A stretch of 64,000 bases of DNA from Desulfurivibrio sp. (GTDB lineage: Bacteria; Desulfobacterota; Desulfobulbia; Desulfobulbales; SURF-16), in assembly GCA_003605035.1 (NCBI GenBank), contig QZKJ01000086.1, positions 1 through 64,000 on the forward strand. Reading direction: 5' to 3'. Below the pieces are notes generated by a model that was not told where the DNA came from, searched no databases, and was given only the letters and a program-made list of their open reading frames with translations. Both the position numbers and the translations under genes were made by a program. The stretch's first letter is position 1. The number at the start of each line of letters is the position of its first letter. Below, one piece after another: positions 1 to 64,000 of this stretch.

Positions 1-53
1 TGGCTGGATGGTGCAAAATTGACCTTGCGGTTCAGTTGACATGGCAATGATAA

Positions 54-215
54 ATGTTAGCGGCTGTGTCGGTTATAGCCCGCGCGAAAATCGGTGATCT
101 ATCAAATAAAGAGCTTACCGCTTTCAAGGAATTTGCCAAGGTCCTCCTGGGGCTATCTGATGAACAAATCCAAATAGCCTTGCGGGCCGGAGATTTTATA
201 GAGGTGCAACCATGA
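54..215 (+). pseudogene. C-terminal remnant of a RelE/HigB-type toxin
   Basis: A short open frame (53 codons from the ATG at 54) ends with residues resembling the C-terminus of HigB/RelE-superfamily toxins: a KELTAFKEFAKVLLGLSDEQ-like helix followed by an acidic tail. Family members are usually about 100-115 aa, so the catalytic N-terminal part is absent from this frame. An in-frame stop at 51-53 lies directly upstream, and I found no matching toxin frame in bases 1-53. Its stop overlaps the start of the antitoxin gene (ATGA at 212), the usual toxin-first coupling of higBA. It could be a frameshifted, dead toxin, or an intact gene interrupted at the window edge by a frameshift or sequencing error. 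Confidence 0.5.
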
Positions 216-517
216 GAAAATCAATCGCAAAATCAATCACATGCACTATCAAGGACTTAAACAAGAGTGGTGTGGTTGACGAAATCACCATGAAAAACAT
301 TGAAAATCTGTGTATCCCAGATGTTCACGAATATACCCCGGAACAGATTATTTCTATTAGAAAGAAGTTCCGCCTTAGCCAGGCTGCTTTGGCTTCAATA
401 TTCAATATAAGCCCCTCAACTGTCCAAAAATGGGAGCAAGGTAATAAAAAGCCTACTGGTGCTTCCCAAAAATTGCTTGACATCATTGAACGGAAAGGAC
501 TGCAAGCACTCGTATAA
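212..517 (+). CDS. HigA-like XRE-family antitoxin
   Basis: The 101-aa protein has a C-terminal Cro/C1 helix-turn-helix at about residues 45-95 (pattern IRKKFRLSQAALASIFNISP, then TVQKWEQG), typical of HigA antitoxins encoded after the toxin. It overlaps the preceding toxin remnant by 4 nt. HigA proteins neutralise their toxin and repress the operon through the HTH. Because the toxin looks truncated, this may be an orphan antitoxin or regulator. Confidence 0.8.
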   Translation: MRKSIAKSITCTIKDLNKSGVVDEITMKNIENLCIPDVHEYTPEQIISIRKKFRLSQAALASIFNISPSTVQKWEQGNKKPTGASQKLLDIIERKGLQALV

Positions 518-563
518 GCTCTAAGTCATAAGCCAAGGAAAAGGCCCCCCGGGATCCACCGGA

Positions 564-633
564 CCCACCGGGGACGTTGTTGAATTAGTGCCCACCGGGG
601 ACGTTGTTTGCCCACCGGGGACGTTGTTGAATT
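564..633 (+). repeat. Three direct copies of an 18-23 bp RAYT-associated repeat
   Basis: The 18-bp core CCCACCGGGGACGTTGTT occurs at 564-581, 591-608 and 611-628. The first and third copies extend with GAATT to 586 and 633. A 17-bp piece of the same sequence recurs inverted at 1666-1682, just after the transposase gene. CCC-ACC-GGG can form a very small hairpin. The layout matches REP-type sequences that accompany RAYT transposases. Confidence 0.85.
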
Positions 634-686
634 TGATGAATTATTGTTGCAGGCTGCTGGTTGATTACAGATAAACGGAGAAGGCC

Positions 687-1658
687 ATGCCGCGACAAGC
701 AAGATTGGATGTGCCTGGCACCTTACATCACGTGATCATCCGGGGAATTGAGAAACGACAGATTGTTGATGATCTGGAAGACCGCGAGCTATTTGTCTCC
801 CGGATGGGGAAATTGGCTGTTGAGACCGGGACGACGGTTTATGCCTGGGCACTGTTGACGAACCATGCCCATATCCTCCTGCGCAGCGGTGCAGAAGGAT
901 TACCAAGGTTCATGAGACGATTTTTGACCGGCTATGCGGTCACCTACAATCGCCGCCATAACCGGCATGGCCATCTTTTTCAGAATCGATACAAATCCAT
1001 TGTTTGCGATGAGGATGCTTATTTCAAGGAACTGGTACGTTACATTCATTTGAATCCGCTGCGTGCCGGACTGGTAAAAGATCCGCTGGCGCTGGAAAAA
1101 TATTCCTGGTGCGGGCACGGCGTTATAATCGGCAAGCGTAAAAACGATTGGCAGGGTCGAGAATTCGTACTGAACTGTTTCGGCAGAACGGCCAGGGCAG
1201 CAATCAGAAACTACCGGGAATTTGTCGAGGCCGGCATTCCAGCGGGCAAGCGGCCCGAGTTGGTGGGAGGCGGCTTGGTCCGTTCTCTCGGTGACTGGTC
1301 GCAGGTTGTGTCGTTGCGCCGGCATGATAACCGCGAGTCGACTGATGGACGGATTTTGGGGAGCGGGGATTTTGTGCAGCGTATTCTCGACGAGGCGGAA
1401 GAACGGCAGAAGCATCATTTCTCCGCGGTCACCCGCAGAAAAAATATTGGTGAAATAATCACCAAGATATGCGAAGAAGAGGATGTCAGCCAGGCGGAAT
1501 TACGCTCTGGCAGTCGACGGCGTGCAATTTCTCTGGTACGGTCACGCTTGGCCCAACTGTTGGTTGAGGTTCATGGCATACCCTTGGCCATGGTGGCACG
1601 GGAATTGGGTGTTTCCACTTCCGCGGTAAGCAAAATTCTCAACCGTAGCCGAGGATAA
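687..1658 (+). CDS. REP-associated tyrosine transposase (RAYT, Y1_Tnp family)
   Basis: The 323-aa protein has the Y1 transposase domain at about residues 1-145, starting MPRQARLDVPGTLHHVIIRG. It has the HUH-type segment NHAHILL near residue 60 and the conserved region around RYIHLNPLRAGLV near residue 115, which follows the catalytic tyrosine region. The C-terminal part (about 255-320) adds a helix-turn-helix (MVARELGVSTSAVSKILNR), as in longer RAYTs. The enzyme is expected to cut and join single-stranded DNA at REP-like hairpins. It is bracketed by copies of a matching repeat. The frame is uninterrupted, so it may be active. Confidence 0.92.
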   Translation: MPRQARLDVPGTLHHVIIRGIEKRQIVDDLEDRELFVSRMGKLAVETGTTVYAWALLTNHAHILLRSGAEGLPRFMRRFLTGYAVTYNRRHNRHGHLFQNRYKSIVCDEDAYFKELVRYIHLNPLRAGLVKDPLALEKYSWCGHGVIIGKRKNDWQGREFVLNCFGRTARAAIRNYREFVEAGIPAGKRPELVGGGLVRSLGDWSQVVSLRRHDNRESTDGRILGSGDFVQRILDEAEERQKHHFSAVTRRKNIGEIITKICEEEDVSQAELRSGSRRRAISLVRSRLAQLLVEVHGIPLAMVARELGVSTSAVSKILNRSRG

Positions 1659-1665
1659 GTTGACG

Positions 1666-1682
1666 AATTCAACAACGTCCCC
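1666..1682 (-). repeat. Inverted copy of the RAYT-associated repeat
   Basis: AATTCAACAACGTCCCC is the exact reverse complement of the end of the direct repeats at 570-586 and 617-633. It starts 8 bp after the transposase stop. Confidence 0.85.
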
Positions 1683-1712
1683 ACCTCCACCCACAAAAAT
1701 ATTGAATACCTC

Positions 1713-1728
1713 ATATCGATCATGATAT
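1713..1728. promoter_or_regulatory. Imperfect palindrome before vapBC, possible autoregulatory operator
   Basis: ATATCGATCATGATAT is an imperfect inverted repeat 35 bp upstream of the antitoxin start, in an AT-rich stretch. AATATCGAT-like half-sites recur nearby (for example CATATCGAT at 1743-1751, next to the ribosome site GGAGG). VapB-type antitoxins usually bind such inverted repeats. The operator role is inferred. Confidence 0.35.
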
Positions 1729-1762
1729 CATAATACAAAAAGCATATCGATGGAGGACTACT

Positions 1763-1969
1763 ATGAAAACTGTAACTGTTTCACCTAAGTTTCAGGTGGT
1801 AATACCACGTGACGTCAGACAATCTTTACAACTGCGTCCAGGGCAAAAAATGCAAGTTATAGAATATGAGGGCAGAATAGAACTTATACCTGACCGGGAT
1901 ATTTCTGAGCTTCGAGGGTTCCTCAAGGGAATCAACACTGATTTCGAGCGGGAAAATGACAGGGTATGA
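1763..1969 (+). CDS. VapB-like AbrB/MazE-fold antitoxin
   Basis: The 68-aa protein begins with a SpoVT/AbrB swapped-hairpin domain at residues 2-45 (TVSPKFQVVIPRDVRQSL, then LRPGQKM), followed by a short acidic/basic tail that would wrap the toxin. A GGAGG ribosome site lies about 8 nt before the ATG. Its last codons overlap the start of the PIN-domain gene by 4 nt (ATGA), the normal vapBC arrangement. It should neutralise the toxin and repress its own promoter. Confidence 0.88.
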   Translation: MKTVTVSPKFQVVIPRDVRQSLQLRPGQKMQVIEYEGRIELIPDRDISELRGFLKGINTDFERENDRV

Positions 1970-2337
1970 ATATCATTGATTCTTCAGCTTGGTTGTCCTA
2001 TTTCGCGGATGAACCGTCGGCAGGCAATTTCCATGACCCAATTCAGGCAACTGAATTACTTATCGTGCCAGTAATTACAATATACGAAGTTTTCAAAGTT
2101 GTCCTGAGAGAGGCTGGCGAGAATGAAGCATTACAAGCAATCGCGGCAATGCAAAAAGGGAATGTTGTTGATTTTACGATTAATTTAGCAACAGCGGCTT
2201 CAAGGCTGAGTTTGAAACATAAGTTGCCAATGGCTGACAGTATTATTCTTGCCACCGCAAAACAGTATGATGCTATCCTCTGGACACAAGACGTCGACTT
2301 CAAAGACATTCCAGGGGTAAATTATTTCCAGAAATAA
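1966..2337 (+). CDS. VapC-like PIN-domain ribonuclease toxin
   Basis: The 123-aa protein has PIN-fold features: an early acidic residue in MNIIDSSAWLSYF, a mid-domain glutamate in TIYEVFKVV, and C-terminal acidic residues in ADSIILATA and WTQDVDFKDI. Those residues normally hold the divalent metal used to cut RNA. Its length is typical of VapC. It is translationally coupled to the AbrB-type antitoxin. The exact RNA target cannot be read from the sequence. Confidence 0.88.
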   Translation: MNIIDSSAWLSYFADEPSAGNFHDPIQATELLIVPVITIYEVFKVVLREAGENEALQAIAAMQKGNVVDFTINLATAASRLSLKHKLPMADSIILATAKQYDAILWTQDVDFKDIPGVNYFQK

Positions 2338-2499
2338 TACCGCCGACCTGAGCATCATAGGGACCGTCGAGCACCGGCGTTTTTCTGAGCAATGCCCAGC
2401 TCATAGGTGACGAAAACATGCAGCCGAGAGTCGGCCGCCCCTTTGCTCAACGTTAGGCCCTGGCTGAATCTCTTCACACCCGTAAGGAGATTTTCTGCA

Positions 2500-2658
2500 T
2501 TGGACATCCCACGGATCTTCAACATCACCGAAAGTGCTCACCTCATCCATAACCCGTTCACCCCCGAAAAGCTCGCCACTCTCGGCGCGGCGCTGCGTCT
2601 GGAAAGGGGGACCCGGGTGCTCCGTGGCGGCTTGACTAAACCGTCAGGCGAAAATTAA
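2500..2658 (+). pseudogene. N-terminal fragment of a SAM-dependent methyltransferase
   Basis: A TTG start at 2500 lies 9 nt after a good ribosome site (AAGGAGA, 2484-2490). The protein starts LDIPRIFNITESAHLIHNPF and continues to a GTRVL strand where class I methyltransferases have motif I (DLGSGSGE). Here that motif is lost: the frame reads LRGGLTKPSGEN and stops at about 52 aa, against roughly 230-270 aa for the family. This is a truncated and probably inactive gene. Confidence 0.6.
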
Positions 2659-2680
2659 TTAAAACTAATGAGTTAAAATC

Positions 2681-3289
2681 ATGAGAAAACTTATCGCCAT
2701 TGAATTTATCACCCTTGACGGCGTGATACAGGCGCCCGGAGGCTCCGAGGAAGATGCTTCTGAGGGTTTCAAGTATGGCGGCTGGGTGGGTTCCTATATG
2801 GACGACTTTTCGGGTAAGGTGATGGGGGAGCAGATGTCGTTAAAACAGTCTGAGCTGCTTCTTGGCCGGAAGACATACGATATCTTCGCTGGATACTGGC
2901 CGCACCACGCTGCTGGTTGGCCCGGCATCAACGAAGTAAAAAAGTATGTTGCGTCTCACGACTCATCGCTCAAACTTGATTGGGAGAATTCTGTGCTTCT
3001 TTCTGGCAATGTTGCGGAAAAGGTGAAGGAACTGAAAAGCGGAGACGGCCCCGACCTGCACGTATGGGGAAGCGGCAATTTGATACAGACGCTCTTGAAG
3101 AACGATTTGGTTGATGAATTGTGGCTCAAAATTTTCCCTGTAACGCTCGGTCCCGGCAAACGCCTGTTTGCCGAGGGCACGATTCCGGCAGCTTTCAAAT
3201 TGACAGACAGCCAAGTGTCGCCACTCGGCGTTATTTTTGCCAAGTACAAGCGTGCCGGTGAAGTGATGACAGGAGCGCTTGGAGCTTAA
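2681..3289 (+). CDS. Dihydrofolate reductase / RibD C-terminal-like reductase
   Basis: The 202-aa protein matches the DHFR-like RibD_C fold: an N-terminal strand with [13 protein letters not shown], the [14 protein letters not shown] segment near residue 70, the [23 protein letters not shown] nucleotide-binding region near residue 125, and [11 protein letters not shown]. Proteins of this type are small NADPH-dependent reductases, mostly with unknown substrates and common in mobile gene cassettes. It stands alone, about 20 nt after the methyltransferase remnant, and is followed by an attC-like stem-loop. True DHFR activity is not implied. Confidence 0.85.
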
Positions 3290-3321
3290 ATTTTTGTATC
3301 CATGCAGAGAATCGCATCATC

Positions 3322-3384
3322 GCCAAACGGATAAGGTTAGATTTTGAGAGCGAAGCGAACCAAAATCTGAATCGTTTGTTGGGC
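3322..3384 (+). repeat. attC-like recombination site / stem-loop
   Basis: The 63-bp segment starts with GCCAAAC and ends with GTTGGGC, the latter fitting the integron core GTTRRRY; the two ends pair with one mismatch. The centre has a perfect 8-bp stem (AGATTTTG / CAAAATCT) around a GC-rich loop. Length, end motifs and position 32 bp after a cassette-like reductase gene fit an integron attC site. No integrase gene is present, so a plain terminator-like stem-loop remains possible. Confidence 0.4.
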
Positions 3385-3637
3385 AAGCCCGGACTCTATA
3401 TATAGAAAATATCTTTTTGGGGTGCGGTGGCCGGATCAGGCCAGTTTGGGATCAGTGGCTTCTGGTTCCCGAAAAATTGCTCTTTGAAAGAGAATGTCCT
3501 TGGGAAATTGCCTTTCAGCAGCCAAGAAATGTCATTTTTTGAGCGCAGGAATCCCTGCCGATAAAGTCGGATTTTTGCAAAAATGAAATGGATTCCGCAG
3601 ACTCTCGGTGGCGCACAAAATAATATTCGCAAAAACG

Positions 3638-3668
3638 CATCAAATTGATGTATAATATGGCATCAAAT
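3638..3668 (+). promoter_or_regulatory. Promoter and operator of the Phd/ParE pair
   Basis: An inverted repeat CATCAAATTGATG (3638-3650) directly abuts a perfect -10 box TATAAT (3651-3656), and a third half-site GCATCAAAT follows at 3660-3668. Binding by the Phd-type antitoxin would cover the promoter, the standard autoregulation of such operons. Confidence 0.65.
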
Positions 3669-3699
3669 AAGAATCATTCAACGGATAAGAGGTGAAAAG

Positions 3700-3978
3700 A
3701 TGCCAATCAGCATAACCGAAGACATCAGATCCATAACAGATTTAAAACGTAACACAAACGCTGTGTTGGATCAAATTCATAAAACCAAACGGCCAGTGAT
3801 ATTAACCGTTAATGGCAAAGCCGAGGCAGTCCTTGTTGATGCCAAAGAGTATGAGAAAATAACTAATGCATTCAACTTGTTAAAACTGCTTGCCCCCGCA
3901 GAAGAAGATGTAAAGGAAGGGAGGCTTTCCGACGCTGAAGAATTTTTCAAGGAGTTCAAACGTGGCAAAGAAATATAA
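3700..3978 (+). CDS. Phd/YefM-family antitoxin
   Basis: The 92-aa protein has an N-terminal Phd/YefM DNA-binding fold (ISITEDIRSITDLKRNT, then RPVILTVNGKAEAVLVDAKE) and a charged C-terminal tail that would mask the toxin. It overlaps the following ParE-like gene by 17 nt and sits directly behind a promoter with repeated GCATCAAA half-sites, which suggests autorepression. Confidence 0.88.
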   Translation: MPISITEDIRSITDLKRNTNAVLDQIHKTKRPVILTVNGKAEAVLVDAKEYEKITNAFNLLKLLAPAEEDVKEGRLSDAEEFFKEFKRGKEI

Positions 3979-4261
3979 TGTAAAGTTAACTTTCAATGCC
4001 CGAAAAGACCTCGAACATATCTTTTTTTATATCGCTGAAGACAGCCTTAATAATGCTCACAATTTCATTCTCGAATTGGAGCAGAAAATTTACAGCCTCG
4101 ACACAATGTCAGAACGTTTTGCCTTGATATCGGAAAACGTCTTTTTTTGTACAAACTATAGGCAAATCATCCACAATAAATACCGTGTTATTTATAAAAT
4201 AAGTGGAGAATCTGTTTACATAATGAGAGTCGTTCATGGGGCAAAACTCATCGCTTTATAA
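3962..4261 (+). CDS. ParE/RelE-superfamily toxin
   Basis: The 99-aa protein has the ParE/RelE fold: an N-terminal pair of helices (ARKDLEHIFFYIAEDS) and the C-terminal strand set YRVIYKISGESVYIMRVVHG, which is typical of plasmid-stabilisation proteins. ParE members poison gyrase and RelE members cut mRNA on the ribosome; which applies here is not evident. It is coupled to the Phd-type antitoxin by overlap. Confidence 0.85.
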   Translation: MAKKYNVKLTFNARKDLEHIFFYIAEDSLNNAHNFILELEQKIYSLDTMSERFALISENVFFCTNYRQIIHNKYRVIYKISGESVYIMRVVHGAKLIAL

Positions 4262-4411
4262 AAAAAAATCAAAAAGACCTTCAAGTGGCGGAAAGGCTCA
4301 ATTGCCGGGCAGGATCGGATTCCGGCCAGGCGACCGGGCGAAGGCGATGCCCAGCAAATCAGTCAAATATCAAAATGTCAAGCCTGACACCGGCATTGCT
4401 GAGGAAATTTC

Positions 4412-4828
4412 ATGAAAAAACTGCCTCTTTTTCTGTCCATGGTGTTTGCCCTAACCCTTGTATTATCCGCCCAACCGGCGCTGAGCAAATTATACCGGTG
4501 GGTCGATGATAAGGGAAATATACGTGTTACCGAGTATCCTCCGCCAGCCGCAAGCCCGGGCCGCAGCGATGCAGCGCCGAAAACGCATGCTGCCCGGCAA
4601 CAGGTTGAGCTCTATGTCACCAGTTGGTGTCCCTACTGCAGAAAAGCGGAGGATTTTTTCCGTTCCCGGGGAATTCCTTATAAGTCCTATGACATTGAAA
4701 AGGATAATGAAGCAGCTGCCAGGAAAAAGCAGCTTGACCAGCAAGGAGGTGTGCCTTTTGCCGTGATAAATGGTTTTTCCATTCATGGGTTCAACCCGGA
4801 AGCGTATGCCGAGGCCCTGCAAAGATAA
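4412..4828 (+). CDS. Secreted glutaredoxin-like protein with N-terminal DUF4124
   Basis: The 138-aa protein has a signal peptide at residues 1-25 (hydrophobic core [15 protein letters not shown]), a DUF4124-like segment ([19 protein letters not shown], about 28-48), and a glutaredoxin domain (about 65-138) with active-site CPYC in [16 protein letters not shown] and the cis-proline segment [10 protein letters not shown]. This suggests a periplasmic thiol-disulfide protein, perhaps helping the many disulfide- or heme-bearing exported proteins made nearby, though the link is only by neighbourhood. It is the last intact gene of the accessory strip. Confidence 0.85.
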
Positions 4829-4874
4829 AAGTCGCACCAAATCCTATCGCGGCGCCTATGCTTGTAAAAAATTC

Positions 4875-4973
4875 ATTCCAAGGCTCTTCGAACCGTTTTT
4901 CACCACCAAGGAAGTGGGCAAAGGGACGGGACTGGAGCTTTCCATCTACGACATCGCCAAGAAGCACGGCGGG
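4875..4973 (+). pseudogene. Fragment of a histidine kinase ATPase domain
   Basis: One frame reads [20 protein letters not shown] followed by [13 protein letters not shown], which is the F-box and G2-box region of a HATPase_c domain. Nothing before or after it in frame is kinase-like. A conserved GLGLS is changed to GLELS. This is a relic of a larger kinase gene. Confidence 0.65.
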
Positions 4974-5156
4974 AAACGGCATTATTCTGACCACTGGCGG
5001 TAAAAAGAAAGGCCCCCGATTTCCGGGGTGGATCGGCAGATCCGCTCCGGAAAGCAAAGGGCCTTGGTTGAAGAGGGAATGTTGACGCTTAACGGCTGGT
5101 CGCCATATAACCCTGCCACCTCGTTTGCATGGTTAACCGCGAACCCCGTCAATTTC

Positions 5157-5190
5157 GTTCACCGTGGCAACCGAGGCCGCCACGGTGAAC
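5157..5190. repeat. Perfect 12-bp stem-loop downstream of the adhesin gene
   Basis: GTTCACCGTGGC (5157-5168) pairs with GCCACGGTGAAC (5179-5190) across a 10-nt loop. It lies about 60 bp past the minus-strand adhesin stop and may help end or protect that transcript, although no T-run follows on either strand. Confidence 0.5.
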
Positions 5191-5252
5191 CGCGTTGCAT
5201 TGCGGGGAAATGAACTGACGCCTAGGAGGCCGCTGTCGAAGTGCGTCAGCCG

Positions 5253-8081
5253 CTACTCGTCAGCCGCCACCGCGGGAAAATCCGGATGGGCCGAGGGCAT
5301 GGCCGGGTCGGTAAGATTCAGATACTCGACTCCGTCGCTGTAACCGTCATTGTCGGCATCCGGATCAAGAAGATTGACCAGACCGTCCTGATCAACATCG
5401 GCATCCCAGTCATCTCGCCAGTAATTAAGCTCCTCCCCATCGTCCAGACCATCATGATCGGAATCCGCCTCCGAGGGGCTGGTGCCGTAAATTTCCAGCT
5501 CATCCTGGGTTGTCACGCCATCCAGGTCCGGATCAGTGTCCCCTTCCGCCCGGGAGAAGGCCATGAAACCGACGATCTCGGTGGTATGGCTGGTCTCAAG
5601 GTCTTTCGACTGCTCTTCGGCGACTTTTACCTGAACACTATCGGCAGTCAACTCACTATACCGCAGATTCGAGGTGTCAGCCCCGCCGGTCGTCTGCATA
5701 TCGGCAATCAGCCTGGGTGCGGCCGGAAAAGGTTCGGAGAAGGGCAGCACATGCCATTTATCGGTTACCGCATCTGCCGTCACGCCAATCTCATAGACGA
5801 GGTTTCCAGCCTGTCCGGCAGAAGGCTCCCAGGCAATATAGGCGATGGACTCCAGGCCATGCACTTTGCTGTTGATCTCCTGCTCCCGCATCGTATACTC
5901 AAAACCGGTGGTGCTGATCTTGCGCATCCTGCCGTCCACGGCATCGGTGTCGTTCGTGGAGACAATGGAGGCAGCAACCACAGGTACAACCGTGAAAGTC
6001 TTCGTCCATTTCACCGGGACAAAGGCGCCGACCTTGTTTGTCGCGAACATTCCCGCCTCAATCATGGTCCCGTCTTCCAGCATATGGGTGCCGCGTTCAA
6101 GGGCGATGAAACTTACCTGTTCACTGGCATGGGAATCCGGCAGGTAATTCCAGTTCTGGAGACGAATCTCAAAACCCGTGGGGGTCAAATTGCGGATCCG
6201 CACCACGCAAGGATCTGCGTCATTATTGCTGGCCGGCTTGGCCACCACGACCGGAGCCACAAAAGGCTTGGTAAAGGTAACCACTGACCAGTTGCTGTTT
6301 ACCGTAAGCTCGCCCATTTCCAGAGGAAAATCAGCCGTGGCCTGGGCAATGGAAACCGTTATGGTTGCCGAATTGGACACGGCGCCCTGATCGTCCGTCA
6401 CGGCAAACTGGAAGACATCCTCCCCGAATTCGCCGGCCAGAGGCGTATACTGGTAAGCGCCTGTCGTCGGATCAAGGATGGTCACGGTACCAAGCGATGC
6501 ATTGCTGATAATGGAGTAGGTCAACGCGCTGCTGTCCGGATCGGTCCCGACCAGAACTCCGCTTGCCGCCGCATTCTCATTAACGGACAGCACACCGTCT
6601 GCCGCCACCGGCGCATCATTTACTGCCTTGATGCTGATGGATACCGTGGCGATATTTGAATCCGCCGCGCCATCATTGACCTTGAAGGTAAAGGAATCCG
6701 CACCGGACTGCTCCGCCGCGGGGGTGTATCTGAAAGCACCGGTGGATGCATCGGTGAGCACCACCTGCCCCAGGGAACCATTGCTGACCAGGCTATAGCT
6801 AAGATTATCGCCATCCAGATCCTGGCCGCCAAGTTTGCCGCTTACCGGCAGGTCCTCATCGGTGCTGAGCTGGGCCATGGCCGCCACCGGCGCATCATTT
6901 ACCGGCCTGATGCTGATGGAAACCGTGGCGATATTTGAATCAGCCGCGCCGTCATTGACCTTGAAGGTAAAGGAATCCGTTCCGGACAACTGCGCCGCCG
7001 GGGTGTATCGGAAAGCACCGGTGGACGCATCGGTGAGCACCACCTGCCCCAGGGAACCATTGCTGACCAGGCTATAGCTAAGATTATCGCCATCCAGATC
7101 CTGGCCGCCAAGTTTGCTGCTTACCGGTAGATCCTCATCGGTGCTGAGCTGGGCCATGACCGCCACCGGCGCATCATTTACCGGCCTGATGCTGACGGAT
7201 ACCGTGGCGATATTTGAATCAGCCGCGCCATCATTGACCTTGAAGGTAAAGGAATCCGTTCCGGACAGCTGCGCCGCCGGGGTGTATTTGAAAGCACCGG
7301 TGGACGCATCGGTGAGCACCACCTGCCCCAGGGAACCATTGCTGACCAGGCTATAGCGAAGGTTATCGCCATCCAGATCATGGCCGCCAAGTTTGCCGCT
7401 TACCGGCAGGTCCTCATCAGTGCTGAGCTGGGCCGGGTCCGCGGCAGGGATATCATTAACCGGCTGAATGATAACCGTGACCGTGGCGATGTTTGATTCG
7501 CCGTGTACGTCGCTGACCTTATAGGTAAAGGAATCAACCCCGTGAACGTTAGCCGACGGAGTATACCTGAAGGCGGGGGATGCGGCATCAAGGATGACCG
7601 CGGAACCGAGCAGTCCGCTGGTGACAAGCTGATAGGTCAGCGCTGAGCCATCCTGACTCAGCCCGGCCAGCTGCCCGCTGCCAGCGGTATCCTCGGCGAT
7701 GGACAGCACCGTATCACTGGCGGTGGGAGGGGAAACAACCTCCACCGGCACGGTCCACACCACCTCGGTTGAATAGTCGCTTTCAAAGCCATCCGTATCA
7801 TAGGCGGTGGCGGCAAAATAGTAGGTTACCCCGGCAGTAAATCCCGAGAGAGTGGCGGTTACCTGGCCGTCAATTGCGGGCGGATTGCCCACATCAACGG
7901 CGCTTGTATAACTCCCTGACGCGGTTCCATAATAAATCTTATAGCCCGCCAGGTTTGTTTCCGTATTCGGCGACCAGCCGAATTTCGCATCATTTGCCTG
8001 GGCGACAGCGGAAAAGAGTGAGAAGAGAAAAAGTGAAAAGAACCTGAGAAAAACACGTACTGCTAGTCTATTACCTGACAC
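5253..8081 (-). CDS. Secreted adhesin-like protein with cadherin/VCBS-type repeats
   Basis: I start the gene at GTG 8081, which sits 7 nt after AGGAGGT; this gives 942 aa with a signal peptide ending AVAQA. Order of domains: fibronectin-III-like module (about 30-115), five or six cadherin/VCBS-like repeats of about 93 aa with DED or DLDGDN calcium-type motifs (about 125-580), a H-lectin-like pair (about 590-830), and a C-terminal thrombospondin-type-3-like acidic region (DPDLDGVT, DSDHDGLDDG, DVDQDGLVN). Three repeats are nearly identical even at DNA level. There is no sortase or obvious type-I C-terminal signal. A c-di-GMP-I riboswitch lies in its leader, so a biofilm or surface-attachment role controlled by c-di-GMP is likely. 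Confidence 0.85.
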   Translation of the reverse strand: MSGNRLAVRVFLRFFSLFLFSLFSAVAQANDAKFGWSPNTETNLAGYKIYYGTASGSYTSAVDVGNPPAIDGQVTATLSGFTAGVTYYFAATAYDTDGFESDYSTEVVWTVPVEVVSPPTASDTVLSIAEDTAGSGQLAGLSQDGSALTYQLVTSGLLGSAVILDAASPAFRYTPSANVHGVDSFTYKVSDVHGESNIATVTVIIQPVNDIPAADPAQLSTDEDLPVSGKLGGHDLDGDNLRYSLVSNGSLGQVVLTDASTGAFKYTPAAQLSGTDSFTFKVNDGAADSNIATVSVSIRPVNDAPVAVMAQLSTDEDLPVSSKLGGQDLDGDNLSYSLVSNGSLGQVVLTDASTGAFRYTPAAQLSGTDSFTFKVNDGAADSNIATVSISIRPVNDAPVAAMAQLSTDEDLPVSGKLGGQDLDGDNLSYSLVSNGSLGQVVLTDASTGAFRYTPAAEQSGADSFTFKVNDGAADSNIATVSISIKAVNDAPVAADGVLSVNENAAASGVLVGTDPDSSALTYSIISNASLGTVTILDPTTGAYQYTPLAGEFGEDVFQFAVTDDQGAVSNSATITVSIAQATADFPLEMGELTVNSNWSVVTFTKPFVAPVVVAKPASNNDADPCVVRIRNLTPTGFEIRLQNWNYLPDSHASEQVSFIALERGTHMLEDGTMIEAGMFATNKVGAFVPVKWTKTFTVVPVVAASIVSTNDTDAVDGRMRKISTTGFEYTMREQEINSKVHGLESIAYIAWEPSAGQAGNLVYEIGVTADAVTDKWHVLPFSEPFPAAPRLIADMQTTGGADTSNLRYSELTADSVQVKVAEEQSKDLETSHTTEIVGFMAFSRAEGDTDPDLDGVTTQDELEIYGTSPSEADSDHDGLDDGEELNYWRDDWDADVDQDGLVNLLDPDADNDGYSDGVEYLNLTDPAMPSAHPDFPAVAADE
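6620..7456 (-). repeat. Three near-identical 279-bp tandem repeats
   Basis: Three consecutive 279-bp (93-codon) units inside the adhesin gene differ at only a few positions. The shared segments include the stretch encoding DLDGDNLSYSLVSNGSLGQV. The in-frame period and high identity indicate recent duplication. The flanking repeats of the same domain family are clearly more diverged. Confidence 0.85.
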
Positions 8082-8136
8082 GATGCAACACCTCCTGACC
8101 GACACCAAGTAGTATCAGCCAGAAAGCGCCAGCTAA

Positions 8137-8232
8137 TCTACCCGGCAACCTCGCTACCCTATCTTCGTGTTACACGAAAACTTAGGCCGATGGCTTTGCG
8201 TCCCGCCCTTTCAAACGGTTTGCCTTTTTCGA
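8137..8232 (-). promoter_or_regulatory. c-di-GMP-I (GEMM) riboswitch
   Basis: On the minus strand the leader carries the hallmark GEMM-I blocks in order: GGCAAACC, a GAAA tetraloop-containing P2 (CCGTTTGAAAGGGCGG), GACGCAAAGCC, GGCCTAA, a variable P3 arm (TCGTGTAACACGA) and GGTAGCGAGGTTGCC. The guanine expected at position 20 of the Vc2 numbering appears kept, which favours c-di-GMP over cGAMP. The aptamer ends about 57 nt before the GTG start of the adhesin gene. Confidence 0.9.
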
Positions 8233-8771
8233 GTTTTTGATTTCTGCGATCATTCCGCGGAATTGATCACAGGCTAGTTTTACCACCTTTGACCTTGAGC
8301 AAAATTTGCGCCATTGCGCTATTATTGGACCAACATTAGAAAAATTACTATTAATACCTTGATCCGTTTCGCAAAAACACCGCAGCTCTTCCCGGATCAG
8401 CTGGAAAGTCCGCCCGGGAAATCACAAAAAATTTCCTGCCGTTACTTCTTATAGTTGTGTGGGTTGGCAAAAAAATTTCCACGCCGGGCTTTGGTCATTC
8501 TGGAAAAAACCCTGCCCGCGGCCATGCAGATCACTCATCTTTTCCTAACCGAATTCTAATTAATAATTAATCATAAATTAACTTACCATTGACACCTGCC
8601 CGGCTTGGTGATAGCTTATACGTATCAATACGAGTTGATAAAAAATTGCGGCTTTGTCTTGCAATGCCGCGGCTGACACGAGATAAGCAACCAGCGTTTT
8701 TATCCACCAGCATGAACTCAGAAGGTAATTTTATCATCTGACCTTTTTTTATCACTCTCCCGGGAACTCCC
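8233..8771. other. Divergent promoter region between adhesin and LTA-synthase-like gene
   Basis: About 540 bp lack a believable gene. A possible + strand promoter has TTGACA at 8589-8594, with a weak -10 (TAGCTT, 8612-8617, or the following TATAC) about 150 bp before the 8772 start. The adhesin promoter should lie just beyond the riboswitch (about 8240-8300), but I see no strong -10/-35 pair there. Confidence 0.4.
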
Positions 8772-10610
8772 ATGAAGCATAGCGACTCTCCTGTAAATAT
8801 CTGGGCTCTTGGGAGTTGCTGGCCCGCAGCCCTTGGTTTTACCGGTCTTTATTACGTCCTCCTGCAGGTTGTTACCTGGGTGTGGTTTGATGTGGCGATC
8901 CAGCCGCGCGCCCTTCCCATGGATCTGCTCGCCCACCTGCTCCTCGGAGCGGCACTCTTCGCCCTGGCCCGGGGCCCTGTCTGGTTCGTCAGTGTTCTTC
9001 TTGTGCTGTTCGCTCTCCTGCAACTGGTAAACGCCGCCAAGGTAGCCATCCTCGGCGGGCCGGTCATGCCGGACGATTTCCGGGCGGTCCGCAGCCTGTT
9101 TCTGATCCTGCACGGCTGGCAGTTTGCCCTGTTGACCGGCCTCAGCGTCTCTGCCGCGCTGCTTCTGCTGGGCATGCTGCAGCTGCGCAGGCGGCGGGCC
9201 TGGTTTGCCGCGGGATTGCTGGCCACGGTCATGCTGGCCTTGTTCCAGTTGCCGGCCGGGGTGACCGGGGCCATGGACCGCTGGTTCGGCAACTCGGTCT
9301 GGGACCAGCAGGGTAATTTCAAGAGTCGCGGCCTGCTGTTCCACCTCATGCATGAAAGCGCCCGTTATCTGGCCCTCCAGGTCGCGGACCCGACCCCCGG
9401 CGAGGTAGGAGTTGCCGTTGAAATCCTGAAACCGGGTTTTTTCGTCCCCGCAGGCTTTGAGGCAACGGAGATACAGCCCCGACGCAATATCCACATGATC
9501 GTGCTGGAATCCTTCTGGGACCCCGCCCTGCTCAGCTCGGCCGAACTGTCGCAGGACCCGCTGGACCCGAGGTTCCGGGCGCTGTGGGCGGCCTCGGAAA
9601 ATTCCCATGGGCTGTCACCGGTCTTCGGCGGCTATACCGCCAACGCCGAGTTCGAGGCCCTGTGCGGTTTTCCGGTCACCCAGGATGCGGTGTTCTTTGA
9701 AGGAAGGCTGCGGCAGGACGCCAACTGTCTTCCCCGCCATCTGGCCGCTGAGGGCTATACCACCGTAGCCTCCCATCCGAACGTGGCCATGTTCTGGAAC
9801 CGGGTGCACGCTTACCGGAGGGTGGGATTCCAGAACTACTGGTCCAGGGACAGCTTCGCCCTGGACGACATGAACCGGGAGTTCCTCAGCGACGCCTCCC
9901 TCTATCGCCAGGTTCTCACCCGCATCCAGCCTCTGCTGGAAAACGGCGTGCCGATGCTCAATTATGTGCTGACCTTCTTCGGCCACCAGGATTACCCCTT
10001 AGGCCCCGCGCGGCCGCCGGTGATCAGCGCAAGCAGCGCTTCACCCCTGGTGGAGAGCTATGCCAACACCATCTATTACAAATCCCGCGAGCTGATGGAC
10101 TTCCTGGAGGTGCTGCGGCAGCTTGACCCCCACGGGCTGATCGTGCTGTTCGGCGACCATCTGCCCTTTCTGGGCCACAACTATGAAGCCTTTGTCGAAT
10201 CAAATCTGCTGGCCGCAGATCGCGGGGCGTTCTCGGATGACATGTTCGCCACCATGACCCAGACCCCGCTGATCATTATCGACGGCGAGGCAGGCCCGGT
10301 GCCGTTGGGCAATCTGCCCCTCTACCGGCTGCCGGATATCATCCTCGGTCTGCTGGGCGATAGCCGCCCCACGGTCATGAGCCTGACCCGCACCCCGTCC
10401 AATCTCAGCATCAGGCCGCTGCCCGGCATGCAGTATATCCTCTCCGGGAACAATATCGCCGTGTGCCGGGACAACGTCGATGACTCGCCGCTGTGCCGAG
10501 GCGTTGCGCACTGGCTGGATGCGGTGGAGAAACTGACCGAAGACCTTTATTCCGGCCGGCAATATCTTTTACACCGAACCGCCCCCCCGGAGGACGGCCT
10601 GACCCTGTAA
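8772..10610 (+). CDS. LTA synthase / phosphoglycerol transferase-like membrane sulfatase-fold protein
   Basis: The 612-aa protein has about four or five N-terminal membrane helices (residues 15-165), then an alkaline-phosphatase-fold domain (about 235-560). That domain contains HMIVLESFWDP (first metal site), the probable nucleophile threonine in FGGYTANAEFEAL, and LIVLFGDHLPF (metal-binding D and H). This is the arrangement of LtaS/MdoB-type enzymes that move phosphoglycerol or phosphoethanolamine groups onto envelope glycans. A Gram-negative member would more likely modify periplasmic glucans or LPS than lipoteichoic acid. It stands alone and is GC-richer than the island to the right. Confidence 0.82.
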   Translation: MKHSDSPVNIWALGSCWPAALGFTGLYYVLLQVVTWVWFDVAIQPRALPMDLLAHLLLGAALFALARGPVWFVSVLLVLFALLQLVNAAKVAILGGPVMPDDFRAVRSLFLILHGWQFALLTGLSVSAALLLLGMLQLRRRRAWFAAGLLATVMLALFQLPAGVTGAMDRWFGNSVWDQQGNFKSRGLLFHLMHESARYLALQVADPTPGEVGVAVEILKPGFFVPAGFEATEIQPRRNIHMIVLESFWDPALLSSAELSQDPLDPRFRALWAASENSHGLSPVFGGYTANAEFEALCGFPVTQDAVFFEGRLRQDANCLPRHLAAEGYTTVASHPNVAMFWNRVHAYRRVGFQNYWSRDSFALDDMNREFLSDASLYRQVLTRIQPLLENGVPMLNYVLTFFGHQDYPLGPARPPVISASSASPLVESYANTIYYKSRELMDFLEVLRQLDPHGLIVLFGDHLPFLGHNYEAFVESNLLAADRGAFSDDMFATMTQTPLIIIDGEAGPVPLGNLPLYRLPDIILGLLGDSRPTVMSLTRTPSNLSIRPLPGMQYILSGNNIAVCRDNVDDSPLCRGVAHWLDAVEKLTEDLYSGRQYLLHRTAPPEDGLTL

Positions 10611-10646
10611 CCCCTTTTTTTGCCGCAACCCAAGACCCTGCTGCCG

Positions 10647-11810
10647 TCAGCCCAGCCTCCCTTTTTTCAACTCAGACAGGGAATAAAAGGTGCCGCGCCA
10701 GACAATGCCCCGCCGCCATATGGTGGCCAGCACCGCCTGCCAGGTCATGTACAGCCTGATATAGGGCGTCACGGGAAACCAGAGGACGTGCCGGCAGGCA
10801 ATGCCGCTGTAGAGCGCCGCCAGGACAAACAGACTTGCCTGCAGGGCAATGACGGCAAGATTGACCAGCCGGGTCGCGCCGGCAGTGGCCATCAGGGCCC
10901 ACGGCGGCCAGATGCTGAAAACGAGCTGCAGGCAGGTCAGCACACAGAGGCGGACAAAGCTGTAATCAAGGGCCGCATAGGTGTTTTTCCTGAGTCCGCT
11001 GATCATCTCCCTGAGCGAACCATACCATTTCACGCTGATGAAATGATAGCCATACAGACATTCCTGCGCCAAGCCCTGCCTTTTGAGGAGTTTACCCAGC
11101 ATGATGTCATCCAGGGGACAGAGCCGGATGGCCGCATGCCCCCCGGCCTGGCGATAGGCGGCGGCCCGCACCAGGTTGAAGGCGCCGACCCCGACGTATT
11201 TATCAGAGGCGGGATCCGCCGCCTTCCATGGCTGCAGATAACTGACCAGACTGACCCCGAATTCGATCACCACCATCTGCAGCAGGCTCGATGGCAGAAC
11301 GGCCTTGAACAGCAGGGTGAGATGGTCAAGCTTGCGCGCCCGCATCCGGGCCATCGCCCTCCTGAGGGTGGCAGGCTCCATCACCACATCGGCATCGGTG
11401 AAAAGCAGATATTCGCCCCTGGCCCGGCCGGCCCCCGCATGCAGGGCGTGATTCTTGCCAAGCCATCCCCTGGGCAGCTCGCTGACATGCAGCACCGTAA
11501 GCTGCGGATAGCGGGCGCTGATCTCTTCCAGAATGACGCCCGTGGCATCGGTTGACCGGTCGTTGACCACGATGATCTCCAGGGGCTGGTAATCAAGGGC
11601 CAGCACGGACAACAACGCCTGACGGATATTTTTCTCCTCATTCAAGGCCGGGATAATAATGGACACCGCAGGCAGGCCGGCATCATCCAGGGGCGCGATA
11701 TGGTCCAGCCACTGCAGGCGTCGCGCCCCGACAAAGCCGTGCAGCCCGAAAAGGGCAGTGCCGATGAAGGTGGCAACAGCGAGCAGGAGCGGCAAATCCA
11801 TCTTATTCAC
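10647..11810 (-). CDS. Family 2 glycosyltransferase, HpnB-like
   Basis: The 387-aa protein has one N-terminal membrane segment, then a GT-A domain: VSIIIPALNEEKNIRQALLS (about 48), DRSTDATG, the DxD-type LFTDADVVM (about 135), and C-terminal LCPLDDIMLGKLLKRQG with a QRRW-like region. Two to four C-terminal membrane helices follow. The pattern resembles hopanoid-associated HpnB glycosyltransferases. It is convergent with the 8772-10610 gene. The acceptor (hopanoid, lipid or polysaccharide) cannot be decided because no squalene-hopene cyclase gene is nearby. Confidence 0.8.
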   Translation of the reverse strand: MNKMDLPLLLAVATFIGTALFGLHGFVGARRLQWLDHIAPLDDAGLPAVSIIIPALNEEKNIRQALLSVLALDYQPLEIIVVNDRSTDATGVILEEISARYPQLTVLHVSELPRGWLGKNHALHAGAGRARGEYLLFTDADVVMEPATLRRAMARMRARKLDHLTLLFKAVLPSSLLQMVVIEFGVSLVSYLQPWKAADPASDKYVGVGAFNLVRAAAYRQAGGHAAIRLCPLDDIMLGKLLKRQGLAQECLYGYHFISVKWYGSLREMISGLRKNTYAALDYSFVRLCVLTCLQLVFSIWPPWALMATAGATRLVNLAVIALQASLFVLAALYSGIACRHVLWFPVTPYIRLYMTWQAVLATIWRRGIVWRGTFYSLSELKKGRLG

Positions 11811-11981
11811 ACCCTCATCGGCGCAGAACCGGCTAAGACCCGGCCGGACCGCAGGAAAAAGAAAACGGCGATTTTGCTGTTCATGGCGAAAATATTTCGA
11901 CTTTTTCCGATTTTTTTTGCATAGTAAAAACTCATTGCTTCCTTATACAACAAGCCTCACTTCAATATAATCAAAAATCCG

Positions 11982-12200
11982 ATGGAAAAACTTCTGGCCG
12001 CCATACCATGGGGGGTGTTGATCCTCGCCTGCCTGACCCTCGGCCTTGCCCCCTTTCAGCCGCCCCACATCTGGGAAAAACTGCAGATGCTGGTAAAAGG
12101 CCAGCTGGTCCGGCCCGTTGACTGGTTCGATTTCTTCATGCACGGCATCCCCTGGTTCCTGCTGGCGGCAAAGGCGATATTCGCCCTGAAGTCATCCTGA
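11982..12200 (+). CDS. Small conserved two-helix membrane protein
   Basis: The 72-aa protein has two hydrophobic segments (about 7-25 and 48-66) around LAPFQPPHIWEKLQMLVKGQ and the motif RPVDWFDFFMHG. Short proteins of this kind occur widely in proteobacteria and are often labelled RND transporter-like, without known function. It lies upstream of the nitroreductase gene with the same orientation. Confidence 0.65.
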   Translation: MEKLLAAIPWGVLILACLTLGLAPFQPPHIWEKLQMLVKGQLVRPVDWFDFFMHGIPWFLLAAKAIFALKSS

Positions 12201-12287
12201 CAAAGCGCTGCCTGCTTGAGCCGGGCATTCCTGGCCGGCAGTCACCACCGTCGAAAAAGCAAACACGGATCAACAAGGAGAAAATGC

Positions 12288-12806
12288 ATGAACCCCAGAC
12301 TGGACTTCATCTTTACGCGGCGCAGCATCCGCCGGTACGAGGATAAGGAGGTGCCCGAGGAGATGTTGACGGATCTGCTGGAGGCCGGCATGGCGGCACC
12401 GTCGGCGGTAGCCAGGGATCCCTGGCATTTTATCGTGCTCCGCCGCCGGGAAAATCTGGACAGACTGGCGGATATCCTGCCCCACGGCAAGATGCTGCGC
12501 CAGGCAACCGCTGCCCTGGTGGTCTGCGGCGACATCAAGCGGGCCCATGACCAGCAGGAATCCTACCTGCTGCAGGATCTCAGCGCCGCGGTGGAAAACA
12601 TCCTGCTGGCTGCCAACGCCTCAGGACTGGGTGCCTGCTGGCTCGGCGTCCATCCCCGGCAGGAGCGGCTGGAAGGGATTAAAAGGATGTTTGCTCTGCC
12701 GGCAGGCATCATTCCCATGTGCGCCATTGCCCTGGGCTGGCCCGCCGAAAGACCCGGGGCCCGCACCCGTTTCCGGGAAGAATGCGTGCACCGGGAAAAG
12801 TGGTAG
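12288..12806 (+). CDS. Nitroreductase-family FMN protein
   Basis: The ATG at 12288 follows AAGGAG by 7 nt and gives 172 aa. Family signatures are visible: FTRRSIRRYEDKEVPEE (FMN-phosphate arginines, residues 7-22), AGMAAPSAVARDPWHFIVL (about 33-50), and SAAVENILLAANASGLGACW then GVHPRQERL near the middle and end. Such proteins reduce nitro compounds, quinones or flavins with NAD(P)H. The physiological substrate is unknown. The gene ends at inverted repeats shared with a convergent FKBP gene. Confidence 0.88.
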   Translation: MNPRLDFIFTRRSIRRYEDKEVPEEMLTDLLEAGMAAPSAVARDPWHFIVLRRRENLDRLADILPHGKMLRQATAALVVCGDIKRAHDQQESYLLQDLSAAVENILLAANASGLGACWLGVHPRQERLEGIKRMFALPAGIIPMCAIALGWPAERPGARTRFREECVHREKW

Positions 12807-12862
12807 CGAGTAGCTGCCACATCCCGTTTCTGCCGTCTGCGTCACAGTCATGTCTTGATCAA

Positions 12863-12941
12863 CTTCCGGCCAGTGTCTGCGCGAATCTTTAAAACAGAGC
12901 CGGCTGGCCGGAAGATCATCTGCAGACAGAGCTGTCTGCAG
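12863..12941. terminator. Two inverted repeats between convergent genes
   Basis: CTTCCGGCCAG (12863-12873) pairs with CTGGCCGGAAG (12904-12914). A second compact hairpin has arms CTGCAGACAG and CTGTCTGCAG (12920-12941, 2-nt loop). They lie between the + nitroreductase and the - FKBP gene and may act as a two-way transcription end, but there is no T-run. Confidence 0.4.
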
Positions 12942-12959
12942 GAGGCGCCCGGTATGGGA

Positions 12960-13388
12960 CTAGGCAATCTCCACCAGCTCGATGTCAAAAATCAGCTCTT
13001 CGCCGGCCAGCGGCGGATTGGCATCAAGAATAATATGTTCGTCGGTGATGTTTGCCACCGAAACCAGCACAGGTTCGCCGTTAGGACCGCTCAACTGCAG
13101 CTTTTGCCCCACCTCGGGATTTAATCCCGGCGGCACCTGATCTCTGGGGAAAGGCATCAGCAGTTCCTCATTGCGGGGGCCATAGGCTTTATCCACCGGG
13201 ATTGTCACATTCTTGCTGTCCCCCTGGTTCATGCCGATCACCGCCTCTTCGAAGCCGGGAATCACCTGGCCGCCACCGATGGTGAACCCCAGAGGATCAC
13301 GGCCGGTCGAGGAATCGAAAACCGTGCCGTCATGAAGTTTACCGGTATAGTGAATTTTAACTCTATCGCCTTTTTTAGCCTCTGCCAT
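12960..13388 (-). CDS. FKBP-type peptidyl-prolyl isomerase, SlyD-like
   Basis: Two ATGs are close together; the one at 13388 has the better spacing from AAGGAG and gives 142 aa. FKBP core motifs are KKGDRVKIHYTGKL, HDGTVFDSS, GGGQVIPGFEEAVIGM, then an inserted flap with YGPRNEELL and QVPPGLNPEVGQKLQL, as in SlyD. There is no signal peptide, so it should act in the cytoplasm on proline isomerisation and protein folding. It lacks the His-rich SlyD tail. Confidence 0.92.
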   Translation of the reverse strand: MAEAKKGDRVKIHYTGKLHDGTVFDSSTGRDPLGFTIGGGQVIPGFEEAVIGMNQGDSKNVTIPVDKAYGPRNEELLMPFPRDQVPPGLNPEVGQKLQLSGPNGEPVLVSVANITDEHIILDANPPLAGEELIFDIELVEIA

Positions 13389-13655
13389 TGCCATCTCCTT
13401 CAGCAGTACTTTTTTAGATAAATTTCCCCGGTGTTCCTGAAAATTTACAGAACTGGTCCGTTTCCTGTAAACGGCGCACGACTATACCATGAATAAATCA
13501 TAAAAGATAGGCCTGGCCGGACAACGGAGGCGAACAGCTCTGCCGGTCGGGCAATGCGCAATGATTCCGACCGGGTGACACTGCCGTTATTTTTGGAGGT
13601 AGCACCCTGCCGGGAAACATCAGGGGGATATGGAGGTGCTGGAGGTCAAGCGGAA

Positions 13656-14303
13656 TCAGGGTGCATGCTGATCGTCGATTGACGATCGTGTTGCCTTATT
13701 GCCGGTAAAAAGACGTCCCAGCACGGTAAAGACCTTTTTGATTGAAGTCCACAGCTTCGGCAGCACCCAGATCATCAGGGCGATGATAACAAGCAGTACC
13801 ACTAAAAAGATATAGGGATGGGCCAGGGCGGCCCAGACACCGACAATGACCGCCACGTCCTCGCCCAGGGAGGCAAACCAGTTGCTGAACGGTTCCGGCG
13901 AGGCATTGATCAGCACCCTGGAGCCGGCCTTGGTGGCATGGCTGCCGGCGGCCAGAGTGCCGCCCAGAATAGCCGCCGCCACCGTCATGGCGCTGTTGAC
14001 TTCGCCCAGGCTGCCGGCGGCCAGCATGGCGCCTGCCGGAATGCGGATAAAGGTATGGATGGAGTCCCAGCCGGTATCCACTCCGGGCATCTTGTCGGCA
14101 ATAAACTCCACCACGAACATGAGGCCGGCTGCCCCGATGACCAGGGGATTGGTCAGAATCCGCAAATCAGGGGGAAGCGTCATGTTGCCGGTGGCCCCAA
14201 GTACGCCCAGAGTAAGCAGAGTGGCATACAGATTGATTCCGCTGGCCCAGGCCACTCCCATACTCAGCGAGATGGTGCGTATGATCTGATTGACTTCATC
14301 CAT
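13656..14303 (-). CDS. DUF4126 family membrane protein
   Basis: From ATG 14303 (after AGGAAAAA) the product is 215 aa with about five hydrophobic helices and the family-typical glycine/alanine-rich stretch SAMTVAAAILGGTLAAGSHA followed by TKAGSRVLINASPEPFSNW. Function is unknown for the family. A RegA-like box lies 137 bp upstream, shared with the divergent activator gene at 14550. Confidence 0.8.
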   Translation of the reverse strand: MDEVNQIIRTISLSMGVAWASGINLYATLLTLGVLGATGNMTLPPDLRILTNPLVIGAAGLMFVVEFIADKMPGVDTGWDSIHTFIRIPAGAMLAAGSLGEVNSAMTVAAAILGGTLAAGSHATKAGSRVLINASPEPFSNWFASLGEDVAVIVGVWAALAHPYIFLVVLLVIIALMIWVLPKLWTSIKKVFTVLGRLFTGNKATRSSIDDQHAP

Positions 14304-14439
14304 TGCTTTTTTCCTCAAAGGCTGCTGGCAAAAAACGCGCTTGCTCAGAGAAATATGCTTACCATAATATAATGTTCCCTCAAATAGGCAAGGGATAATT
14401 TTGCTGCCGATGGCCGATCCGGGCTTATTTTGATTCCAT

Positions 14440-14456
14440 TGCGTCAATTTGCCACA
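14440..14456 (-). promoter_or_regulatory. RegA/RegR-like box 1
   Basis: TGCGTCAATTTGCCACA, read on the minus strand as TGTGGCAAATTGACGCA, matches the window consensus TGTGGCAAATTGTCGCA at 16 of 17 positions. It lies between the divergent DUF4126 gene (-) and the sigma-54 activator (+, start about 93 bp away). Confidence 0.6.
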
Positions 14457-14549
14457 TTTGCCAATTTATGATAATGTATTAAAAGTGTATTATGCGCCCA
14501 AGCCCCAACATTTCTGAATCCTCTTGACACTATCCCTGTGGAGAATCTT

Positions 14550-16331
14550 ATGGTGACACTTTCCCAGAAAAGCAAAGCTCCTAAGGTGACAGATGCCATC
14601 TTCATGATAAATGCCAAATGGGAACTCACCTCGTTCAACAAGGCGGCAGAGGATCTTTTCGGTCTCAAATCTGAAAATGTACTCGGCAGAAACTGTCATG
14701 AAATCTTTGGGAACGACGAGCGTTTTGCCGAACTTTTCTCATCCCTCTGCCCCTCCATTTCAGCAGGGAAAATAGTCACTGATTTCAATCTGGTTATTGA
14801 AAACACCGCCACCACCAAACTGACCGCCGTGCTGGCCACCGCAGTGCCGATTCCCGGACCGGATGGATCTCCCTGCGGCGCTATTGTCATCTTTCAGGAC
14901 GCCTCCTCCAGCTACATGTGCAACAGGATGATTTTAGACAGTATCGCTGACGGGGTATTCACCGTGGACCGCAACTGGAAGATAACCTCCTTTAATGCTG
15001 CCGCCGAGAACATCACCGGCTGGAAAAAAGAGGATGCCATCGGCAAATTCTGCGGCGATGTCTTCCATTCCAGCATCTGCGGCAAAAGCTGCGCCATCGC
15101 CCAGAGTCTGTACAGCGGCAAACCCGTGCCGAACCGCTCAATCACCATCGGCCATATCGATGGCAGCCGGGTCCCCGTCAGCATCTGCGCTTCCCCGCTC
15201 ACCGACCATGAGGGCAACATTATCGGCGGGGTTGAGACCTTCCGTGATCTTTCCGCCATCTCCATGCTGCAGAAACAGCTGAGCAAAAGCTACACCTTTG
15301 ACGAGATCATCAGTAAAAGTGCGGCAATGCAGCGAATTTTCAGCATACTCCCGGAGATTTCCCGCAGCCCGAGCACCGTGCTTATCCTCGGGGAAAGCGG
15401 AACAGGCAAGGAACTGGTGGCACGGGCCATTTATCATGCCAGCACGCGCAGCGACAAACCCTTTGTCGCCGTGAACTGCGGCGCCCTGCCGGAAACCCTG
15501 CTGGAATCAGAGCTGTTCGGTTACAAGGCCGGGGCCTTTACCGATGCCAAACAGGACAGGGCCGGCCGTTTTGCCGCGGCGGAGAAAGGCACCCTCTTCC
15601 TGGACGAAATAGGAGATATTCCCCAGTCCCTGCAGGTGAAACTGCTGAGGGTTCTGCAGAATAAGGTATACGAACCGCTGGGCTCAAATACCTCGGTAAA
15701 GGCGGATGTCCGCATCATCACCGCAACCAACCGGGACCTGCAGGAGCTGGTCCATAAGGGGCAGTTCCGCGAAGATCTTTTTTATCGCCTCAACGTGGTG
15801 AAAATCCACCTGCCGCCCCTGCGGGAACGCATGGAGGATGTGCCGATCCTGATCGACCATTTCATTAAACAATACAGCGCCCAGCAGGGCAAAGATATTG
15901 TCGGAATTTCCAGCGGGGCACTGAATCTTCTCATGCGTTACAGCTATCCGGGCAATATCAGGGAACTGGAAAACATCATTGAATATGCCTTTATTCTCTG
16001 CGAAGGCGGTTTCATTCAGCCTGAACATCTGCCGGAACCATTTGCCGTCCCGGTCATCAAAACAGGGGCGGACAGCGCTAAGGCATCCGTAAAACAGGGG
16101 CTGCAAACGCTGGAGGAAATTGAAAAACAAGCCATTTACATGTGCCTGGAAAGAAACAACTGGAAACGGATGGCTACCTGCCGTGAGCTGGGCATTTCCA
16201 AAGATACGCTGCGCAGGAAAATCGACCGTTACAAGCTGGAAAGCGAGTTTTCCAAACAGCTTGACGACTTGCCCGAAGAGCAGTCATACGTTCACATGAA
16301 CGGAAGCCCTCAGGAAACAGCAAAAATCTAA
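14550..16331 (+). CDS. PAS-PAS-AAA+-Fis sigma-54 dependent activator
   Basis: ATG 14550 has GGAGAA 6 nt upstream; a GTG at 14538 would add 4 codons. The 593-aa protein has two PAS domains (about 15-115 and 125-240), a sigma-54 AAA+ domain (about 255-490) with Walker A GESGTGKE, Walker B GTLFLDEIGD and ATNRDLQELV, and a C-terminal Fis HTH (CRELGISKDTLRRKIDRY). It lacks a receiver domain, so PAS sensing should control it directly. The sigma-54 contact loop reads GAFTDA, not GAFTGA. The first PAS pair carries Cys residues (CGDVFHSSICGKSC). It is coupled by 1 nt to the next sensor gene. Confidence 0.9.
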   Translation: MVTLSQKSKAPKVTDAIFMINAKWELTSFNKAAEDLFGLKSENVLGRNCHEIFGNDERFAELFSSLCPSISAGKIVTDFNLVIENTATTKLTAVLATAVPIPGPDGSPCGAIVIFQDASSSYMCNRMILDSIADGVFTVDRNWKITSFNAAAENITGWKKEDAIGKFCGDVFHSSICGKSCAIAQSLYSGKPVPNRSITIGHIDGSRVPVSICASPLTDHEGNIIGGVETFRDLSAISMLQKQLSKSYTFDEIISKSAAMQRIFSILPEISRSPSTVLILGESGTGKELVARAIYHASTRSDKPFVAVNCGALPETLLESELFGYKAGAFTDAKQDRAGRFAAAEKGTLFLDEIGDIPQSLQVKLLRVLQNKVYEPLGSNTSVKADVRIITATNRDLQELVHKGQFREDLFYRLNVVKIHLPPLRERMEDVPILIDHFIKQYSAQQGKDIVGISSGALNLLMRYSYPGNIRELENIIEYAFILCEGGFIQPEHLPEPFAVPVIKTGADSAKASVKQGLQTLEEIEKQAIYMCLERNNWKRMATCRELGISKDTLRRKIDRYKLESEFSKQLDDLPEEQSYVHMNGSPQETAKI

Positions 16332-17740
16332 TGGGTATCCGCAAAAAAGTTCTGCTCAGCATCGGCTTGGTCTCTCTGAGCCTGACAGCGATCTTCTATT
16401 ACCTCTTTAAAAATGTCATTCTTAATAATTTCGATACAATAGAGGAACGTTTCGTACACGATAATATTTCCCGGATCAAGGCGATCATGGAGGATCAGGC
16501 CAAGTCGCTTGATACCATCACCCATGACTGGGCCAGCTGGGATGACACCTATGATTTCATTGCCGACCTCAACACGCAATATGAAGAAACAAATATTGTC
16601 GCGGACACATTCCTTTCAAGTGCCAAAATCAATTATCTTCTTTACTTCGATACCGAGGGAAAACTCGTCCACGGCACCTTTTATGACCCTGAGCAAAAGA
16701 CCCTGATTCCCGTTCCCGCCAACCTTCTTTCACAACTTGCCGACAACAAACAGCTTTTTTATCATCCCACCAATGACAGTCATTTCACCGGGCTGATCAT
16801 GATTTCCGAAGCCGTGCTGCTCATTTCCGCACGGCCAATCCTGCACAGCAACGGAGAAGGACCGATCCGGGGTACGCTGATCATGATGCGCATCCTTGAT
16901 GAGGCGCGAATCCAGACAATACAAGAGATAACCAGGATGGACTTCTCCGTGCATGTCATCAACACTCCTCTGCCTCATGCCGACTCTTTTGCGATTCTCG
17001 ACACCATTCTGGCCAACCCTGATAATTTTCTCATCAAACCCCTGGACAACGATAATATTGCCGGCTACGGCGCCCTGAAGGACATTTTCGGCCAGCCGCT
17101 TCTCCTTCTTCGCCTGACCGTGCCCAGGACCATCCATATTCAGGGTCATCGCACCCTGACCTATCTGCTCTGGACAACGATCATCACCAGCCTGACCTTT
17201 TCACTGGTCGTTTTCATCATTCTTGACCGGCTGGTTCTCAACAAACTGGCGGTGTTAAATAATGATGTGCTGAGAATCAGCAAGTCAGCCCAGCCGGCTT
17301 TCCGTGTTCAGGTTTCAGGCTCAGACGAATTCGCCAGTCTGTCCACCTCGATCAATACCATGCTGGACGCCATTGACAAAAACCAGCTTGAACAGAAGGA
17401 AAAGGAGGTGCGTCTGCGCACCATAGCCGAATTTACCCGCTCCGGCCTCTTCATCACCCAGGGTTCCAAACTGATCTATGTCAATTCCGTCATGGAGCTT
17501 ATTACCGGATACTCTTCCGAAGAGCTGTTCAGCATGAACTGGTGGGACATCTTTCACCCGGATTACCGGGGATATCTACGTTCCAAAATCATGGAAACCC
17601 AGAAAGTCGGTTCGCCACCGGAACAATATGAAGTGATGATCATCAGAAAAACAGGCGAAGAGGGATGGCTTGATCTGCGCATCAAGCATGTTACCTTCCA
17701 GGGCAACCCGGCAAGTTTCGGGGTCTGCACGGATCTGTAA
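16331..17740 (+). CDS. CHASE4-HAMP-PAS sensor without output domain
   Basis: The 469-aa protein has a membrane helix (about 7-27), a CHASE4-like extracellular sensor (about 50-250, with THDWASWDDTYDFI), a second membrane helix (about 278-300), HAMP (about 300-355) and a PAS domain (about 365-465). It stops at the end of the PAS domain, where a kinase, GGDEF or chemotaxis module would normally follow. Its ATG overlaps the stop of the sigma-54 activator (TAATG), so the two are probably co-translated. It may signal by protein contact, perhaps to the PAS domains of its neighbour. Confidence 0.85.
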   Translation: MGIRKKVLLSIGLVSLSLTAIFYYLFKNVILNNFDTIEERFVHDNISRIKAIMEDQAKSLDTITHDWASWDDTYDFIADLNTQYEETNIVADTFLSSAKINYLLYFDTEGKLVHGTFYDPEQKTLIPVPANLLSQLADNKQLFYHPTNDSHFTGLIMISEAVLLISARPILHSNGEGPIRGTLIMMRILDEARIQTIQEITRMDFSVHVINTPLPHADSFAILDTILANPDNFLIKPLDNDNIAGYGALKDIFGQPLLLLRLTVPRTIHIQGHRTLTYLLWTTIITSLTFSLVVFIILDRLVLNKLAVLNNDVLRISKSAQPAFRVQVSGSDEFASLSTSINTMLDAIDKNQLEQKEKEVRLRTIAEFTRSGLFITQGSKLIYVNSVMELITGYSSEELFSMNWWDIFHPDYRGYLRSKIMETQKVGSPPEQYEVMIIRKTGEEGWLDLRIKHVTFQGNPASFGVCTDL

Positions 17741-17862
17741 ACCTCATATTCACCCTTCTTTTTTTGAAAAAAGTAATCCTTATCATTCAAAACATATTTG
17801 CGATCCCCCCGGAAATAATTATATGATAGTTTGCCAGGGAGATGCTTCGACCATTTTATTAC

Positions 17863-17878
17863 TGGCAAGCAATTTGCA
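17863..17878 (+). promoter_or_regulatory. Sigma-54 (-24/-12) promoter
   Basis: TGGCAAG-CAAT-TTGCA has GG and GC separated by exactly 10 nt and matches consensus TGGCACG-N4-TTGCW at almost every position. Transcription should begin near 17889, about 95 nt before the PAS kinase gene at 17983. Confidence 0.7.
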
Positions 17879-17982
17879 ATATATCTTGCCAGACTCCTCG
17901 GCGAGAATGTCTGCTATGGTGAAAATCTGATCCCGGCGACTCTGCCACCTCAACAATGTATTCACGAAAAAGGGCTGGCCAC

Positions 17983-20040
17983 ATGCCTGAAACCCATAAA
18001 TCCCAGAGAGAGCTTCTCGACGAAATAACCAGACTGGAATCGCGCATTGCCCAGTTGGAGCAGAGATCACCCGCGGTTCGGGACGACGATGAAGACTGGC
18101 CCAGAAAATATCATTTCTTTGAATCCTTCATCAACGAGCTGATTGAACCTCTTATTGTCATTGATACGAATTACAAAGTCAAATACGCCAATAAGGCCGC
18201 CTATCAAATCTCCGGCGAATCTTTTTTCGACAAGGAAAAAGATATTGCCTGCCATAAGCTTCTCTTCAATTCTGAGACGAAATGCAATGAGAAAGGCCAG
18301 AGCTGTCTGCTGCAGAAAGTAATTCAGGAGGGCAGGCACGCCACCATCGATTACATCATCCCGCTGGCAAACGGCGAAGAAATCGTCTACGAGATTCTCG
18401 GCTCCCCCATCTGTGGGCCAAACGGCAATCTGGTCGGCATCGTTTCAACCATCCGTGATGTGACCCAGCAACGCTATGAACAGAAAATGCTGGAAAACGG
18501 CCATGATTTTCTTGAGATGCGGGTTCAGGACAGAATGAGTGAACTGATTGACCTGAACCAGGCCCTGCGCCAGGAGATCAAACAACGGCAGGATACCGAG
18601 CAGAAGCTGCGCTGGGCCAAGGAACAGGCGGAACTGCTCTACCAGCTCTCCCCCTGCGCCATATTTACGGTGGATCTCGATCGCTATGTCACCTCATGGA
18701 ACAAGAGGACGGAGGAAATCACCGGCTACTCCCACGATGAAATCAAGGGAAGAAAATGTTTCATCTTCTGTTCCCAGCCCTGCATGCTGCTTTCTGAAGA
18801 GATAGAAAAGCCCATCCTCCGGCATGAATGCACCATGCGCACCAAGGATGGCCGCAAACTCTACATTTTGAAAAATTCTGACTTCCTGCGCGACCCCAAC
18901 GGCAATGTCATCGGCGGCATCGAATCCTTTGAAGACATCACCCAGCTCAAACAAATGGATATGATGCTGCGCACCGAGAGGGACAAGATCCAGGGTATGA
19001 TTGCGGCAACCAAACAGGGCCTGCATATTCTCAACAGCAACTATGAGATAGAATTCCAGAACGATGTCCTGAAAAATATCTTCGGCGACCAGATCGGCGC
19101 CAAATGCTATCACGTTTACAAGCAACGTGATGAGCCCTGCCCCAACTGCCGCATGCACAATGTCATCAAAAACAACCAGATAGAGCATGCCGATGACATC
19201 CTCTTCCAGGGTAGACACTACAGCCAGAGTTACGCGCCGTTCAAGGACACCGACGGACAGACCAAATGCCTGGTGCTGCTGCGGGACATCACTGTCGAAA
19301 AGGGGAACAGGGTGAAAACTCTGCGCACCGCCCAGCTTGCCTCCATCGGCGAGCTGGCCGCAGGCGTTGCCCATGAAATCAATAATCCCATCAACGGCAT
19401 TATTAATTATGCCCAGATCATCATGGATGACACCGAGGCCAATGATCCGAGGACTGTCCTGCTGGCACGTCTGATCAGTGAAGGAGAACGGGTGGCGGAT
19501 ATTGTCAGCAAATTGCTCGCCTTTGCCCGGCAGAGGGAAGACGAAAAGGAGGCGTACGGGAAAATTGACCTCAAAAATGTCCTGGAGGATTCATTCTCCC
19601 TTTTTGAACATCAATTTCTCAAGGATGGGATCATTACCCGCATCTGTTTCCCGGAAAACATCCCGACCCTGCGCATTCACCCGCATCAGCTGCAACAGGT
19701 CTTTGTCAACCTGCTCAGTAATGCCCGGCATGCCTTGAATGACCGTTACAAAGGCGCAAACCCCAACAAAATTCTGGAAATCAGCACCTCCCTGGTGGAG
19801 GGCGACAAAGGAAGCCAGGTAAAAATCGCCTTTACAGATCACGGAACCGGCGTTGACAAGGAAATAATCAATATGGTTTTCAATCCCTTTTTCTCCACCA
19901 AAAAGCCAGGGGAAGGGACAGGATTGGGACTCAGTATCAGCCAGAGCATCATCCAGAGTTTTCAGGGCCAGATTGCCCTGGAAAGTGAGGCAGGGGAGTA
20001 TACGCGGGTGACTATCGAACTCCCGGTCCCCATGGAATGA
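17983..20040 (+). CDS. Cytoplasmic PAS sensor histidine kinase (first of a tandem pair)
   Basis: I favour ATG 17983 (685 aa, after AAAAGGG); an ATG at 17956 would add 9 codons. Order: short coiled-coil, PAS (about 45-165), coiled-coil, PAS (about 220-320), PAS-like segment (about 335-440), then HisKA with ELAAGVAHEINNPINGIINY and HATPase_c (GTGLGLS). There are no membrane helices, so the signal is internal. Each PAS carries a Cys cluster, for example CYHVYKQRDEPCPNC, which may hold metal or sense redox. It overlaps the next kinase by 4 nt and should act with the NtrC-type regulator two genes on. Confidence 0.9.
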   Translation: MPETHKSQRELLDEITRLESRIAQLEQRSPAVRDDDEDWPRKYHFFESFINELIEPLIVIDTNYKVKYANKAAYQISGESFFDKEKDIACHKLLFNSETKCNEKGQSCLLQKVIQEGRHATIDYIIPLANGEEIVYEILGSPICGPNGNLVGIVSTIRDVTQQRYEQKMLENGHDFLEMRVQDRMSELIDLNQALRQEIKQRQDTEQKLRWAKEQAELLYQLSPCAIFTVDLDRYVTSWNKRTEEITGYSHDEIKGRKCFIFCSQPCMLLSEEIEKPILRHECTMRTKDGRKLYILKNSDFLRDPNGNVIGGIESFEDITQLKQMDMMLRTERDKIQGMIAATKQGLHILNSNYEIEFQNDVLKNIFGDQIGAKCYHVYKQRDEPCPNCRMHNVIKNNQIEHADDILFQGRHYSQSYAPFKDTDGQTKCLVLLRDITVEKGNRVKTLRTAQLASIGELAAGVAHEINNPINGIINYAQIIMDDTEANDPRTVLLARLISEGERVADIVSKLLAFARQREDEKEAYGKIDLKNVLEDSFSLFEHQFLKDGIITRICFPENIPTLRIHPHQLQQVFVNLLSNARHALNDRYKGANPNKILEISTSLVEGDKGSQVKIAFTDHGTGVDKEIINMVFNPFFSTKKPGEGTGLGLSISQSIIQSFQGQIALESEAGEYTRVTIELPVPME

Positions 20041-21743
20041 TGGAGAAGCCAAGTAACAAAGAGGACAAAAAAATGCAACAGTCAGTGAACAATGACGATA
20101 AAACGATCCCCAAAATGGATGAAAATGCCTTCTGGGTCTCCCTGAATAAACAGTACCAGTTTCTCTCATCCATCATTGACGAAGTTGTGGACCCCATCAT
20201 CGTCATCGGCACTGACTTCAGAGTAAAATTTGCCAACCGGGCAGCCTGCAACTTTGCCAGGGACAACGCATGTATTCACGCCACGGAACCCTTCTGCTAC
20301 AAACTGATTTTTGATTCGGATATCCCTTGCAATAAAGCAGGCCGAGACTGTCCGCTGATCATGGTGCTGGAAAGCGACTCAACAGCCATCATTGAAATTG
20401 AACACATCCGGGCCAACGGCATCAAACGTTTTTTCGAGGTACAGGCTTCGCCCCTCACCAACAAGGAAGGGGAACTCCTGGGAGTGGTTGAATCATTCCG
20501 GGATGTCACGGAAAGAAACAAGTATGCGGAAATGCTTGAGAAGGGTCACGAGGAACTGGAACAGCGTGTTTTCGAACGGACCGAAGAGCTGCTGAAAAGC
20601 AACGAGATTCTGGCCGAACAGATCACCCGCCGCCAGGAAATTGAAAGAATTCTGCGGGGCGAGAGGGACAAATTCCACTGCATGCTGATGGCCATGAAGC
20701 AGGGAATGCACATCCTCAACACCGACTACAAGATTGAATTCCAGAATGATGTGGTGCTTTCCCTGCTCGGCGATACCATTAGCCGGCACTGTTATGCTGT
20801 CTATAAACAACGTTCCCACCCCTGCGAGCCGTGCCTGATGGCTGAAGCCATCAAAACGGGCCAGGTGCAGCGGGCGGAGGAGCTGATGAGCAACGGCCGC
20901 TATTTCAGCCAGAGCTACTCCCCTTTCAAGGACATTGACGGCAAGATGAAGTGCCTCATTCTGCTTAACGATATCACGGAAGAAAAGGCCTACGCGGCTA
21001 AAAAAATCCGAACCAGCCAGCTCGCCTCCATCGGCGAACTGGCCGCCGGCGTTGCCCACGAAATCAATAATCCGATCAATGGCATCATCAATTATGCCCA
21101 GATTCTGCTGGACGACATCGGCCCCAAGGAGACAATCTCGCCCATCCTCAAGCGGGTTATCAGCGAGGGAGAGAGGATCGCCGATATCGTCAGCAAACTT
21201 CTTTCCTTTGCCCGCCAGGGTGATGATGACAGCCAGGCATTCATGGAAACCAGCGTTCCGGATGTGCTGGAAAATTCTCTCGCCCTGGTCCGCCACCAGT
21301 TGATAAAAGACGGCATAATTATTGCTGTGCATACCCAGTCAGATGTTCCCAACGTCTGGGTGCACCCGCAACAGCTCGAACAGGTCTTTATCAACCTGCT
21401 CAGCAATGCGCGCTACGCCTTAAACGAAAAATTCAAAGGCAAGGACAAAAATAAACGGCTCGATTTGCAGATCAGCACCTTTGAGGCAGGCAAGACCTAT
21501 GTCCGCACTTCCATCAAAGATTACGGCATCGGCATTCCTGCCGGGATCATCGACTTTGTCTGCAATACCTTTTTCTCCACCAAGAGATCAGGGGAGGGAA
21601 CCGGGCTGGGCCTCAGTATCAGCCAGGGGCTGGTAAAAAAATTCAACGGATTTTTACATATCGAAAGCGAACCTGGACAGTATACCAACATCTCGGTAGA
21701 TCTGCCCGCTTACACAGGTGGTCAGCATGATAGACAGCATTGA
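20037..21743 (+). CDS. PAS sensor histidine kinase (second of the tandem pair)
   Basis: This 568-aa paralogue of the preceding kinase has lost one PAS domain. It keeps an N-terminal PAS (about 40-165) with CYKLIFDSDIPCNKAGRDC, a coiled-coil, a second PAS (about 215-320) with CYAVYKQRSHPCEPC, HisKA with ELAAGVAHEINNPINGIINY, and HATPase_c with GEGTGLGLS. It is cytoplasmic. Its 3' end overlaps the start of the response regulator gene by 17 nt, so the three genes form one operon from the sigma-54 promoter at 17863. The pair may form homo- or heterodimers feeding one regulator. Confidence 0.9.
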   Translation: MMEKPSNKEDKKMQQSVNNDDKTIPKMDENAFWVSLNKQYQFLSSIIDEVVDPIIVIGTDFRVKFANRAACNFARDNACIHATEPFCYKLIFDSDIPCNKAGRDCPLIMVLESDSTAIIEIEHIRANGIKRFFEVQASPLTNKEGELLGVVESFRDVTERNKYAEMLEKGHEELEQRVFERTEELLKSNEILAEQITRRQEIERILRGERDKFHCMLMAMKQGMHILNTDYKIEFQNDVVLSLLGDTISRHCYAVYKQRSHPCEPCLMAEAIKTGQVQRAEELMSNGRYFSQSYSPFKDIDGKMKCLILLNDITEEKAYAAKKIRTSQLASIGELAAGVAHEINNPINGIINYAQILLDDIGPKETISPILKRVISEGERIADIVSKLLSFARQGDDDSQAFMETSVPDVLENSLALVRHQLIKDGIIIAVHTQSDVPNVWVHPQQLEQVFINLLSNARYALNEKFKGKDKNKRLDLQISTFEAGKTYVRTSIKDYGIGIPAGIIDFVCNTFFSTKRSGEGTGLGLSISQGLVKKFNGFLHIESEPGQYTNISVDLPAYTGGQHDRQH

Positions 21744-23562
21744 CAGAATCGGTATGGAGGAAGTTCCCAAAAAAAACAGCGCCATCTTAATTGTTGATGA
21801 TGAAGAAAGTCTCCGCCTCACCTTCAAAATGTTTCTCAGCCGCGAGGGTTACGGCCCGGTATCCGTCGCCTCTTCCTATGATGAGGCCCTTGACCTGATT
21901 GAAAAACAGCAGTTTGATCTGATTATCAGCGATATTGTCATGGAGGGCTCTTCAGGCATCGATCTGCTGCGCCGCGTCAAGGAAATCGGCAGAAAATGCC
22001 CGGTGGTCATGGTAACCGGCTATCCCAACATCAATTCAGCGGCTGAAGCGGTTCGCTTAGGCGCCTTCGACTACCTGGCCAAGCCGGTAAAAAAAGACAA
22101 TCTTCTCCGCACGGCGCGCATGGCCCTTCAGCAGTTTTCCCTGCACAAGGAAAATGAAAAGCTTACCCTGGAAAAAGAGAGATATCAGCAGTATCTGGAA
22201 ACCGTGTTTCGCAGCATCAAAGACCTCGTGGTCACCGTTGATGCGGAAATGATGATCATTGACATGAACAAGGAGGCCCATAAGTGGCTGGAGGAAATCA
22301 GCCCCGGGACTGACCCGAAGGGCAGGATTGATGAACTGCCTTTTTTTGCTGAAATTTTCGGGTTTGACGCCCAGACCGTACTTAAAAATGAACTCGAAGT
22401 CCCTGAACACCGGATGGAATTCGAATTTGAAGGCCATGATGTCACCATTTTCAGAGTCAGCGCTGCCCCTCTGCTGACCTCTGACGGTCATTTTCTCGGC
22501 GTTGTCCTGGTGGCTCGTGACGTAAGCCGTCTCGAGGCTCTTGAGCAACGGGAGAAAAGAATCGGCCTGCACCGCTTGATCGGCAGCAGCAGAGCCATGC
22601 AGACGGTTTATACCCTGGTGGAAAATGTGGGCAAGGTTGATACCACCGTGCTGATCACCGGAGAAAGCGGCACAGGCAAGGAACTTGTCGCGGAAGCTCT
22701 GCACGCCGAAAGCCACAGAAGAGATATGCCGCTCATCAAGGTCGATTGTACGGCAATCCCGGAAAACCTGCTGGAAAGCGAACTGTTCGGCCACAAGAAA
22801 GGGTCTTTCACCGGCGCGGATCGCGACCGCAAAGGACGTATTCTCTCAGCGGACGGCGGTACCCTGTTTCTTGATGAAATCGGCGATATTTCGCCGATGA
22901 TGCAGTTGCGCCTGTTACGTTTTCTGCAGGAGCGCACCTTTTATCCCGTTGGCGAAGACCAGCCCATCAAGGTCGATGTCAGGGTGATTGCGGCGACCAA
23001 CGCGGATCTCAAATCCCAGGTCATGGCGGGAAAATTCCGTGAGGATCTCTATTACCGGCTTAAAGTCGTCGATATTATACTGCCGCCCCTGCGTGATCGT
23101 TATGACGACATACCTCTGCTGGTTAAAAAATTCATCGATCGTTTCAGCAAAAGACTCGACAAGGCGATCAACGGCATCTCAGACCAGGCCTTGGGACAGC
23201 TGGTCAAGCACAAGTGGCCGGGCAATGTCAGGGAACTTGAACATATTATCGAACGCGCCTGTGTTCTCTGCTCCGGGGCAACTATCACCCTGGCCAATCT
23301 CCCCCTGGAACTCCAGAACCAGGAGGAACTGGTAGAAATTGACCACGCCGTTCTTGCCAATCTGCAGGCCAGAAACACCGAATGGTCTGACAACGAGGAA
23401 GAACGCATTTTGAATACCCTGCGTCTTACATACGGCAACAAGGCCCAGGCTGCCCGCATACTCGGCATTGATCGCAGCACCCTGTACAGGAAAATAAGGC
23501 AGTTTAACATTGACCTCACCCAACTCGAACTGAGCGTTTCAGGCATCCCGCCTGCCCCTTGA
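21727..23562 (+). CDS. NtrC-family response regulator with PAS domain
   Basis: ATG 21727 follows AGGTGG and gives 611 aa; GTG 21718 is the alternative. Domains: receiver (about 15-130, acidic DDEE, phospho-Asp in LIISDIVMEG, conserved K in YLAKPVKK), PAS (about 150-260), sigma-54 AAA+ (about 280-510; GESGTGKE, GSFTGADRDRKG, GTLFLDEIGD) and Fis-type HTH (AARILGIDRSTLYRKIRQF). The intact GSFTGA loop indicates true sigma-54 activation. It is the likely partner of the two upstream kinases. Candidate targets are the operon's own sigma-54 promoter and the one at 25751. Confidence 0.92.
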   Translation: MIDSIDRIGMEEVPKKNSAILIVDDEESLRLTFKMFLSREGYGPVSVASSYDEALDLIEKQQFDLIISDIVMEGSSGIDLLRRVKEIGRKCPVVMVTGYPNINSAAEAVRLGAFDYLAKPVKKDNLLRTARMALQQFSLHKENEKLTLEKERYQQYLETVFRSIKDLVVTVDAEMMIIDMNKEAHKWLEEISPGTDPKGRIDELPFFAEIFGFDAQTVLKNELEVPEHRMEFEFEGHDVTIFRVSAAPLLTSDGHFLGVVLVARDVSRLEALEQREKRIGLHRLIGSSRAMQTVYTLVENVGKVDTTVLITGESGTGKELVAEALHAESHRRDMPLIKVDCTAIPENLLESELFGHKKGSFTGADRDRKGRILSADGGTLFLDEIGDISPMMQLRLLRFLQERTFYPVGEDQPIKVDVRVIAATNADLKSQVMAGKFREDLYYRLKVVDIILPPLRDRYDDIPLLVKKFIDRFSKRLDKAINGISDQALGQLVKHKWPGNVRELEHIIERACVLCSGATITLANLPLELQNQEELVEIDHAVLANLQARNTEWSDNEEERILNTLRLTYGNKAQAARILGIDRSTLYRKIRQFNIDLTQLELSVSGIPPAP

Positions 23563-23624
23563 CAATTATCCGCAAAGAGGCTGCAGAAAACTTCATTCGC
23601 TGCGAAACCAACATGTTTCCTCCT

Positions 23625-23658
23625 GGCCCCCTATTTTATTTGGGGGCCTTTGTTTTTT
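23625..23658 (+). terminator. Rho-independent terminator
   Basis: The GGCCCCC / GGGGGCC stem (23625-23631, 23642-23648) has a 10-nt AT loop and is followed by TTTGTTTTTT. It closes the kinase-regulator operon. Confidence 0.88.
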
Positions 23659-23767
23659 CTGCCGCAGCCTTGCATCCCGTTGTTCATACTAAGGCCCAAA
23701 GCTTGCATTTATAATAAATTGCGGGATAATATTACGAAATAATGGCCTATTTTCCGGGGAGGATTTA

Positions 23768-25588
23768 ATGAACTTCAGTTTCCGCAATTTTCTCATTCTG
23801 ATTCTGGTGGCAGTGGCTGTTCTCATCGCGATCGATTTCTGGAAGGCCGAAAAGAAACTTCCGGAAGTTGACTATTCAACCTTTGTCGCCCAGGTGAACG
23901 ATAAGGAGATCACCAAGGTGACCATAGAAGGGGGATTAATTGAAGTCACAGACAAATTTGACCGGCAGTATCAGACATTCGCGCCGGATATCGACACCAT
24001 GCTGGCAAAGCTCGAAAAACAGAACATAACTATTACCACCCGTCCCCTCAGGGGGACATCATCCCTGCTCTTCTCGCCGTTTACGCTGATCATTGTTCTG
24101 GGCGGGTGGATGTATTTTCTGATGCGGCAGCAGAAAGGCAGCGGATTTACCAAGAGTAACGCCATGATAACCCCGACCAAGAAACTCAACATCACCTTTG
24201 AGGATGTAGCGGGTATTCCCGAAGCCAAGGAAGAGCTGGTTGAAACCGTTGAATTTCTGAAAAGCCCCGGCAAATTTACCAAATTGGGGGGACATATCCC
24301 CAAAGGCGTACTTCTGCAGGGTCCTCCCGGAACAGGCAAGACGCTGCTGGCCAAGGCGATTGCCGGCGAAGCGGGTGTGCCATTCTACAGCATGAGCGGT
24401 TCCGATTTCGTGGAAATGTTCGTTGGCGTCGGCGCCTCAAGGGTGCGTAATCTTTTTGAACAGGCCAAAAAAAGCGCTCCCTGCATCATTTTCATAGATG
24501 AAATTGATGCAGTGGGAAGAAGCCGGGGAGCCGCTGGCGCCCAGGGCGGCCAGGACGAAAGGGAGCAGACCCTGAATGCCCTGCTGGTTGAGATGGATGG
24601 CTTCAAATCCGGTGAAACCGTGATCATCGTCGCCGCAACCAATCGGCCTGACGTGCTTGATCCGGCTCTGCTCCGACCCGGACGTTTTGACCGGCAGGTC
24701 AACATATTGCCCCCGGATATCAAAGGAAGAGAAAAAATACTCGCGGTGCATGCCAAAAAACTCATCATGGGCAAGGAAGTTACCCTGGAAAAGGTGGCCA
24801 AGAGCACCCCTGGCTTTACCGGCGCCGAGCTTGCCAATCTTATGAACGAATCCGCTTTGATGGCGGCCCGTAAAAACAAGAGTTTCATCGAAACCACCGA
24901 TATTGAAGAGGCAAAGGATAAAATACTCATGGGAGCCGAACGGAAAGGCATGGTCATCAGCGAACAGGAAAGAAAGGTGACGGCCTACCATGAGGCGGGA
25001 CATGCCATTGTTGCCGAACTCCTGCCGGATGCCGACCCGGTCCATAAAATAACCATTATCCCGCGAGGAAGGGCAATGGGCGTAACCCAGCAGGTCCCCC
25101 TGGACGACCGCCATTCCTATTCGCGGGAGTATCTGCGGTCCCGGATAATGACTTTGCTGGGCGGCAGGACCGCTGAAGAAATTATCTTTAACCAGTTTAC
25201 CACCGGGGCGAGCAGTGATCTGCAGTCTGCCACCGAGATTGCCACCAAGATGATTTGCGAGTGGGGCATGAGTGATCTGCTCGGGCCACGCGCCTATGTG
25301 GTGGCTGATCAAAGCTTTCTCCAGACAGGGACCGTGAAACGCTCCTACAGTGAAGAAACCGCACGGGCCATAGATATGGAAATCAATAAAATCATCGAAG
25401 ACTGCTACCAGGAAACCATGATCATCCTTGAAGGGAAAATAGCCTTTCTCCACAAACTTGCTGAAACACTGCTTTTGTCAGAAACCATTGATGCAGAAGA
25501 GGTTAATATTATTCTCAAAAGCAAGGAGATCAGCAGGCTGAACGAAGAGATGTTGCGTGGCAGACAACAGCGCACACGTCCAACATGA
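23768..25588 (+). CDS. ftsH: ATP-dependent zinc metalloprotease FtsH
   Basis: The 606-aa protein has GGAGG before the ATG. It has two membrane helices (about 6-23 and 100-120) around a short periplasmic domain, an AAA+ domain with Walker A GPPGTGKT (about 185), Walker [13 protein letters not shown] and the second region of homology [16 protein letters not shown], and a protease domain with zinc motif HEAGH near residue 408. It degrades membrane and short-lived cytosolic proteins. It is monocistronic here, between a terminator and a palindromic element. The length is close to normal for bacterial FtsH (about 610-650). Confidence 0.97.
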
Positions 25589-25652
25589 TGCCACACATAT
25601 GTAGCTACATATGTGTGGCATGCAACACTTTCTGCCACACATATGTGTGGCA
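25589..25652. repeat. Two nested perfect palindromes directly after ftsH
   Basis: A perfect 32-bp palindrome (25589-25620; arms TGCCACACATATGTAG and its complement) starts at the base after the ftsH stop. Twelve bases later a perfect 20-bp palindrome with the same arms (TGCCACACATATGTGTGGCA, 25633-25652) follows. The pair is too symmetric for chance. They could form hairpins that end or stabilise the ftsH mRNA, but no T-run follows. Confidence 0.8.
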
Positions 25653-25750
25653 TACCCTCCCCGGAATTGAGCCATTATTCATTTTTATTATTTTTCTCCT
25701 TCCTCCTGACCTGCATTCTCATTTTTTCCTGCAACACCCCCGCCTTGTTT

Positions 25751-25766
25751 TGGCACTCTTTATGCT
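25751..25766 (+). promoter_or_regulatory. Sigma-54 promoter of the cytochrome-NrfD operon
   Basis: TGGCACT-CTTT-ATGCT has exact GG-N10-GC spacing and one mismatch in the -12 element (ATGCT for TTGCT). Start of transcription would be near 25777, giving a leader of about 98 nt before the 25875 start codon. Confidence 0.7.
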
Positions 25767-25874
25767 TAAGGCTTATTTAAAACGGTTTTCAGGCATAAGC
25801 CACATTCAAAATTATGGGGTCGAGTTTTTTTCTTGAGCCTGACTTTTTCATTCATTCTCAAAAGGAGAAAGGAA

Positions 25875-26396
25875 ATGGGTTTGAAAACAGGAAAACGTGT
25901 TAGCCTTGCTGCATTAATCGCCATGGCAGCACCATTGGTACTGCCGCTCAGTACCAATGGTGAGGTCTATGAGCTAAGCAGCCTTGCTAACCTATATGAG
26001 GGGGTCAGCTTTGATCATGACATGCATATTGAGGCGGTTCAAGAAAATTGTTCCCTGTGCCACCACCACACAGCAGGCACGGCGCCTGATGATCCAACAT
26101 GTATTCCCTGCCACAAAAACAGTCCGGAAGCTGATTCACCGGCATGCAGCAGTTGTCATCTCATCGAACCGTTCTCCTCTGCCAATCTGGCATTAAGCGA
26201 AAAAGATCCACAAATTCATCACAAAATGAAACCCGGGCTAAAAGCTGCTTTTCACCAGAACTGCATGGGTTGTCACCAGGAAACTGGAGGTCCCGTTGGT
26301 TGCCAGGATTGCCACGTCATGACCGAAAAGGGTGAGAAATATTACAATACCGGTCAATACGCCCCGAAACCACGCGAAGATGCTGGCCATCATTAA
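25875..26396 (+). CDS. Pentaheme c-type cytochrome of a quinol oxidoreductase complex
   Basis: ATG 25875 follows AAAGGAGAAAGGAA. The 173-aa product has an N-terminal signal or anchor helix (about 10-28) and five CXXCH motifs (CSLCH, CIPCH, CSSCH, CMGCH, CQDCH), plus HHH residues that may serve as distal ligands, in a cytochrome c3/c7-like spacing. It starts an operon with a TAT-type FeS protein and an NrfD-like membrane protein, the same three components as Geobacter CbcSTU-type complexes. It would take electrons from the FeS subunit on the outer face of the inner membrane. Confidence 0.88.
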   Translation: MGLKTGKRVSLAALIAMAAPLVLPLSTNGEVYELSSLANLYEGVSFDHDMHIEAVQENCSLCHHHTAGTAPDDPTCIPCHKNSPEADSPACSSCHLIEPFSSANLALSEKDPQIHHKMKPGLKAAFHQNCMGCHQETGGPVGCQDCHVMTEKGEKYYNTGQYAPKPREDAGHH

Positions 26397-26428
26397 AATG
26401 AAATTGATACTAATGCAGAGGTGAAAAT

Positions 26429-27355
26429 ATGAAAAAATTAGACAGGAGAAATTTCATCAAGGGAAGCCTGGCAGGAGGTATCGCAGCTGCCGCCGCCGGT
26501 AAAGCCAGGAAAGCCACGGCTGCCGGTGGTGATTTTGGCGGCTACCCGGACAGCATGGGAGTTCTGGTGGATTTGACCAAATGTGTTGGTTGCCGCACAT
26601 GTGAGGCAGCATGCAACAAGGAACAGGGCCTGCCTGAGCCGGACAAACCATTTGATGACTACAGCGTCTTCGATGAGCATCGCCATGGCGGATTGCCCCG
26701 ACGCACCACGGAAAAGGCTTATACTGTGGTAAACCGCTACAATATTGAAGGCCGTGAACACCCCCTTTTCAGGAAAGTCCAGTGTAATCACTGCAATGAA
26801 CCCGCCTGCCTTACCTCCTGTTTTGTCAACGCCTACACGAAAACTCCGGAAGGGGCGGTTATCTATAACGCCAAGGTATGCGTCGGCTGCCGGACATGCA
26901 TGATCGCCTGCCCATTCTATGTTCCGGCATACAGTTATTCCAGCGCGATCAACCCGGTCGTCAAGAAATGCATCATGTGCTACGACACCCGGCTTAAATT
27001 CGGGCGGCCGCCTGCCTGCGTTGAATCCTGCCCGCAGGGCGTGATGACCTTCGGCAAACGCAAGGACCTTATAGCCATTGCCCACGAAAAGATTGAGGCG
27101 ACCCCGGGTAAATACGTCAATCATCTTTATGGAGAACATGAAGTCGGCGGAACATCGTGGATGTATCTCTCGGATGTACCCTTTGAAGATATTGGGTTTG
27201 ACACCCACCTCGGCAAGGAACCGATTATCAGTTACGTCAAGGATTTTCTTGCCATCGTCCCAATGGTTCTCTGCATCTGGCCGGCGTTGTTCACCGGCTT
27301 TCATCTCCTGTCTACCAGGAAGCAGGCAAACAAAGAAGAGTCGACCAAGGCATAA
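26429..27355 (+). CDS. HybA/CbcT-like 4x[4Fe-4S] periplasmic ferredoxin subunit
   Basis: The 308-aa protein has a twin-arginine-like signal (LDRRNFIKGSLAGGIAAAAAG). Four Cys clusters for [4Fe-4S] centres follow: CVGCRTCEAAC (about 49), CNHCNEPACLTSC (about 113), CVGCRTCMIAC (about 151) and CIMCYDTR then CVESCP (about 178-200). A C-terminal membrane helix (about 275-297, VPMVLCIWPALFTGFHLL) anchors it, as in HybA. It should relay electrons between the NrfD-like quinone site and the pentaheme cytochrome. Confidence 0.92.
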   Translation: MKKLDRRNFIKGSLAGGIAAAAAGKARKATAAGGDFGGYPDSMGVLVDLTKCVGCRTCEAACNKEQGLPEPDKPFDDYSVFDEHRHGGLPRRTTEKAYTVVNRYNIEGREHPLFRKVQCNHCNEPACLTSCFVNAYTKTPEGAVIYNAKVCVGCRTCMIACPFYVPAYSYSSAINPVVKKCIMCYDTRLKFGRPPACVESCPQGVMTFGKRKDLIAIAHEKIEATPGKYVNHLYGEHEVGGTSWMYLSDVPFEDIGFDTHLGKEPIISYVKDFLAIVPMVLCIWPALFTGFHLLSTRKQANKEESTKA

Positions 27356-27367
27356 CAGGAGGAAAAA

Positions 27368-28624
27368 ATGAATAAATTAATAGCTGAAGGCTTCCAGCCC
27401 ATCGATACCCTGATAAAACCAAGCACCAACAACCCCTGGTCATTCAAAGATAAGCTGCTTCTCGGGTTAACTCCGCAGGAATACACCAAGCAACTTGTTC
27501 GCAATCCTTTTAACTGGATACTTGCCATTATTTATGCAGTCGGCATTCCAATACTTGTCGGACGTTTCATTTTCGGTCTCGGCTGGGCTACCCACAGCTC
27601 CTATGATTATCCATGGGGGCTCTTTCTTGGCTGGGGTCTGTTTGTCATGGTTCCCTTATCAGCTTCCGGTTTTATGCTGGGAACCACGGTAGAACTTTTC
27701 GGCAGAAAGGATTTCAAGCCGATTGAACGTCTCGGCCTGTTAAACGGACTGCTTGGCTACTTCTTTGCTGTTGTCTTTCTTGAGGTCGACCTCGGGCAGC
27801 CATGGCGCCTGGTATACCCGATGTTTGTTTCCCTCGGGCCTGCCGCGGTTCTCTTCCTGGTAGCCTGGCATGTTGCCACCTATCTCTCGGTGCAGATTGC
27901 CGAGCTGGTGCCGGCCACCAGCGAGTTGATGGGATGGGTGAAACCTAAAAAATTCATCAAAAGTATTGTCCTGGGTCTCACCGTTGCGGGAATCATCCTC
28001 TCCACCCTGCATCAGGGCGCTCTGGGAGCCCTCTTTACCTATGCGCCCGGCAAGGTTCATCCCCTCTGGTTTTCGGCGGCCTTCCAATGGTTTCATTTTT
28101 TCTGCTCTTCCATTTTCGGCGGGCTTTCCATGCTGATTGTGGTAAGCACCCTCAGTAAATGGTTCCTGCAGTGGCGCTGCGATGCCAATTTCACCAAAAA
28201 TCTCGACAAACTTACTCTGGGAATCGCCAAGGGTTGTTCACTGGCCCTCATCACCTACCTTGTCATCAAACTGGTTGCCCTGGCCCATGATAATGAGTGG
28301 GGATATCTGCTTTCCGGCTGGGGCCAGCTGTATATCTTTGAAATGACAGCGGGGGTGATCCTGCCGCTTGTTTTCTTTACCATGGCCATCCGGACGAACA
28401 GGGCCGGACTCGCCCGTTTCGCCGCCTTTGTCGCGGTATTCGGCATCGCGTTAAACAGATTAAATACCGTTTTGATAACCTTCAATTGGCATCTTTATCA
28501 GGAGATTCCTCACTGGCGTGAGTTTGTTATCGCCGTAACCGTGTATGCCACCTATATTGTGGTTTACCGGGCAGTACTGTATCGTCTGCCGATTCTTTAT
28601 ACCTGGCAGGGGGATTCCAAATAA
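27368..28624 (+). CDS. NrfD/HybB-like membrane subunit, quinone-binding
   Basis: The 418-aa polytopic protein has about ten hydrophobic helices and HybB/NrfD-type motifs (WATHSSYDYPWGLFLGWGLF near residue 75; DLGQPWRL near 143; STLHQGALGALF near 215). NrfD subunits exchange electrons and protons with menaquinone. It follows the FeS gene by 12 nt. With the two upstream genes it makes a likely Cbc4-type menaquinol:cytochrome oxidoreductase, feeding the multiheme proteins further along. Confidence 0.92.
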   Translation: MNKLIAEGFQPIDTLIKPSTNNPWSFKDKLLLGLTPQEYTKQLVRNPFNWILAIIYAVGIPILVGRFIFGLGWATHSSYDYPWGLFLGWGLFVMVPLSASGFMLGTTVELFGRKDFKPIERLGLLNGLLGYFFAVVFLEVDLGQPWRLVYPMFVSLGPAAVLFLVAWHVATYLSVQIAELVPATSELMGWVKPKKFIKSIVLGLTVAGIILSTLHQGALGALFTYAPGKVHPLWFSAAFQWFHFFCSSIFGGLSMLIVVSTLSKWFLQWRCDANFTKNLDKLTLGIAKGCSLALITYLVIKLVALAHDNEWGYLLSGWGQLYIFEMTAGVILPLVFFTMAIRTNRAGLARFAAFVAVFGIALNRLNTVLITFNWHLYQEIPHWREFVIAVTVYATYIVVYRAVLYRLPILYTWQGDSK

Positions 28625-28777
28625 ACACGATCGTCTTCAAGTGTAACAGCGCAATACGGTCAACTGCCTAAGGGGTCATAACGAAAGTGGTTAAAGATAG
28701 AATGATAATTTCGTAACGGCCCCTCAATATAACAAAGCGGGGAGGCACATGCCTCCCCTGCCCTCTCAAGGCTGAAA

Positions 28778-30634
28778 ATGACTCTTCCTCTCAAATCAAC
28801 CATCTATGCGATTTACCTTGCAGTCTTTGCCGCCTTGGTAATCCTGCTCAGCCAGGGAGTCCGTCAGTATCAGCTCTATCAGGAACATGAAGCCATCATC
28901 TCCCAGACCGAAAGTCTGATCTTCCAATTCTCCATTATCCGCGAACATGTTTCGGAGGCCCTCCTGGATGACCAGCAATCGAAACTTTCCGGACTCTCTG
29001 CGGAAATGGAAAAACTCAACAGCAATCTGACCACCATTCTGAGCGAAAAAAACATCGGTGATGAGTATAAACTGCCTTTTTTAAACAGCATTGATCTGCC
29101 CGGCATCATCCTACTGTTGCGCAAAATTGAATCCGGAACCGACGAAATAGAAAATAAACGAAATCTGAACAGCGAGATGCGCACCCTGGGTGAAAGGCTC
29201 ATCCTCTTTGACCGGGTCCTGGTCAATAATTCCAAAAAGAAGCTGATCGGCTTTCAGAACATTATCATTGGCTCAGCCACTGTTGTCGTCTTTTTGCTGG
29301 TGACGGTCCTGGCCCTTTTTCACCGGCAGTTGATTGTTCCTTTGCTGCAAATTATCAGCGAAAGCAGTGACGCTGCTTTTGCCCAGCAAAGCACCATTGA
29401 AGTAAAAAGTGCTTCCAAGGACTTGACCCGGTTAACCGGCTCCATTGTCGAGCTGCTTGGGCAACGCCATGACCTGCAGAGGCAATTGCATAACTTTCGC
29501 CAAACATTCTTTGAACTTATCACTTCACTGAAAGGCTTTGTCGTTGTCCTCGCCCCTGATGGGAAAATAATTGAAGTAACTGACAATATTGCCCGACAAT
29601 GCGGATTCAGACCGGAGGAATTGTCCGGCAGGCAATGGCGTGATCTTTTCATCATGCCGCCCGGTGAAACTGGCAAAGAAATATCCGCTCAGCAATTCAT
29701 CGAAAATTTGACCGCCACAAATCAGACTCTGCCTATGTCACTGGCGACAAAAGACCAGAGTTCCCCTTCTCACGTCCGCTGCAGCTTCAGCAAATATGCC
29801 GGGATGGAAAACAGTGAATCATATCAAATATACTGCCTGGGGATTGATCTGTCTGAAGAGCAGGCTATGATAAAAAATCTGGAACAGTGCCTTGCCGCTG
29901 AAAAAAATAAAAAGGCGGAAATGGTGCGCGTCTCCCATCTGGCGGTACTGGGAGAACTGTCCACCGGGGTTGCCCATGAGGTCAGCAATCTCAGCAACGG
30001 CATCATTAATTACGCCCAGGTTCTTGCTGATGCTGCCTGCGACCCTGATTTTGAAATTGAACGGGACAAACTCTTCAAGAAGATTATTGTGGAGGGAGAA
30101 AAAATAGCCGGACTGGCCAAAAACCTGCTCGCCTACGGACAGGATGATGCGCAGTCAAAAGAACTTGCCCCGATCGAAGATGTTCTGCAGAACTCCCTCA
30201 ATCTCATGAGTCACTATTTCAGAATTGACGGGACCACGGTTGAAACAAACTTTAATACCAGCATGCCCTATAGAACCAACGGGCGGCAGATGCAGCAGGT
30301 CTTTCTCAGCATCCTCAACAATGCGCGGCGGGCGCTCAACGAACGCTATCCGCAAAAGGCCGAGAACAAAATCATCAGGATCAGCACCAGTGAAGTTGAA
30401 AAAAACGGGAAAAAGTTGATCCGCCTGATTTTTACCGATTTCGGCATCGGCATAGCAGCGGAGAATTTAAAAAAGGTTTTCGAACCTTCATTTTCCACGA
30501 AACCCGCCTCAGAGGGAGTCGGTCTGGGGCTGACCGTCAGCCGTGAACTCATTGCCCAGCACCATGGCGAAATAAATCTGGAAAGCCAGCCGAATGATCA
30601 TACAACTGTAACGGTGGAACTGCCGGTTATTTAA
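28778..30634 (+). CDS. Membrane sensor histidine kinase with PAS domain
   Basis: The 618-aa protein has a membrane helix (about 8-26), an extracellular helical region (about 30-165), a second membrane helix (about 167-190), a HAMP-like linker, PAS (about 250-360), HisKA and HATPase_c (DFGIG, then VGLGLTVSRE). The H-box reads GVAHEVSNLSNGIINYAQ, so the histidine is kept but the usual NNP is altered. It is clearly related to the tandem kinases at 17983 and 20037. It has no regulator next to it. Its 3' end overlaps the convergent propeller gene by 8 nt. Confidence 0.88.
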   Translation: MTLPLKSTIYAIYLAVFAALVILLSQGVRQYQLYQEHEAIISQTESLIFQFSIIREHVSEALLDDQQSKLSGLSAEMEKLNSNLTTILSEKNIGDEYKLPFLNSIDLPGIILLLRKIESGTDEIENKRNLNSEMRTLGERLILFDRVLVNNSKKKLIGFQNIIIGSATVVVFLLVTVLALFHRQLIVPLLQIISESSDAAFAQQSTIEVKSASKDLTRLTGSIVELLGQRHDLQRQLHNFRQTFFELITSLKGFVVVLAPDGKIIEVTDNIARQCGFRPEELSGRQWRDLFIMPPGETGKEISAQQFIENLTATNQTLPMSLATKDQSSPSHVRCSFSKYAGMENSESYQIYCLGIDLSEEQAMIKNLEQCLAAEKNKKAEMVRVSHLAVLGELSTGVAHEVSNLSNGIINYAQVLADAACDPDFEIERDKLFKKIIVEGEKIAGLAKNLLAYGQDDAQSKELAPIEDVLQNSLNLMSHYFRIDGTTVETNFNTSMPYRTNGRQMQQVFLSILNNARRALNERYPQKAENKIIRISTSEVEKNGKKLIRLIFTDFGIGIAAENLKKVFEPSFSTKPASEGVGLGLTVSRELIAQHHGEINLESQPNDHTTVTVELPVI

Positions 30635-32072
30635 CCACGATAAATGAGTCCGGGGCGGCGCCGAGTTCAATCCAGGCGGCAACCTTGTTTGATGAAAGGT
30701 CAATCACCGCGACCCCTCCTTTCTGCTCATCACCCACATAAAGCCATTGATGGATGAGGGAGACATCCATTTCAAATGGCTTCCCCCCCACCTGGATAGC
30801 CCGGGAGACGTTCAACTGGCCGGGTCTCAGCAATGAAACAGTACCTGAGCCGGCGTTCGAAATATAAATATGACTGTTACCGAAGGCAAGCCGTCTGGGT
30901 TTGAGGCCCACATTAATACGAAAGTTGCTCCTGCCGCCGGGAAGCTCAAAAGCCGACACCGCATTACTGGAACTCTCCGCCACAAATAGGTAGTTATCCC
31001 GCGCCAGCATACCATCAGGTGTTCCGCCTGTATCGACCGTATTAACGATCGCCAGGGAGGTCGCGTCGATGAAATATATTTTCTGGGCATAGGCGCAGGA
31101 GATGGCAAGCAGATTCCTGTCCTCAAGATAGAGCATGTATTTTGGCCGTGAGCCGATGCGGATCTGCCCGTCAACCGTACCGTTCTGCAGATCGAGACGA
31201 AGCAGATTATTCCCCATCTCATCAAGGAGAAAGGCCTTCTTCCCATCCGAACTGACGGTCATATAGGTTGATTTCACCGAAAGAGGTATCCTGATCTGAT
31301 CGATTTTGCGATTTGAGGTCAGCTCAAAAATCTTGACGGCCGAGTCTTTCGGGGCAAGAATGAAGAGTCGATTTTCAGCCTGGTTTGCCACCAGGGTGGT
31401 CGGTTTGCCGCTGATGCCCAGGGAACCGCAAACCATATTCTGATCGGTTCTGACTATGTAAACGGTATCAAGTTCCGGACAGGAGACATAGGCCAGATCA
31501 GTCACCAGGGGAATACTCTGCAGGGAGACCGTCATTTTCGGACTGATTACGGCAGTTCCCTGCATGGAACCGGCAGTATCCCACGTCAGGAAAAGAGAGG
31601 TGCTGTCTTCTTTGGCAAGGTTGAGTTCCGCCGGGAAATTAATTTCAACAAGCGGTTTATCGACCGACAGAAAAATCATTTCCCCGTCACGGTCAAGGGC
31701 CGCCTTTTCAACGGTAAATCTGATGCTCTGATAGCGGCCTGCCGGAACCCCGCCTCTGCCGGCAAGAATTTGTCCGTTGGCCCCCACATCCTTGCGTTGA
31801 ATTTCTTCTCTGGCCGTGGTGAGCGGAAACCAGGTATTATGTGAGCCAACCTCAAGATTACTGATTTTCAGCCACAGATTAGGACCTTCAGGCTCTTGCA
31901 ATCGCAGGAAGACCGACAGCCTCGCATCACCGCTGCTTTCCTGAAGAAACGCGCGGGAAACTGACCCCCCGCTTGCCGCCCCACCCTGCTGGCAACCGGC
32001 GAGAAAAATAACCCCACAGAGCAGAACAAGCAAATTTACGACAGCATGCAATCCAGCCAATCGAGCTTTCAT
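30627..32072 (-). CDS. Beta-propeller lipoprotein (YVTN/NHL-type repeats)
   Basis: The 481-aa protein has a lipoprotein signal with lipobox FLAGC (about 23-27), an N-terminal beta-sandwich region (about 45-190), then six or seven propeller blades (about 195-480) such as AENRLFILAPKDSAVKIFEL and SSNAVSAFELPGG. Propeller proteins commonly accompany extracellular cytochromes and could bind or dock them. It lies 280 bp after the OmcS-like gene and may belong to the same transcript or to one reading past the hairpin at 32161. Confidence 0.85.
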   Translation of the reverse strand: MKARLAGLHAVVNLLVLLCGVIFLAGCQQGGAASGGSVSRAFLQESSGDARLSVFLRLQEPEGPNLWLKISNLEVGSHNTWFPLTTAREEIQRKDVGANGQILAGRGGVPAGRYQSIRFTVEKAALDRDGEMIFLSVDKPLVEINFPAELNLAKEDSTSLFLTWDTAGSMQGTAVISPKMTVSLQSIPLVTDLAYVSCPELDTVYIVRTDQNMVCGSLGISGKPTTLVANQAENRLFILAPKDSAVKIFELTSNRKIDQIRIPLSVKSTYMTVSSDGKKAFLLDEMGNNLLRLDLQNGTVDGQIRIGSRPKYMLYLEDRNLLAISCAYAQKIYFIDATSLAIVNTVDTGGTPDGMLARDNYLFVAESSSNAVSAFELPGGRSNFRINVGLKPRRLAFGNSHIYISNAGSGTVSLLRPGQLNVSRAIQVGGKPFEMDVSLIHQWLYVGDEQKGGVAVIDLSSNKVAAWIELGAAPDSFIVVK

Positions 32073-32160
32073 AATGAATAATCCTGCTTAGTTATTAATC
32101 GGGAAACAATCTGTCAGTTTTGACAATGGTCTCGCAAAAAAAAACCGCGCGCCCACTCCC

Positions 32161-32188
32161 GTGTCGATAATCCCCTGATTATCGACAC
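32161..32188. terminator. Strong hairpin after the large cytochrome operon
   Basis: GTGTCGATAATC and GATTATCGACAC form a perfect 12-bp stem with loop CCCT. It lies 160 bp downstream of the OmcS-like gene stop (minus strand) and 90 bp before the lipoprotein gene. There is no T-run on the minus side, so it may be an attenuator or an mRNA-stabilising stem. Confidence 0.5.
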
Positions 32189-32351
32189 GAGCATCCGGTG
32201 CCGGATCTTTTTGCGAAACAATGACAATCTGATGAGCGGTCAGTCTTTTTTCTCCACAGAGTACCCGGGGATCACAGAGAAATATTTTTATTACAGACAG
32301 TTAGCTCGGGGGACTCTATGCGCGCGGCAATTTTCAGCTGTCCGGAGTCCA

Positions 32352-33452
32352 TCAATCCTTGGTTGTATGGCAAACAGCGCAACCGTTATAGCCGGCGCCG
32401 GGCCACGATTTATAATCCCAGCGTAAAATGGCCGGATACGGCGTACCATGGGCGCGATGACAGGAAAGACACATGACAATGGCATCATCGGCTGTTGTAT
32501 AAACAGTACTGTTTATTGCCGCCGTTTTACTCGCTGTGGCCACCGGCGAGATCACGCTGTAGACGTTATTGGCTCCTGAACCGCCGTTATAGGCCGCATA
32601 TTCAGTCGTCGTAGCGGCTCTGCCCATATCAAAATCGGTGGGATGCCGCAGCCAGACCCCACTGCCAAAGGTGCCGGCAGCAATCTTGCCTGATCCCTGG
32701 TGAAAGTCACCATGACATTTGCCGCAGAGACTGCTGATGGTGCTGACATCATTCTGCGTCTCCAGGGTTCGATCAATGCCGTAATATTTGTTATGCTGAT
32801 TGCTTGCCGGCTGGAATTCATACTTCTTATCTTCCAAACCCTGCACGGAGTAGAGAAAACGATAGCTTTTGGCCAAGGTCGACCCGTCCTTCCAGCTGTC
32901 CATGTCATTGGCATGATGGGAGCGCCGCATAGCCTGGATTTGACTGCTTACCGTACGGTCCCCATGACACCCGTAGGTTCCGGCGCAGGTGAGTTGTGTA
33001 GTCAGATCAGCCCCCCCGGGCGGCAGGTTGCCGTGCCGCACATCCGGGCTGGTGATACCTTTGACATTATGCCCGGTTGCCTCCTGGCCGCTGCTCACCC
33101 AGTAGAAATTACCGCCGGCCAGGGTGGTGGTGGTGCCCTCCGTGCCGGTGCTGTCGTAAGTTGGAGGACTGGTCCGCAGGACATAGGGCGTGACAATCCG
33201 GTCATTAACGAGACTATTGCTTCCCTGATGGCAGCCGATACAGTCGGTATTGAGCAAGGCCTCATTGGGTGTAGATGATAAATCCATAGAACCATCCACC
33301 ATATCCAGCACACGCGCAACAGCGGCGCCACCCTGGCTGTTATGCATGGTATGACAATTGCCGCATTGCCCCGTAACCTTGGCATCGCACACCAGTGGAA
33401 ACAGGAGCAAAGGCAGCGTAACCAGTACCTTGACACCTTTTGTTGTCTTCAT
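32352..33452 (-). CDS. OmcS-like multiheme cytochrome c (1)
   Basis: ATG 33452 has AAGGGG at good spacing; 366 aa with a signal peptide. It has five CXXCH motifs (CGNCH, CIGCH, CGKCH, CLSCH, CAVCH) and a sixth heme-like motif with wide spacing, C-AGTYG-CH. Motif order and surrounding words (CGNCHTMHNSQGG, a GHN segment, LRHP, CLSCHRAHG, final CxxCHTTKD) match the layout of Geobacter OmcS, the hexaheme subunit of extracellular cytochrome nanowires. It ends the long minus-strand operon, just after an NHL propeller. It is likely an extracellular, possibly filament-forming, electron carrier. Confidence 0.82.
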   Translation of the reverse strand: MKTTKGVKVLVTLPLLLFPLVCDAKVTGQCGNCHTMHNSQGGAAVARVLDMVDGSMDLSSTPNEALLNTDCIGCHQGSNSLVNDRIVTPYVLRTSPPTYDSTGTEGTTTTLAGGNFYWVSSGQEATGHNVKGITSPDVRHGNLPPGGADLTTQLTCAGTYGCHGDRTVSSQIQAMRRSHHANDMDSWKDGSTLAKSYRFLYSVQGLEDKKYEFQPASNQHNKYYGIDRTLETQNDVSTISSLCGKCHGDFHQGSGKIAAGTFGSGVWLRHPTDFDMGRAATTTEYAAYNGGSGANNVYSVISPVATASKTAAINSTVYTTADDAIVMCLSCHRAHGTPYPAILRWDYKSWPGAGYNGCAVCHTTKD

Positions 33453-33464
33453 GGTCACCCCTTT

Positions 33465-34352
33465 TTAACGGCCAAATACTTCCACCCGACCATTACCCTC
33501 TTCTACAACGCAAAGACCTCCCCAAGGGTCAAATACTATCTCGATCGGGAAATACAGCTCCCCACGCGACCAGCCCTTGGCAAGAAAGGAATATTTAAAA
33601 TTCCCCTGCGGGTCAAAAACATCAATATCAGCCGCATGACGGTCAAGCACATAAACATTATCGGCAGGGCCGATTGCCAGAGAAACAGGGAACTCCACCT
33701 GCTGACCAACATCAAATTGTTTGATCAATTTTCCCTCAGCGTCAAATTGCACCACTTTTTTATCAAGCTGATCCAAGGCCCAGATCCCAGCATTGGTGAG
33801 TTTAAAATCAACGAATCCCGAGGTACACTCAGGACAGGCCAGCCATTTCTGCAAAGCCAGGTCGCTGCCCAGCAAGGCAATCTGACCGCTTTCCTTATCC
33901 AGGACATAGAAAATGCCATTCTTATAGTCAAGCCGGTCCGGCACCAGCACCCTCTCGCCATCCTTGATGATGTGGGTTACGACTTCTTTTGCCTTGATGT
34001 TGATGCTGGTCAGACTGTTGCGCCCTCTCTCCACCACCCAGATGACATCTGCACTCTCACGAACCATGTCATAGGGAATCTGCAGCTTGCCTTCCGCGGT
34101 AAAGGCAAGAAGAAAAGTGCCTTCCCTGGAAAAAGAGAGTAACCGGTTGCCGCCGCTGTCAACCACATAATAGCGTTGCCGCTCGGCATCCACATACAGG
34201 GCTGTAGGCATGACAATGGCCTGGCCGGATCCTGCTCCGTCAAGGGTTGCCTTCCAGGCCCAGGGTTCGGCAGCCAAAGAAGTTGTCGCGACCATAAAAA
34301 TTGAGACTGCCAGCAATGCTGACTGGCTCAACATATTTTTCACGTACCTCAT
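33465..34352 (-). CDS. NHL-repeat beta-propeller secreted protein
   Basis: ATG 34352 follows AAGGAG; 295 aa with a signal peptide (about 1-28, ending SLAAE). Blades show NHL-type words such as YYVVDSGGNRLLSFSREG, NVYVLDRHAADIDVFDPQG and LCVVEEGNGRVEVFGR. It lies 6-12 nt upstream of the OmcS-like gene, so the two are co-translated. An NHL protein also neighbours omcS in Geobacter (from memory), which supports a role in cytochrome export, docking or surface display. Confidence 0.85.
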   Translation of the reverse strand: MRYVKNMLSQSALLAVSIFMVATTSLAAEPWAWKATLDGAGSGQAIVMPTALYVDAERQRYYVVDSGGNRLLSFSREGTFLLAFTAEGKLQIPYDMVRESADVIWVVERGRNSLTSINIKAKEVVTHIIKDGERVLVPDRLDYKNGIFYVLDKESGQIALLGSDLALQKWLACPECTSGFVDFKLTNAGIWALDQLDKKVVQFDAEGKLIKQFDVGQQVEFPVSLAIGPADNVYVLDRHAADIDVFDPQGNFKYSFLAKGWSRGELYFPIEIVFDPWGGLCVVEEGNGRVEVFGR

Positions 34353-34409
34353 AGGGACTCCTTCACTGATCGGCATTCCGTAATCGAAAGGGCTGAATCG
34401 ATATTTCCA

Positions 34410-35585
34410 TCAATATCTCTTATGACACTGGATACACAGATCTTTCGAACCACTGTATATCAATTCATATTTAAAATCAGAGCCCATGGGCAGATGACAG
34501 GTGACGCAGGTCACCATCTGGCCGGTCCTCACATCAACCACCTTTTCTCCTACCGGATGGGTAAATTTCCCCTGGGTCTCATGGCACCGGGAACAGATGG
34601 CATTGCCATCACCCCGCAGCATGGCGATCCGGTTGGAACCATGCACTTCGTGGCAATCGATGCAGGACCCTTCTTTCGCTTTCGGATGCCGGTAAAGTTT
34701 ATTTTCGTAGCGGGCAATGGTGTCGCTATGACAGCCGCGACATACCTGCAGCTGGCTGCCCTTTAATAGATTCTTTTCATTACCGGCATGGGGAGAATGG
34801 CAGGCCACACATTTATTTTCCCCCTTGCCCGTTAAATGACTATGCCGAGCCAGCATGCCGGTCGCAACCGCTTCATGACATCTGAGACAACTCCGGGTAC
34901 TGCCCTGAATTTCTCCCTTATCATGACATTCTTTACAGCCCTGGGCAAAAGGCGCGTGGAGGACATCACGAACAATGCCCGGCCTGCTGCTGCCGTGCGG
35001 ATTGTGACACGACAGACAATCGCGCAGGGTTCCGGGATAATTCACATGACCTTTCTGCAGGTCCTGGGAGTTATGGCAGGACAGACAGACTTTATCAGGT
35101 TCATCCTTGAGCAACTGGCCGAAAACTGACTGATGAGGCAGGTGGCAGGAATAACATTGCCCCTGGGCGTAAGGATTATGGGTATATTGAAACTTCGGAA
35201 GAAGTTTCGTATGGCAGCCGAAACAGGTTTCGCTTAACTGATCCTTGATAAGCCCGTTTCTGGAGCTTGCATGCGGCACATGGCAGGCAAGACATTGACC
35301 GCTGCGCACGGGCTGATGGACCATGCCCTGCTTGAAGGCCTGCTCCTCCTTCTCATGACAGGAAAAACAGAGTGCTGAGCCCTCCTGCTCCAGCAATCCC
35401 TTAAAATGCGCCACATGAGGATTATGACAGCTGCCGCATTGCCCCTTGACCAGCGGTTGATGCACAACTTTGCCGCTGAAGGCCTCTTTTTTATGGCAAG
35501 TAAAACAGACCGTTTCTGCTGCCGCTGCTAAGGGAAAAACTATGGCAAGCCAGGAAATGACAAAGATTCGATAATAACGTAACAT
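34410..35585 (-). CDS. 16-heme c-type cytochrome
   Basis: The start ATG overlaps the stop of the 26-heme gene (TAATG at 35587-35583), giving 391 aa with a signal peptide. I count 16 CXXCH motifs, arranged in repeated CHxPH-type pairs (CGSCHNPH, CLACHVPH, CYSCHLPH, CLSCHNPH), the doubled-CXXCH pattern of NrfB-like or decaheme domains. Such proteins form linear heme wires in the periplasm or through an outer-membrane barrel. It is part of the porin-CsgG-like-cytochrome operon. Confidence 0.9.
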   Translation of the reverse strand: MLRYYRIFVISWLAIVFPLAAAAETVCFTCHKKEAFSGKVVHQPLVKGQCGSCHNPHVAHFKGLLEQEGSALCFSCHEKEEQAFKQGMVHQPVRSGQCLACHVPHASSRNGLIKDQLSETCFGCHTKLLPKFQYTHNPYAQGQCYSCHLPHQSVFGQLLKDEPDKVCLSCHNSQDLQKGHVNYPGTLRDCLSCHNPHGSSRPGIVRDVLHAPFAQGCKECHDKGEIQGSTRSCLRCHEAVATGMLARHSHLTGKGENKCVACHSPHAGNEKNLLKGSQLQVCRGCHSDTIARYENKLYRHPKAKEGSCIDCHEVHGSNRIAMLRGDGNAICSRCHETQGKFTHPVGEKVVDVRTGQMVTCVTCHLPMGSDFKYELIYSGSKDLCIQCHKRY

Positions 35586-37549
35586 TATTTTCTGCCCTCC
35601 CCAGGATGACACGGACTGCATTTGCCTTCGGCAAACGGCTTATGGCTTACCGGGAAGAGTAAGCCTTTTGTCGGACCGCCATGAGGGTCATGGCACTTCA
35701 GACAGGAATCATTGCCCGGACGAATTCCTTGATGCACGGCAGTAAATCGCGTTTCGGTGAAATTATGACAGCGGGCGCAGAGCAAACCACCTTTTTCATG
35801 CACAATTCCTTTATTGATTGAGGCATGGGGATCATGACATTGCGAACAATTCTTAGCCGCCGGATCATGGGCGAAACCATCCTGCCAATAGGTGGCAATC
35901 TGCTGATGGCAGCTGAGACAAAGGGCCGGTTCATTTCTGGCGAGATTATCCGGGTTTGTCGAGCCATGGGCCAGATGGCAGGCCGCGCAATTCAGATCCT
36001 TCACCGGTCCATGAACCACCGGAGCATCGCTGATCTCTTTTTCCATCTCCCCATGACAGCCGAGACATTGTTTGCCAGGATTTTCTTTCAGACTGTAAAC
36101 GTAATCTCCGGCATGGGGAGAATGGCATTTCTGGCATTCTTTTTTCGCAAAGGGATCATGCGCGATGAAATTCTCCTTTTGTTTTTCCAGAACCTTATGA
36201 CAGGAAAAACAAAGCCTGCCGCCAACCTCGCTCTCCTTTAACAGATTCTTTCTTTCCCCCTGATGAGGCTGGTGACAACGACTGCACTCACCACTGGCAA
36301 AAGGGGTATGGAGATTGAAGCTGCCCATTTCTTTGGCACTTTTCTCATGACAAGAAAGACATATCTCCTTCTCATTCCTGGCAAGTAATTTTCTCTCGCC
36401 TGTTTCATGGGGGTTATGGCAGCTCAGACATTTGCTCTCTTTTGCCGGAGGATGGGAAACAGTGCCCTCACTGTAGAGACTCTTCTGATGGCACTTATAA
36501 CATAACTGCGCAGAATCGAGAGCCAGCAGCGCTTTCTGCGGTGAACTGTGCCCCATATGACAGGAAAGACACTGTCCCTTGCTGTAGGGATCATGGCTGC
36601 TTTTAATCTTGGCCTTGTCCTCCCCGGCATGACAACTTACACAGGCCTTTCCCTCGGACGCGGCAAGCATATAGCTGTTTTCACTGGCATGCGAGGCATG
36701 ACACTTGAGACAGAGCCCCTCGGTAAAGGGCTTATGCTGACTGGTCATCTTCTTGTTGCTGCGAGGATGACAGGATAAACAGGCGGCATTGGCCTCGCCT
36801 TTCATCAGCAGTTTCCCATCTGCGCCTATCTGATGACAACCAGCACAATTGCCCTCCACGACCGGCTTATGCACGACGGACTTTAATAAATGAAGGCCGT
36901 CGGAACTGTGCGGGCTATGGCAGAGAACGCATTTCCCCTGGACCGGATAATCCCGGTGACTTTGCCGGAAAGAAGCCGTATCATTTTTATGACAGGAAAG
37001 ACAGAGACTGTCTGCGTCCTGTTTGAGGAGGGCTTGCACATCCGATCCATGGTTCAGGTGGCAGCTGCCGCATCCCTCTTTAACAGGTGCATGCACATTG
37101 GTTCTGGAAAATTGCCTCCTGTCATGACAGGTGAAACATATCTCCGGGCTGGGTGATTGCAACAGCCCCTTATTCGCGCTGTTATGCACTGCATGGCAGG
37201 AGAGACACCGGCCTTCGGCAACAGGCCGGTGCACGGCTTTCTTCTTGCTCTCTGCTTCATTCTGTCGATGACAGACATAGCACTGCTCAGGCGGGTTCTG
37301 CCGGAGATACGTGCCTCCGATCATGCCATGATGAAGATGGCAGGCTTCACAGTTGTCTTCCTGCACAGGCTTATGAACGACACCCTGTTTGAAGGCTGCC
37401 GCCATATCGGCGTGGCATTCCACACAGCTTTTCCGGGGCTGTCTCACCGCCTGTTGGCTGCTGGCGCAGGAAACAAGCAAACTGAGGATGAACGCCAGTC
37501 CAATAAATAACTTGATTCTATTTCCCGACATGAAGATCACCGAGCTCAT
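35585..37549 (-). CDS. 26-heme c-type cytochrome lipoprotein
   Basis: The 654-aa protein has lipobox LLVSC (about 24-28), so it should be a membrane-anchored lipoprotein. I count 26 CXXCH motifs spread evenly (about one per 24 residues) in doubled CHxxH modules. There is almost no non-heme domain, which suggests a long heme wire. ATG 37549 overlaps the parvulin gene end by 32 nt; an ATG 6 codons later is possible. It overlaps the following 16-heme gene by 1 nt. It is probably the central conductor across the envelope, but membrane side and partners are inferred. Confidence 0.9.
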   Translation of the reverse strand: MSSVIFMSGNRIKLFIGLAFILSLLVSCASSQQAVRQPRKSCVECHADMAAAFKQGVVHKPVQEDNCEACHLHHGMIGGTYLRQNPPEQCYVCHRQNEAESKKKAVHRPVAEGRCLSCHAVHNSANKGLLQSPSPEICFTCHDRRQFSRTNVHAPVKEGCGSCHLNHGSDVQALLKQDADSLCLSCHKNDTASFRQSHRDYPVQGKCVLCHSPHSSDGLHLLKSVVHKPVVEGNCAGCHQIGADGKLLMKGEANAACLSCHPRSNKKMTSQHKPFTEGLCLKCHASHASENSYMLAASEGKACVSCHAGEDKAKIKSSHDPYSKGQCLSCHMGHSSPQKALLALDSAQLCYKCHQKSLYSEGTVSHPPAKESKCLSCHNPHETGERKLLARNEKEICLSCHEKSAKEMGSFNLHTPFASGECSRCHQPHQGERKNLLKESEVGGRLCFSCHKVLEKQKENFIAHDPFAKKECQKCHSPHAGDYVYSLKENPGKQCLGCHGEMEKEISDAPVVHGPVKDLNCAACHLAHGSTNPDNLARNEPALCLSCHQQIATYWQDGFAHDPAAKNCSQCHDPHASINKGIVHEKGGLLCARCHNFTETRFTAVHQGIRPGNDSCLKCHDPHGGPTKGLLFPVSHKPFAEGKCSPCHPGEGRK

Positions 37550-39146
37550 TTTTAATTTTCTCCCAGGCGCGGTTGTTTATTTCAATAACCGATCTTTCCT
37601 TCAGCACGGCAAGATATTCATTGCGTACCTTGGCAAATCTTTCCGCATCAACCAGGCTGGCAACCTTATCGTGTACATGGTCAAAGGGCATGGGGGTGGC
37701 CGGAGTCCGTTTTATCAATTTAATTATTGTATGATGACCTTTTACCACAAAAGGCTTACTCGTTTCGCCAATCACCAGGCTATCAACAACCTTCTGCACA
37801 ATGGGGTCAAGATGTCTGAATTGCATGTTCTGCACCGGCACTTCCCCGGAGTAATAACGGGACGCCACGTCAAGGAGATCAGCCCCTCTTTTCATTTCCT
37901 CATCCATCTTTTTAATCAGGTTTTCCTCATCCTCCACCACGGCTATGGAAACCATTTCCGGCTGCGAAAAACGATCAAGATGTTGCTGATAATACTTTTC
38001 GATATCCTGCTCACTGACCTGAACCTGCGGCCTGAAAAGACGTTTTTCAAGCTCCTTTATCAGACGGTGCTGGGTATAAAAAAGGTAAAGCGGCTTTAAC
38101 GGTTCTTTTTCTTCATAATGTTCATCAAGTGCCCCCCTTGTTGTAAGGGTTTGCGCCAGCACCCCATCAAGCAAGCGTTGTTTCAGCTGCTCGCCCTCTT
38201 CAACATTAAAACCGTACTGTTTGCGGAAACGCAGTTCTTTGTTGACCAGATCCAGAAATACTCGCACCGTATAATTTTCATTATCCATGGAAATAAGCGT
38301 CTGATCAAGCAGATCCTCATTGGCAGCATCAAGCTTCAGGGCAGCAAACACCTGCTGATTTATGGCGACCTGATATTTTTTCTTCAACTGTTCGACCAGG
38401 GCGACAGTAAGTTCCTGCTCCTTTGTTTCCCTGATCTCATTAGTGATCATCGGTTTCAACAGTTCAAAATCCTCAGCATCATATCCCTGCTGGGCCTTGA
38501 GCCGGATCATCACAAAACCCTTACTCCATGGAAAAGGTTCGGACAGCGAACCTGGCGCAAGCTTTGCAACTACTGGACGCCACTCCTGCTGAAGCTTATT
38601 GATGCGCAGCCATTTTTCTTCATAATACAGGGAATTCTTGTCATTTTTTGTCGAATCTGCCGCAAACAGAGCAACATCGAGATTTCCTTCTTTTATCTGC
38701 TCGTAAGATCTTTTCGCCACCGCCTCGTCATTAAAATACAGAATCTGCAGCTGCAGGCGGGGGAGATATTTTTCCTTATAACGATCTTGCAATTCCTTAT
38801 CTGTTATCTTAACCCGGGAATTGATCTTATCCCCCTTATACAGCAACAAGGTCCGCGCTTTCAGGAATATTTCTATCTTATGGCGATAGTCCGGTTCATT
38901 ATACAGCTCCATTTTTTCCGCTTCCTGCACCAGCAAATGCCAATCAACAAAAGGATCAGCTGATTCAGGGAAAGGCATGTCCTTTTCTTTCCAGTTGATC
39001 CACCAGTTTTTAAAATCGTCGGTGGTGAAATTGCTGCCATTGATGGTTGCGAGTTTCTCCGCTCCCCAGGGCCACGCCGTGGCATCACCGGCGATAACCA
39101 ACAGCGAGAAAAAAAATAGTGCCCCTATAAATCCTATTTTCCGCAT
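37518..39146 (-). CDS. Periplasmic parvulin-type peptidyl-prolyl isomerase / chaperone
   Basis: ATG 39146 follows AAGGA; 542 aa with a signal peptide (about 1-25). It has a SurA/PpiD-like N-terminal helical region (TINGSNFTTDDFKNWW), a first rotamase-like region around PGSLSEPFPWSKGFVMIRL (about 200), a second helical region (about 330-370), and a second PpiC-like domain (about 390-500; DVASRYYSGEVPVQNMQF, SKPFVVKGHHTIIKL). Its place directly before two giant cytochromes suggests it helps fold them or the barrel. It overlaps both neighbours, so coupling is tight. Confidence 0.85.
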   Translation of the reverse strand: MRKIGFIGALFFFSLLVIAGDATAWPWGAEKLATINGSNFTTDDFKNWWINWKEKDMPFPESADPFVDWHLLVQEAEKMELYNEPDYRHKIEIFLKARTLLLYKGDKINSRVKITDKELQDRYKEKYLPRLQLQILYFNDEAVAKRSYEQIKEGNLDVALFAADSTKNDKNSLYYEEKWLRINKLQQEWRPVVAKLAPGSLSEPFPWSKGFVMIRLKAQQGYDAEDFELLKPMITNEIRETKEQELTVALVEQLKKKYQVAINQQVFAALKLDAANEDLLDQTLISMDNENYTVRVFLDLVNKELRFRKQYGFNVEEGEQLKQRLLDGVLAQTLTTRGALDEHYEEKEPLKPLYLFYTQHRLIKELEKRLFRPQVQVSEQDIEKYYQQHLDRFSQPEMVSIAVVEDEENLIKKMDEEMKRGADLLDVASRYYSGEVPVQNMQFRHLDPIVQKVVDSLVIGETSKPFVVKGHHTIIKLIKRTPATPMPFDHVHDKVASLVDAERFAKVRNEYLAVLKERSVIEINNRAWEKIKNELGDLHVGK

Positions 39147-39742
39147 GGCTTCATTCCTTCGGCGAACCATTCTTCGATTATCTCATCCGAAGTGATCCGA
39201 CTGAGTTGCGTCATGGTATTAACCAGCCCAAAATGCATGACCTTTCGATAATCAGAACCTTCACGCCTGTGATAGGTGGTCCACATCGTTTTGCCGCTTT
39301 TGGCGTCATAAACTTGCAATGTCAAGGCCAGGACAGGATTTACATAGATATCCCCTATTTTTTCTTCCATTTCCGTTATTCTACCATTGATGATGAGCTG
39401 AACATCAAGCCTGCTGCCAAGCACCCTGAGCTGCTCAATACTGGGAAGTTGATTGGGGAAAATACGCAGTTCCTGATAAATGTTCTGAACATCTCCTTCA
39501 GAGGAGATTTCGATACCGGCAAGGCGGCTCAACTCTGCAGCAAAAACCCGCTGCATGACCAGATTGCCCTGCTCAAAGCGACTGCTGTTGATAAAGGGGA
39601 GGAGAGCAACTTTACAGATGCTCTCCTCTTCATAGACATTTTTTTTTTCGAGCAAAGGTTTTGCTGAAGTACAGGAACTGACCCCTGGCAGGAGGGCGAT
39701 AAGAAGAAACAGGAAGAAATATCTGCATCGCGTAAAATTCAT
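39134..39742 (-). CDS. CsgG/LpoB-like lipoprotein (third of the trio)
   Basis: The 202-aa protein has lipobox GVSSC (about 20-24). It has the alpha/beta fold of CsgG/LpoB/GNA1162-type proteins: VALLPFINSSRFEQGN near residue 45, LGSRLDVQLIINGRITEMEE near 108, and LTLQVYDAKSGKTMWTTYHRREGSD near 138. Relatives build or regulate outer-membrane secretion or cell-wall machines. It follows a larger member of the same fold by 19 nt. Confidence 0.75.
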   Translation of the reverse strand: MNFTRCRYFFLFLLIALLPGVSSCTSAKPLLEKKNVYEEESICKVALLPFINSSRFEQGNLVMQRVFAAELSRLAGIEISSEGDVQNIYQELRIFPNQLPSIEQLRVLGSRLDVQLIINGRITEMEEKIGDIYVNPVLALTLQVYDAKSGKTMWTTYHRREGSDYRKVMHFGLVNTMTQLSRITSDEIIEEWFAEGMKPCGK

Positions 39743-39761
39743 AGTAAGTGATCTGCCCTCG

Positions 39762-41237
39762 TTAAAATTCCGGAACCCACTCCTGCTGCTTCGGCGGTTC
39801 AGGCTTGTCGTCCTCGATATTTACCAATTGCATAAGATTATCGACTTTTTTCTGCACCTTATTGCCTAGTATATCCTTCATGCAGACAATACCTTCAAGT
39901 TTCCTGGAATCTGACGATGAAGGAAAAGGGATGAGGATATCTACAGGGAGATCACTTCCCTGGCTCTGCAGCAGAACCTCGCCGTCAGAATACAGAATTT
40001 CGGCACTCCAGTAATCAACGGGGATTGCATCTTCAGAATCCAGAGTTACGATGAGACTTTCATCACCTACTGCCGCGTTTATCAGCGGAATTGGCGGATT
40101 ACTCTTTAGATACACCTTTTGGGTCGTCACGGTGGCGTTATTTGCCCTGTCCCACACCTTCAACACAATCTCATAGATACCGTCATCAGCCTTGCGACCA
40201 TCAGGACGTTGTCCTTTCCAGACGAAACGCTTGGGCAAGGAACCTTTATTCTCCGTCCCCGCCATTACCTGACCCCCGATATTCTGGATGAACAGCGACC
40301 ACCGGGAGAGCGGTTCAGGGTCCTGCCAAACAGGGGTAATCGGCAGCTTGTCATTAAATGCCAGGAAATTATCCACTTTTTTCCCCGCAACTTTCAAGCT
40401 CAATTTCGGGCTATGGGTATCGACCTGATAATTACCGATAAAAAAAACAAATGATCTGCCCGACTGGCATCGTAAAACAAGACTGACGGGCTGGGATCCT
40501 TCAAGGTCAGGGGCGGCCCAGAAAACGGAGTAGGAGTTGGGAGCGATCTCCACCATATCAAGATAATTATCTTCGCCGATCTTAAGCAGCACTTGCGAGA
40601 TCGTCTCGCTCCCTGCCGGCGGTCGGATTTTGACTGAACAACTCACCTCATCACCCGGTTTCACATGCTGGGCGGAAAGTCGCGAAGTCTCAACCACAAT
40701 GCAGGGATTCCTGCCGGTAACTTCCAGCACGTCTGGCCAGCTGTTCAGGAGTTGCTGCGAAAGAACCGGCAATAAGTCATCAATGCTTTCCGGTTCATCA
40801 ATGGCAAGAAAATTTGAGACGTCGGCCTTGCTCACGCCGCCGACCTCAGTCCAGACCGTCCGCGCATCACTGGTTCGTACCAGGGTCAGTACCATGCCTA
40901 ACGCTGCCAGCGGCAATTCCTGGCGTTGACTGACTGTCCCGAAGAGAATAAAATCAGCGCCAAGGTCATCCAGAACTTGATAAATATGGCTTGTTCCGAG
41001 AAAACCGAGCCATCGGATACGGTTCCTGGACATAAACGAGATCACTTGATCCGTAGGAACGACTTCAATCCCTTTTTCCTGCAGATTCTGCTGTAAAAAA
41101 TCGGTGAGGGTAAAATTGACCCCATTACGCCCTTCACTGAGGTCTTCCACAGGGAAAACAGCCACGGTGACAGCCTGCGCAGAGGAGGCAATCAGAGTGG
41201 TGATCGTCAGCAGCGTTATAATGAGGAGCTTTTTCAT
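39762..41237 (-). CDS. CsgG/TolB-N-like protein with Ig-like C-terminal domains (second of the trio)
   Basis: The 491-aa protein has a signal peptide (about 1-22) without a lipobox cysteine. The N-terminal third (about 23-160) has the CsgG/TolB-N-like fold (VAVFPVEDLSEGRNGVNFTL; LDDLGADFILFGTVSQRQEL). The rest has FlgD/Ig-like beta domains (DDGIYEIVLKVWDRANNATV near residue 360). It ends in a proline-rich tail. It is probably a periplasmic scaffold or adaptor of the envelope complex encoded by this operon. I know no described homologue by name. Confidence 0.7.
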   Translation of the reverse strand: MKKLLIITLLTITTLIASSAQAVTVAVFPVEDLSEGRNGVNFTLTDFLQQNLQEKGIEVVPTDQVISFMSRNRIRWLGFLGTSHIYQVLDDLGADFILFGTVSQRQELPLAALGMVLTLVRTSDARTVWTEVGGVSKADVSNFLAIDEPESIDDLLPVLSQQLLNSWPDVLEVTGRNPCIVVETSRLSAQHVKPGDEVSCSVKIRPPAGSETISQVLLKIGEDNYLDMVEIAPNSYSVFWAAPDLEGSQPVSLVLRCQSGRSFVFFIGNYQVDTHSPKLSLKVAGKKVDNFLAFNDKLPITPVWQDPEPLSRWSLFIQNIGGQVMAGTENKGSLPKRFVWKGQRPDGRKADDGIYEIVLKVWDRANNATVTTQKVYLKSNPPIPLINAAVGDESLIVTLDSEDAIPVDYWSAEILYSDGEVLLQSQGSDLPVDILIPFPSSSDSRKLEGIVCMKDILGNKVQKKVDNLMQLVNIEDDKPEPPKQQEWVPEF

Positions 41238-41342
41238 AATAATCGAATCACACTAAAATTTTTCTGCAATTCACAAGACAATGCCCCTGCCGGTTACAAC
41301 TCACCGGCAATATTGATATTACGGCACCTCACGCGATTTTTT

Positions 41343-42479
41343 TTAAGGCTCAACCGTCATCGTTGCATCAGTTTCCGGCTCAACGACAGGCTCAACAGGA
41401 ACCGGCTCGGCAGGAGCTGCTTCATCACCGGTAACTGGGTCCGCAGCTTGAGGTTCACCCTCAACAGCTTCAGGCGCAACTGCTGCGGGTTCTGCCACTG
41501 CAGGCTCTGTCTCCTCCCAGGGCTCAGCAGGAACCGGCTCGGCAACTGCTGGCGGTTCCTCCTCGGCCACTGGCGCTGCTTCAGCAGGTTCAGCTTCCTC
41601 TGCCGCTGCAGGTTCTGCTTCCCCCCAAGGCTCAGCAGGGACAGGCTCGGTAACCGTAGCCGGTTCTTCCTCTCCGGCCACCGGCGCTGCTTCCTCGGGT
41701 TCAACTTCTTCTGCCGCCGGCTCGATTACCTCGGCTGCCGGGGCTGCAGCTTCTCCCTCCACCGCAGGCGCCCCAGGAGCAGATTCTTCAGCAGCTGCCG
41801 GTTTCGCAGCTTCCGGGGTGATAGATACCGGTTTAACAACCACGGGCTTAGCAGCCACAGGCTCAGCGGCAACAGGCTCAACAGGCAGCGCAGCGGGCAC
41901 GTTTTCCCTCTCCGGAATCGTAGAGAGAAGCTTCTTGACAAGCTTGACGGTAACCTTGTAAGTATCATCGGGAGTCACGCCAAAAAGCCGTCCCACAATG
42001 GAATCTCCCGCATAATGACCGCTGGCCTGCCATAAGACAATGCCGGACTTTATTTCGATAAGCCGGAGGGTTACGCTCATTTCCGGAACAATGACCGAAC
42101 CGATCCGTCTATCTCCTGCCATATCAACGGAACCTAGCATGATAGACTGCACATTCAGTCGCTGGCCAAGTCTGCTGAGCATAAGCTGACTCACAGGAGA
42201 TCCAGGGTCAATGGCTTCTTCATGCAGAACACTGTCGACAATCCCTTTGTCCACCACGTCAAAGATATTCATGGCCAGAATCTGGGTATTGATCACATCC
42301 CTGGCCAGCTCAGCTGCATATTTCTGGTCCGTATTATTTTCCAGAGGAAGAACGCTGATTCTGTTGACAAAGTCCAGCGTCACATCTTCTCTCATAAAAG
42401 AAACTGTCGTTTTTCCGGAACAGCCGGCCAGCATGGAAAAACACATCAACGTCAGTATGGAGCATATTATTCTTTTCAT
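41343..42479 (-). CDS. CsgG-like lipoprotein with long Ala-Pro-Glu tail (first of the trio)
   Basis: The 378-aa protein has lipobox MLAGC (about 16-20). Residues 40-185 have the CsgG-like fold (RISVLPLENNTDQKYAAELA; LGQRLNVQSIMLGSVDMAGD; LRLIEIKSGIVLWQASGHY). From about 190 to the end it is a low-complexity Ala/Pro/Glu tail with internal repeats (two copies of EPVPAEPW, each about 38 residues apart). Such tails often span the periplasm toward peptidoglycan. It lies 54 nt after the barrel gene. A curli-like secretion or anchoring role is inferred from fold and context only. Confidence 0.75.
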   Translation of the reverse strand: MKRIICSILTLMCFSMLAGCSGKTTVSFMREDVTLDFVNRISVLPLENNTDQKYAAELARDVINTQILAMNIFDVVDKGIVDSVLHEEAIDPGSPVSQLMLSRLGQRLNVQSIMLGSVDMAGDRRIGSVIVPEMSVTLRLIEIKSGIVLWQASGHYAGDSIVGRLFGVTPDDTYKVTVKLVKKLLSTIPERENVPAALPVEPVAAEPVAAKPVVVKPVSITPEAAKPAAAEESAPGAPAVEGEAAAPAAEVIEPAAEEVEPEEAAPVAGEEEPATVTEPVPAEPWGEAEPAAAEEAEPAEAAPVAEEEPPAVAEPVPAEPWEETEPAVAEPAAVAPEAVEGEPQAADPVTGDEAAPAEPVPVEPVVEPETDATMTVEP

Positions 42480-42532
42480 GAACAGAACCCTTGGAAAATT
42501 AAATTTGAACGTTTATCATTTATGTTTAAACA

Positions 42533-44569
42533 TCAGTAACGAATGACAAACTGCCCTCCGTACGCAAACTCGGTCTCATCTTCATCAATATAGGTACAAT
42601 AGGCGTGCATTGAGAAAATCTTGTTAATTGTCCAGTTATAACTTGCGCTGTAATCATCCGCATCTTCACTGTGGTCAAGACTCAGATTCAACTGGGTTTT
42701 GTAGGTGGGCGCCACGGTGACACTTAAATAATAGGTAAATTCAGAAGAGTCCTCTTCATCCCACTCGTTGCCGCCACCCACCTGCATGGAGAGTATATCA
42801 GAAGGCCTCCAGCTGACGCCAATTAAACTGGCCGCGGTCCAGGTATTTTCTTCATCATTTGAGGTATTATATCTTTCCGTCAGATCAACGGTCATTTCGG
42901 GGTTGAGCCGTGCGGTAAACTTCAAGGTGGAATTGAAGTCCTGTGAGGTATTATCCAGTTCTTCATCAGTATCGGTGATATAGGCAAGATCAAGATTCGA
43001 GGTCAGATCAGGGAATATCAACGCGGTCATAAACATGTTGTAATTATAGCCTGTGCTCGTTTTCACGTCTGCTTCATAGTTATCGCTGCGCGTAACGCCC
43101 CAGTTCATGTCCAGGGTGGGAAGCAGCAGCGATGAAAAGCTGATGGAGTATAAACGCGTCTTCTCCTCGTCTTCATCTTCTATCTGATCCGTAGATTCGC
43201 TGGCGCTGACGGTTGAAGAAAACTCCTGAGTGGGAGACCAGATGAAACTTGTGGCGTTGTAGGTCCGGTCAAGGTCATTTTCCGAGGATGTCTGACCGTC
43301 TTCCAGAATCAGGTTATAGGTCCACTGGAGCTCGGGGGTGATATCGAAACGGACGCCGGTGTCGCCTAGATAATTATACGAGTCTGTTTCGCTTCTGAAT
43401 TTCTGGCCGGCTTGTCCAGTAACCCTTTCATAGGCTTCAACCCGGCTTATGGTGAAATCATCATCAGTGGGGACATCATTTTCCACCAGCATGATATAGC
43501 GCGCGGTTAATTGAATAATTTCGACTTCAAAACGCTGCTGGATAGGGTCGTATTGCATGGAGAGCGGCGCCCCCTGGGGAGTCCAGTTGGTTCCGTCATT
43601 ACTGGAATAGACAGACAAGCGGAAGAGGTTGAGATTCCCTGCTTCCGTTTCCGTCAGGTCCTGCTCGGTGTAAATGTAGATCGCGTTGACCGGTCTGGGG
43701 TCAACCTGAAAGATGGCCAGGTTATAGCGTTCATTGGCAGGGACTACCTGGGGAAGGGGGCTCAGATCTGTCCAGTCCGGTTCCTCATCCGGAAATCTAT
43801 TATCCTGGCCGCCGCGACTTACGATGCTGTGAATGGGGACCAGAACAGTTCCCCCAGGCTCAAAGCGTGTTTCAAACTCCTGGGTATTCTTGGAATACTG
43901 CCCGAGAAAGGTTACATTAAGACGATCCTGCCAGAAGGATTTGTCTGTGGTCAGACGGGCAAGCTGATTGGTGGATTTATCATTACTGTTGTCAACGAAA
44001 TTATCGGTATCATTGAGATCTATGTTGTAATAGGCTTTGGCATACAATAAATCCCAGTCGATATTGAAACCGCTGTAGGTGCTTTCCGTGTCAAGCTCGC
44101 TGGGACTCTCGTCATCCTTGGTGCTGCTCATTCCATAATTGAGCTGCACGATCGGCCAGAGTTCCTTCTGCCAGTTACTGGTCCACCTGCCCTGCCAGTT
44201 GCTGCTGGTCTGATCGGCCCTTTCAGAGTTGCGCAGCTTGGTCCAGGTGCCGGACAGGTCAAAATAGAATATTTCATTATTTATCTGGTAGTCAAGGGAC
44301 GGGGTAATGGCCTCTGTTTCACTGCCTTCCCGGAAGGTTGTGGTATAGCGGAGATTTTCATCAAGGCTCATGACCGGAGTCAGCGGTTGCTCAAACTCAA
44401 GCGTGGTGCTCTGATTGACTTGAGACTCACCCCCTTCATCCTCAGTATGCTGATATGCTCCGACAGCATTAAATGAGAGAGGCTGTCCCTGAACAAGATC
44501 GTTGCAGAGAAAAACCATCAACAACAGGGCAAGGATAATGCCGTTATATTTTCTCCCTCCTCGCATCAC
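42533..44569 (-). CDS. Outer-membrane beta-barrel protein with discoidin-like insertion
   Basis: The 678-aa protein has a signal peptide (about 1-29), many alternating beta strands with Asp/Glu-rich loops, and a C-terminal aromatic residue in GGQFVIRY, as usual for barrels recognised by BamA. An inserted domain (about 285-400: SVYSSNDGTNWTPQGAPLSM, then TARYIMLVENDVP) looks like an F5/8 type C (discoidin) module. It is first in the cytochrome operon. It could be the porin sheath of a porin-cytochrome conduit or a surface barrel. No similarity to a named conduit porin is evident to me. Confidence 0.78.
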   Translation of the reverse strand: MMRGGRKYNGIILALLLMVFLCNDLVQGQPLSFNAVGAYQHTEDEGGESQVNQSTTLEFEQPLTPVMSLDENLRYTTTFREGSETEAITPSLDYQINNEIFYFDLSGTWTKLRNSERADQTSSNWQGRWTSNWQKELWPIVQLNYGMSSTKDDESPSELDTESTYSGFNIDWDLLYAKAYYNIDLNDTDNFVDNSNDKSTNQLARLTTDKSFWQDRLNVTFLGQYSKNTQEFETRFEPGGTVLVPIHSIVSRGGQDNRFPDEEPDWTDLSPLPQVVPANERYNLAIFQVDPRPVNAIYIYTEQDLTETEAGNLNLFRLSVYSSNDGTNWTPQGAPLSMQYDPIQQRFEVEIIQLTARYIMLVENDVPTDDDFTISRVEAYERVTGQAGQKFRSETDSYNYLGDTGVRFDITPELQWTYNLILEDGQTSSENDLDRTYNATSFIWSPTQEFSSTVSASESTDQIEDEDEEKTRLYSISFSSLLLPTLDMNWGVTRSDNYEADVKTSTGYNYNMFMTALIFPDLTSNLDLAYITDTDEELDNTSQDFNSTLKFTARLNPEMTVDLTERYNTSNDEENTWTAASLIGVSWRPSDILSMQVGGGNEWDEEDSSEFTYYLSVTVAPTYKTQLNLSLDHSEDADDYSASYNWTINKIFSMHAYCTYIDEDETEFAYGGQFVIRY

Positions 44570-44884
44570 CAGCTACATTCCACATGTAATTAATAATTGC
44601 ATACAGTCATTTTAATCCAGCCCAGAAATTCCCTTCCCAGCACATTACAAAAAGACCTGAAACAGAAAGATTATGCAATAGTTTAATGAAGAAAATGCAA
44701 AATAAATCAGGCACCTACTTCATTAATTTGTTAAAAATAAATAATAACGCCCCTGATACAAAAAAAATTCCGGCCTGGAAACGATTAGGAGGGAAGGGGT
44801 ATCGTTTCCTGGCCGGAATTTATCTCATGAGATATTCTTTGCTGTTGTTAGATTAACATAAAAATCACTTGCAGAACCTGTTCA
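44570..44884. other. Intergenic region with operon promoter and upstream terminator
   Basis: There is no gene here. It holds the terminator of the second OmcS-like gene (44765-44821) and about 190 bp of AT-rich DNA in which the promoter of the barrel-cytochrome operon should lie. I see no clear sigma-54 element and no full RegA-like box in it. Confidence 0.6.
44765..44821 (-). terminator. Rho-independent terminator with 21-bp arms
   Basis: AAATTCCGGCCTGGAAACGA-type arms (44765-44785 and 44801-44821) pair with one mismatch across a 15-nt purine loop. On the minus strand the stem is followed by a run of eight T. It ends the OmcS-like (2) transcript and separates it from the operon downstream. 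Confidence 0.88.
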
Positions 44885-45997
44885 TCAACCAGCATCCTTG
44901 GTGGTATGACATGCAAAGCAGCCACAGGCGGCATTATTCGCTCCAGCCTCGCAGGTGCTGTAGTCCCAGCGTAGCAGATCCGCATTTGGCGAACCATGGG
45001 CGCGATGGCAGGAGATACAGTTCACGATGGCGTCGCCCGCTGTGTTATTGACGTCACTTACCGGGCCGGCAAGTGCTGCCGGCCGGTCAGTGGCTACGGG
45101 AACGAGGGGCAGATAGGTTCCATCAACGCCATAACTCGCATATTCCGTGCCGGCCAGATTATTCATGTCATAATCGGTGGGATGCCTGAGCCACGCGGAA
45201 CCGGCGGTGTTGGCGGTGTCGGCGCCTTTGTCATCGGCTGCGCCGGAGTGGAAATCGCCATGGCATTCAGCACAGAGGTAGTTGATGCTCTTGATCCCCT
45301 CGCCGGCGGTAGGCGGGGTATCGTTTGTTCGGTCATAACCGTAGTATTGATTATGATCGGTCGAATCGTTGGTATATTCCCAGTCGCTGTCCTCATAACC
45401 GATTATACCGTACAGAAAACGGAAACTCTTTGCCGCTGTTGAACCATCAATGGCTGCGTCGTCGGCATGATGCGATCCTGAGATGGCGGTAAAATCATCG
45501 ATAAGGGTTGTCCCGTCACCGTGTTCACCATGACAGCCATAGGTTCCCGCGCAGGTGAGCTGCTGGTCCCAGGTTCCTGCCTCAGTCACCTGGGTATTGG
45601 CATCAAAAGCTGAATTCCAGCCCGGGGGTGTTTCTCCCAAAGTAGCATCAGAGGAATTCAAACCAACAACATTATGGCCTGCGGTGTCATCACCTGCCAC
45701 TACCCAGCGGAAGTTGCCGCCGGCAAGGGTATTGGTGCCATAGGTAGCCGTGGCCGAGAAAACATAGGGAATGTTGCCCCCACTGTTAGCTCCGGTATGA
45801 CAGCCGACGCAACCGCCGGTCTTGTTGACCAGGGCGCCCTGCGGGGCGGCAATAAGATCACCCCCGTCCTGGCTGTTATGCATGGTATGGCAGTCCACAC
45901 AGGGTCCCTGGGCCTTGCCAACGGCGAACTGTGGCGCCGTCAAGGCAAAACCAAGCAGTCCCAAACCTAGTGACAATACTTTCATTCTTTTAAGCAT
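44885..45997 (-). CDS. OmcS-like multiheme cytochrome c (2)
   Basis: ATG 45997 follows GGAGGGA and gives 370 aa with a signal peptide (about 1-28). Heme motifs are CVDCH, CVGCH, CAECH, CISCH and CFACH, plus the same wide C-AGTYG-CH motif seen in paralogue 1. Shared words (PCVDCHTMHNSQDGG, GHNVVG, LRHPTDYDM, CISCHRAHGSP, CHTTKD) show both are OmcS-type. It is a single-gene unit with its own terminator and a perfect-core RegA-like box 77 bp upstream. It is likely the highly expressed filament cytochrome. Confidence 0.84.
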   Translation of the reverse strand: MLKRMKVLSLGLGLLGFALTAPQFAVGKAQGPCVDCHTMHNSQDGGDLIAAPQGALVNKTGGCVGCHTGANSGGNIPYVFSATATYGTNTLAGGNFRWVVAGDDTAGHNVVGLNSSDATLGETPPGWNSAFDANTQVTEAGTWDQQLTCAGTYGCHGEHGDGTTLIDDFTAISGSHHADDAAIDGSTAAKSFRFLYGIIGYEDSDWEYTNDSTDHNQYYGYDRTNDTPPTAGEGIKSINYLCAECHGDFHSGAADDKGADTANTAGSAWLRHPTDYDMNNLAGTEYASYGVDGTYLPLVPVATDRPAALAGPVSDVNNTAGDAIVNCISCHRAHGSPNADLLRWDYSTCEAGANNAACGCFACHTTKDAG

Positions 45998-46365
45998 CTG
46001 AGTCCCTCCCTCTCGTAGGTTAGCTTTTTTTGATACGGCTTGATAAGCTAGTTTTTTTTTACAAAAAATGGAATATGGCAAATTGTCGCAGGATTCACCA
46101 CGAACCCTCATCCCTAACAATCAAACAGGGCCCACCATACCCCATCAGACACTGCAAAAAAATTATAAATCCCATTATCATGGGTAGTTAGCTCAATCAT
46201 AATCAAGACTTGTCCAAAGTCTGCTGAGATCAGCAAGGGCCTCATTATCAACTCCTGCCACTCCTCATTTTATACCTTTTTCTTGCACATATAACAACAA
46301 TCTTCAATTTGACAGCATGAAAAAGATTATACCGTTTGTTTTATAATCAGATATCCAGTTACCCT
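45998..46365. other. Leader and promoter region of the OmcS-like (2) gene
   Basis: 368 bp without a gene. It contains RegA-like box 2 (46074-46090). The rest is AT-rich with no tRNA, riboswitch or other RNA signature that I recognise. Confidence 0.55.
46074..46090 (+). promoter_or_regulatory. RegA/RegR-like box 2
   Basis: TATGGCAAATTGTCGCA matches the window consensus at 16 of 17 positions. It lies 77-93 bp upstream of the OmcS-like (2) start codon. Confidence 0.65.
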
Positions 46366-46671
46366 TTAACTGGCACGGATAAATTTCAAACCAGCCCGGT
46401 AACCATCAATTCCCTTCCGGGACCACATCACCACAGCCTTTTGGGGAAGCATCACATGAACATTGGCAATGACATTCACTATCTGGCCCAGGACAAGCTC
46501 ATCTGCCGCCCTGATCCCGATACCGGTCTCACTGATATCGAGAAGTTTCACTTCCATGCCAACCATGGCCAAATCACGAATTTCAAGCTTCAATAGAGCA
46601 TCATCACCCAAATCATGCGCAACAACCCTTTTTGCAAGCCTCCCATCCGCCAAAATGCCGGCTCCAACCAT
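46366..46671 (-). CDS. PilZ-domain protein
   Basis: The 101-aa protein consists mainly of a PilZ fold: LLDISETGIGIRAADELVLG then VVMWSRKGIDGYRAGLKF match the D/NxSxxG-type second motif and the closing strands. The N-terminal RxxxR c-di-GMP arginine pair is not obvious (LAKRVVAHDLG may be a degenerate form), so ligand binding is uncertain. It has a GGGAGA ribosome site. A perfect RegA-like box lies 164 bp upstream. Confidence 0.7.
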   Translation of the reverse strand: MVGAGILADGRLAKRVVAHDLGDDALLKLEIRDLAMVGMEVKLLDISETGIGIRAADELVLGQIVNVIANVHVMLPQKAVVMWSRKGIDGYRAGLKFIRAS

Positions 46672-46834
46672 ATATGTCTCCCAGACTCCTTCTCTGTCTC
46701 ATGTTTTTCTTCGGTTGATTTTCGCGCCCCCCTCATTCGGGATTCGCCTCCATAACTCGCCAACCATCTTGTCGTCAGAAAACTTTTTTATAGCTTCGTA
46801 ATTACAAATTAACACATAATTACGCGAAAAAACA

Positions 46835-46851
46835 TGTGGCAAATTGTCGCA
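46835..46851 (+). promoter_or_regulatory. RegA/RegR-like box 3 (perfect consensus)
   Basis: TGTGGCAAATTGTCGCA is identical to the consensus. A second half-site (ATGTCGCAG) follows near 46870. The target would be the minus-strand PilZ gene (start 46671); the other neighbour, a kinase gene, ends here rather than starts. Confidence 0.65.
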
Positions 46852-46899
46852 CCATTAAAAAAGTGTAACATGAATGTCGCAGTCGTTAAAAATTTCTTA

Positions 46900-48432
46900 T
46901 CAAGCTGTATTATGGGCGGGGAGACAGCTGTTAACGGTCTTGTAAAAAGAGCATTCGGGACATGTTTCCAATTTCCGGAGGCACATTGCCGCTACCCTGC
47001 TCTGACCGGCTGATCCTGCAGTTGCCCAGCAGATCCGGCCGAAATGCGGATAGGCGGAGCAATGACGCGAAGGTTCAGTCTCAATCCCGCATCCCAGGTA
47101 TTCCCAGCATGGGGTCATCCTGTCCTGCTCTTCGCTCTGAATGGGGAAATTAAGCAAAAATTCAGCGCCCTTGCCGACCTCATTTTTCACACTGACAAAA
47201 CCACAGTGCTCTCCCATGATTTTTTCAAGAATACTGAGCCCAAGTCCTGTACCAAGCCCGCCCTTTTTGGTCGTAAACAATGGTTCAAAGATGAATTGGA
47301 TGATATTTGGATCAATACCTTTACCCGTATCCCTGACTGCAATCGTTAAATACGGCGCATTATGAATTGTCACCTGCCCGGTGGACAGGGACAAAATCCC
47401 GCCTGCAGGCATGGCATCAAGGGCGTTACAGATCAAAATATCCAGCGCCTGCTCAATCTGCAGAAAATCAATCTTAGCCTTGGGCAGACCAGCCTCATAA
47501 TACTCCTCGACCGTTATATGCTGTTGCCGACACCGTCCCTGATAACGAGGGGCTATCGCCCGCAGCGGTTTGCTGATTTCTTCACGCCGCAGTTCAGCCT
47601 TGGCCACATTACAGTAGTCAAGAGTGTCAACTAAAATTTTCTCCCCCCTGGCAATCTCATTGATTATTGCCGCGACAGATTCCCCCCCCTCTTCTCCTGA
47701 GTCGACATTTTCTTGCCGATTTCGCACTAAACCGCCAACAACCAGCAGGGAATTTCTCATTTCATTGGCAACGCCAACGGTTAGCCTGCCAAGCGCGGAA
47801 AGCTTTTCCGTCTCACTTAATTTCTGCTGCAGCAAGCTGATGTTTTCCTGCGCATGCAAAAGCTTTCCTTTGAGATCATCCACCTTTTTTTTGTCGCGAT
47901 TGGCCTGTTCCGATAAAAGCCCAAGCGGCACGGTAATAAAATAAAGGAAGGTGATTCGTACAACAAGATCAGTCCAGTTGATGAAATCCAAAAGCGAGGT
48001 GATGCTGAGGAGGTAAAAAAAGGCTGAAAGGGTGGCGGCCAGCAGACCGAACCGCAGTCCGAAATAAATGGTATGGAGACAGACAAGAAGATAAAAACCC
48101 AGGAAAAAACTATTCTCAAAGCTCCGTTCAGAATAAACCAGGTTGGAGAGGAAAATGATATCGAAAAAAAACGAGGCGATATAGACCTTTTTCAGCCAGA
48201 CCGGCCTGAGGAAAATCACGATATAACAGGCAATGCTGTAAAGGGAAAAACCAATCAGGGTTTTGAGCAGAATGGCTTTTTCACTGGCGGAATAGGGCAC
48301 CAGCAACAGCCAGCCGATTCCGGCAAAGAAAGAGACGACTCGTAAGACAAGAAAGGTTATATCAACTTCCGAAGTAACAGCAATAACCGTCTGCCATTGT
48401 TGCTTCAGAGCATTTCCTTGAGCTTCAAACAC
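46900..48432 (-). CDS. Membrane histidine kinase-like protein lacking the phospho-histidine, with two-CW domain
   Basis: The 510-aa protein has about six membrane helices (25-175), a coiled-coil, a HisKA-like segment and HATPase_c (DTGKGIDP, GGLGTGLGLS). The H-box reads GVANEMRNSLL: the expected His (CAT) is Asn (AAT). The C-terminal about 70 residues form a Cys-rich two-CW-type module (PCWEYLGCG, HCSAYP, ICWATAG, LETCPECSFY), probably metal- or redox-binding. It may be a non-phosphorylating partner kinase or sensor. It lies next to tusA-like and regBA genes. Confidence 0.85.
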   Translation of the reverse strand: MFEAQGNALKQQWQTVIAVTSEVDITFLVLRVVSFFAGIGWLLLVPYSASEKAILLKTLIGFSLYSIACYIVIFLRPVWLKKVYIASFFFDIIFLSNLVYSERSFENSFFLGFYLLVCLHTIYFGLRFGLLAATLSAFFYLLSITSLLDFINWTDLVVRITFLYFITVPLGLLSEQANRDKKKVDDLKGKLLHAQENISLLQQKLSETEKLSALGRLTVGVANEMRNSLLVVGGLVRNRQENVDSGEEGGESVAAIINEIARGEKILVDTLDYCNVAKAELRREEISKPLRAIAPRYQGRCRQQHITVEEYYEAGLPKAKIDFLQIEQALDILICNALDAMPAGGILSLSTGQVTIHNAPYLTIAVRDTGKGIDPNIIQFIFEPLFTTKKGGLGTGLGLSILEKIMGEHCGFVSVKNEVGKGAEFLLNFPIQSEEQDRMTPCWEYLGCGIETEPSRHCSAYPHFGRICWATAGSAGQSRVAAMCLRKLETCPECSFYKTVNSCLPAHNTA

Positions 48433-48509
48433 CTAGAATTGACACTTGCAGGGGTCGGTCACCGTTTGGATCAACCGACACCCTGAGAGTTGAATTTAGC
48501 AAAATTTAT

Positions 48510-48746
48510 TTATTTCCCCCGGCGGATAAAAAATCTGAAAAAACCGCTTTCATCGTGTGCCCCGAGAAACTCATGGCCAGCCCTTGTGCACCAGCCGGGA
48601 AGATCGTTTTTCGATCCCGGATCAGTCCCCAGCACCTCAAGAACCTCTCCCGGTTTTATTTTATTGATAAATTGCTTGGTCTTCAGCAGAGGCATAGGGC
48701 AACTCAATCCTTTCGCATCCAGGGTCAGATCGGCTTTCATTTCCAT
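48510..48746 (-). CDS. TusA/SirA-family sulfur carrier protein
   Basis: The 78-aa protein has the active-site word LDAKGLSCPMPLLKTKQFIN; the Cys of CPMP carries sulfur in TusA-type proteins. The C-terminal half has an extra Cys in GWCTRAGHEFLG. GAGGAGA precedes the start. Family roles include tRNA thiolation and sulfur oxidation or reduction; in sulfur-metabolising bacteria several copies are common. It sits upstream of the kinase-like gene and divergent from regB, with which it may share box 4. Confidence 0.9.
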   Translation of the reverse strand: MEMKADLTLDAKGLSCPMPLLKTKQFINKIKPGEVLEVLGTDPGSKNDLPGWCTRAGHEFLGAHDESGFFRFFIRRGK

Positions 48747-48839
48747 GACTTCTCCTCAATTGCAGTCATAAAATCCGTCATTAATCATTTGACATCTTCA
48801 CATAAAACTGTATTTATCACACCTTATTATCAGACTAAA

Positions 48840-48856
48840 TGTGGTAAAATGTCGCA
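48840..48856 (+). promoter_or_regulatory. RegA/RegR-like box 4, before regB
   Basis: TGTGGTAAAATGTCGCA matches the consensus at 15 of 17 positions. It lies 64 bp before the regB start and 94 bp before the divergent tusA-like gene, which suggests autoregulation of the two-component system. Confidence 0.6.
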
Positions 48857-48919
48857 CATGCTGGTAAAGTTAATTATTCCGGTACGTTTCACGTTTCCTT
48901 CGAGAACAGGGGCTGACAA

Positions 48920-50302
48920 GTGAGATCATGTGATCACAAGATCATAAACGGACAAGCATGCAACAACACCGGTCACGACATTACCTTTGTATGGCTTCTG
49001 CGCCTCAGATGGGCCATTCTGGCATGCCAGCTCTTCATGGTATTGGCCGGGATCAGGATTTTTCATTTACAGATCTCCCTGGGGTTAACCTTTCTGGTGA
49101 TCGGTCTTGGCCTGATCAGCAATATCTTTCTTTACAATCTGCCCGCTCCCAAGAAAATCATTCCCTGCTGGATTCCCGCCCTGGTGATGTTTTTTGACAT
49201 CCTGCTGATGACCGTTCTCTTTTTTCAGGTTGTCTCCATCTATAATCCGCTGAGTATCCTCTATATCATATATATTGTTCTCGGAGCCCTGCTGCTTGAA
49301 CGAAGCTGCTCGTACGCGCTTACCGCCTTCACGTTAACCTGCTATGGCATTTTTTTTTATTTTTCAACCCCGCTGCCGATTGACCAATCGATTCTGACCG
49401 CATCGCGCCATTACCTCGATAACCCTGAAATTCTGGCTGTTTTCAACAGACAGCTGGATGCGTATCTCAGCTCTCACAGTCATTTCATGTTCATTATATT
49501 TTTCCTTGTCGCCCTGCTGATCGTTTATCCCGTTGCCCAGATCAAAAAGAACATGGAGGAACAGGACGAGGTATTAAAAGAACTTGATGAAGAAAGAATG
49601 CGCAACGAAAGACTGGCCTCGCTTGCCACATTTGCCGCCGGCGCTGCGCATGAATTCTCCACCCCTCTGTCGACTATCGCCATAGCCTCGGGAGAAATGC
49701 TCTATCATTTCAAAAAACATGGGGGCGACAAGAACCTGATCGATGACACCCGGCTGATTCGCGATCAGGTGGCCAGATGCAAGGAAATTCTCTTCCAGAT
49801 GTCGGCTGACAGCGGTAAACTGCTCGGAGAAGCTGTTGACAAATTCAGCATCAAAGAGCTAGTTTATGAAGCTATGGCGCTTTTTAATTTTGAGAACCTG
49901 CAGCAGGTGAAGTTTCATAATAAAGTCGGCAATATGCAGGTTATAATGCCTGTCCGCACCCTGACCAGGACCATTAAAGAGCTGATGAAAAACGCCATGG
50001 ACGCCTCAGAACCCGGGGCGCCCATCGAACTTACCTGCTGGAAGGACTCCCAATTCCTCTATTTTGAGGTACAGGATCACGGCATGGGAATGGACGCAAA
50101 CTCGCTGAAAAGAGCCATGGAACCCTTTTATACCAGCAAGGAACCGGGCAAGGGGATGGGCCTTGGACTCTATCTGGCACGCATTATGGCTAACAGATTC
50201 GGCGGCGACCTCTATTTGGCTTCAGCACCAGCACAAGGAACCACGGCAACCTTGACTTTTGCCCTCAACCGGATTCAGGCGGGCAACGCAGCGGATTCTT
50301 AA
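48920..50302 (+). CDS. regB: RegB/PrrB-type redox sensor histidine kinase
   Basis: GTG start after AGGGGC; 460 aa. Six membrane helices span about 22-215; the quinone-site region typical of RegB (GGxxNPF) appears as VSIYNPLS. The H-box AAGAAHEFSTPLSTIAIASG is characteristic of the RegB/PrrB/ActS subfamily, and the redox Cys is kept in DQVARCKEIL, about 42 residues after the His. HATPase_c has GKGMGLGLYLAR. It should sense quinone/oxygen state and phosphorylate the RegA gene product 41 bp downstream. Confidence 0.92.
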   Translation: MRSCDHKIINGQACNNTGHDITFVWLLRLRWAILACQLFMVLAGIRIFHLQISLGLTFLVIGLGLISNIFLYNLPAPKKIIPCWIPALVMFFDILLMTVLFFQVVSIYNPLSILYIIYIVLGALLLERSCSYALTAFTLTCYGIFFYFSTPLPIDQSILTASRHYLDNPEILAVFNRQLDAYLSSHSHFMFIIFFLVALLIVYPVAQIKKNMEEQDEVLKELDEERMRNERLASLATFAAGAAHEFSTPLSTIAIASGEMLYHFKKHGGDKNLIDDTRLIRDQVARCKEILFQMSADSGKLLGEAVDKFSIKELVYEAMALFNFENLQQVKFHNKVGNMQVIMPVRTLTRTIKELMKNAMDASEPGAPIELTCWKDSQFLYFEVQDHGMGMDANSLKRAMEPFYTSKEPGKGMGLGLYLARIMANRFGGDLYLASAPAQGTTATLTFALNRIQAGNAADS

Positions 50303-50343
50303 CATTAGACAGTCCTTATCACCACCACGGAGATGATGTAAAC

Positions 50344-50877
50344 ATGGACACAATTCTGATAGTCGATGACGAAGACCTTTTCAGAAACAGATTGCAGCGC
50401 GCTTTTGAAAGCCGTGGCTTCCTGGTTTATGCGGCGGCAAATTACGATGAGGCGATCAAGGTTATTAAAGAAGACAAGCCTAAACTTGCTGTCGTTGACA
50501 TGAAGATGCCCGGCAAATCCGGTCTCGAGTTGATCAGGGATGCGATGGTCATTGATCCGGACCTGAAAATGGTTGTCTTAACAGGTTATGGCAGCATTGC
50601 CACCGCTGCCGATGCCGTTAAACTCGGCGCAATTTTTTACCTGCCCAAACCAGCGGATGTCGGGGATATCCTCAATGCTTTCAACAGGAGTCCGGAGGTG
50701 GAAATCGACAATCAACCGGACGATTTCACGGCGCCATCCCTTGCCAGAACGGAATGGGAGCATATCAACAGAGTTCTGGCTGACTGCGGCGGCAACATTT
50801 CGGAAACAGCCAAGAGGCTGGGAATCCACCGCAGAACCCTGCAACGCAAGCTTTACAAGTATCCGCCGGACAAATAG
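50344..50877 (+). CDS. regA: RegA/PrrA/ActR-type response regulator
   Basis: The 177-aa protein has a receiver with DDE (8-10), phospho-Asp 52 in LAVVDMKMPG and Lys in YLPKPAD, a proline-containing linker, and the very conserved Fis-like HTH WEHINRVLADCGGNISETAK then RLGIHRRTLQRKL, diagnostic of RegA/PrrA/ActR. Members bind GNGRCRTTNNGNCGC-like sites and control respiratory genes. Five close matches to that sort of site occur in this window. It is the best candidate regulator of the cytochrome island. Confidence 0.93.
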   Translation: MDTILIVDDEDLFRNRLQRAFESRGFLVYAAANYDEAIKVIKEDKPKLAVVDMKMPGKSGLELIRDAMVIDPDLKMVVLTGYGSIATAADAVKLGAIFYLPKPADVGDILNAFNRSPEVEIDNQPDDFTAPSLARTEWEHINRVLADCGGNISETAKRLGIHRRTLQRKLYKYPPDK

Positions 50878-50883
50878 CAGTCA

Positions 50884-52179
50884 TTACTCCTGGGCAGGTT
50901 TATCCAGCTTCTCTTTTAACGTATCCCCCAGACCGCTTGAACCAAACAGAGAAACCCCAGCCTCAAACTTAACATCCAGAATCTGTACTCTCTGATTAAA
51001 AAGGTCCGCCACGATCAGGTTGCCGTTTCCGTCCAGGGTCAGGCCGGTGGGAAAATTGAACCACCGCGGCGAACTGCCCTTGCCGCCGATCTCAAAGAGA
51101 AACCGCCCGGCAAAATTATAAACGAGAATCGTGTGCCGCATATAGTCGACCACAAAGACGCACTTTCTTTTTTCATCGACCGCGAGCGCCTTCGGGCGGC
51201 TCATCTTCCCGGAGGATCCCCCTTTTTTGCCAAAGGCAAAAAGAAACTCCTCCGCGGCATTATAGACATAAACCTTGCTGGTTTCCTCGCTGAGGATATA
51301 GAGATGGCCTTCGGTTCCGCACACAATGTCAGTGACCTGAACCGGCCCGAATTTTTTTGATTCCTCTTCTTCAATCACCTCCTGGCCTTTTGGCTTGAGA
51401 AAATCAGGCAGATTGGCCATCTCTGTTTCCCGCTGCTCTTCAGGCGTTACAACATTTTCCTGGGCTGGCGGCAGCGGTTCTCCGCCGCCAATCTGCCCGT
51501 CCATCTGCCCGCCTGCGGCAAGGTCCTGAGGCAGCTTGGAATAATCCTGCTGCTGATCCAGCCATATCTTATCCTTGGGTTTGAGCCAGTGTAAAAACTT
51601 GCCTTCGCTGTCAAGCACCATAAGACCGCGGAAATCGAGGCCAGCCACATAAATATTGCCATTGCGCCCCTCATAAACCCGATTCGGCACAAAGGTTTCC
51701 GCCTCTGGAAACTGCTGCACCAGAATTTCCTTCAGCGGGAAAAAGGCGGCGTTGAGGATGGTGAGACGGGGAGGATTTTTTGCCGTACGGCCCTGGCAGA
51801 TGAAGAGGCGGCCATCACCTGCGACATAAATGCCGTTCGGAGAGTCCACGCCGCGCCCCTGTCCCAGGGAAATTCTGGGGAAATAATCAGAACCATAGAG
51901 ATTAATACGGCCATTGCCGCCATTGACCACATAAATTTCGTTCATGGTCCTGTCAAAAAAGACGGACGAGGGAAACTTCAAAGGGCCCCCCTGGTCATCC
52001 TCATTAATAATTGCCACCGTTTTTACGGGTACCGGCCACGGGGTATTTTCCTGTTGCGCCCGGAGAGTGGTCTTCAGGGGCAACAAAACAAGGCAGACCA
52101 GAAGAAGAGCGATCCGCCAGACCGCCCCGGAACCGACAAAAATGAATGATCGAGAAATTTTCCCTTTTAATCTCTGCAT
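50884..52179 (-). CDS. NHL-repeat beta-propeller protein, membrane-anchored or secreted
   Basis: Start at ATG 52179 (431 aa) rather than 52212, because the signal or anchor helix (about 15-40) then has a normal basic N-terminus. NHL blades include IYVVNGGNGRINLYGSDYFP, VFVVDYMRHTILVYNFAG and LIVADLFNQRVQIL. An acidic, Gln-rich insert (about 195-265) interrupts the propeller. It is convergent with regA (6-bp gap) and sits just after the 10-heme gene, probably in one operon with it. Confidence 0.82.
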   Translation of the reverse strand: MQRLKGKISRSFIFVGSGAVWRIALLLVCLVLLPLKTTLRAQQENTPWPVPVKTVAIINEDDQGGPLKFPSSVFFDRTMNEIYVVNGGNGRINLYGSDYFPRISLGQGRGVDSPNGIYVAGDGRLFICQGRTAKNPPRLTILNAAFFPLKEILVQQFPEAETFVPNRVYEGRNGNIYVAGLDFRGLMVLDSEGKFLHWLKPKDKIWLDQQQDYSKLPQDLAAGGQMDGQIGGGEPLPPAQENVVTPEEQRETEMANLPDFLKPKGQEVIEEEESKKFGPVQVTDIVCGTEGHLYILSEETSKVYVYNAAEEFLFAFGKKGGSSGKMSRPKALAVDEKRKCVFVVDYMRHTILVYNFAGRFLFEIGGKGSSPRWFNFPTGLTLDGNGNLIVADLFNQRVQILDVKFEAGVSLFGSSGLGDTLKEKLDKPAQE

Positions 52180-52288
52180 AATCCGCTCATCACCGATAGA
52201 AAATAGAATCATTTTTCAAAAATCAGGCATTACAAAAAATTAATCCCGCAAACCGCATGTGGCACGAAACTCTCAATATCCCGGAACA

Positions 52289-53458
52289 TTAATGATGGCA
52301 TTTGCTGCAGACAAGCCCCCCCAAAAGATCCCCGATCAGCAGATACTGAAATTTTGACCCATGAGGATTATGACAACTTGCACAGTTAAATTCCTTTTTC
52401 GGGTCCAGGGGATTTTTGGGACCTTTTAGAGGATGCCCGCCGACAGGATGGCCTTTGGTCATCCCTGCCAGCTCATTGTGGCACCCGGTACAGAGTTCGT
52501 TCACCGGTTTATAAAGCATATACTCATTTTCTGAGGCATGGGGGTCATGACAGTCAACACAGCCCCCGCCCCTGATGATACCGTGTACGTTAATGCCTTT
52601 CGTATCCTTCTTCAGCAGATCTTCTTTGTCAACGTGGCAACTGACGCATAGTTGGGCCCTGCCGTCAGCCCATAATTGAAACCTGTATGTGTCGCCATGG
52701 GGATTATGGCAGATGGAACAGACACCGAAACCTACCGGTTGATGAATATGCGCCATATCACCCCAGGCCCTGCCCTTGACAAGATGACAATGGTAACAGA
52801 GACCGGCATCTTTTCCTATGGACACGGAAATCCTTCCCACATCCTTCTCCTGCTGGTGGCAAGTCTCGCAAAGCAGATTTGCCGCAGGACTGTGCTGCCA
52901 TTTTGTTTCCTCGAAAATGGCTTTGTGGCAGGTATAGCATACAGGGGAATTCTGGCCATAGGGTGTGGGCTTGACAAAAAAATCCTCCGGCACCGACTCC
53001 ACCTCATGGCATTGCCGGCATTCCTGATGCATTGTTTCCTGCCGGTGATAAAGATAGACGCCCGCGGCATTCAGATTGGCGTTTAACAGGGTGCGGAGCG
53101 GTTTATAATCGATAACTATCTTTTTTGCGCCAGGGGAGAGCACAAACTTGTTTTCCCCCGGAACGAGCGGGACACGATAGTGGACATAAAAAATGTCATT
53201 TTTCATCCGGGTAGCCAGCGGGATGATGCTTTCCGTCACTGACCGGAGCTCCAGCTGTTTAAGATCCTCCTTGGCGTCCACTTCCACGATGAAATGATAC
53301 GAAGGAGAGCGCGCATACACGATGCTGGCACTATCCGGGGTGAGCAGCGTCACCTCGCCTGCCAGCACCGGACCAGCGGTGAGACCGCAAACAGCCAGGC
53401 AATATATGATGGAAACCCTGCAGTGTTTCCACAGTTGTACCATGTACTCCATTTTCAT
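52289..53458 (-). CDS. Decaheme c-type cytochrome with N-terminal Ig-like domain
   Basis: 389 aa from ATG 53458; nearby ATGs at 53452 or 53443 are possible since no strong ribosome site is visible. Signal peptide, then an Ig/FN3-like beta domain (about 35-125, PLVPGENKFVLSPGAKKIVI), then ten CXXCH motifs (CRQCH, CYTCH, CETCH, CYHCH, CSICH, CVSCH, CVDCH, CTGCH, CASCH, CSKCH), several as CHNPHG. A RegA-like box lies 340 bp upstream, shared with a divergent PilZ gene. Confidence 0.88.
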   Translation of the reverse strand: MKMEYMVQLWKHCRVSIIYCLAVCGLTAGPVLAGEVTLLTPDSASIVYARSPSYHFIVEVDAKEDLKQLELRSVTESIIPLATRMKNDIFYVHYRVPLVPGENKFVLSPGAKKIVIDYKPLRTLLNANLNAAGVYLYHRQETMHQECRQCHEVESVPEDFFVKPTPYGQNSPVCYTCHKAIFEETKWQHSPAANLLCETCHQQEKDVGRISVSIGKDAGLCYHCHLVKGRAWGDMAHIHQPVGFGVCSICHNPHGDTYRFQLWADGRAQLCVSCHVDKEDLLKKDTKGINVHGIIRGGGCVDCHDPHASENEYMLYKPVNELCTGCHNELAGMTKGHPVGGHPLKGPKNPLDPKKEFNCASCHNPHGSKFQYLLIGDLLGGLVCSKCHH

Positions 53459-53900
53459 GAGATTTTACTTACCCCAACTTTAAAAATAAAACACGGGGAG
53501 CCCAAATCGCGCCCACACACCTCTTTCAGACATACTTCCGCCAGTTTAAATGAATCTCTATTCATAATTTGACAATTTCACGTAACATTTTCATTTTCTA
53601 TTGTCAACATTGCTCCTTTATGCAAGACAAAACAAAAAAGCAAGATATACATTTATCAGCAAACAATCTTTTTATGAGTAGAAATTACAGCAAACAAAAC
53701 CTAACACTATGTTTTCACAAGCTTCCTTTAACAGACGAAAAATTATGCTCTTAGCGGGGAACAGCTGGTGTAACCGCTAGAAATGCGCAGACAAATGCGA
53801 CAATTTGCCCCATTCCCTCCCCCTATATTTTTTGTTAAGGGTATCTGTAGGAAATGCTCGTTTGCGAGACATAATGAAACATCAGAGCGAGGGGCCCAAA
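53459..53900. other. Divergent regulatory region between decaheme and PilZ genes
   Basis: About 440 bp of AT-rich DNA without a believable gene. It holds RegA-like box 5 (53796-53812). The left 300 bp, next to the cytochrome start, shows no feature I can name. Confidence 0.55.
53796..53812 (-). promoter_or_regulatory. RegA/RegR-like box 5
   Basis: On the minus strand TGGGGCAAATTGTCGCA, 16 of 17 matches to the consensus. It lies 89 bp before the PilZ start (+) and 338 bp from the decaheme start (-). Confidence 0.6.
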
Positions 53901-54320
53901 ATGACAACCAATTTCAACACAATGAACCGTCGAAAATTCCCCCGGTTTACGCCAAAGAAAGACATGTATGTTCTCCATCACAACTTCGGAAAAGTAATAG
54001 ACATCAGCATGGGAGGCATACTTTTCAATTATGTTGACAAAGAGTATTTGCAGGGATCTCCCCCGGAAAGGGGCATCCTTTTTGGTTATAACGATCATTA
54101 TATGGATGAAATCCCCTTTGAAACAGTCTCCGATACCGTGATTTCCAAATCGCCGACCAGCAAACCGGTCATCAAGCAGCGACGGGTTATTTTCGGTGAT
54201 CTCACCGTCGGACAGATCCAGCAGCTGGAACGTTTCATCCTTGACAATGCCCGCATACCTCAGCTGGCCTATGATTCGCAACTAACTGACGAGAATTCCA
54301 TTGATAAGTATTATATGTAA
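53901..54320 (+). CDS. PilZ-domain c-di-GMP-binding-type protein
   Basis: ATG 53901 has AGGGGC upstream; 139 aa (earlier in-frame ATGs at 53874 and 53805 lack good sites). The start NRRKFPRFTP gives the RxxxR arginine pair and VIDISMGGI the D/NxSxxG motif of c-di-GMP-binding PilZ domains. The C-terminal part (YDSQLTDENSIDKYYM) is family-unspecific. It is a likely c-di-GMP receiver, placed between cytochrome operons and behind box 5. A terminator follows. Confidence 0.85.
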   Translation: MTTNFNTMNRRKFPRFTPKKDMYVLHHNFGKVIDISMGGILFNYVDKEYLQGSPPERGILFGYNDHYMDEIPFETVSDTVISKSPTSKPVIKQRRVIFGDLTVGQIQQLERFILDNARIPQLAYDSQLTDENSIDKYYM

Positions 54321-54360
54321 CTTGAGTAAGCATATAATTTTATTCCTTAAATAAATTGAC

Positions 54361-54392
54361 AAAAAAAGCACGCGCCATACGTGCTTTTTTTT
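54361..54392 (+). terminator. Rho-independent terminator after the PilZ gene
   Basis: AAAAAGCACG and CGTGCTTTTT form the stem, followed by a T-run ending near 54393. It closes the PilZ transcript. Confidence 0.85.
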
Positions 54393-54405
54393 TGTTCGCA
54401 TTTTC

Positions 54406-54421
54406 ATTCCCCATGGGGAAT
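54406..54421. promoter_or_regulatory. Perfect 16-bp palindrome before the octaheme gene
   Basis: ATTCCCCATGGGGAAT is fully self-complementary and lies 96 bp before the octaheme cytochrome start, between a terminator and that gene. It may be an operator; no regulator is identified. Confidence 0.4.
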
Positions 54422-54516
54422 CGGTATTTGAAAAAATAAATTATCCTGTTAAGTTAAAGCAGAAGGCTGAGACTTCGCGACCATCAATCTTTTCCCAACT
54501 TGACAAGGGTTACTTC

Positions 54517-55836
54517 ATGAAAAAGCCACAGCGCATCTACAGAGCTTCTTTTTTATCGCCGCTCGGCATACTGTTACTGGCGCCTTTTCTTTCTCTGCCT
54601 GCCCAGGCCGGACCTTACATGGATTCCGCCCATGGCGGCTTTGACTCTGACCCAGGGGTGAACCGCAGCGATCTTGCCCTTGCCAACTACGCGCAGGGCA
54701 ACTGTGCCCATTGTCACGAACAGCACGCCAGCATCGACGGCGCTGAACCTGAGCCCTCTTCCGGCGATTACAGCGCTGCGCCATTTGCCCTTTTTGCCGA
54801 CAATTTCAATACCGGCGCCACCACCAACCTCTATGATCAGGGCGACAATTTCTGCTTTTTCTGCCATACCAACGTTGCTTCCCTGCAAAGCAATGGCATC
54901 GATAACAAGGACTATGCCGCCACCTTCGCCGGCTATCCAACCAGTTCACCCCTGGGAATCTTTGAGGCTTTCAACCAGTACTCCTATCACAATCTCGCCG
55001 ACATCTGGGATTTCAGCAAAGACAATTTCACTTTTTTCACCTCCAGCTCAAATCCCTGCACCGGCTGCCATAACCCGCACCTGGCCAGGCGCAATAAGGA
55101 AAATCAAAAGGACCCCTCTTTCACCGCCATCTCCAGACCGTCCGATCATGGCAACCTCTGGGGCAATGACGCCGCCGAAAGAATGGACGCGGCCAGCAGC
55201 AACAAATACCTGGCGCCCTACTATTATAATTCGGCCAACAGCTATGAACCGGATGCCACCAACCTGGACGACGGTTCGCTGACCCCGGACTACAACGCCT
55301 TCTGTACGGATTGCCATAACCTCACCAACACGATTTACAGCACCACCCTGGGTAGAAATCTCTACAAATTCAGCTGGTCTGACCTGGGTGGAGACACGAT
55401 CGCGGCCGGCGACAAGCATGGCGCGAACAGCGCCACCGGCACCTCGGAGAGAATAAATCCCTACGGCGCCGACAACGGCTGGATTCTCTCCTGCCTTGAC
55501 TGCCACGAACCCCACGGCTCGCCAAACGCCTTTCTGCTCAGACGAGAGGTGAATGGCTCGGAGATCAGCGCCAACCTCCGCACGAAGGCGGCAACCGGCA
55601 CCTCGAACATGAAACTGCTCTGCGCCAAGTGTCATATTCAAAACAACGTTGATGATCCTGATGATGAAGACTGGGAGTGGATTCACCACAATTCTCCCGA
55701 CGCCATTTATGACCAGTTCAAGTGCGGCACCTGCCATGGCATGGGCGGGTTTGCCATCCCCTGTGAAGACTGTCATGCCCATGGCAAATCCGTCACCTTT
55801 ATTGACGATCCTTCCATAATCCGCCGAACCTTCTAA
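54517..55836 (+). CDS. Octaheme c-type cytochrome
   Basis: AAGGG lies 9 nt before the ATG; 439 aa with a signal peptide (ending PAQAG). Eight CXXCH motifs: CAHCH, CFFCH, CTGCH, CTDCH, CLDCH, CAKCH, CGTCH, CEDCH. Large non-heme stretches separate the first six hemes (for example about residues 130-170 and 190-265), rich in aromatic, Asn and Asp residues, as in surface cytochromes with external loops. It heads an operon with a pentaheme protein and a HAMP membrane protein. Its acceptor is unknown. Confidence 0.88.
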   Translation: MKKPQRIYRASFLSPLGILLLAPFLSLPAQAGPYMDSAHGGFDSDPGVNRSDLALANYAQGNCAHCHEQHASIDGAEPEPSSGDYSAAPFALFADNFNTGATTNLYDQGDNFCFFCHTNVASLQSNGIDNKDYAATFAGYPTSSPLGIFEAFNQYSYHNLADIWDFSKDNFTFFTSSSNPCTGCHNPHLARRNKENQKDPSFTAISRPSDHGNLWGNDAAERMDAASSNKYLAPYYYNSANSYEPDATNLDDGSLTPDYNAFCTDCHNLTNTIYSTTLGRNLYKFSWSDLGGDTIAAGDKHGANSATGTSERINPYGADNGWILSCLDCHEPHGSPNAFLLRREVNGSEISANLRTKAATGTSNMKLLCAKCHIQNNVDDPDDEDWEWIHHNSPDAIYDQFKCGTCHGMGGFAIPCEDCHAHGKSVTFIDDPSIIRRTF

Positions 55837-55852
55837 GCAACAGGATCGTTAT

Positions 55853-57040
55853 ATGCGTGCATGGTCGCCACTCATCCCCCTGCTTTGTTGTCTTCTCTTG
55901 CCTAACAACATTTTTGCCCTGCCGGGCTCAAAAGACCGGCTGCAGGCAGAATGCCGGAAGTGCCATGAGGCGTTTGTTGAAAAAGATTTTACCAAACGTT
56001 ATATTCACCAGCCTTTTGGCGAGAGGCAATGCCTGACCTGCCATGTCAAGGCAAAGGATTCCTCTTCGGCTGAGCAGACTGCCCCGCAGCAGCAGAGCAG
56101 GTCAAAAACCCGCTGGCTGAGCATGTCGTCGGCAACCTCGGACCAACACGCCTTTCTGCTGCCCGCGGCATCCCCCTCCGGCAAAATAGTGATTGACGTC
56201 AAGGCGCCCGGCCAATCCCCCTTCCGCCAGGCACTGGCCCTCCCCGCGGCAGATACCATGGCAAAGGCGGAAAACGACCGGACTCCGCCGCGGATATCCG
56301 CCATCCAGGCCGGTATCCAGCAGAGTATCCTGCTTGATGCGGTCATCACCTGGCGGACTGATGAAAAAGCAAATGCAACCGTGCGTTACGGCATCACAGG
56401 TCTGGGCCAGACTATCGAAGAAAAGTACTGCTACGCCACTGACCATAAAATTACCCTGCCGGGTCTGCAAAAAGGAGCAACCTATCAGGTTGTCATCACC
56501 TGTCAGGACATTTTCGGCAACAGCATCACTTCCCCGGTTTTTGCCGTCTCAACCGCGAAGATTTCCCCAGCGCAGCAGCCAGCCGCGGCAAACCCCGGAA
56601 AGAGCAGTGATAAAATTGCCATTAGGAGCAACTTCCTCAGCTTAAACGACAACAATGTCATGCTGGAGCTTACCGCCAGCCAGCCGGTTGCGATTGCCAT
56701 CGGCACCTCGGATGAAGAACCGGACGAGCGGCTGGTCCTCCTGAAAAAATCCCGGCAGAACCCTGCTATGGACGAGGAACATCCCCCGCTGGCCAATAAA
56801 AAGTACAGCAGCATGACTATCTGTCCCAGTTGCCACCCGGGCTACAACCAGCAGAAATCCCACCCGGTCAATATCCTGCCCGGGGACAGAATGAAAATAC
56901 CGCCAGAGTATCCAACCCTGCCTGACGGTCGGATCTCCTGCATGACCTGCCACATTCATCATGCAGCAAACAGTGAATTCAGGCTTATCAAAGCGTCGCG
57001 CAAGGAACTCTGTTCCGGCTGCCATCCGGACAAATTCTGA
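55853..57040 (+). CDS. Pentaheme c-type cytochrome with fibronectin-III-like domain
   Basis: The 395-aa protein has a signal peptide (ending IFALP). Two heme motifs lie at the N-terminus (CRKCH, CLTCH) and three at the C-terminus (CPSCH, CMTCH, CSGCH). Between them is a beta domain (about 140-235) with ATVRYGITGLGQTIEE and GLQKGATYQVVITCQDIFGN, typical of FN3-like folds in extracellular or periplasmic proteins. It starts 16 nt after the octaheme gene. The split heme halves held by an Ig-type domain suggest a spacer or docking part. Confidence 0.85.
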   Translation: MRAWSPLIPLLCCLLLPNNIFALPGSKDRLQAECRKCHEAFVEKDFTKRYIHQPFGERQCLTCHVKAKDSSSAEQTAPQQQSRSKTRWLSMSSATSDQHAFLLPAASPSGKIVIDVKAPGQSPFRQALALPAADTMAKAENDRTPPRISAIQAGIQQSILLDAVITWRTDEKANATVRYGITGLGQTIEEKYCYATDHKITLPGLQKGATYQVVITCQDIFGNSITSPVFAVSTAKISPAQQPAAANPGKSSDKIAIRSNFLSLNDNNVMLELTASQPVAIAIGTSDEEPDERLVLLKKSRQNPAMDEEHPPLANKKYSSMTICPSCHPGYNQQKSHPVNILPGDRMKIPPEYPTLPDGRISCMTCHIHHAANSEFRLIKASRKELCSGCHPDKF

Positions 57041-57076
57041 CAACCCTTCCGTAATAATCAAAGATCACCGACTGCC

Positions 57077-57616
57077 ATGGAACCATACAAGTACAAGCGA
57101 AAAAAACTCAATCTGAACGTCAAGCGGGAATTTCAGAAATGGCTGTTCCTGCGCATGACAGCGCAAGTTCTGCTCAGCTCGCTGGTTGCTGCCGTAATTC
57201 TTTATTTTTATGCGCGCAGCGAAATCACCGACAGTTTCTACTCCGCCCATGTGACAATCCGCCGGGTCAGTGATCTTTTACTGCCGGTCATCGCGGCCGG
57301 ATCGGCGGTGAGCTTTCTCGGCACCCTGATCGTGGTGATTTTTCTGCCCCAGCGAATCGCCGGGCCTCTGTACCGCATCGAAAAACGTCTGGCGGAGTTG
57401 GGGGAAGGAGATCTCCGTTCGCAAATCAAACTGCGCAGAAATGACATCCTGCAGGATATGGCGGCTTCCCTGAACGACTGCACCAATTCTCTGCAGAAGA
57501 AAATAAAAATGGCCCAGGAAAATCAGGCGCAGCTTGAAAAAAACCTCCAGCAACCAACACAAACCAGTGACGCTTTCAACCAGTTGAAGAAAAATCTGGA
57601 CAGTTTCAGAACCTGA
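57077..57616 (+). CDS. Two-helix HAMP-domain membrane protein without output domain
   Basis: The 179-aa protein has membrane helices at about 27-46 and 70-92, then a HAMP-like segment (PQRIAGPLYRIEKRLAELGE then GDLRSQIKLRRNDILQDMAA) and a short coiled-coil. There is no kinase, GGDEF or chemotaxis module. It closes the cytochrome operon 36 nt after the pentaheme gene. It might transmit redox state by protein contact or simply hold a complex at the inner membrane. Confidence 0.8.
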   Translation: MEPYKYKRKKLNLNVKREFQKWLFLRMTAQVLLSSLVAAVILYFYARSEITDSFYSAHVTIRRVSDLLLPVIAAGSAVSFLGTLIVVIFLPQRIAGPLYRIEKRLAELGEGDLRSQIKLRRNDILQDMAASLNDCTNSLQKKIKMAQENQAQLEKNLQQPTQTSDAFNQLKKNLDSFRT

Positions 57617-57856
57617 TATTCACAACTCCTTGAATTTTTTTAACCATTCCCCTGAGTAAAATATTGCATTTTTTGTCAGACTATGGCAACTATTTGCCGT
57701 ATTTGCGTGTTAGACTCGCATATTCAACATCTCGCAAATAATTTTCCACCCTGAGATTTCCCCTTTACTTTAACTTTTGGATTGGCAAGAGTAAGAAAAT
57801 AATATTTACTTTCTGATAGTTATACGCTTAATTTCAAAACCAGGAGGATAATTCAC
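57617..57856 (+). other. Promoter region of the 12-heme gene
   Basis: 240 bp without a gene. TGCGTGTTAGACTCGCA (57704-57720) keeps the outer palindromic ends of the RegA-like box (TGYG and TCGCA, same 17-bp length) but not the core, so it is only a weak candidate. A nearby TATGGCAAC-TATTTGCCGTA inverted repeat (57682-57701) may be another operator. Confidence 0.35.
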
Positions 57857-58705
57857 GTGAAAATGAGCAAAAAATATAAAAAAATTCCATTGATGAAGCA
57901 CATGGCGGCAGCTGCTTTTGCCATCTTCCTGACAGCCGGGACAACGGTTCCCTTTGCCGTAGCGCAAGATGCCCCGGCACCGGAAACAGCGGCACCGGAA
58001 ACGGCGAGTCCCGTTTTGAGCGTCGACGATTGTGCAAAATGCCACGACGCCGCCCCCCAGGCCATTGCCAGCGCGGGCGGCAAGCACAAGACCGAAGTAT
58101 CCTGTATCGATTGCCATCAGGGTCATCCTCCCAAAAACGAAGACATTATTCCCCAGTGCAGCAACTGCCACTCAGGCGAGAAACATTTTGAACTTGAAGG
58201 TTGCCTGACCTGCCATACCAATCCGCATACGCCGCTTAATATCACCCTGGCCGACAATCTGACCGACCCCTGCCTTACCTGTCATACCGAGCAGATTGAC
58301 CAGCTGAAACAGAACATCAGCAAACATACCGAGCAGACCTGTACCACCTGCCATACCGCCCATGGTGAGCTGCCGAACTGCACCAACTGCCATTCTCCTC
58401 ACGCTGAAGACATGGTGCAGAGTGACTGCCTGAGCTGCCATAAACCGCATATGCCGCTGCAGGTAGTCTATCCGGATGATACGCCTTCCAAGCTGTGCGC
58501 TTCCTGTCATCAGGCCGCCTATGACCTGCTGCTGGCCAGCCCCGCCAAACACCGGGATCGCTCCTGCGCCGATTGCCACAAGTCGCAGCACAAGATGATT
58601 CCGAAATGCCAGGATTGCCATGGCGTACCGCATCCTGAGGACATGATGAAAAAATTCCCGCTCTGCGGTGATTGCCACGGCATTGCCCATAGCGTGACCA
58701 AGTAA
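57857..58705 (+). CDS. 12-heme c-type cytochrome (paralogue 1)
   Basis: GTG 57857 follows AGGAGG by 8 nt; 282 aa with a signal peptide (about 1-36) and a short Ala/Pro linker. It has twelve CXXCH motifs (CAKCH, CIDCH, CSNCH, CLTCH, CLTCH, CTTCH, CTNCH, CLSCH, CASCH, CADCH, CQDCH, CGDCH), about one heme per 20 residues, so it is almost all heme wire. It is probably a periplasmic electron shuttle or wire. It has a paralogue directly downstream and its own terminator, so it can be expressed separately. Confidence 0.9.
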   Translation: MKMSKKYKKIPLMKHMAAAAFAIFLTAGTTVPFAVAQDAPAPETAAPETASPVLSVDDCAKCHDAAPQAIASAGGKHKTEVSCIDCHQGHPPKNEDIIPQCSNCHSGEKHFELEGCLTCHTNPHTPLNITLADNLTDPCLTCHTEQIDQLKQNISKHTEQTCTTCHTAHGELPNCTNCHSPHAEDMVQSDCLSCHKPHMPLQVVYPDDTPSKLCASCHQAAYDLLLASPAKHRDRSCADCHKSQHKMIPKCQDCHGVPHPEDMMKKFPLCGDCHGIAHSVTK

Positions 58706-58712
58706 GCTGTCA

Positions 58713-58748
58713 AAAGAGTGAGCAGAGCTTCTGCTCACTCTTTTTTTT
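58713..58748 (+). terminator. Rho-independent terminator between the 12-heme genes
   Basis: AGAGTGAGCAG and CTGCTCACTCT form an 11-bp stem with loop AGCTT, followed by eight T. Read-through to the next gene may be partial. Confidence 0.92.
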
Positions 58749-58803
58749 CTCAGCCAGCCCGGAACATTCAGTGTTCTGCTTACCCATGAAGAAAGGAATA
58801 CTT

Positions 58804-59739
58804 ATGAAAAAAAACAGAAAAATTCTTTACAATGTCCTCTCCGTTTTTTTCATTTCATCGGCCATTTCCTGTATGCCGATCAATGCGACAGAACGCGGAG
58901 CAGAAGTAAAGACCGGCAAGGCGGAGGCCCCGATGCTTCTTGCCAGCAACGAGCAGCCGGCAGCCGCCCCGGCAGAATCAACTGCTCCTGCAAGCGTTGC
59001 CGACCTGTATGCCCAGACCCCTGAACCGCTGACCGTGGTCCAATGCGCCCAATGCCATCCCTCGGTGTTCGACAAGATCAAAAATGACGGCGGCCGTCAT
59101 CGGATAGACTGCCAGGACTGCCACCAGCAATTTCATTCCTATAATCCGAACAAAAACAACTGGCAGGAAATCATGCCGAAATGCGACCAGTGCCACACCG
59201 AGCCCCCTCACGGCACGAATTTTCTCGACTGCATGAGCTGCCATTTCATTCCGCATACCCCACTCAATGTCCCGATGAACGATTTACTGGCCGGCCAATG
59301 CGCCAACTGCCATACCGGCCCCGGCGGTGAGCTGACCCAATTCCCCAGCGCCCATACCCAGCAGGGCTGCAGCACCTGTCATCACACCAAACACGGCAAT
59401 ATACCTTCCTGCATGGAATGCCATGAGCCCCATATTGCGGACCAGCCGGTGGAGGCCTGCAAGTCATGCCATCCGGTGCACAGGCCGCTGGAGATCACTT
59501 ACGAGGCCGGCACCGAGGCTACCTGCGGCGCCTGCCATGGTCAGGTCTATGACGTCTGGATCGCCTCGCCGAGCAAACATTCGGGTGTTGCCTGCGCCAA
59601 ATGTCATGAAAAGCATGGCCAGATCCCGGAGTGCACCAACTGCCATACCCAGCCGCATGACCAGAAAATGCTGGAAAAATTCCCGCGTTGTCTGGACTGC
59701 CACATCAATGCGCACAACCCGCCGATCAACAAAAAGTAA
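58804..59739 (+). CDS. 12-heme c-type cytochrome (paralogue 2)
   Basis: ATG 58804 follows AAAGGAATACTT; 311 aa. It has a signal sequence with Cys in SSAISC (a poor lipobox, so lipidation is uncertain), an Ala/Pro/Glu linker, then twelve CXXCH motifs with the same order and spacing as paralogue 1 (ending CTNCH, CLDCH with HxxxHNPP). Both proteins share words such as HTPLNV/NITL and YDVWIASPSKH/YDLLLASPAKH, which marks a tandem duplication. Confidence 0.9.
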   Translation: MKKNRKILYNVLSVFFISSAISCMPINATERGAEVKTGKAEAPMLLASNEQPAAAPAESTAPASVADLYAQTPEPLTVVQCAQCHPSVFDKIKNDGGRHRIDCQDCHQQFHSYNPNKNNWQEIMPKCDQCHTEPPHGTNFLDCMSCHFIPHTPLNVPMNDLLAGQCANCHTGPGGELTQFPSAHTQQGCSTCHHTKHGNIPSCMECHEPHIADQPVEACKSCHPVHRPLEITYEAGTEATCGACHGQVYDVWIASPSKHSGVACAKCHEKHGQIPECTNCHTQPHDQKMLEKFPRCLDCHINAHNPPINKK

Positions 59740-59761
59740 GCAAAGCAGCAGTTGATGCAGC

Positions 59762-59796
59762 AAAAAAGCCCCGGTTTCCACCGGGGCTTTTTTTTA
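59762..59796 (+). terminator. Rho-independent terminator after the second 12-heme gene
   Basis: AAAAGCCCCGG and CCGGGGCTTTT form the stem with loop TTTCCA, followed by a T-run. It marks the right end of the cytochrome island. Confidence 0.92.
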
Positions 59797-59941
59797 TCCT
59801 TTTTTTTTAAGAGCATCGGCAGTAAAATTCTGCTACATTTTTAAATGATTACTCTTCCGGATTGAGCGAATAAAAACTTCCTGACGGACAAGCACGCGGT
59901 GGACAACCAGACGTTGCCCAGGCCGTTGATCTGAAACAATC

Positions 59942-61705
59942 ATGCCCCAGTCTTCCAATCTCAAGAGGAAAATTTTTATCTACATGGCCCTGGCCGGGCT
60001 TGTCCCCTTACTTGTTCTGGCCTTTCAGAATCATTATTTCGGCAAGAGGGCCATTGAAAAACTGGAAATTGAGCATCTGAGCTATTCCCTGAAATCAAGA
60101 ATGCTCTGGTTGCGGGAATGGACGCGGCACACCAGGAAAGAGTTCTTCAGAATCGGCACCCAGCTTGCCGCCAAGGACGGCCGCCTGGCCCGGGAAGATC
60201 TCACTGCCCTGGATTTTGCCGTACAGGCGCTCTTCAAGGGACATTCACGCTACAAATCCCTGACCGTTTATGATCAGAACTGGTCTGTCATCCGTCAGTT
60301 CAACGAAAATCCGCAGGCAGTGATACCTGCGCCCTCCGACAATTTCAAAAAAAAATTCGGCACCGCCGATGTGCTCCTGGCAGACAGGCAGTATCAGACC
60401 CCGGACCAGGATATCATCCTGTCCATCGGACAGACCGTGCTTGACCGCAACCGCCATCCGGCGCTGTATATCATCGGGGAAATGAATATGACCAATTCCC
60501 TGAAACGGGTTTTATCCGACACCTCGGATCTTGATGAAAGCGGCAAGATCTATCTGGTGGCCGGCGACGGCAGCCTGCTGTATCAAGCAGCCCCGGTTGC
60601 CTATGAAAACACCTGCCCCGGCGCCATAACCTTCCCGGACCAACTGCTGCAGGGGCCCTACTGGCAGCTGCAGAAAAGAAGGGACTGCCAGGGGGTTTCT
60701 GTTTTTTCCGTGGCCGCGCCCATCCCGGAGATGGACTGGATACTCATCGTTGAAGTTGACAAAATGCACGCCATGAAGGAGATCGAGCGCTACATCGGTA
60801 TAGGCAGCAGCACCGCCCTGGCCATCCTCATTCTCATCCTGATCGGCTCCTGGCGGACGGCAAGCAATGTGGCCGATCCCCTGGATGAACTGGCACGGGT
60901 CGCCCGGCATATCTCGGCAGGCAATCACCAGGAACGGCTGCCTGTTTTCAAGGACAGGTATCTCAATGATGTGGGCGAGGCATTCAATGCCATGCTGGAT
61001 ACCCTTGACGCCAACAAACGCCTGATGATCCAGACCATCTCGCTGAGCGCGGTCGGCAAGCTCAGTTCCAGCATTGTCCATGAAATGCGCAACCCCCTCT
61101 CTTCGGTCAAAATCAACCTGCAGGCCCTGGCCCGCAAGGTAAAGGATGATCCGGCCTATGCGGAAATGGCCGGCATCGCCATCTCCCAGGTAAAACGGCT
61201 GGAATCGATGTTTTCCGATCTGCTCCACTTCAGCAAACCGATTCAGCTGCATCTTGAAGAGACTTCCTTCCAGCAGATCGCTGAAGAGGTCCGGGAAATC
61301 CTTACCCAGAAGGCCGCTGACAAGATCATCTCCCTGGAAATCATCGATAACCTGGGCAACACCCCCCTTACCGTTGACAGGAACCAGGTGATCCAGGCCT
61401 TGATCAATCTGGTGGACAATGCCCTCCAGTGGTCGCCGGAAAAAGGGACGGTGCAGGTCATCGGCGAACAGGCGCCGGCCGGGGGCGGTTTTACCATCAT
61501 TGTCAAGGACCAGGGGCCGGGCATCAGGGAGGAGCAGCTGAGTAATCTCTTTCAACCTTTTTATACCACCAGGGAAGTAGGCACCGGCCTCGGTCTGGCC
61601 AACGTGAAAAAGATTGTCGAATTTCACGGCGGCTCGGTTTTTGCCGGCAACAATCCGGATGGTGGCGCCCGGTTTTCAATGACTTTCAACGGAAGGCTGC
61701 GCTGA
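59942..61705 (+). CDS. Membrane sensor histidine kinase (Cache-HAMP-NtrB type)
   Basis: The 587-aa protein has a membrane helix (about 10-27), an extracytoplasmic Cache-like domain (about 40-275; SLTVYDQNWSVIRQF, EMDWILIVEVDKM), a second helix (about 282-305), HAMP, HisKA with SSSIVHEMRNPLSSVKINLQ, and HATPase_c (REVGTGLGLANVKK). It overlaps the next regulator gene by 1 nt (TGATG), making a complete two-component system. The ligand is unknown. Confidence 0.9.
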   Translation: MPQSSNLKRKIFIYMALAGLVPLLVLAFQNHYFGKRAIEKLEIEHLSYSLKSRMLWLREWTRHTRKEFFRIGTQLAAKDGRLAREDLTALDFAVQALFKGHSRYKSLTVYDQNWSVIRQFNENPQAVIPAPSDNFKKKFGTADVLLADRQYQTPDQDIILSIGQTVLDRNRHPALYIIGEMNMTNSLKRVLSDTSDLDESGKIYLVAGDGSLLYQAAPVAYENTCPGAITFPDQLLQGPYWQLQKRRDCQGVSVFSVAAPIPEMDWILIVEVDKMHAMKEIERYIGIGSSTALAILILILIGSWRTASNVADPLDELARVARHISAGNHQERLPVFKDRYLNDVGEAFNAMLDTLDANKRLMIQTISLSAVGKLSSSIVHEMRNPLSSVKINLQALARKVKDDPAYAEMAGIAISQVKRLESMFSDLLHFSKPIQLHLEETSFQQIAEEVREILTQKAADKIISLEIIDNLGNTPLTVDRNQVIQALINLVDNALQWSPEKGTVQVIGEQAPAGGGFTIIVKDQGPGIREEQLSNLFQPFYTTREVGTGLGLANVKKIVEFHGGSVFAGNNPDGGARFSMTFNGRLR

Positions 61706-63051
61706 TGAGCGTAATACTGATTATTGATGACGACAAACTGCTCTGCCGCAGTCTGCAGATCCAGCTCGAGGCGGCCGGGCAGCAAACCTGCCTGGCCCAC
61801 ACCATGCAGGAGGGACTGGCAAGCGCGGCGCGGATCAAGCCGGACCTCATCCTGCTGGATCTCAATCTGCCGGACCAGAGCGGGCTGCTGGGTCTGCCCG
61901 TCCTGCTGGAAAAGGGTCACGACCTGTGCGTGGTGATCATGACCGGCAACCCGGACAACAAGGCGGTGATTGATTCCATGCGCAAGGGCGCCTTTGATTA
62001 TCTGCGCAAACCGCTGGATCTTGACGAGCTGTTTGCCATGGTGGAAAAGGTGGAGGACCGCAAGAAAAAGGTGCGGTCACACCACGCGGAGCAGCCCGCC
62101 CTTGCCCAACCTTCCCTTGACGATCTGGTGGGCGCCCACCCGCAGATGATCGGACTGCTGAAGCAGATCGGCCTGCTGTCCCGCACCCGGGTCACGGTGC
62201 TGATCCAGGGAGAAAGCGGCACCGGCAAGGAACTGGTGGCAAAAATTCTTCATGCCTCATCCTCGCCCGGCCAGCCTTTTGTGGCCATCAACTGTTCGGC
62301 GGTGGTGCCGACCCTGCTGGAAAGCGAACTCTTCGGTTATGAAAAGGGGGCCTTTACCGGGGCGGACAAGACCAAAATCGGCAAAATGGAATTTGCCGGC
62401 GAGGGCATGGTGTTCCTCGATGAAATAGGCGACATGCCCCTGGACCTGCAGAGCAAACTGCTCCGCCTGCTGCAGGAAGAGGAATTTGTCCGGGTGGGCG
62501 GGCTGGAGACCATTGCCCTCAAAGCACGGGTTGTGGCAGCCACCCATCGGGATCTGCAGGCCATGGTGGAGGAAGGGAAATTCAGACAGGACCTCTTTTA
62601 CCGTCTGAACGTCTCCACCCTGCACATCCCGCCGCTGCGCTCCCGGCGGCAGGATATCCCTCTGCTGGTTGACAGCCTGCTGGCCAGAATCAGCGCCAAG
62701 CTTCATTGCGACCTGCCGGCCGTTTCCGAGGCGGCCATGGAGAAAATGAAGAATTATGACTGGCCGGGCAACGTCCGGGAGCTGGAAAATGTGCTGACCC
62801 GCGCCGCGGCCCTTTCCCGGGACAACAGGATTCTTGCCGAAGACATTGTCTGGCAGCAGGCCAGAACCCCGGCTGCCGCCGAGAGCCAGACCGAACCGTT
62901 TACCCTGGCGGAGGCGGAAAAACAGCACATTATCAGAGCCCTGCGCGAAAATGACTGGAACATTACCCATACCGCGCAGAAATTAGCCATCTCGCCCACC
63001 ACCCTCCGCAAGAAAATTAATGATTTCGATATCCGCAAGCCGCCAGGCTGA
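61705..63051 (+). CDS. NtrC-family sigma-54 response regulator
   Basis: The 448-aa protein has a receiver (about 1-120; DDDK, phospho-Asp in LILLDLNLPD, K in YLRKPLDL), an AAA+ sigma-54 domain (about 140-370; GESGTGKE, intact GAFTGA in YEKGAFTGADKTKIG, MVFLDEIGDM) and a Fis HTH (AQKLAISPTTLRKKINDF). It is the partner of the kinase directly upstream. The next gene downstream is a porin, a possible target, but no sigma-54 site is visible in the 105-bp gap. Confidence 0.93.
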   Translation: MSVILIIDDDKLLCRSLQIQLEAAGQQTCLAHTMQEGLASAARIKPDLILLDLNLPDQSGLLGLPVLLEKGHDLCVVIMTGNPDNKAVIDSMRKGAFDYLRKPLDLDELFAMVEKVEDRKKKVRSHHAEQPALAQPSLDDLVGAHPQMIGLLKQIGLLSRTRVTVLIQGESGTGKELVAKILHASSSPGQPFVAINCSAVVPTLLESELFGYEKGAFTGADKTKIGKMEFAGEGMVFLDEIGDMPLDLQSKLLRLLQEEEFVRVGGLETIALKARVVAATHRDLQAMVEEGKFRQDLFYRLNVSTLHIPPLRSRRQDIPLLVDSLLARISAKLHCDLPAVSEAAMEKMKNYDWPGNVRELENVLTRAAALSRDNRILAEDIVWQQARTPAAAESQTEPFTLAEAEKQHIIRALRENDWNITHTAQKLAISPTTLRKKINDFDIRKPPG

Positions 63052-63155
63052 CAGGGCCTCTCTTCCAGGGGTTCTCTTCCACCGGCAGCCGGTTGCAGAA
63101 GTGGGGCATATGGCCGCTTGACGCCCTGTTTCCGTAAAGATTATCCTTAGAAATT

Positions 63156-64000
63156 ATGCGACCCAAAAAAATAACGACCATCTCCCTGGCTCTGCTGGCG
63201 CTTGTTTTGCCCATGCCGCTGGCGGCCTTTGATGTCAATGAGAAAATCCAGCTGCACGGCTTTGTCTCCCAGGGCTATCTTGACAGCTCGGGCAACAACT
63301 TTCTGTCCGACAGCCTGGAAGGCACCTTTGATTTTAATGAAATCGGCGTCAACCTGAACCTGCGTCTTTCTAACAAACTGCGGGTGGGCGGGCAGATTCT
63401 CTCCAGAAAAATGGGGGGCTATGGCGACAACCACGTCCGGCTGGACTGGGGACTGGCGGATTACCGTTTCCAGGACTGGGCCGGGCTGCGCGTCGGCAAG
63501 GTCAAAATTCCCGTGGGCCTTTACAACACGGAAAGGGATTCCGACTTTCTGCGGCCCATGATTTTTCTGCCCCAGAGCATCTATGACGAAACCAGACGCG
63601 ACACCTGGCTCGCCCACTGGGGCGGGGAACTTTACGGTAACGTGGCAATGGATGCCGTCGGGGACTTTGACTACAAACTCTTTTATGGCCGCATCAAATA
63701 TGAGGGGGATTCGGTTTATCATGATTCCACCCTGGACAACATCAACCGGCGGCTGGCCGACAATCTGAACTCCCCGAACCCCGATCCCCTGCTGCCCCCC
63801 CGCATCAACCAATGCGACCGGGACAATGAGTACCTCTATGGGGCAAGCCTCATCTACTCGCCCCCCATTGACAATCTCCGCCTGGGAATCTCCTGGGCCA
63901 GCCAGAAAGATACATCCTATGGTGATGATGCCAAAATCGGTGAATATACCACCAACAGCAACTTTGTCCTCTCCCTGGAATACGCCTGGCGCAATCTGGC
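63156..64000 (+). CDS. Outer-membrane porin-like beta-barrel (cut by window end)
   Basis: An open frame runs from ATG 63156 to the window end (281 codons). It has a signal peptide (core ISLALLALVLPMPLAA, ending LAAFD), then porin-like strands: KIQLHGFVSQGYLDSSGNNF, DFNEIGVNLNLRLSNKLRVG, and DWAGLRVGKVKIPVGLYNTE, the latter typical of trimeric porins in Gammaproteobacteria and Desulfobacterota. The solute is unknown. It sits after the NtrC-type system and may be under its control. Confidence 0.8.
   Translation, partial: MRPKKITTISLALLALVLPMPLAAFDVNEKIQLHGFVSQGYLDSSGNNFLSDSLEGTFDFNEIGVNLNLRLSNKLRVGGQILSRKMGGYGDNHVRLDWGLADYRFQDWAGLRVGKVKIPVGLYNTERDSDFLRPMIFLPQSIYDETRRDTWLAHWGGELYGNVAMDAVGDFDYKLFYGRIKYEGDSVYHDSTLDNINRRLADNLNSPNPDPLLPPRINQCDRDNEYLYGASLIYSPPIDNLRLGISWASQKDTSYGDDAKIGEYTTNSNFVLSLEYAWRNL

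Follow-up and report, generated by a model that had tools for sequence, protein, structure and literature searches.

A run of envelope and multiheme cytochrome genes in a Desulfurivibrio sp. raised the question of whether OmcS-like cytochromes are paired there with a dedicated machinery, and whether that machinery is of a kind already described. The window, i.e. the whole stretch of DNA analysed, comprised 64,000 nucleotides of contig QZKJ01000086.1. The nine-gene run and the additional upstream OmcS-like gene named in the original prediction were all present, tightly spaced and co-directional on the minus strand; the ten genes encoded a barrel, three PelC/LpoB-like proteins, a parvulin, a 26-heme and a 16-heme cytochrome, an NHL protein and two OmcS-like hexaheme cytochromes (Table 1). 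The two large heme counts were exact, and the several overlaps reported were found again, measuring, as called, 37 bases ('csgC'/PPIase), 32 bases (PPIase/26-heme) and 37 bases (26-heme/16-heme). The other intergenic gaps were 6-105 bases, apart from the one separating the upstream OmcS-like gene from the barrel gene, which was 315 bases. The upstream gene, whose end coordinate was taken from the original prediction, had an ATG start and the ribosome-binding site GGGAGGGA. Promoter and terminator scans of the region gave a signal little above that of shuffled sequences and were disregarded. The YncE-type propeller gene, lying beyond the range 32352-45997, was a further member of the cluster, and the 12-heme pair is probably accessory to it; a similar pair was found by the cluster in relatives (loci L040, L045, L047, L052 and L056) and flanking it in L049.

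Table 1. Genes of the cluster and its probable accessory pair in the window
Feature	Coordinates	Strand	Details
OmcS-like hexaheme cytochrome, upstream copy	44885..45997	-	370 aa; 5 CXXCH + CAGTYGCH; signal peptide
Outer-membrane beta-barrel, OscE/OetI-like	42533..44569	-	AF2, Foldseek
PelC/LpoB-like lipoprotein, OscF-like (label 'csgA')	41343..42479	-	lipobox Cys20
LpoB/PelC-like domain (about 24-165) then Ig-like domains, OscG-like (label 'csgB')	39762..41237	-	
Third PelC-like lipoprotein, separate gene in window clade (label 'csgC')	39134..39742	-	
Periplasmic parvulin-type prolyl isomerase, OscH-like	37518..39170	-	Rotamase_2 E=1.5e-23
26-heme cytochrome, OscI-like	35585..37549	-	26 CXXCH; lipobox-like N-terminus
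16-heme cytochrome, OscJ-like	34410..35621	-	16 CXXCH
NHL six-bladed beta-propeller	33465..34376	-	NHL PF01436 E=2.7e-10
OmcS-like hexaheme cytochrome, downstream copy	32352..33458	-	368 aa; 5 CXXCH + CAGTYGCH
YncE-type beta-propeller lipoprotein, OscD-like, far cluster end	30627..32072	-	YNCE PF21783 E=6.5e-6
Two adjoining 12-heme cytochromes, putative OmcX-type pair	57857..59739	+	12 CXXCH each

The neighbourhood search that had been proposed as a check was performed, and the gene set was co-conserved in relatives. The core block was kept, with the same gene order recurring, in all 22 homologous loci (three 'csgC' genes overlooked by the automatic step were identified by eye), and the parvulin was found at every locus compared. 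Among 247 genomes of the phylum, the barrel (E<=1e-30) was detected in 37 and the 26-heme protein (E of roughly 1e-50 or lower) also in 37, including two contig-edge fragments; the two occurred together in 36 genomes, where chance would predict about 5.5. Close MAGs were two only in a genome contig scan with a single-protein query. That the envelope and cytochrome genes lie side by side by accident, with no function in common, is excluded because the gene order recurs in 22/22 loci, and the co-occurrence in 36 of 37 genomes leaves that explanation with virtually no credence. These data support the predicted single, dedicated system, whose genes are inherited together and in which OmcS-like cytochromes are coupled to envelope machinery.

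The original prediction knew of no named system with this exact gene set, but the cluster corresponds to osc / OetABI. Judged by its sequence, the locus is an osc/Oet-type cluster, i.e. of a kind already described, with the barrel, LpoB/PelC-like, parvulin, 26-heme, 16-heme and NHL genes in one block and an OmcS-like hexaheme cytochrome adjoining it; the 16-heme protein gave profile matches within canonical osc loci. In the available parts of the literature, osc is the OmcS-companion cluster, and for Geobacter OmcS nanowires roles have been published in folding (OscH), secretion (OscE-G) and morphology (OscD) (Shen et al. 2025, doi 10.1016/j.chembiol.2024.12.013; via PMC13194489, PMC12977616). 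The eight-gene block GSU2500-2493 has been termed 'nanowire secretion'. Canonical osc (G. sulfurreducens GSU2504-2493; the core order compared was that of related Geobacteraceae genomes) likewise has a propeller, barrel, LpoB/PelC-like genes, parvulin, 26-heme, 16-heme, NHL and OmcS-like cytochromes, but it has two PelC/LpoB-like genes between barrel and PPIase where the window clade has three, and its YncE-type propeller homologue is first in the operon whereas the window copy is at the far end. The window cargo also differs in clade and carries CX5CH at its third heme site. The same four core genes (26-heme, 16-heme, PPIase and six-bladed propeller) had been described as an operon with three clades, one including Desulfuromonas and D. 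alkaliphilus, the latter with two copies, although cytochrome export and the OmcS link were unrecognised in 2017 (Skennerton et al. 2017, PMC5539420). An OetI-type conduit (oetABI plus OmcX and OmcS-like genes) has been described in ANME-partner sulfate reducers, and it too extends to Desulfobulbia; it shares with the window a barrel, a pair of cytochromes, OmcS-like genes and, putatively, OmcX, but was interpreted as an electron conduit, and the available part of that paper does not mention PelC-like genes or a parvulin (Murali et al. 2023, PMC10553843). By our own assignment, OetB is probably the 26-heme and OetA the 16-heme protein. Three literatures that named the same genes differently, as a 26-heme operon, an Oet conduit and an osc assembly cluster, are thereby joined.

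Simple identity with Geobacter osc was rejected, as contig C47 of the same genome bears OmcS with its own osc, and the same core order surrounds true OmcS on that contig and in Geobacter-type genomes. The window parvulin and 26-heme protein fell outside the Geobacter-type osc clade (99-100% SH-aLRT; the row for genome G154 in the 26-heme tree, an incorrect or truncated copy, was disregarded), and the cytochrome and machinery trees split in parallel between osc and window type, each with 99-100% SH-aLRT. According to these trees, the window copy is a separate old clade, distinct from canonical osc. The barrel, parvulin and OscG shared no more than about 17-26% identity with their counterparts in this genome's canonical osc, so the function of the window system could have drifted. 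Window-type and OmcS/osc systems co-exist in this genome and in G008; the occurrence of two old, separate systems in one genome points to each exporter evolving together with its own cargo.

The naming of the cytochromes as OmcS-like was upheld. The sole PDB match of the downstream protein was OmcS (6ef8, E=1.2e-5, almost full length); the upstream protein had by itself no PDB match to OmcS and was 43% identical to the downstream copy, and it is likely to be cargo. Identity with OmcS itself was rejected, since window-type cytochromes and OmcS (6ef8) formed separate clades with 100% SH-aLRT and shared about 30% identity. Each protein had five CXXCH motifs and one CX5CH, the latter being the third heme site in the window-clade cytochromes; CX5CH, spelt so, was not found among the papers listed by a literature search. 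The sequence features of a filament former, namely six heme sites and a CxxCHxMH motif with a presumed intersubunit histidine, were present in the OmcS-like proteins. We take this histidine to be the equivalent of OmcS His16, the intersubunit heme ligand. In OmcS, one ligand of heme505 is supplied by the neighbouring subunit (PMC6584659). Surface display of the cytochromes as monomers or short assemblies, without filaments, would be compatible with either export or conduction, and is in keeping with the low identity to OmcS, the only proven wire among Geobacter paralogues; it is nevertheless doubtful, as none of the 42 window-type cytochromes has lost a heme site, of which there are six, or the CHxMH histidine, and, in the accessible part of the report, the published AF2 oligomer of D. 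alkaliphilus DA_402 is a filament (PMC12545173).

Of the three proteins described beforehand as CsgG/LpoB-like, the LpoB part stood and the CsgG part did not: Pfam and PDB searches gave LpoB, GNA1162, FlgT_M and PelC, and CsgG was absent. The OscF-like protein, with a Pro/Ala/Glu tail that is long in this organism, matched LpoB (PF13036, E=4e-6) and, by profile, PelC-type chains (5t11, E=6e-9) and PelC (9h80, E=2e-8), and the third lipoprotein matched PelC (9h80, E=5.5e-6, profile) and, weakly, FlgT_M; PelC-type chains were thus the best solved matches for two of the three ring candidates. The OscG-like protein had weak LpoB/PelC/GNA1162 matches and stronger Ig-domain matches, including FlgD_ig (PF13860). 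It was the one of the three that was modelled (AF2, pLDDT 84.8); no CsgG-type barrel-forming hairpins were apparent, and Ig domains dominated the Foldseek search with this Ig-rich model, which was uninformative on the ring domain. By these matches, the three proteins are members of the PelC/LpoB superfamily, the match of the OscG-like protein being weak. The likeness to the curli pore lies in small periplasm-facing lipoproteins next to a secreted fibre subunit, but the window proteins lack a CsgG match in Pfam or PDB. The PelB/PelC exporter of Pel polysaccharide likewise combines a PelC-fold lipoprotein with an outer-membrane barrel; the window cargo is, however, a cytochrome and the barrel is larger. 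This is an analogy only, based on profile matches (E 1e-6 to 1e-9). In NCBIfam the barrel had no named match, and the PelC-like genes had only a sub-threshold match to LpoB.

In the AF2 model (pLDDT 83.3), the barrel was predicted to have about 28 strands, and a discoidin/CBM32-like domain followed strand 11 as an insert (CBM32 2jd9, E=1.1e-5 to the insert). Foldseek returned many barrels, the top TM among the matches listed being MtrB (6r2q_B, 0.42/0.44); no sequence match to MtrB was found. As modelled, the barrel is MtrB-sized. Its size class and fold match, together with the lipobox-like N-terminus of the 26-heme protein and the pilA-dependence of OmcS export cited by others, favour a mainly trans-outer-membrane conduit, in which barrel and 16-/26-heme proteins make up a porin-cytochrome wire with OmcS-like proteins docked to it and export is left to another apparatus, e.g. 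a type IV pilus, as in the available account of the model of Murali et al. for apparently the same genes (PMC10553843). Such a conduit leaves the always-kept parvulin, the three PelC-like lipoproteins and the propellers unexplained, as well as the osc roles published in the accessible record, and the 26-heme chain far exceeds the ten hemes of MtrA; this explanation seems improbable.

The preferred reading, with a probability of roughly 0.7, is that the locus represents a second osc/Oet-type system, paralogous to the first, by which OmcS-like hexaheme cytochromes are folded, exported and wired up electrically. It is favoured because the block is kept in 22/22 loci and the same core order surrounds OmcS elsewhere, because roles of osc have been published, as far as available, because the cytochrome and machinery clades split in parallel, because 42/42 cytochromes retain the heme sites and CHxMH, because the DA_402 primers fall beside the L043 barrel, and because PelC-type chains best match two of the three ring candidates. 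Against it count the best TM match of the barrel, MtrB, an electron conduit without a secretion role, and reports of homologues that were unexpressed during metal respiration in several organisms. The prediction that the locus exports or wires cytochrome filaments gains support from homology, by which we infer both filament formation and export.

In such a system, the cytochromes and their partners would cross into the periplasm via Sec and then receive hemes, and the parvulin, likely a chaperone, would hold the cytochrome export-competent. Rings of PelC/LpoB-type lipoproteins and the Ig-domain protein below the roughly 28-strand barrel might guide it outward, as modelled on PelC and PelB with Pel polysaccharide. 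Outside the cell, the cytochromes would polymerise via the conserved CxxCHTMH histidine, which in OmcS ligates a heme in the adjacent subunit. Electrons would be passed across the envelope into the filament by the 26- and 16-heme proteins, and the propellers may cap or shape it.

D. alkaliphilus has two window-type loci, and the qPCR primers for DA_402 map inside the OmcS-like gene adjoining the barrel of locus L043, which places a window-type cytochrome next to the same machinery. In the available part of the report, DA_402, DA_756 and DA_765 are OmcS-like cytochromes of D. alkaliphilus, DA_402 was induced >100-fold on iron oxide plus sulfide, and a mention of the companion cluster was not found (Nature 2025, PMC12545173). 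From the gene numbering, DA_756 and DA_765 may also adjoin such machinery. Tentatively, and at somewhat less than even odds, the window clade may represent a further type of nanowire built of cytochromes and served by a dedicated exporter, its subunit carrying a heme on CX5CH, which in some cells stands beside OmcS/osc and serves another electron partner or direction of flow, e.g. sulfide-driven iron-oxide respiration in Desulfurivibrio. The window-type genes are tied to the cytochrome with the strongest induction in iron-oxide-dependent sulfide oxidation, and through DA_402 a direct test becomes feasible of whether the companion genes are needed for display of this type of cytochrome.

Eleven genes make up the cluster in the window: an OmcS-like hexaheme cytochrome, an outer-membrane barrel, three small LpoB/PelC-type proteins, a parvulin, a 26-heme and a 16-heme cytochrome, an NHL propeller, another OmcS-like cytochrome and, last, a YncE-type propeller. 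Gaps were short over the stretch that begins with the barrel and ends with the second OmcS-like gene, and three gene pairs overlapped. The gene list and heme counts of the original prediction were correct, but its extent missed the terminal YncE-type propeller.

The 491-aa product of the second LpoB/PelC-like gene served as query in a search of the phylum (247 genomes); the 20-kb surroundings of 20 matches were then inspected together with two named MAG loci (n = 22). Barrel, three LpoB/PelC-like genes, parvulin, 26-heme and 16-heme genes followed in order in all 22 loci, a count including three csgC genes (the third LpoB/PelC-like gene) overlooked by the automatic step and recovered by eye; in five loci (L051, L053-L055, L057) the barrel was detected by profile alone. 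The NHL gene came next, except where a contig end cut it. With a strict cut-off, barrel and 26-heme protein occurred together in 36 of the 37 genomes having either. This neighbourhood check bore out the suggestion that the genes belong together, and their gathering is not due to chance.

Features of the window and of other contigs of the same genome
Feature	Position	Strand	Content
Cluster	45997-30627	minus	11 genes
Tail of first PelC/LpoB-like lipoprotein	41343-41900	minus	long, Pro/Ala/Glu/Val-rich in this organism; most relatives stop near residue 195-230
Second LpoB/PelC-like gene	39762-41237	minus	491 aa
Third LpoB/PelC-like gene (csgC)	39134-39742	minus	
Further envelope block	50884-59739		NHL propeller, 10-heme, 8-heme and 5-heme cytochromes, two adjacent 12-heme cytochromes (putative OmcX-type pair, ~12 kb from cluster)
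Possible quinone module	25833-28624		5-heme cytochrome, Tat-type 4Fe-4S protein, NrfD-like membrane protein; adjoin several sigma-54 regulators and kinases
Stand-alone OmcS-like cytochrome L069	C63, 9618-10709		
Stand-alone OmcS-like cytochrome L070	C1, 9352-10539		
Stand-alone OmcS-like cytochrome L071	C34, 7934-9157		

The original prediction knew of no named system with this gene set; the cluster is already named, as osc or Oet, and is a real, conserved and interesting system of a known kind. Skennerton 2017 (PMC5539420) described the parvulin/26-heme/16-heme/propeller core, with three clades and two copies in Desulfurivibrio alkaliphilus, and Murali 2023 (PMC10553843) named the barrel plus two cytochromes an OetI-type conduit. 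The Geobacter osc operon comprises, according to two papers citing Shen et al. 2025 (PMC13194489, PMC12977616), omcS (GSU2504), omcT, oscC (GSU2501, OmcS-like) and the eight-gene block GSU2500-2493, including oscI (GSU2495, 26 hemes) and oscJ (GSU2494), with roles in morphology (OscD), secretion (OscE-G) and folding (OscH). As gene content matches, Oet and osc are taken as the same genes; an explicit statement of this was not found in the available portions of the relevant literature. Osc letters were given to the window genes provisionally, by gene order in Geobacteraceae-type genomes; the matching order there was OmcS-like, YncE propeller, barrel, two LpoB/PelC-like genes, parvulin, 26-heme, 16-heme and NHL. 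OscH is said to contain a prolyl isomerase, with OscEFG channel-like and OscD propeller-like.

When the OmcS sequence from the PDB was compared with the window's own genome, true OmcS relatives (46-47% identical) were found on contig C47, surrounded by the canonical osc gene order; the window cytochromes were only ~30% identical to OmcS. Identification of the window cluster as the OmcS operon was rejected, as C47 carries OmcS with its own osc and the trees of parvulin, 26-heme protein and cytochromes each place canonical osc and the window type in different clades (99-100% SH-aLRT). Both systems were present in this genome and in G008, and within the former their proteins were ~20-26% identical. 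With separate clades, such low identity and OmcS elsewhere, sequence comparison identifies the window cluster as an old paralogous system. It differs from canonical osc in its third LpoB/PelC-like gene, where the latter has two, and in the cytochromes that are its likely cargo. Neither clade took in the two loci G038 and G136 or the five loci with profile-detected barrels; these fell outside both and may represent Skennerton's ANME-partner clade. In the five, which make up a third variant of the cluster, additional genes (for a 5-heme protein and/or a ~185-aa protein) separate the second LpoB/PelC-like gene from the third; their OscJ carries 15 hemes, and in most a 3-heme protein follows NHL.

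The likely cargo cytochromes have a distinct signature. CxxCHxMH was kept in all 42 window-type cytochromes, and a CX5CH motif was present in 30 of the 42 and in 0 of 33 osc-type proteins. Among 26 aligned hexahemes, CAGxxGCH (rarely CSG or CAT) replaced OmcS's third CXXCH; both cysteines and the histidine of this site were invariant, as were seven further histidines, which makes six heme sites with bis-histidine ligation plausible. Heme is probably attached at CX5CH. The CHTMH histidine is presumably the counterpart of the OmcS residue ligating the heme of the adjacent subunit. In OmcS, one heme ligand is supplied by the neighbouring subunit (PMC6584659). The three stand-alone window-type cytochromes had no companion genes nearby; one has seven CXXCH and one an odd CX5CH/CX6CH.

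The AlphaFold2 model of the barrel (pLDDT 83) had ~28 strands, counted manually from the DSSP string, 11 before and 17 after an insert matching CBM32/discoidin domains; strand parity would place the insert on the outer side. Foldseek returned many barrels, with MtrB having the top TM-score among the matches listed (0.42/0.44), a fold match that is only suggestive. The LpoB/PelC-like proteins had been read as CsgG-like, a reading that was abandoned: their Pfam and PDB matches included no CsgG, and the two lipobox-bearing proteins best matched PelC-type chains. The 491-aa protein was predicted to begin with a single alpha/beta domain, after which come Ig-like domains. In the favoured reading (probability about 70%), the cluster would export and assemble a putative cytochrome filament, which would receive its electrons from the large cytochromes. 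The main rival, in which the cluster is a conduit only, seems rather improbable. Export and conduit are compatible: the barrel may act as exporter and the 26-heme and 16-heme proteins as electron feed. Elsewhere in the window, the 5-heme, 4Fe-4S and NrfD-like genes (the last called by eye, with no Pfam match) could possibly form an inner-membrane quinone module feeding cytochromes.

D. alkaliphilus AHT2 (G195), of the same order as the window organism, carries two window-type loci. Its extracellular OmcS homologue DA_402 was upregulated more than 100-fold in sulfide oxidation with iron oxide, and DA_756 and DA_765 were also upregulated (PMC12545173). Both published DA_402 qPCR primers lie inside the OmcS-like gene adjoining the barrel of the first locus. 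In the gene numbering, DA_756 and DA_765 are separated by nine, which equals the spacing of the two OmcS-like genes flanking the second locus, to which they probably correspond. As far as the literature consulted shows, this physical link between DA_402 and the osc/Oet machinery is new, as are two paralogous systems in one genome and this clade's third PelC-like gene and CX5CH signature.
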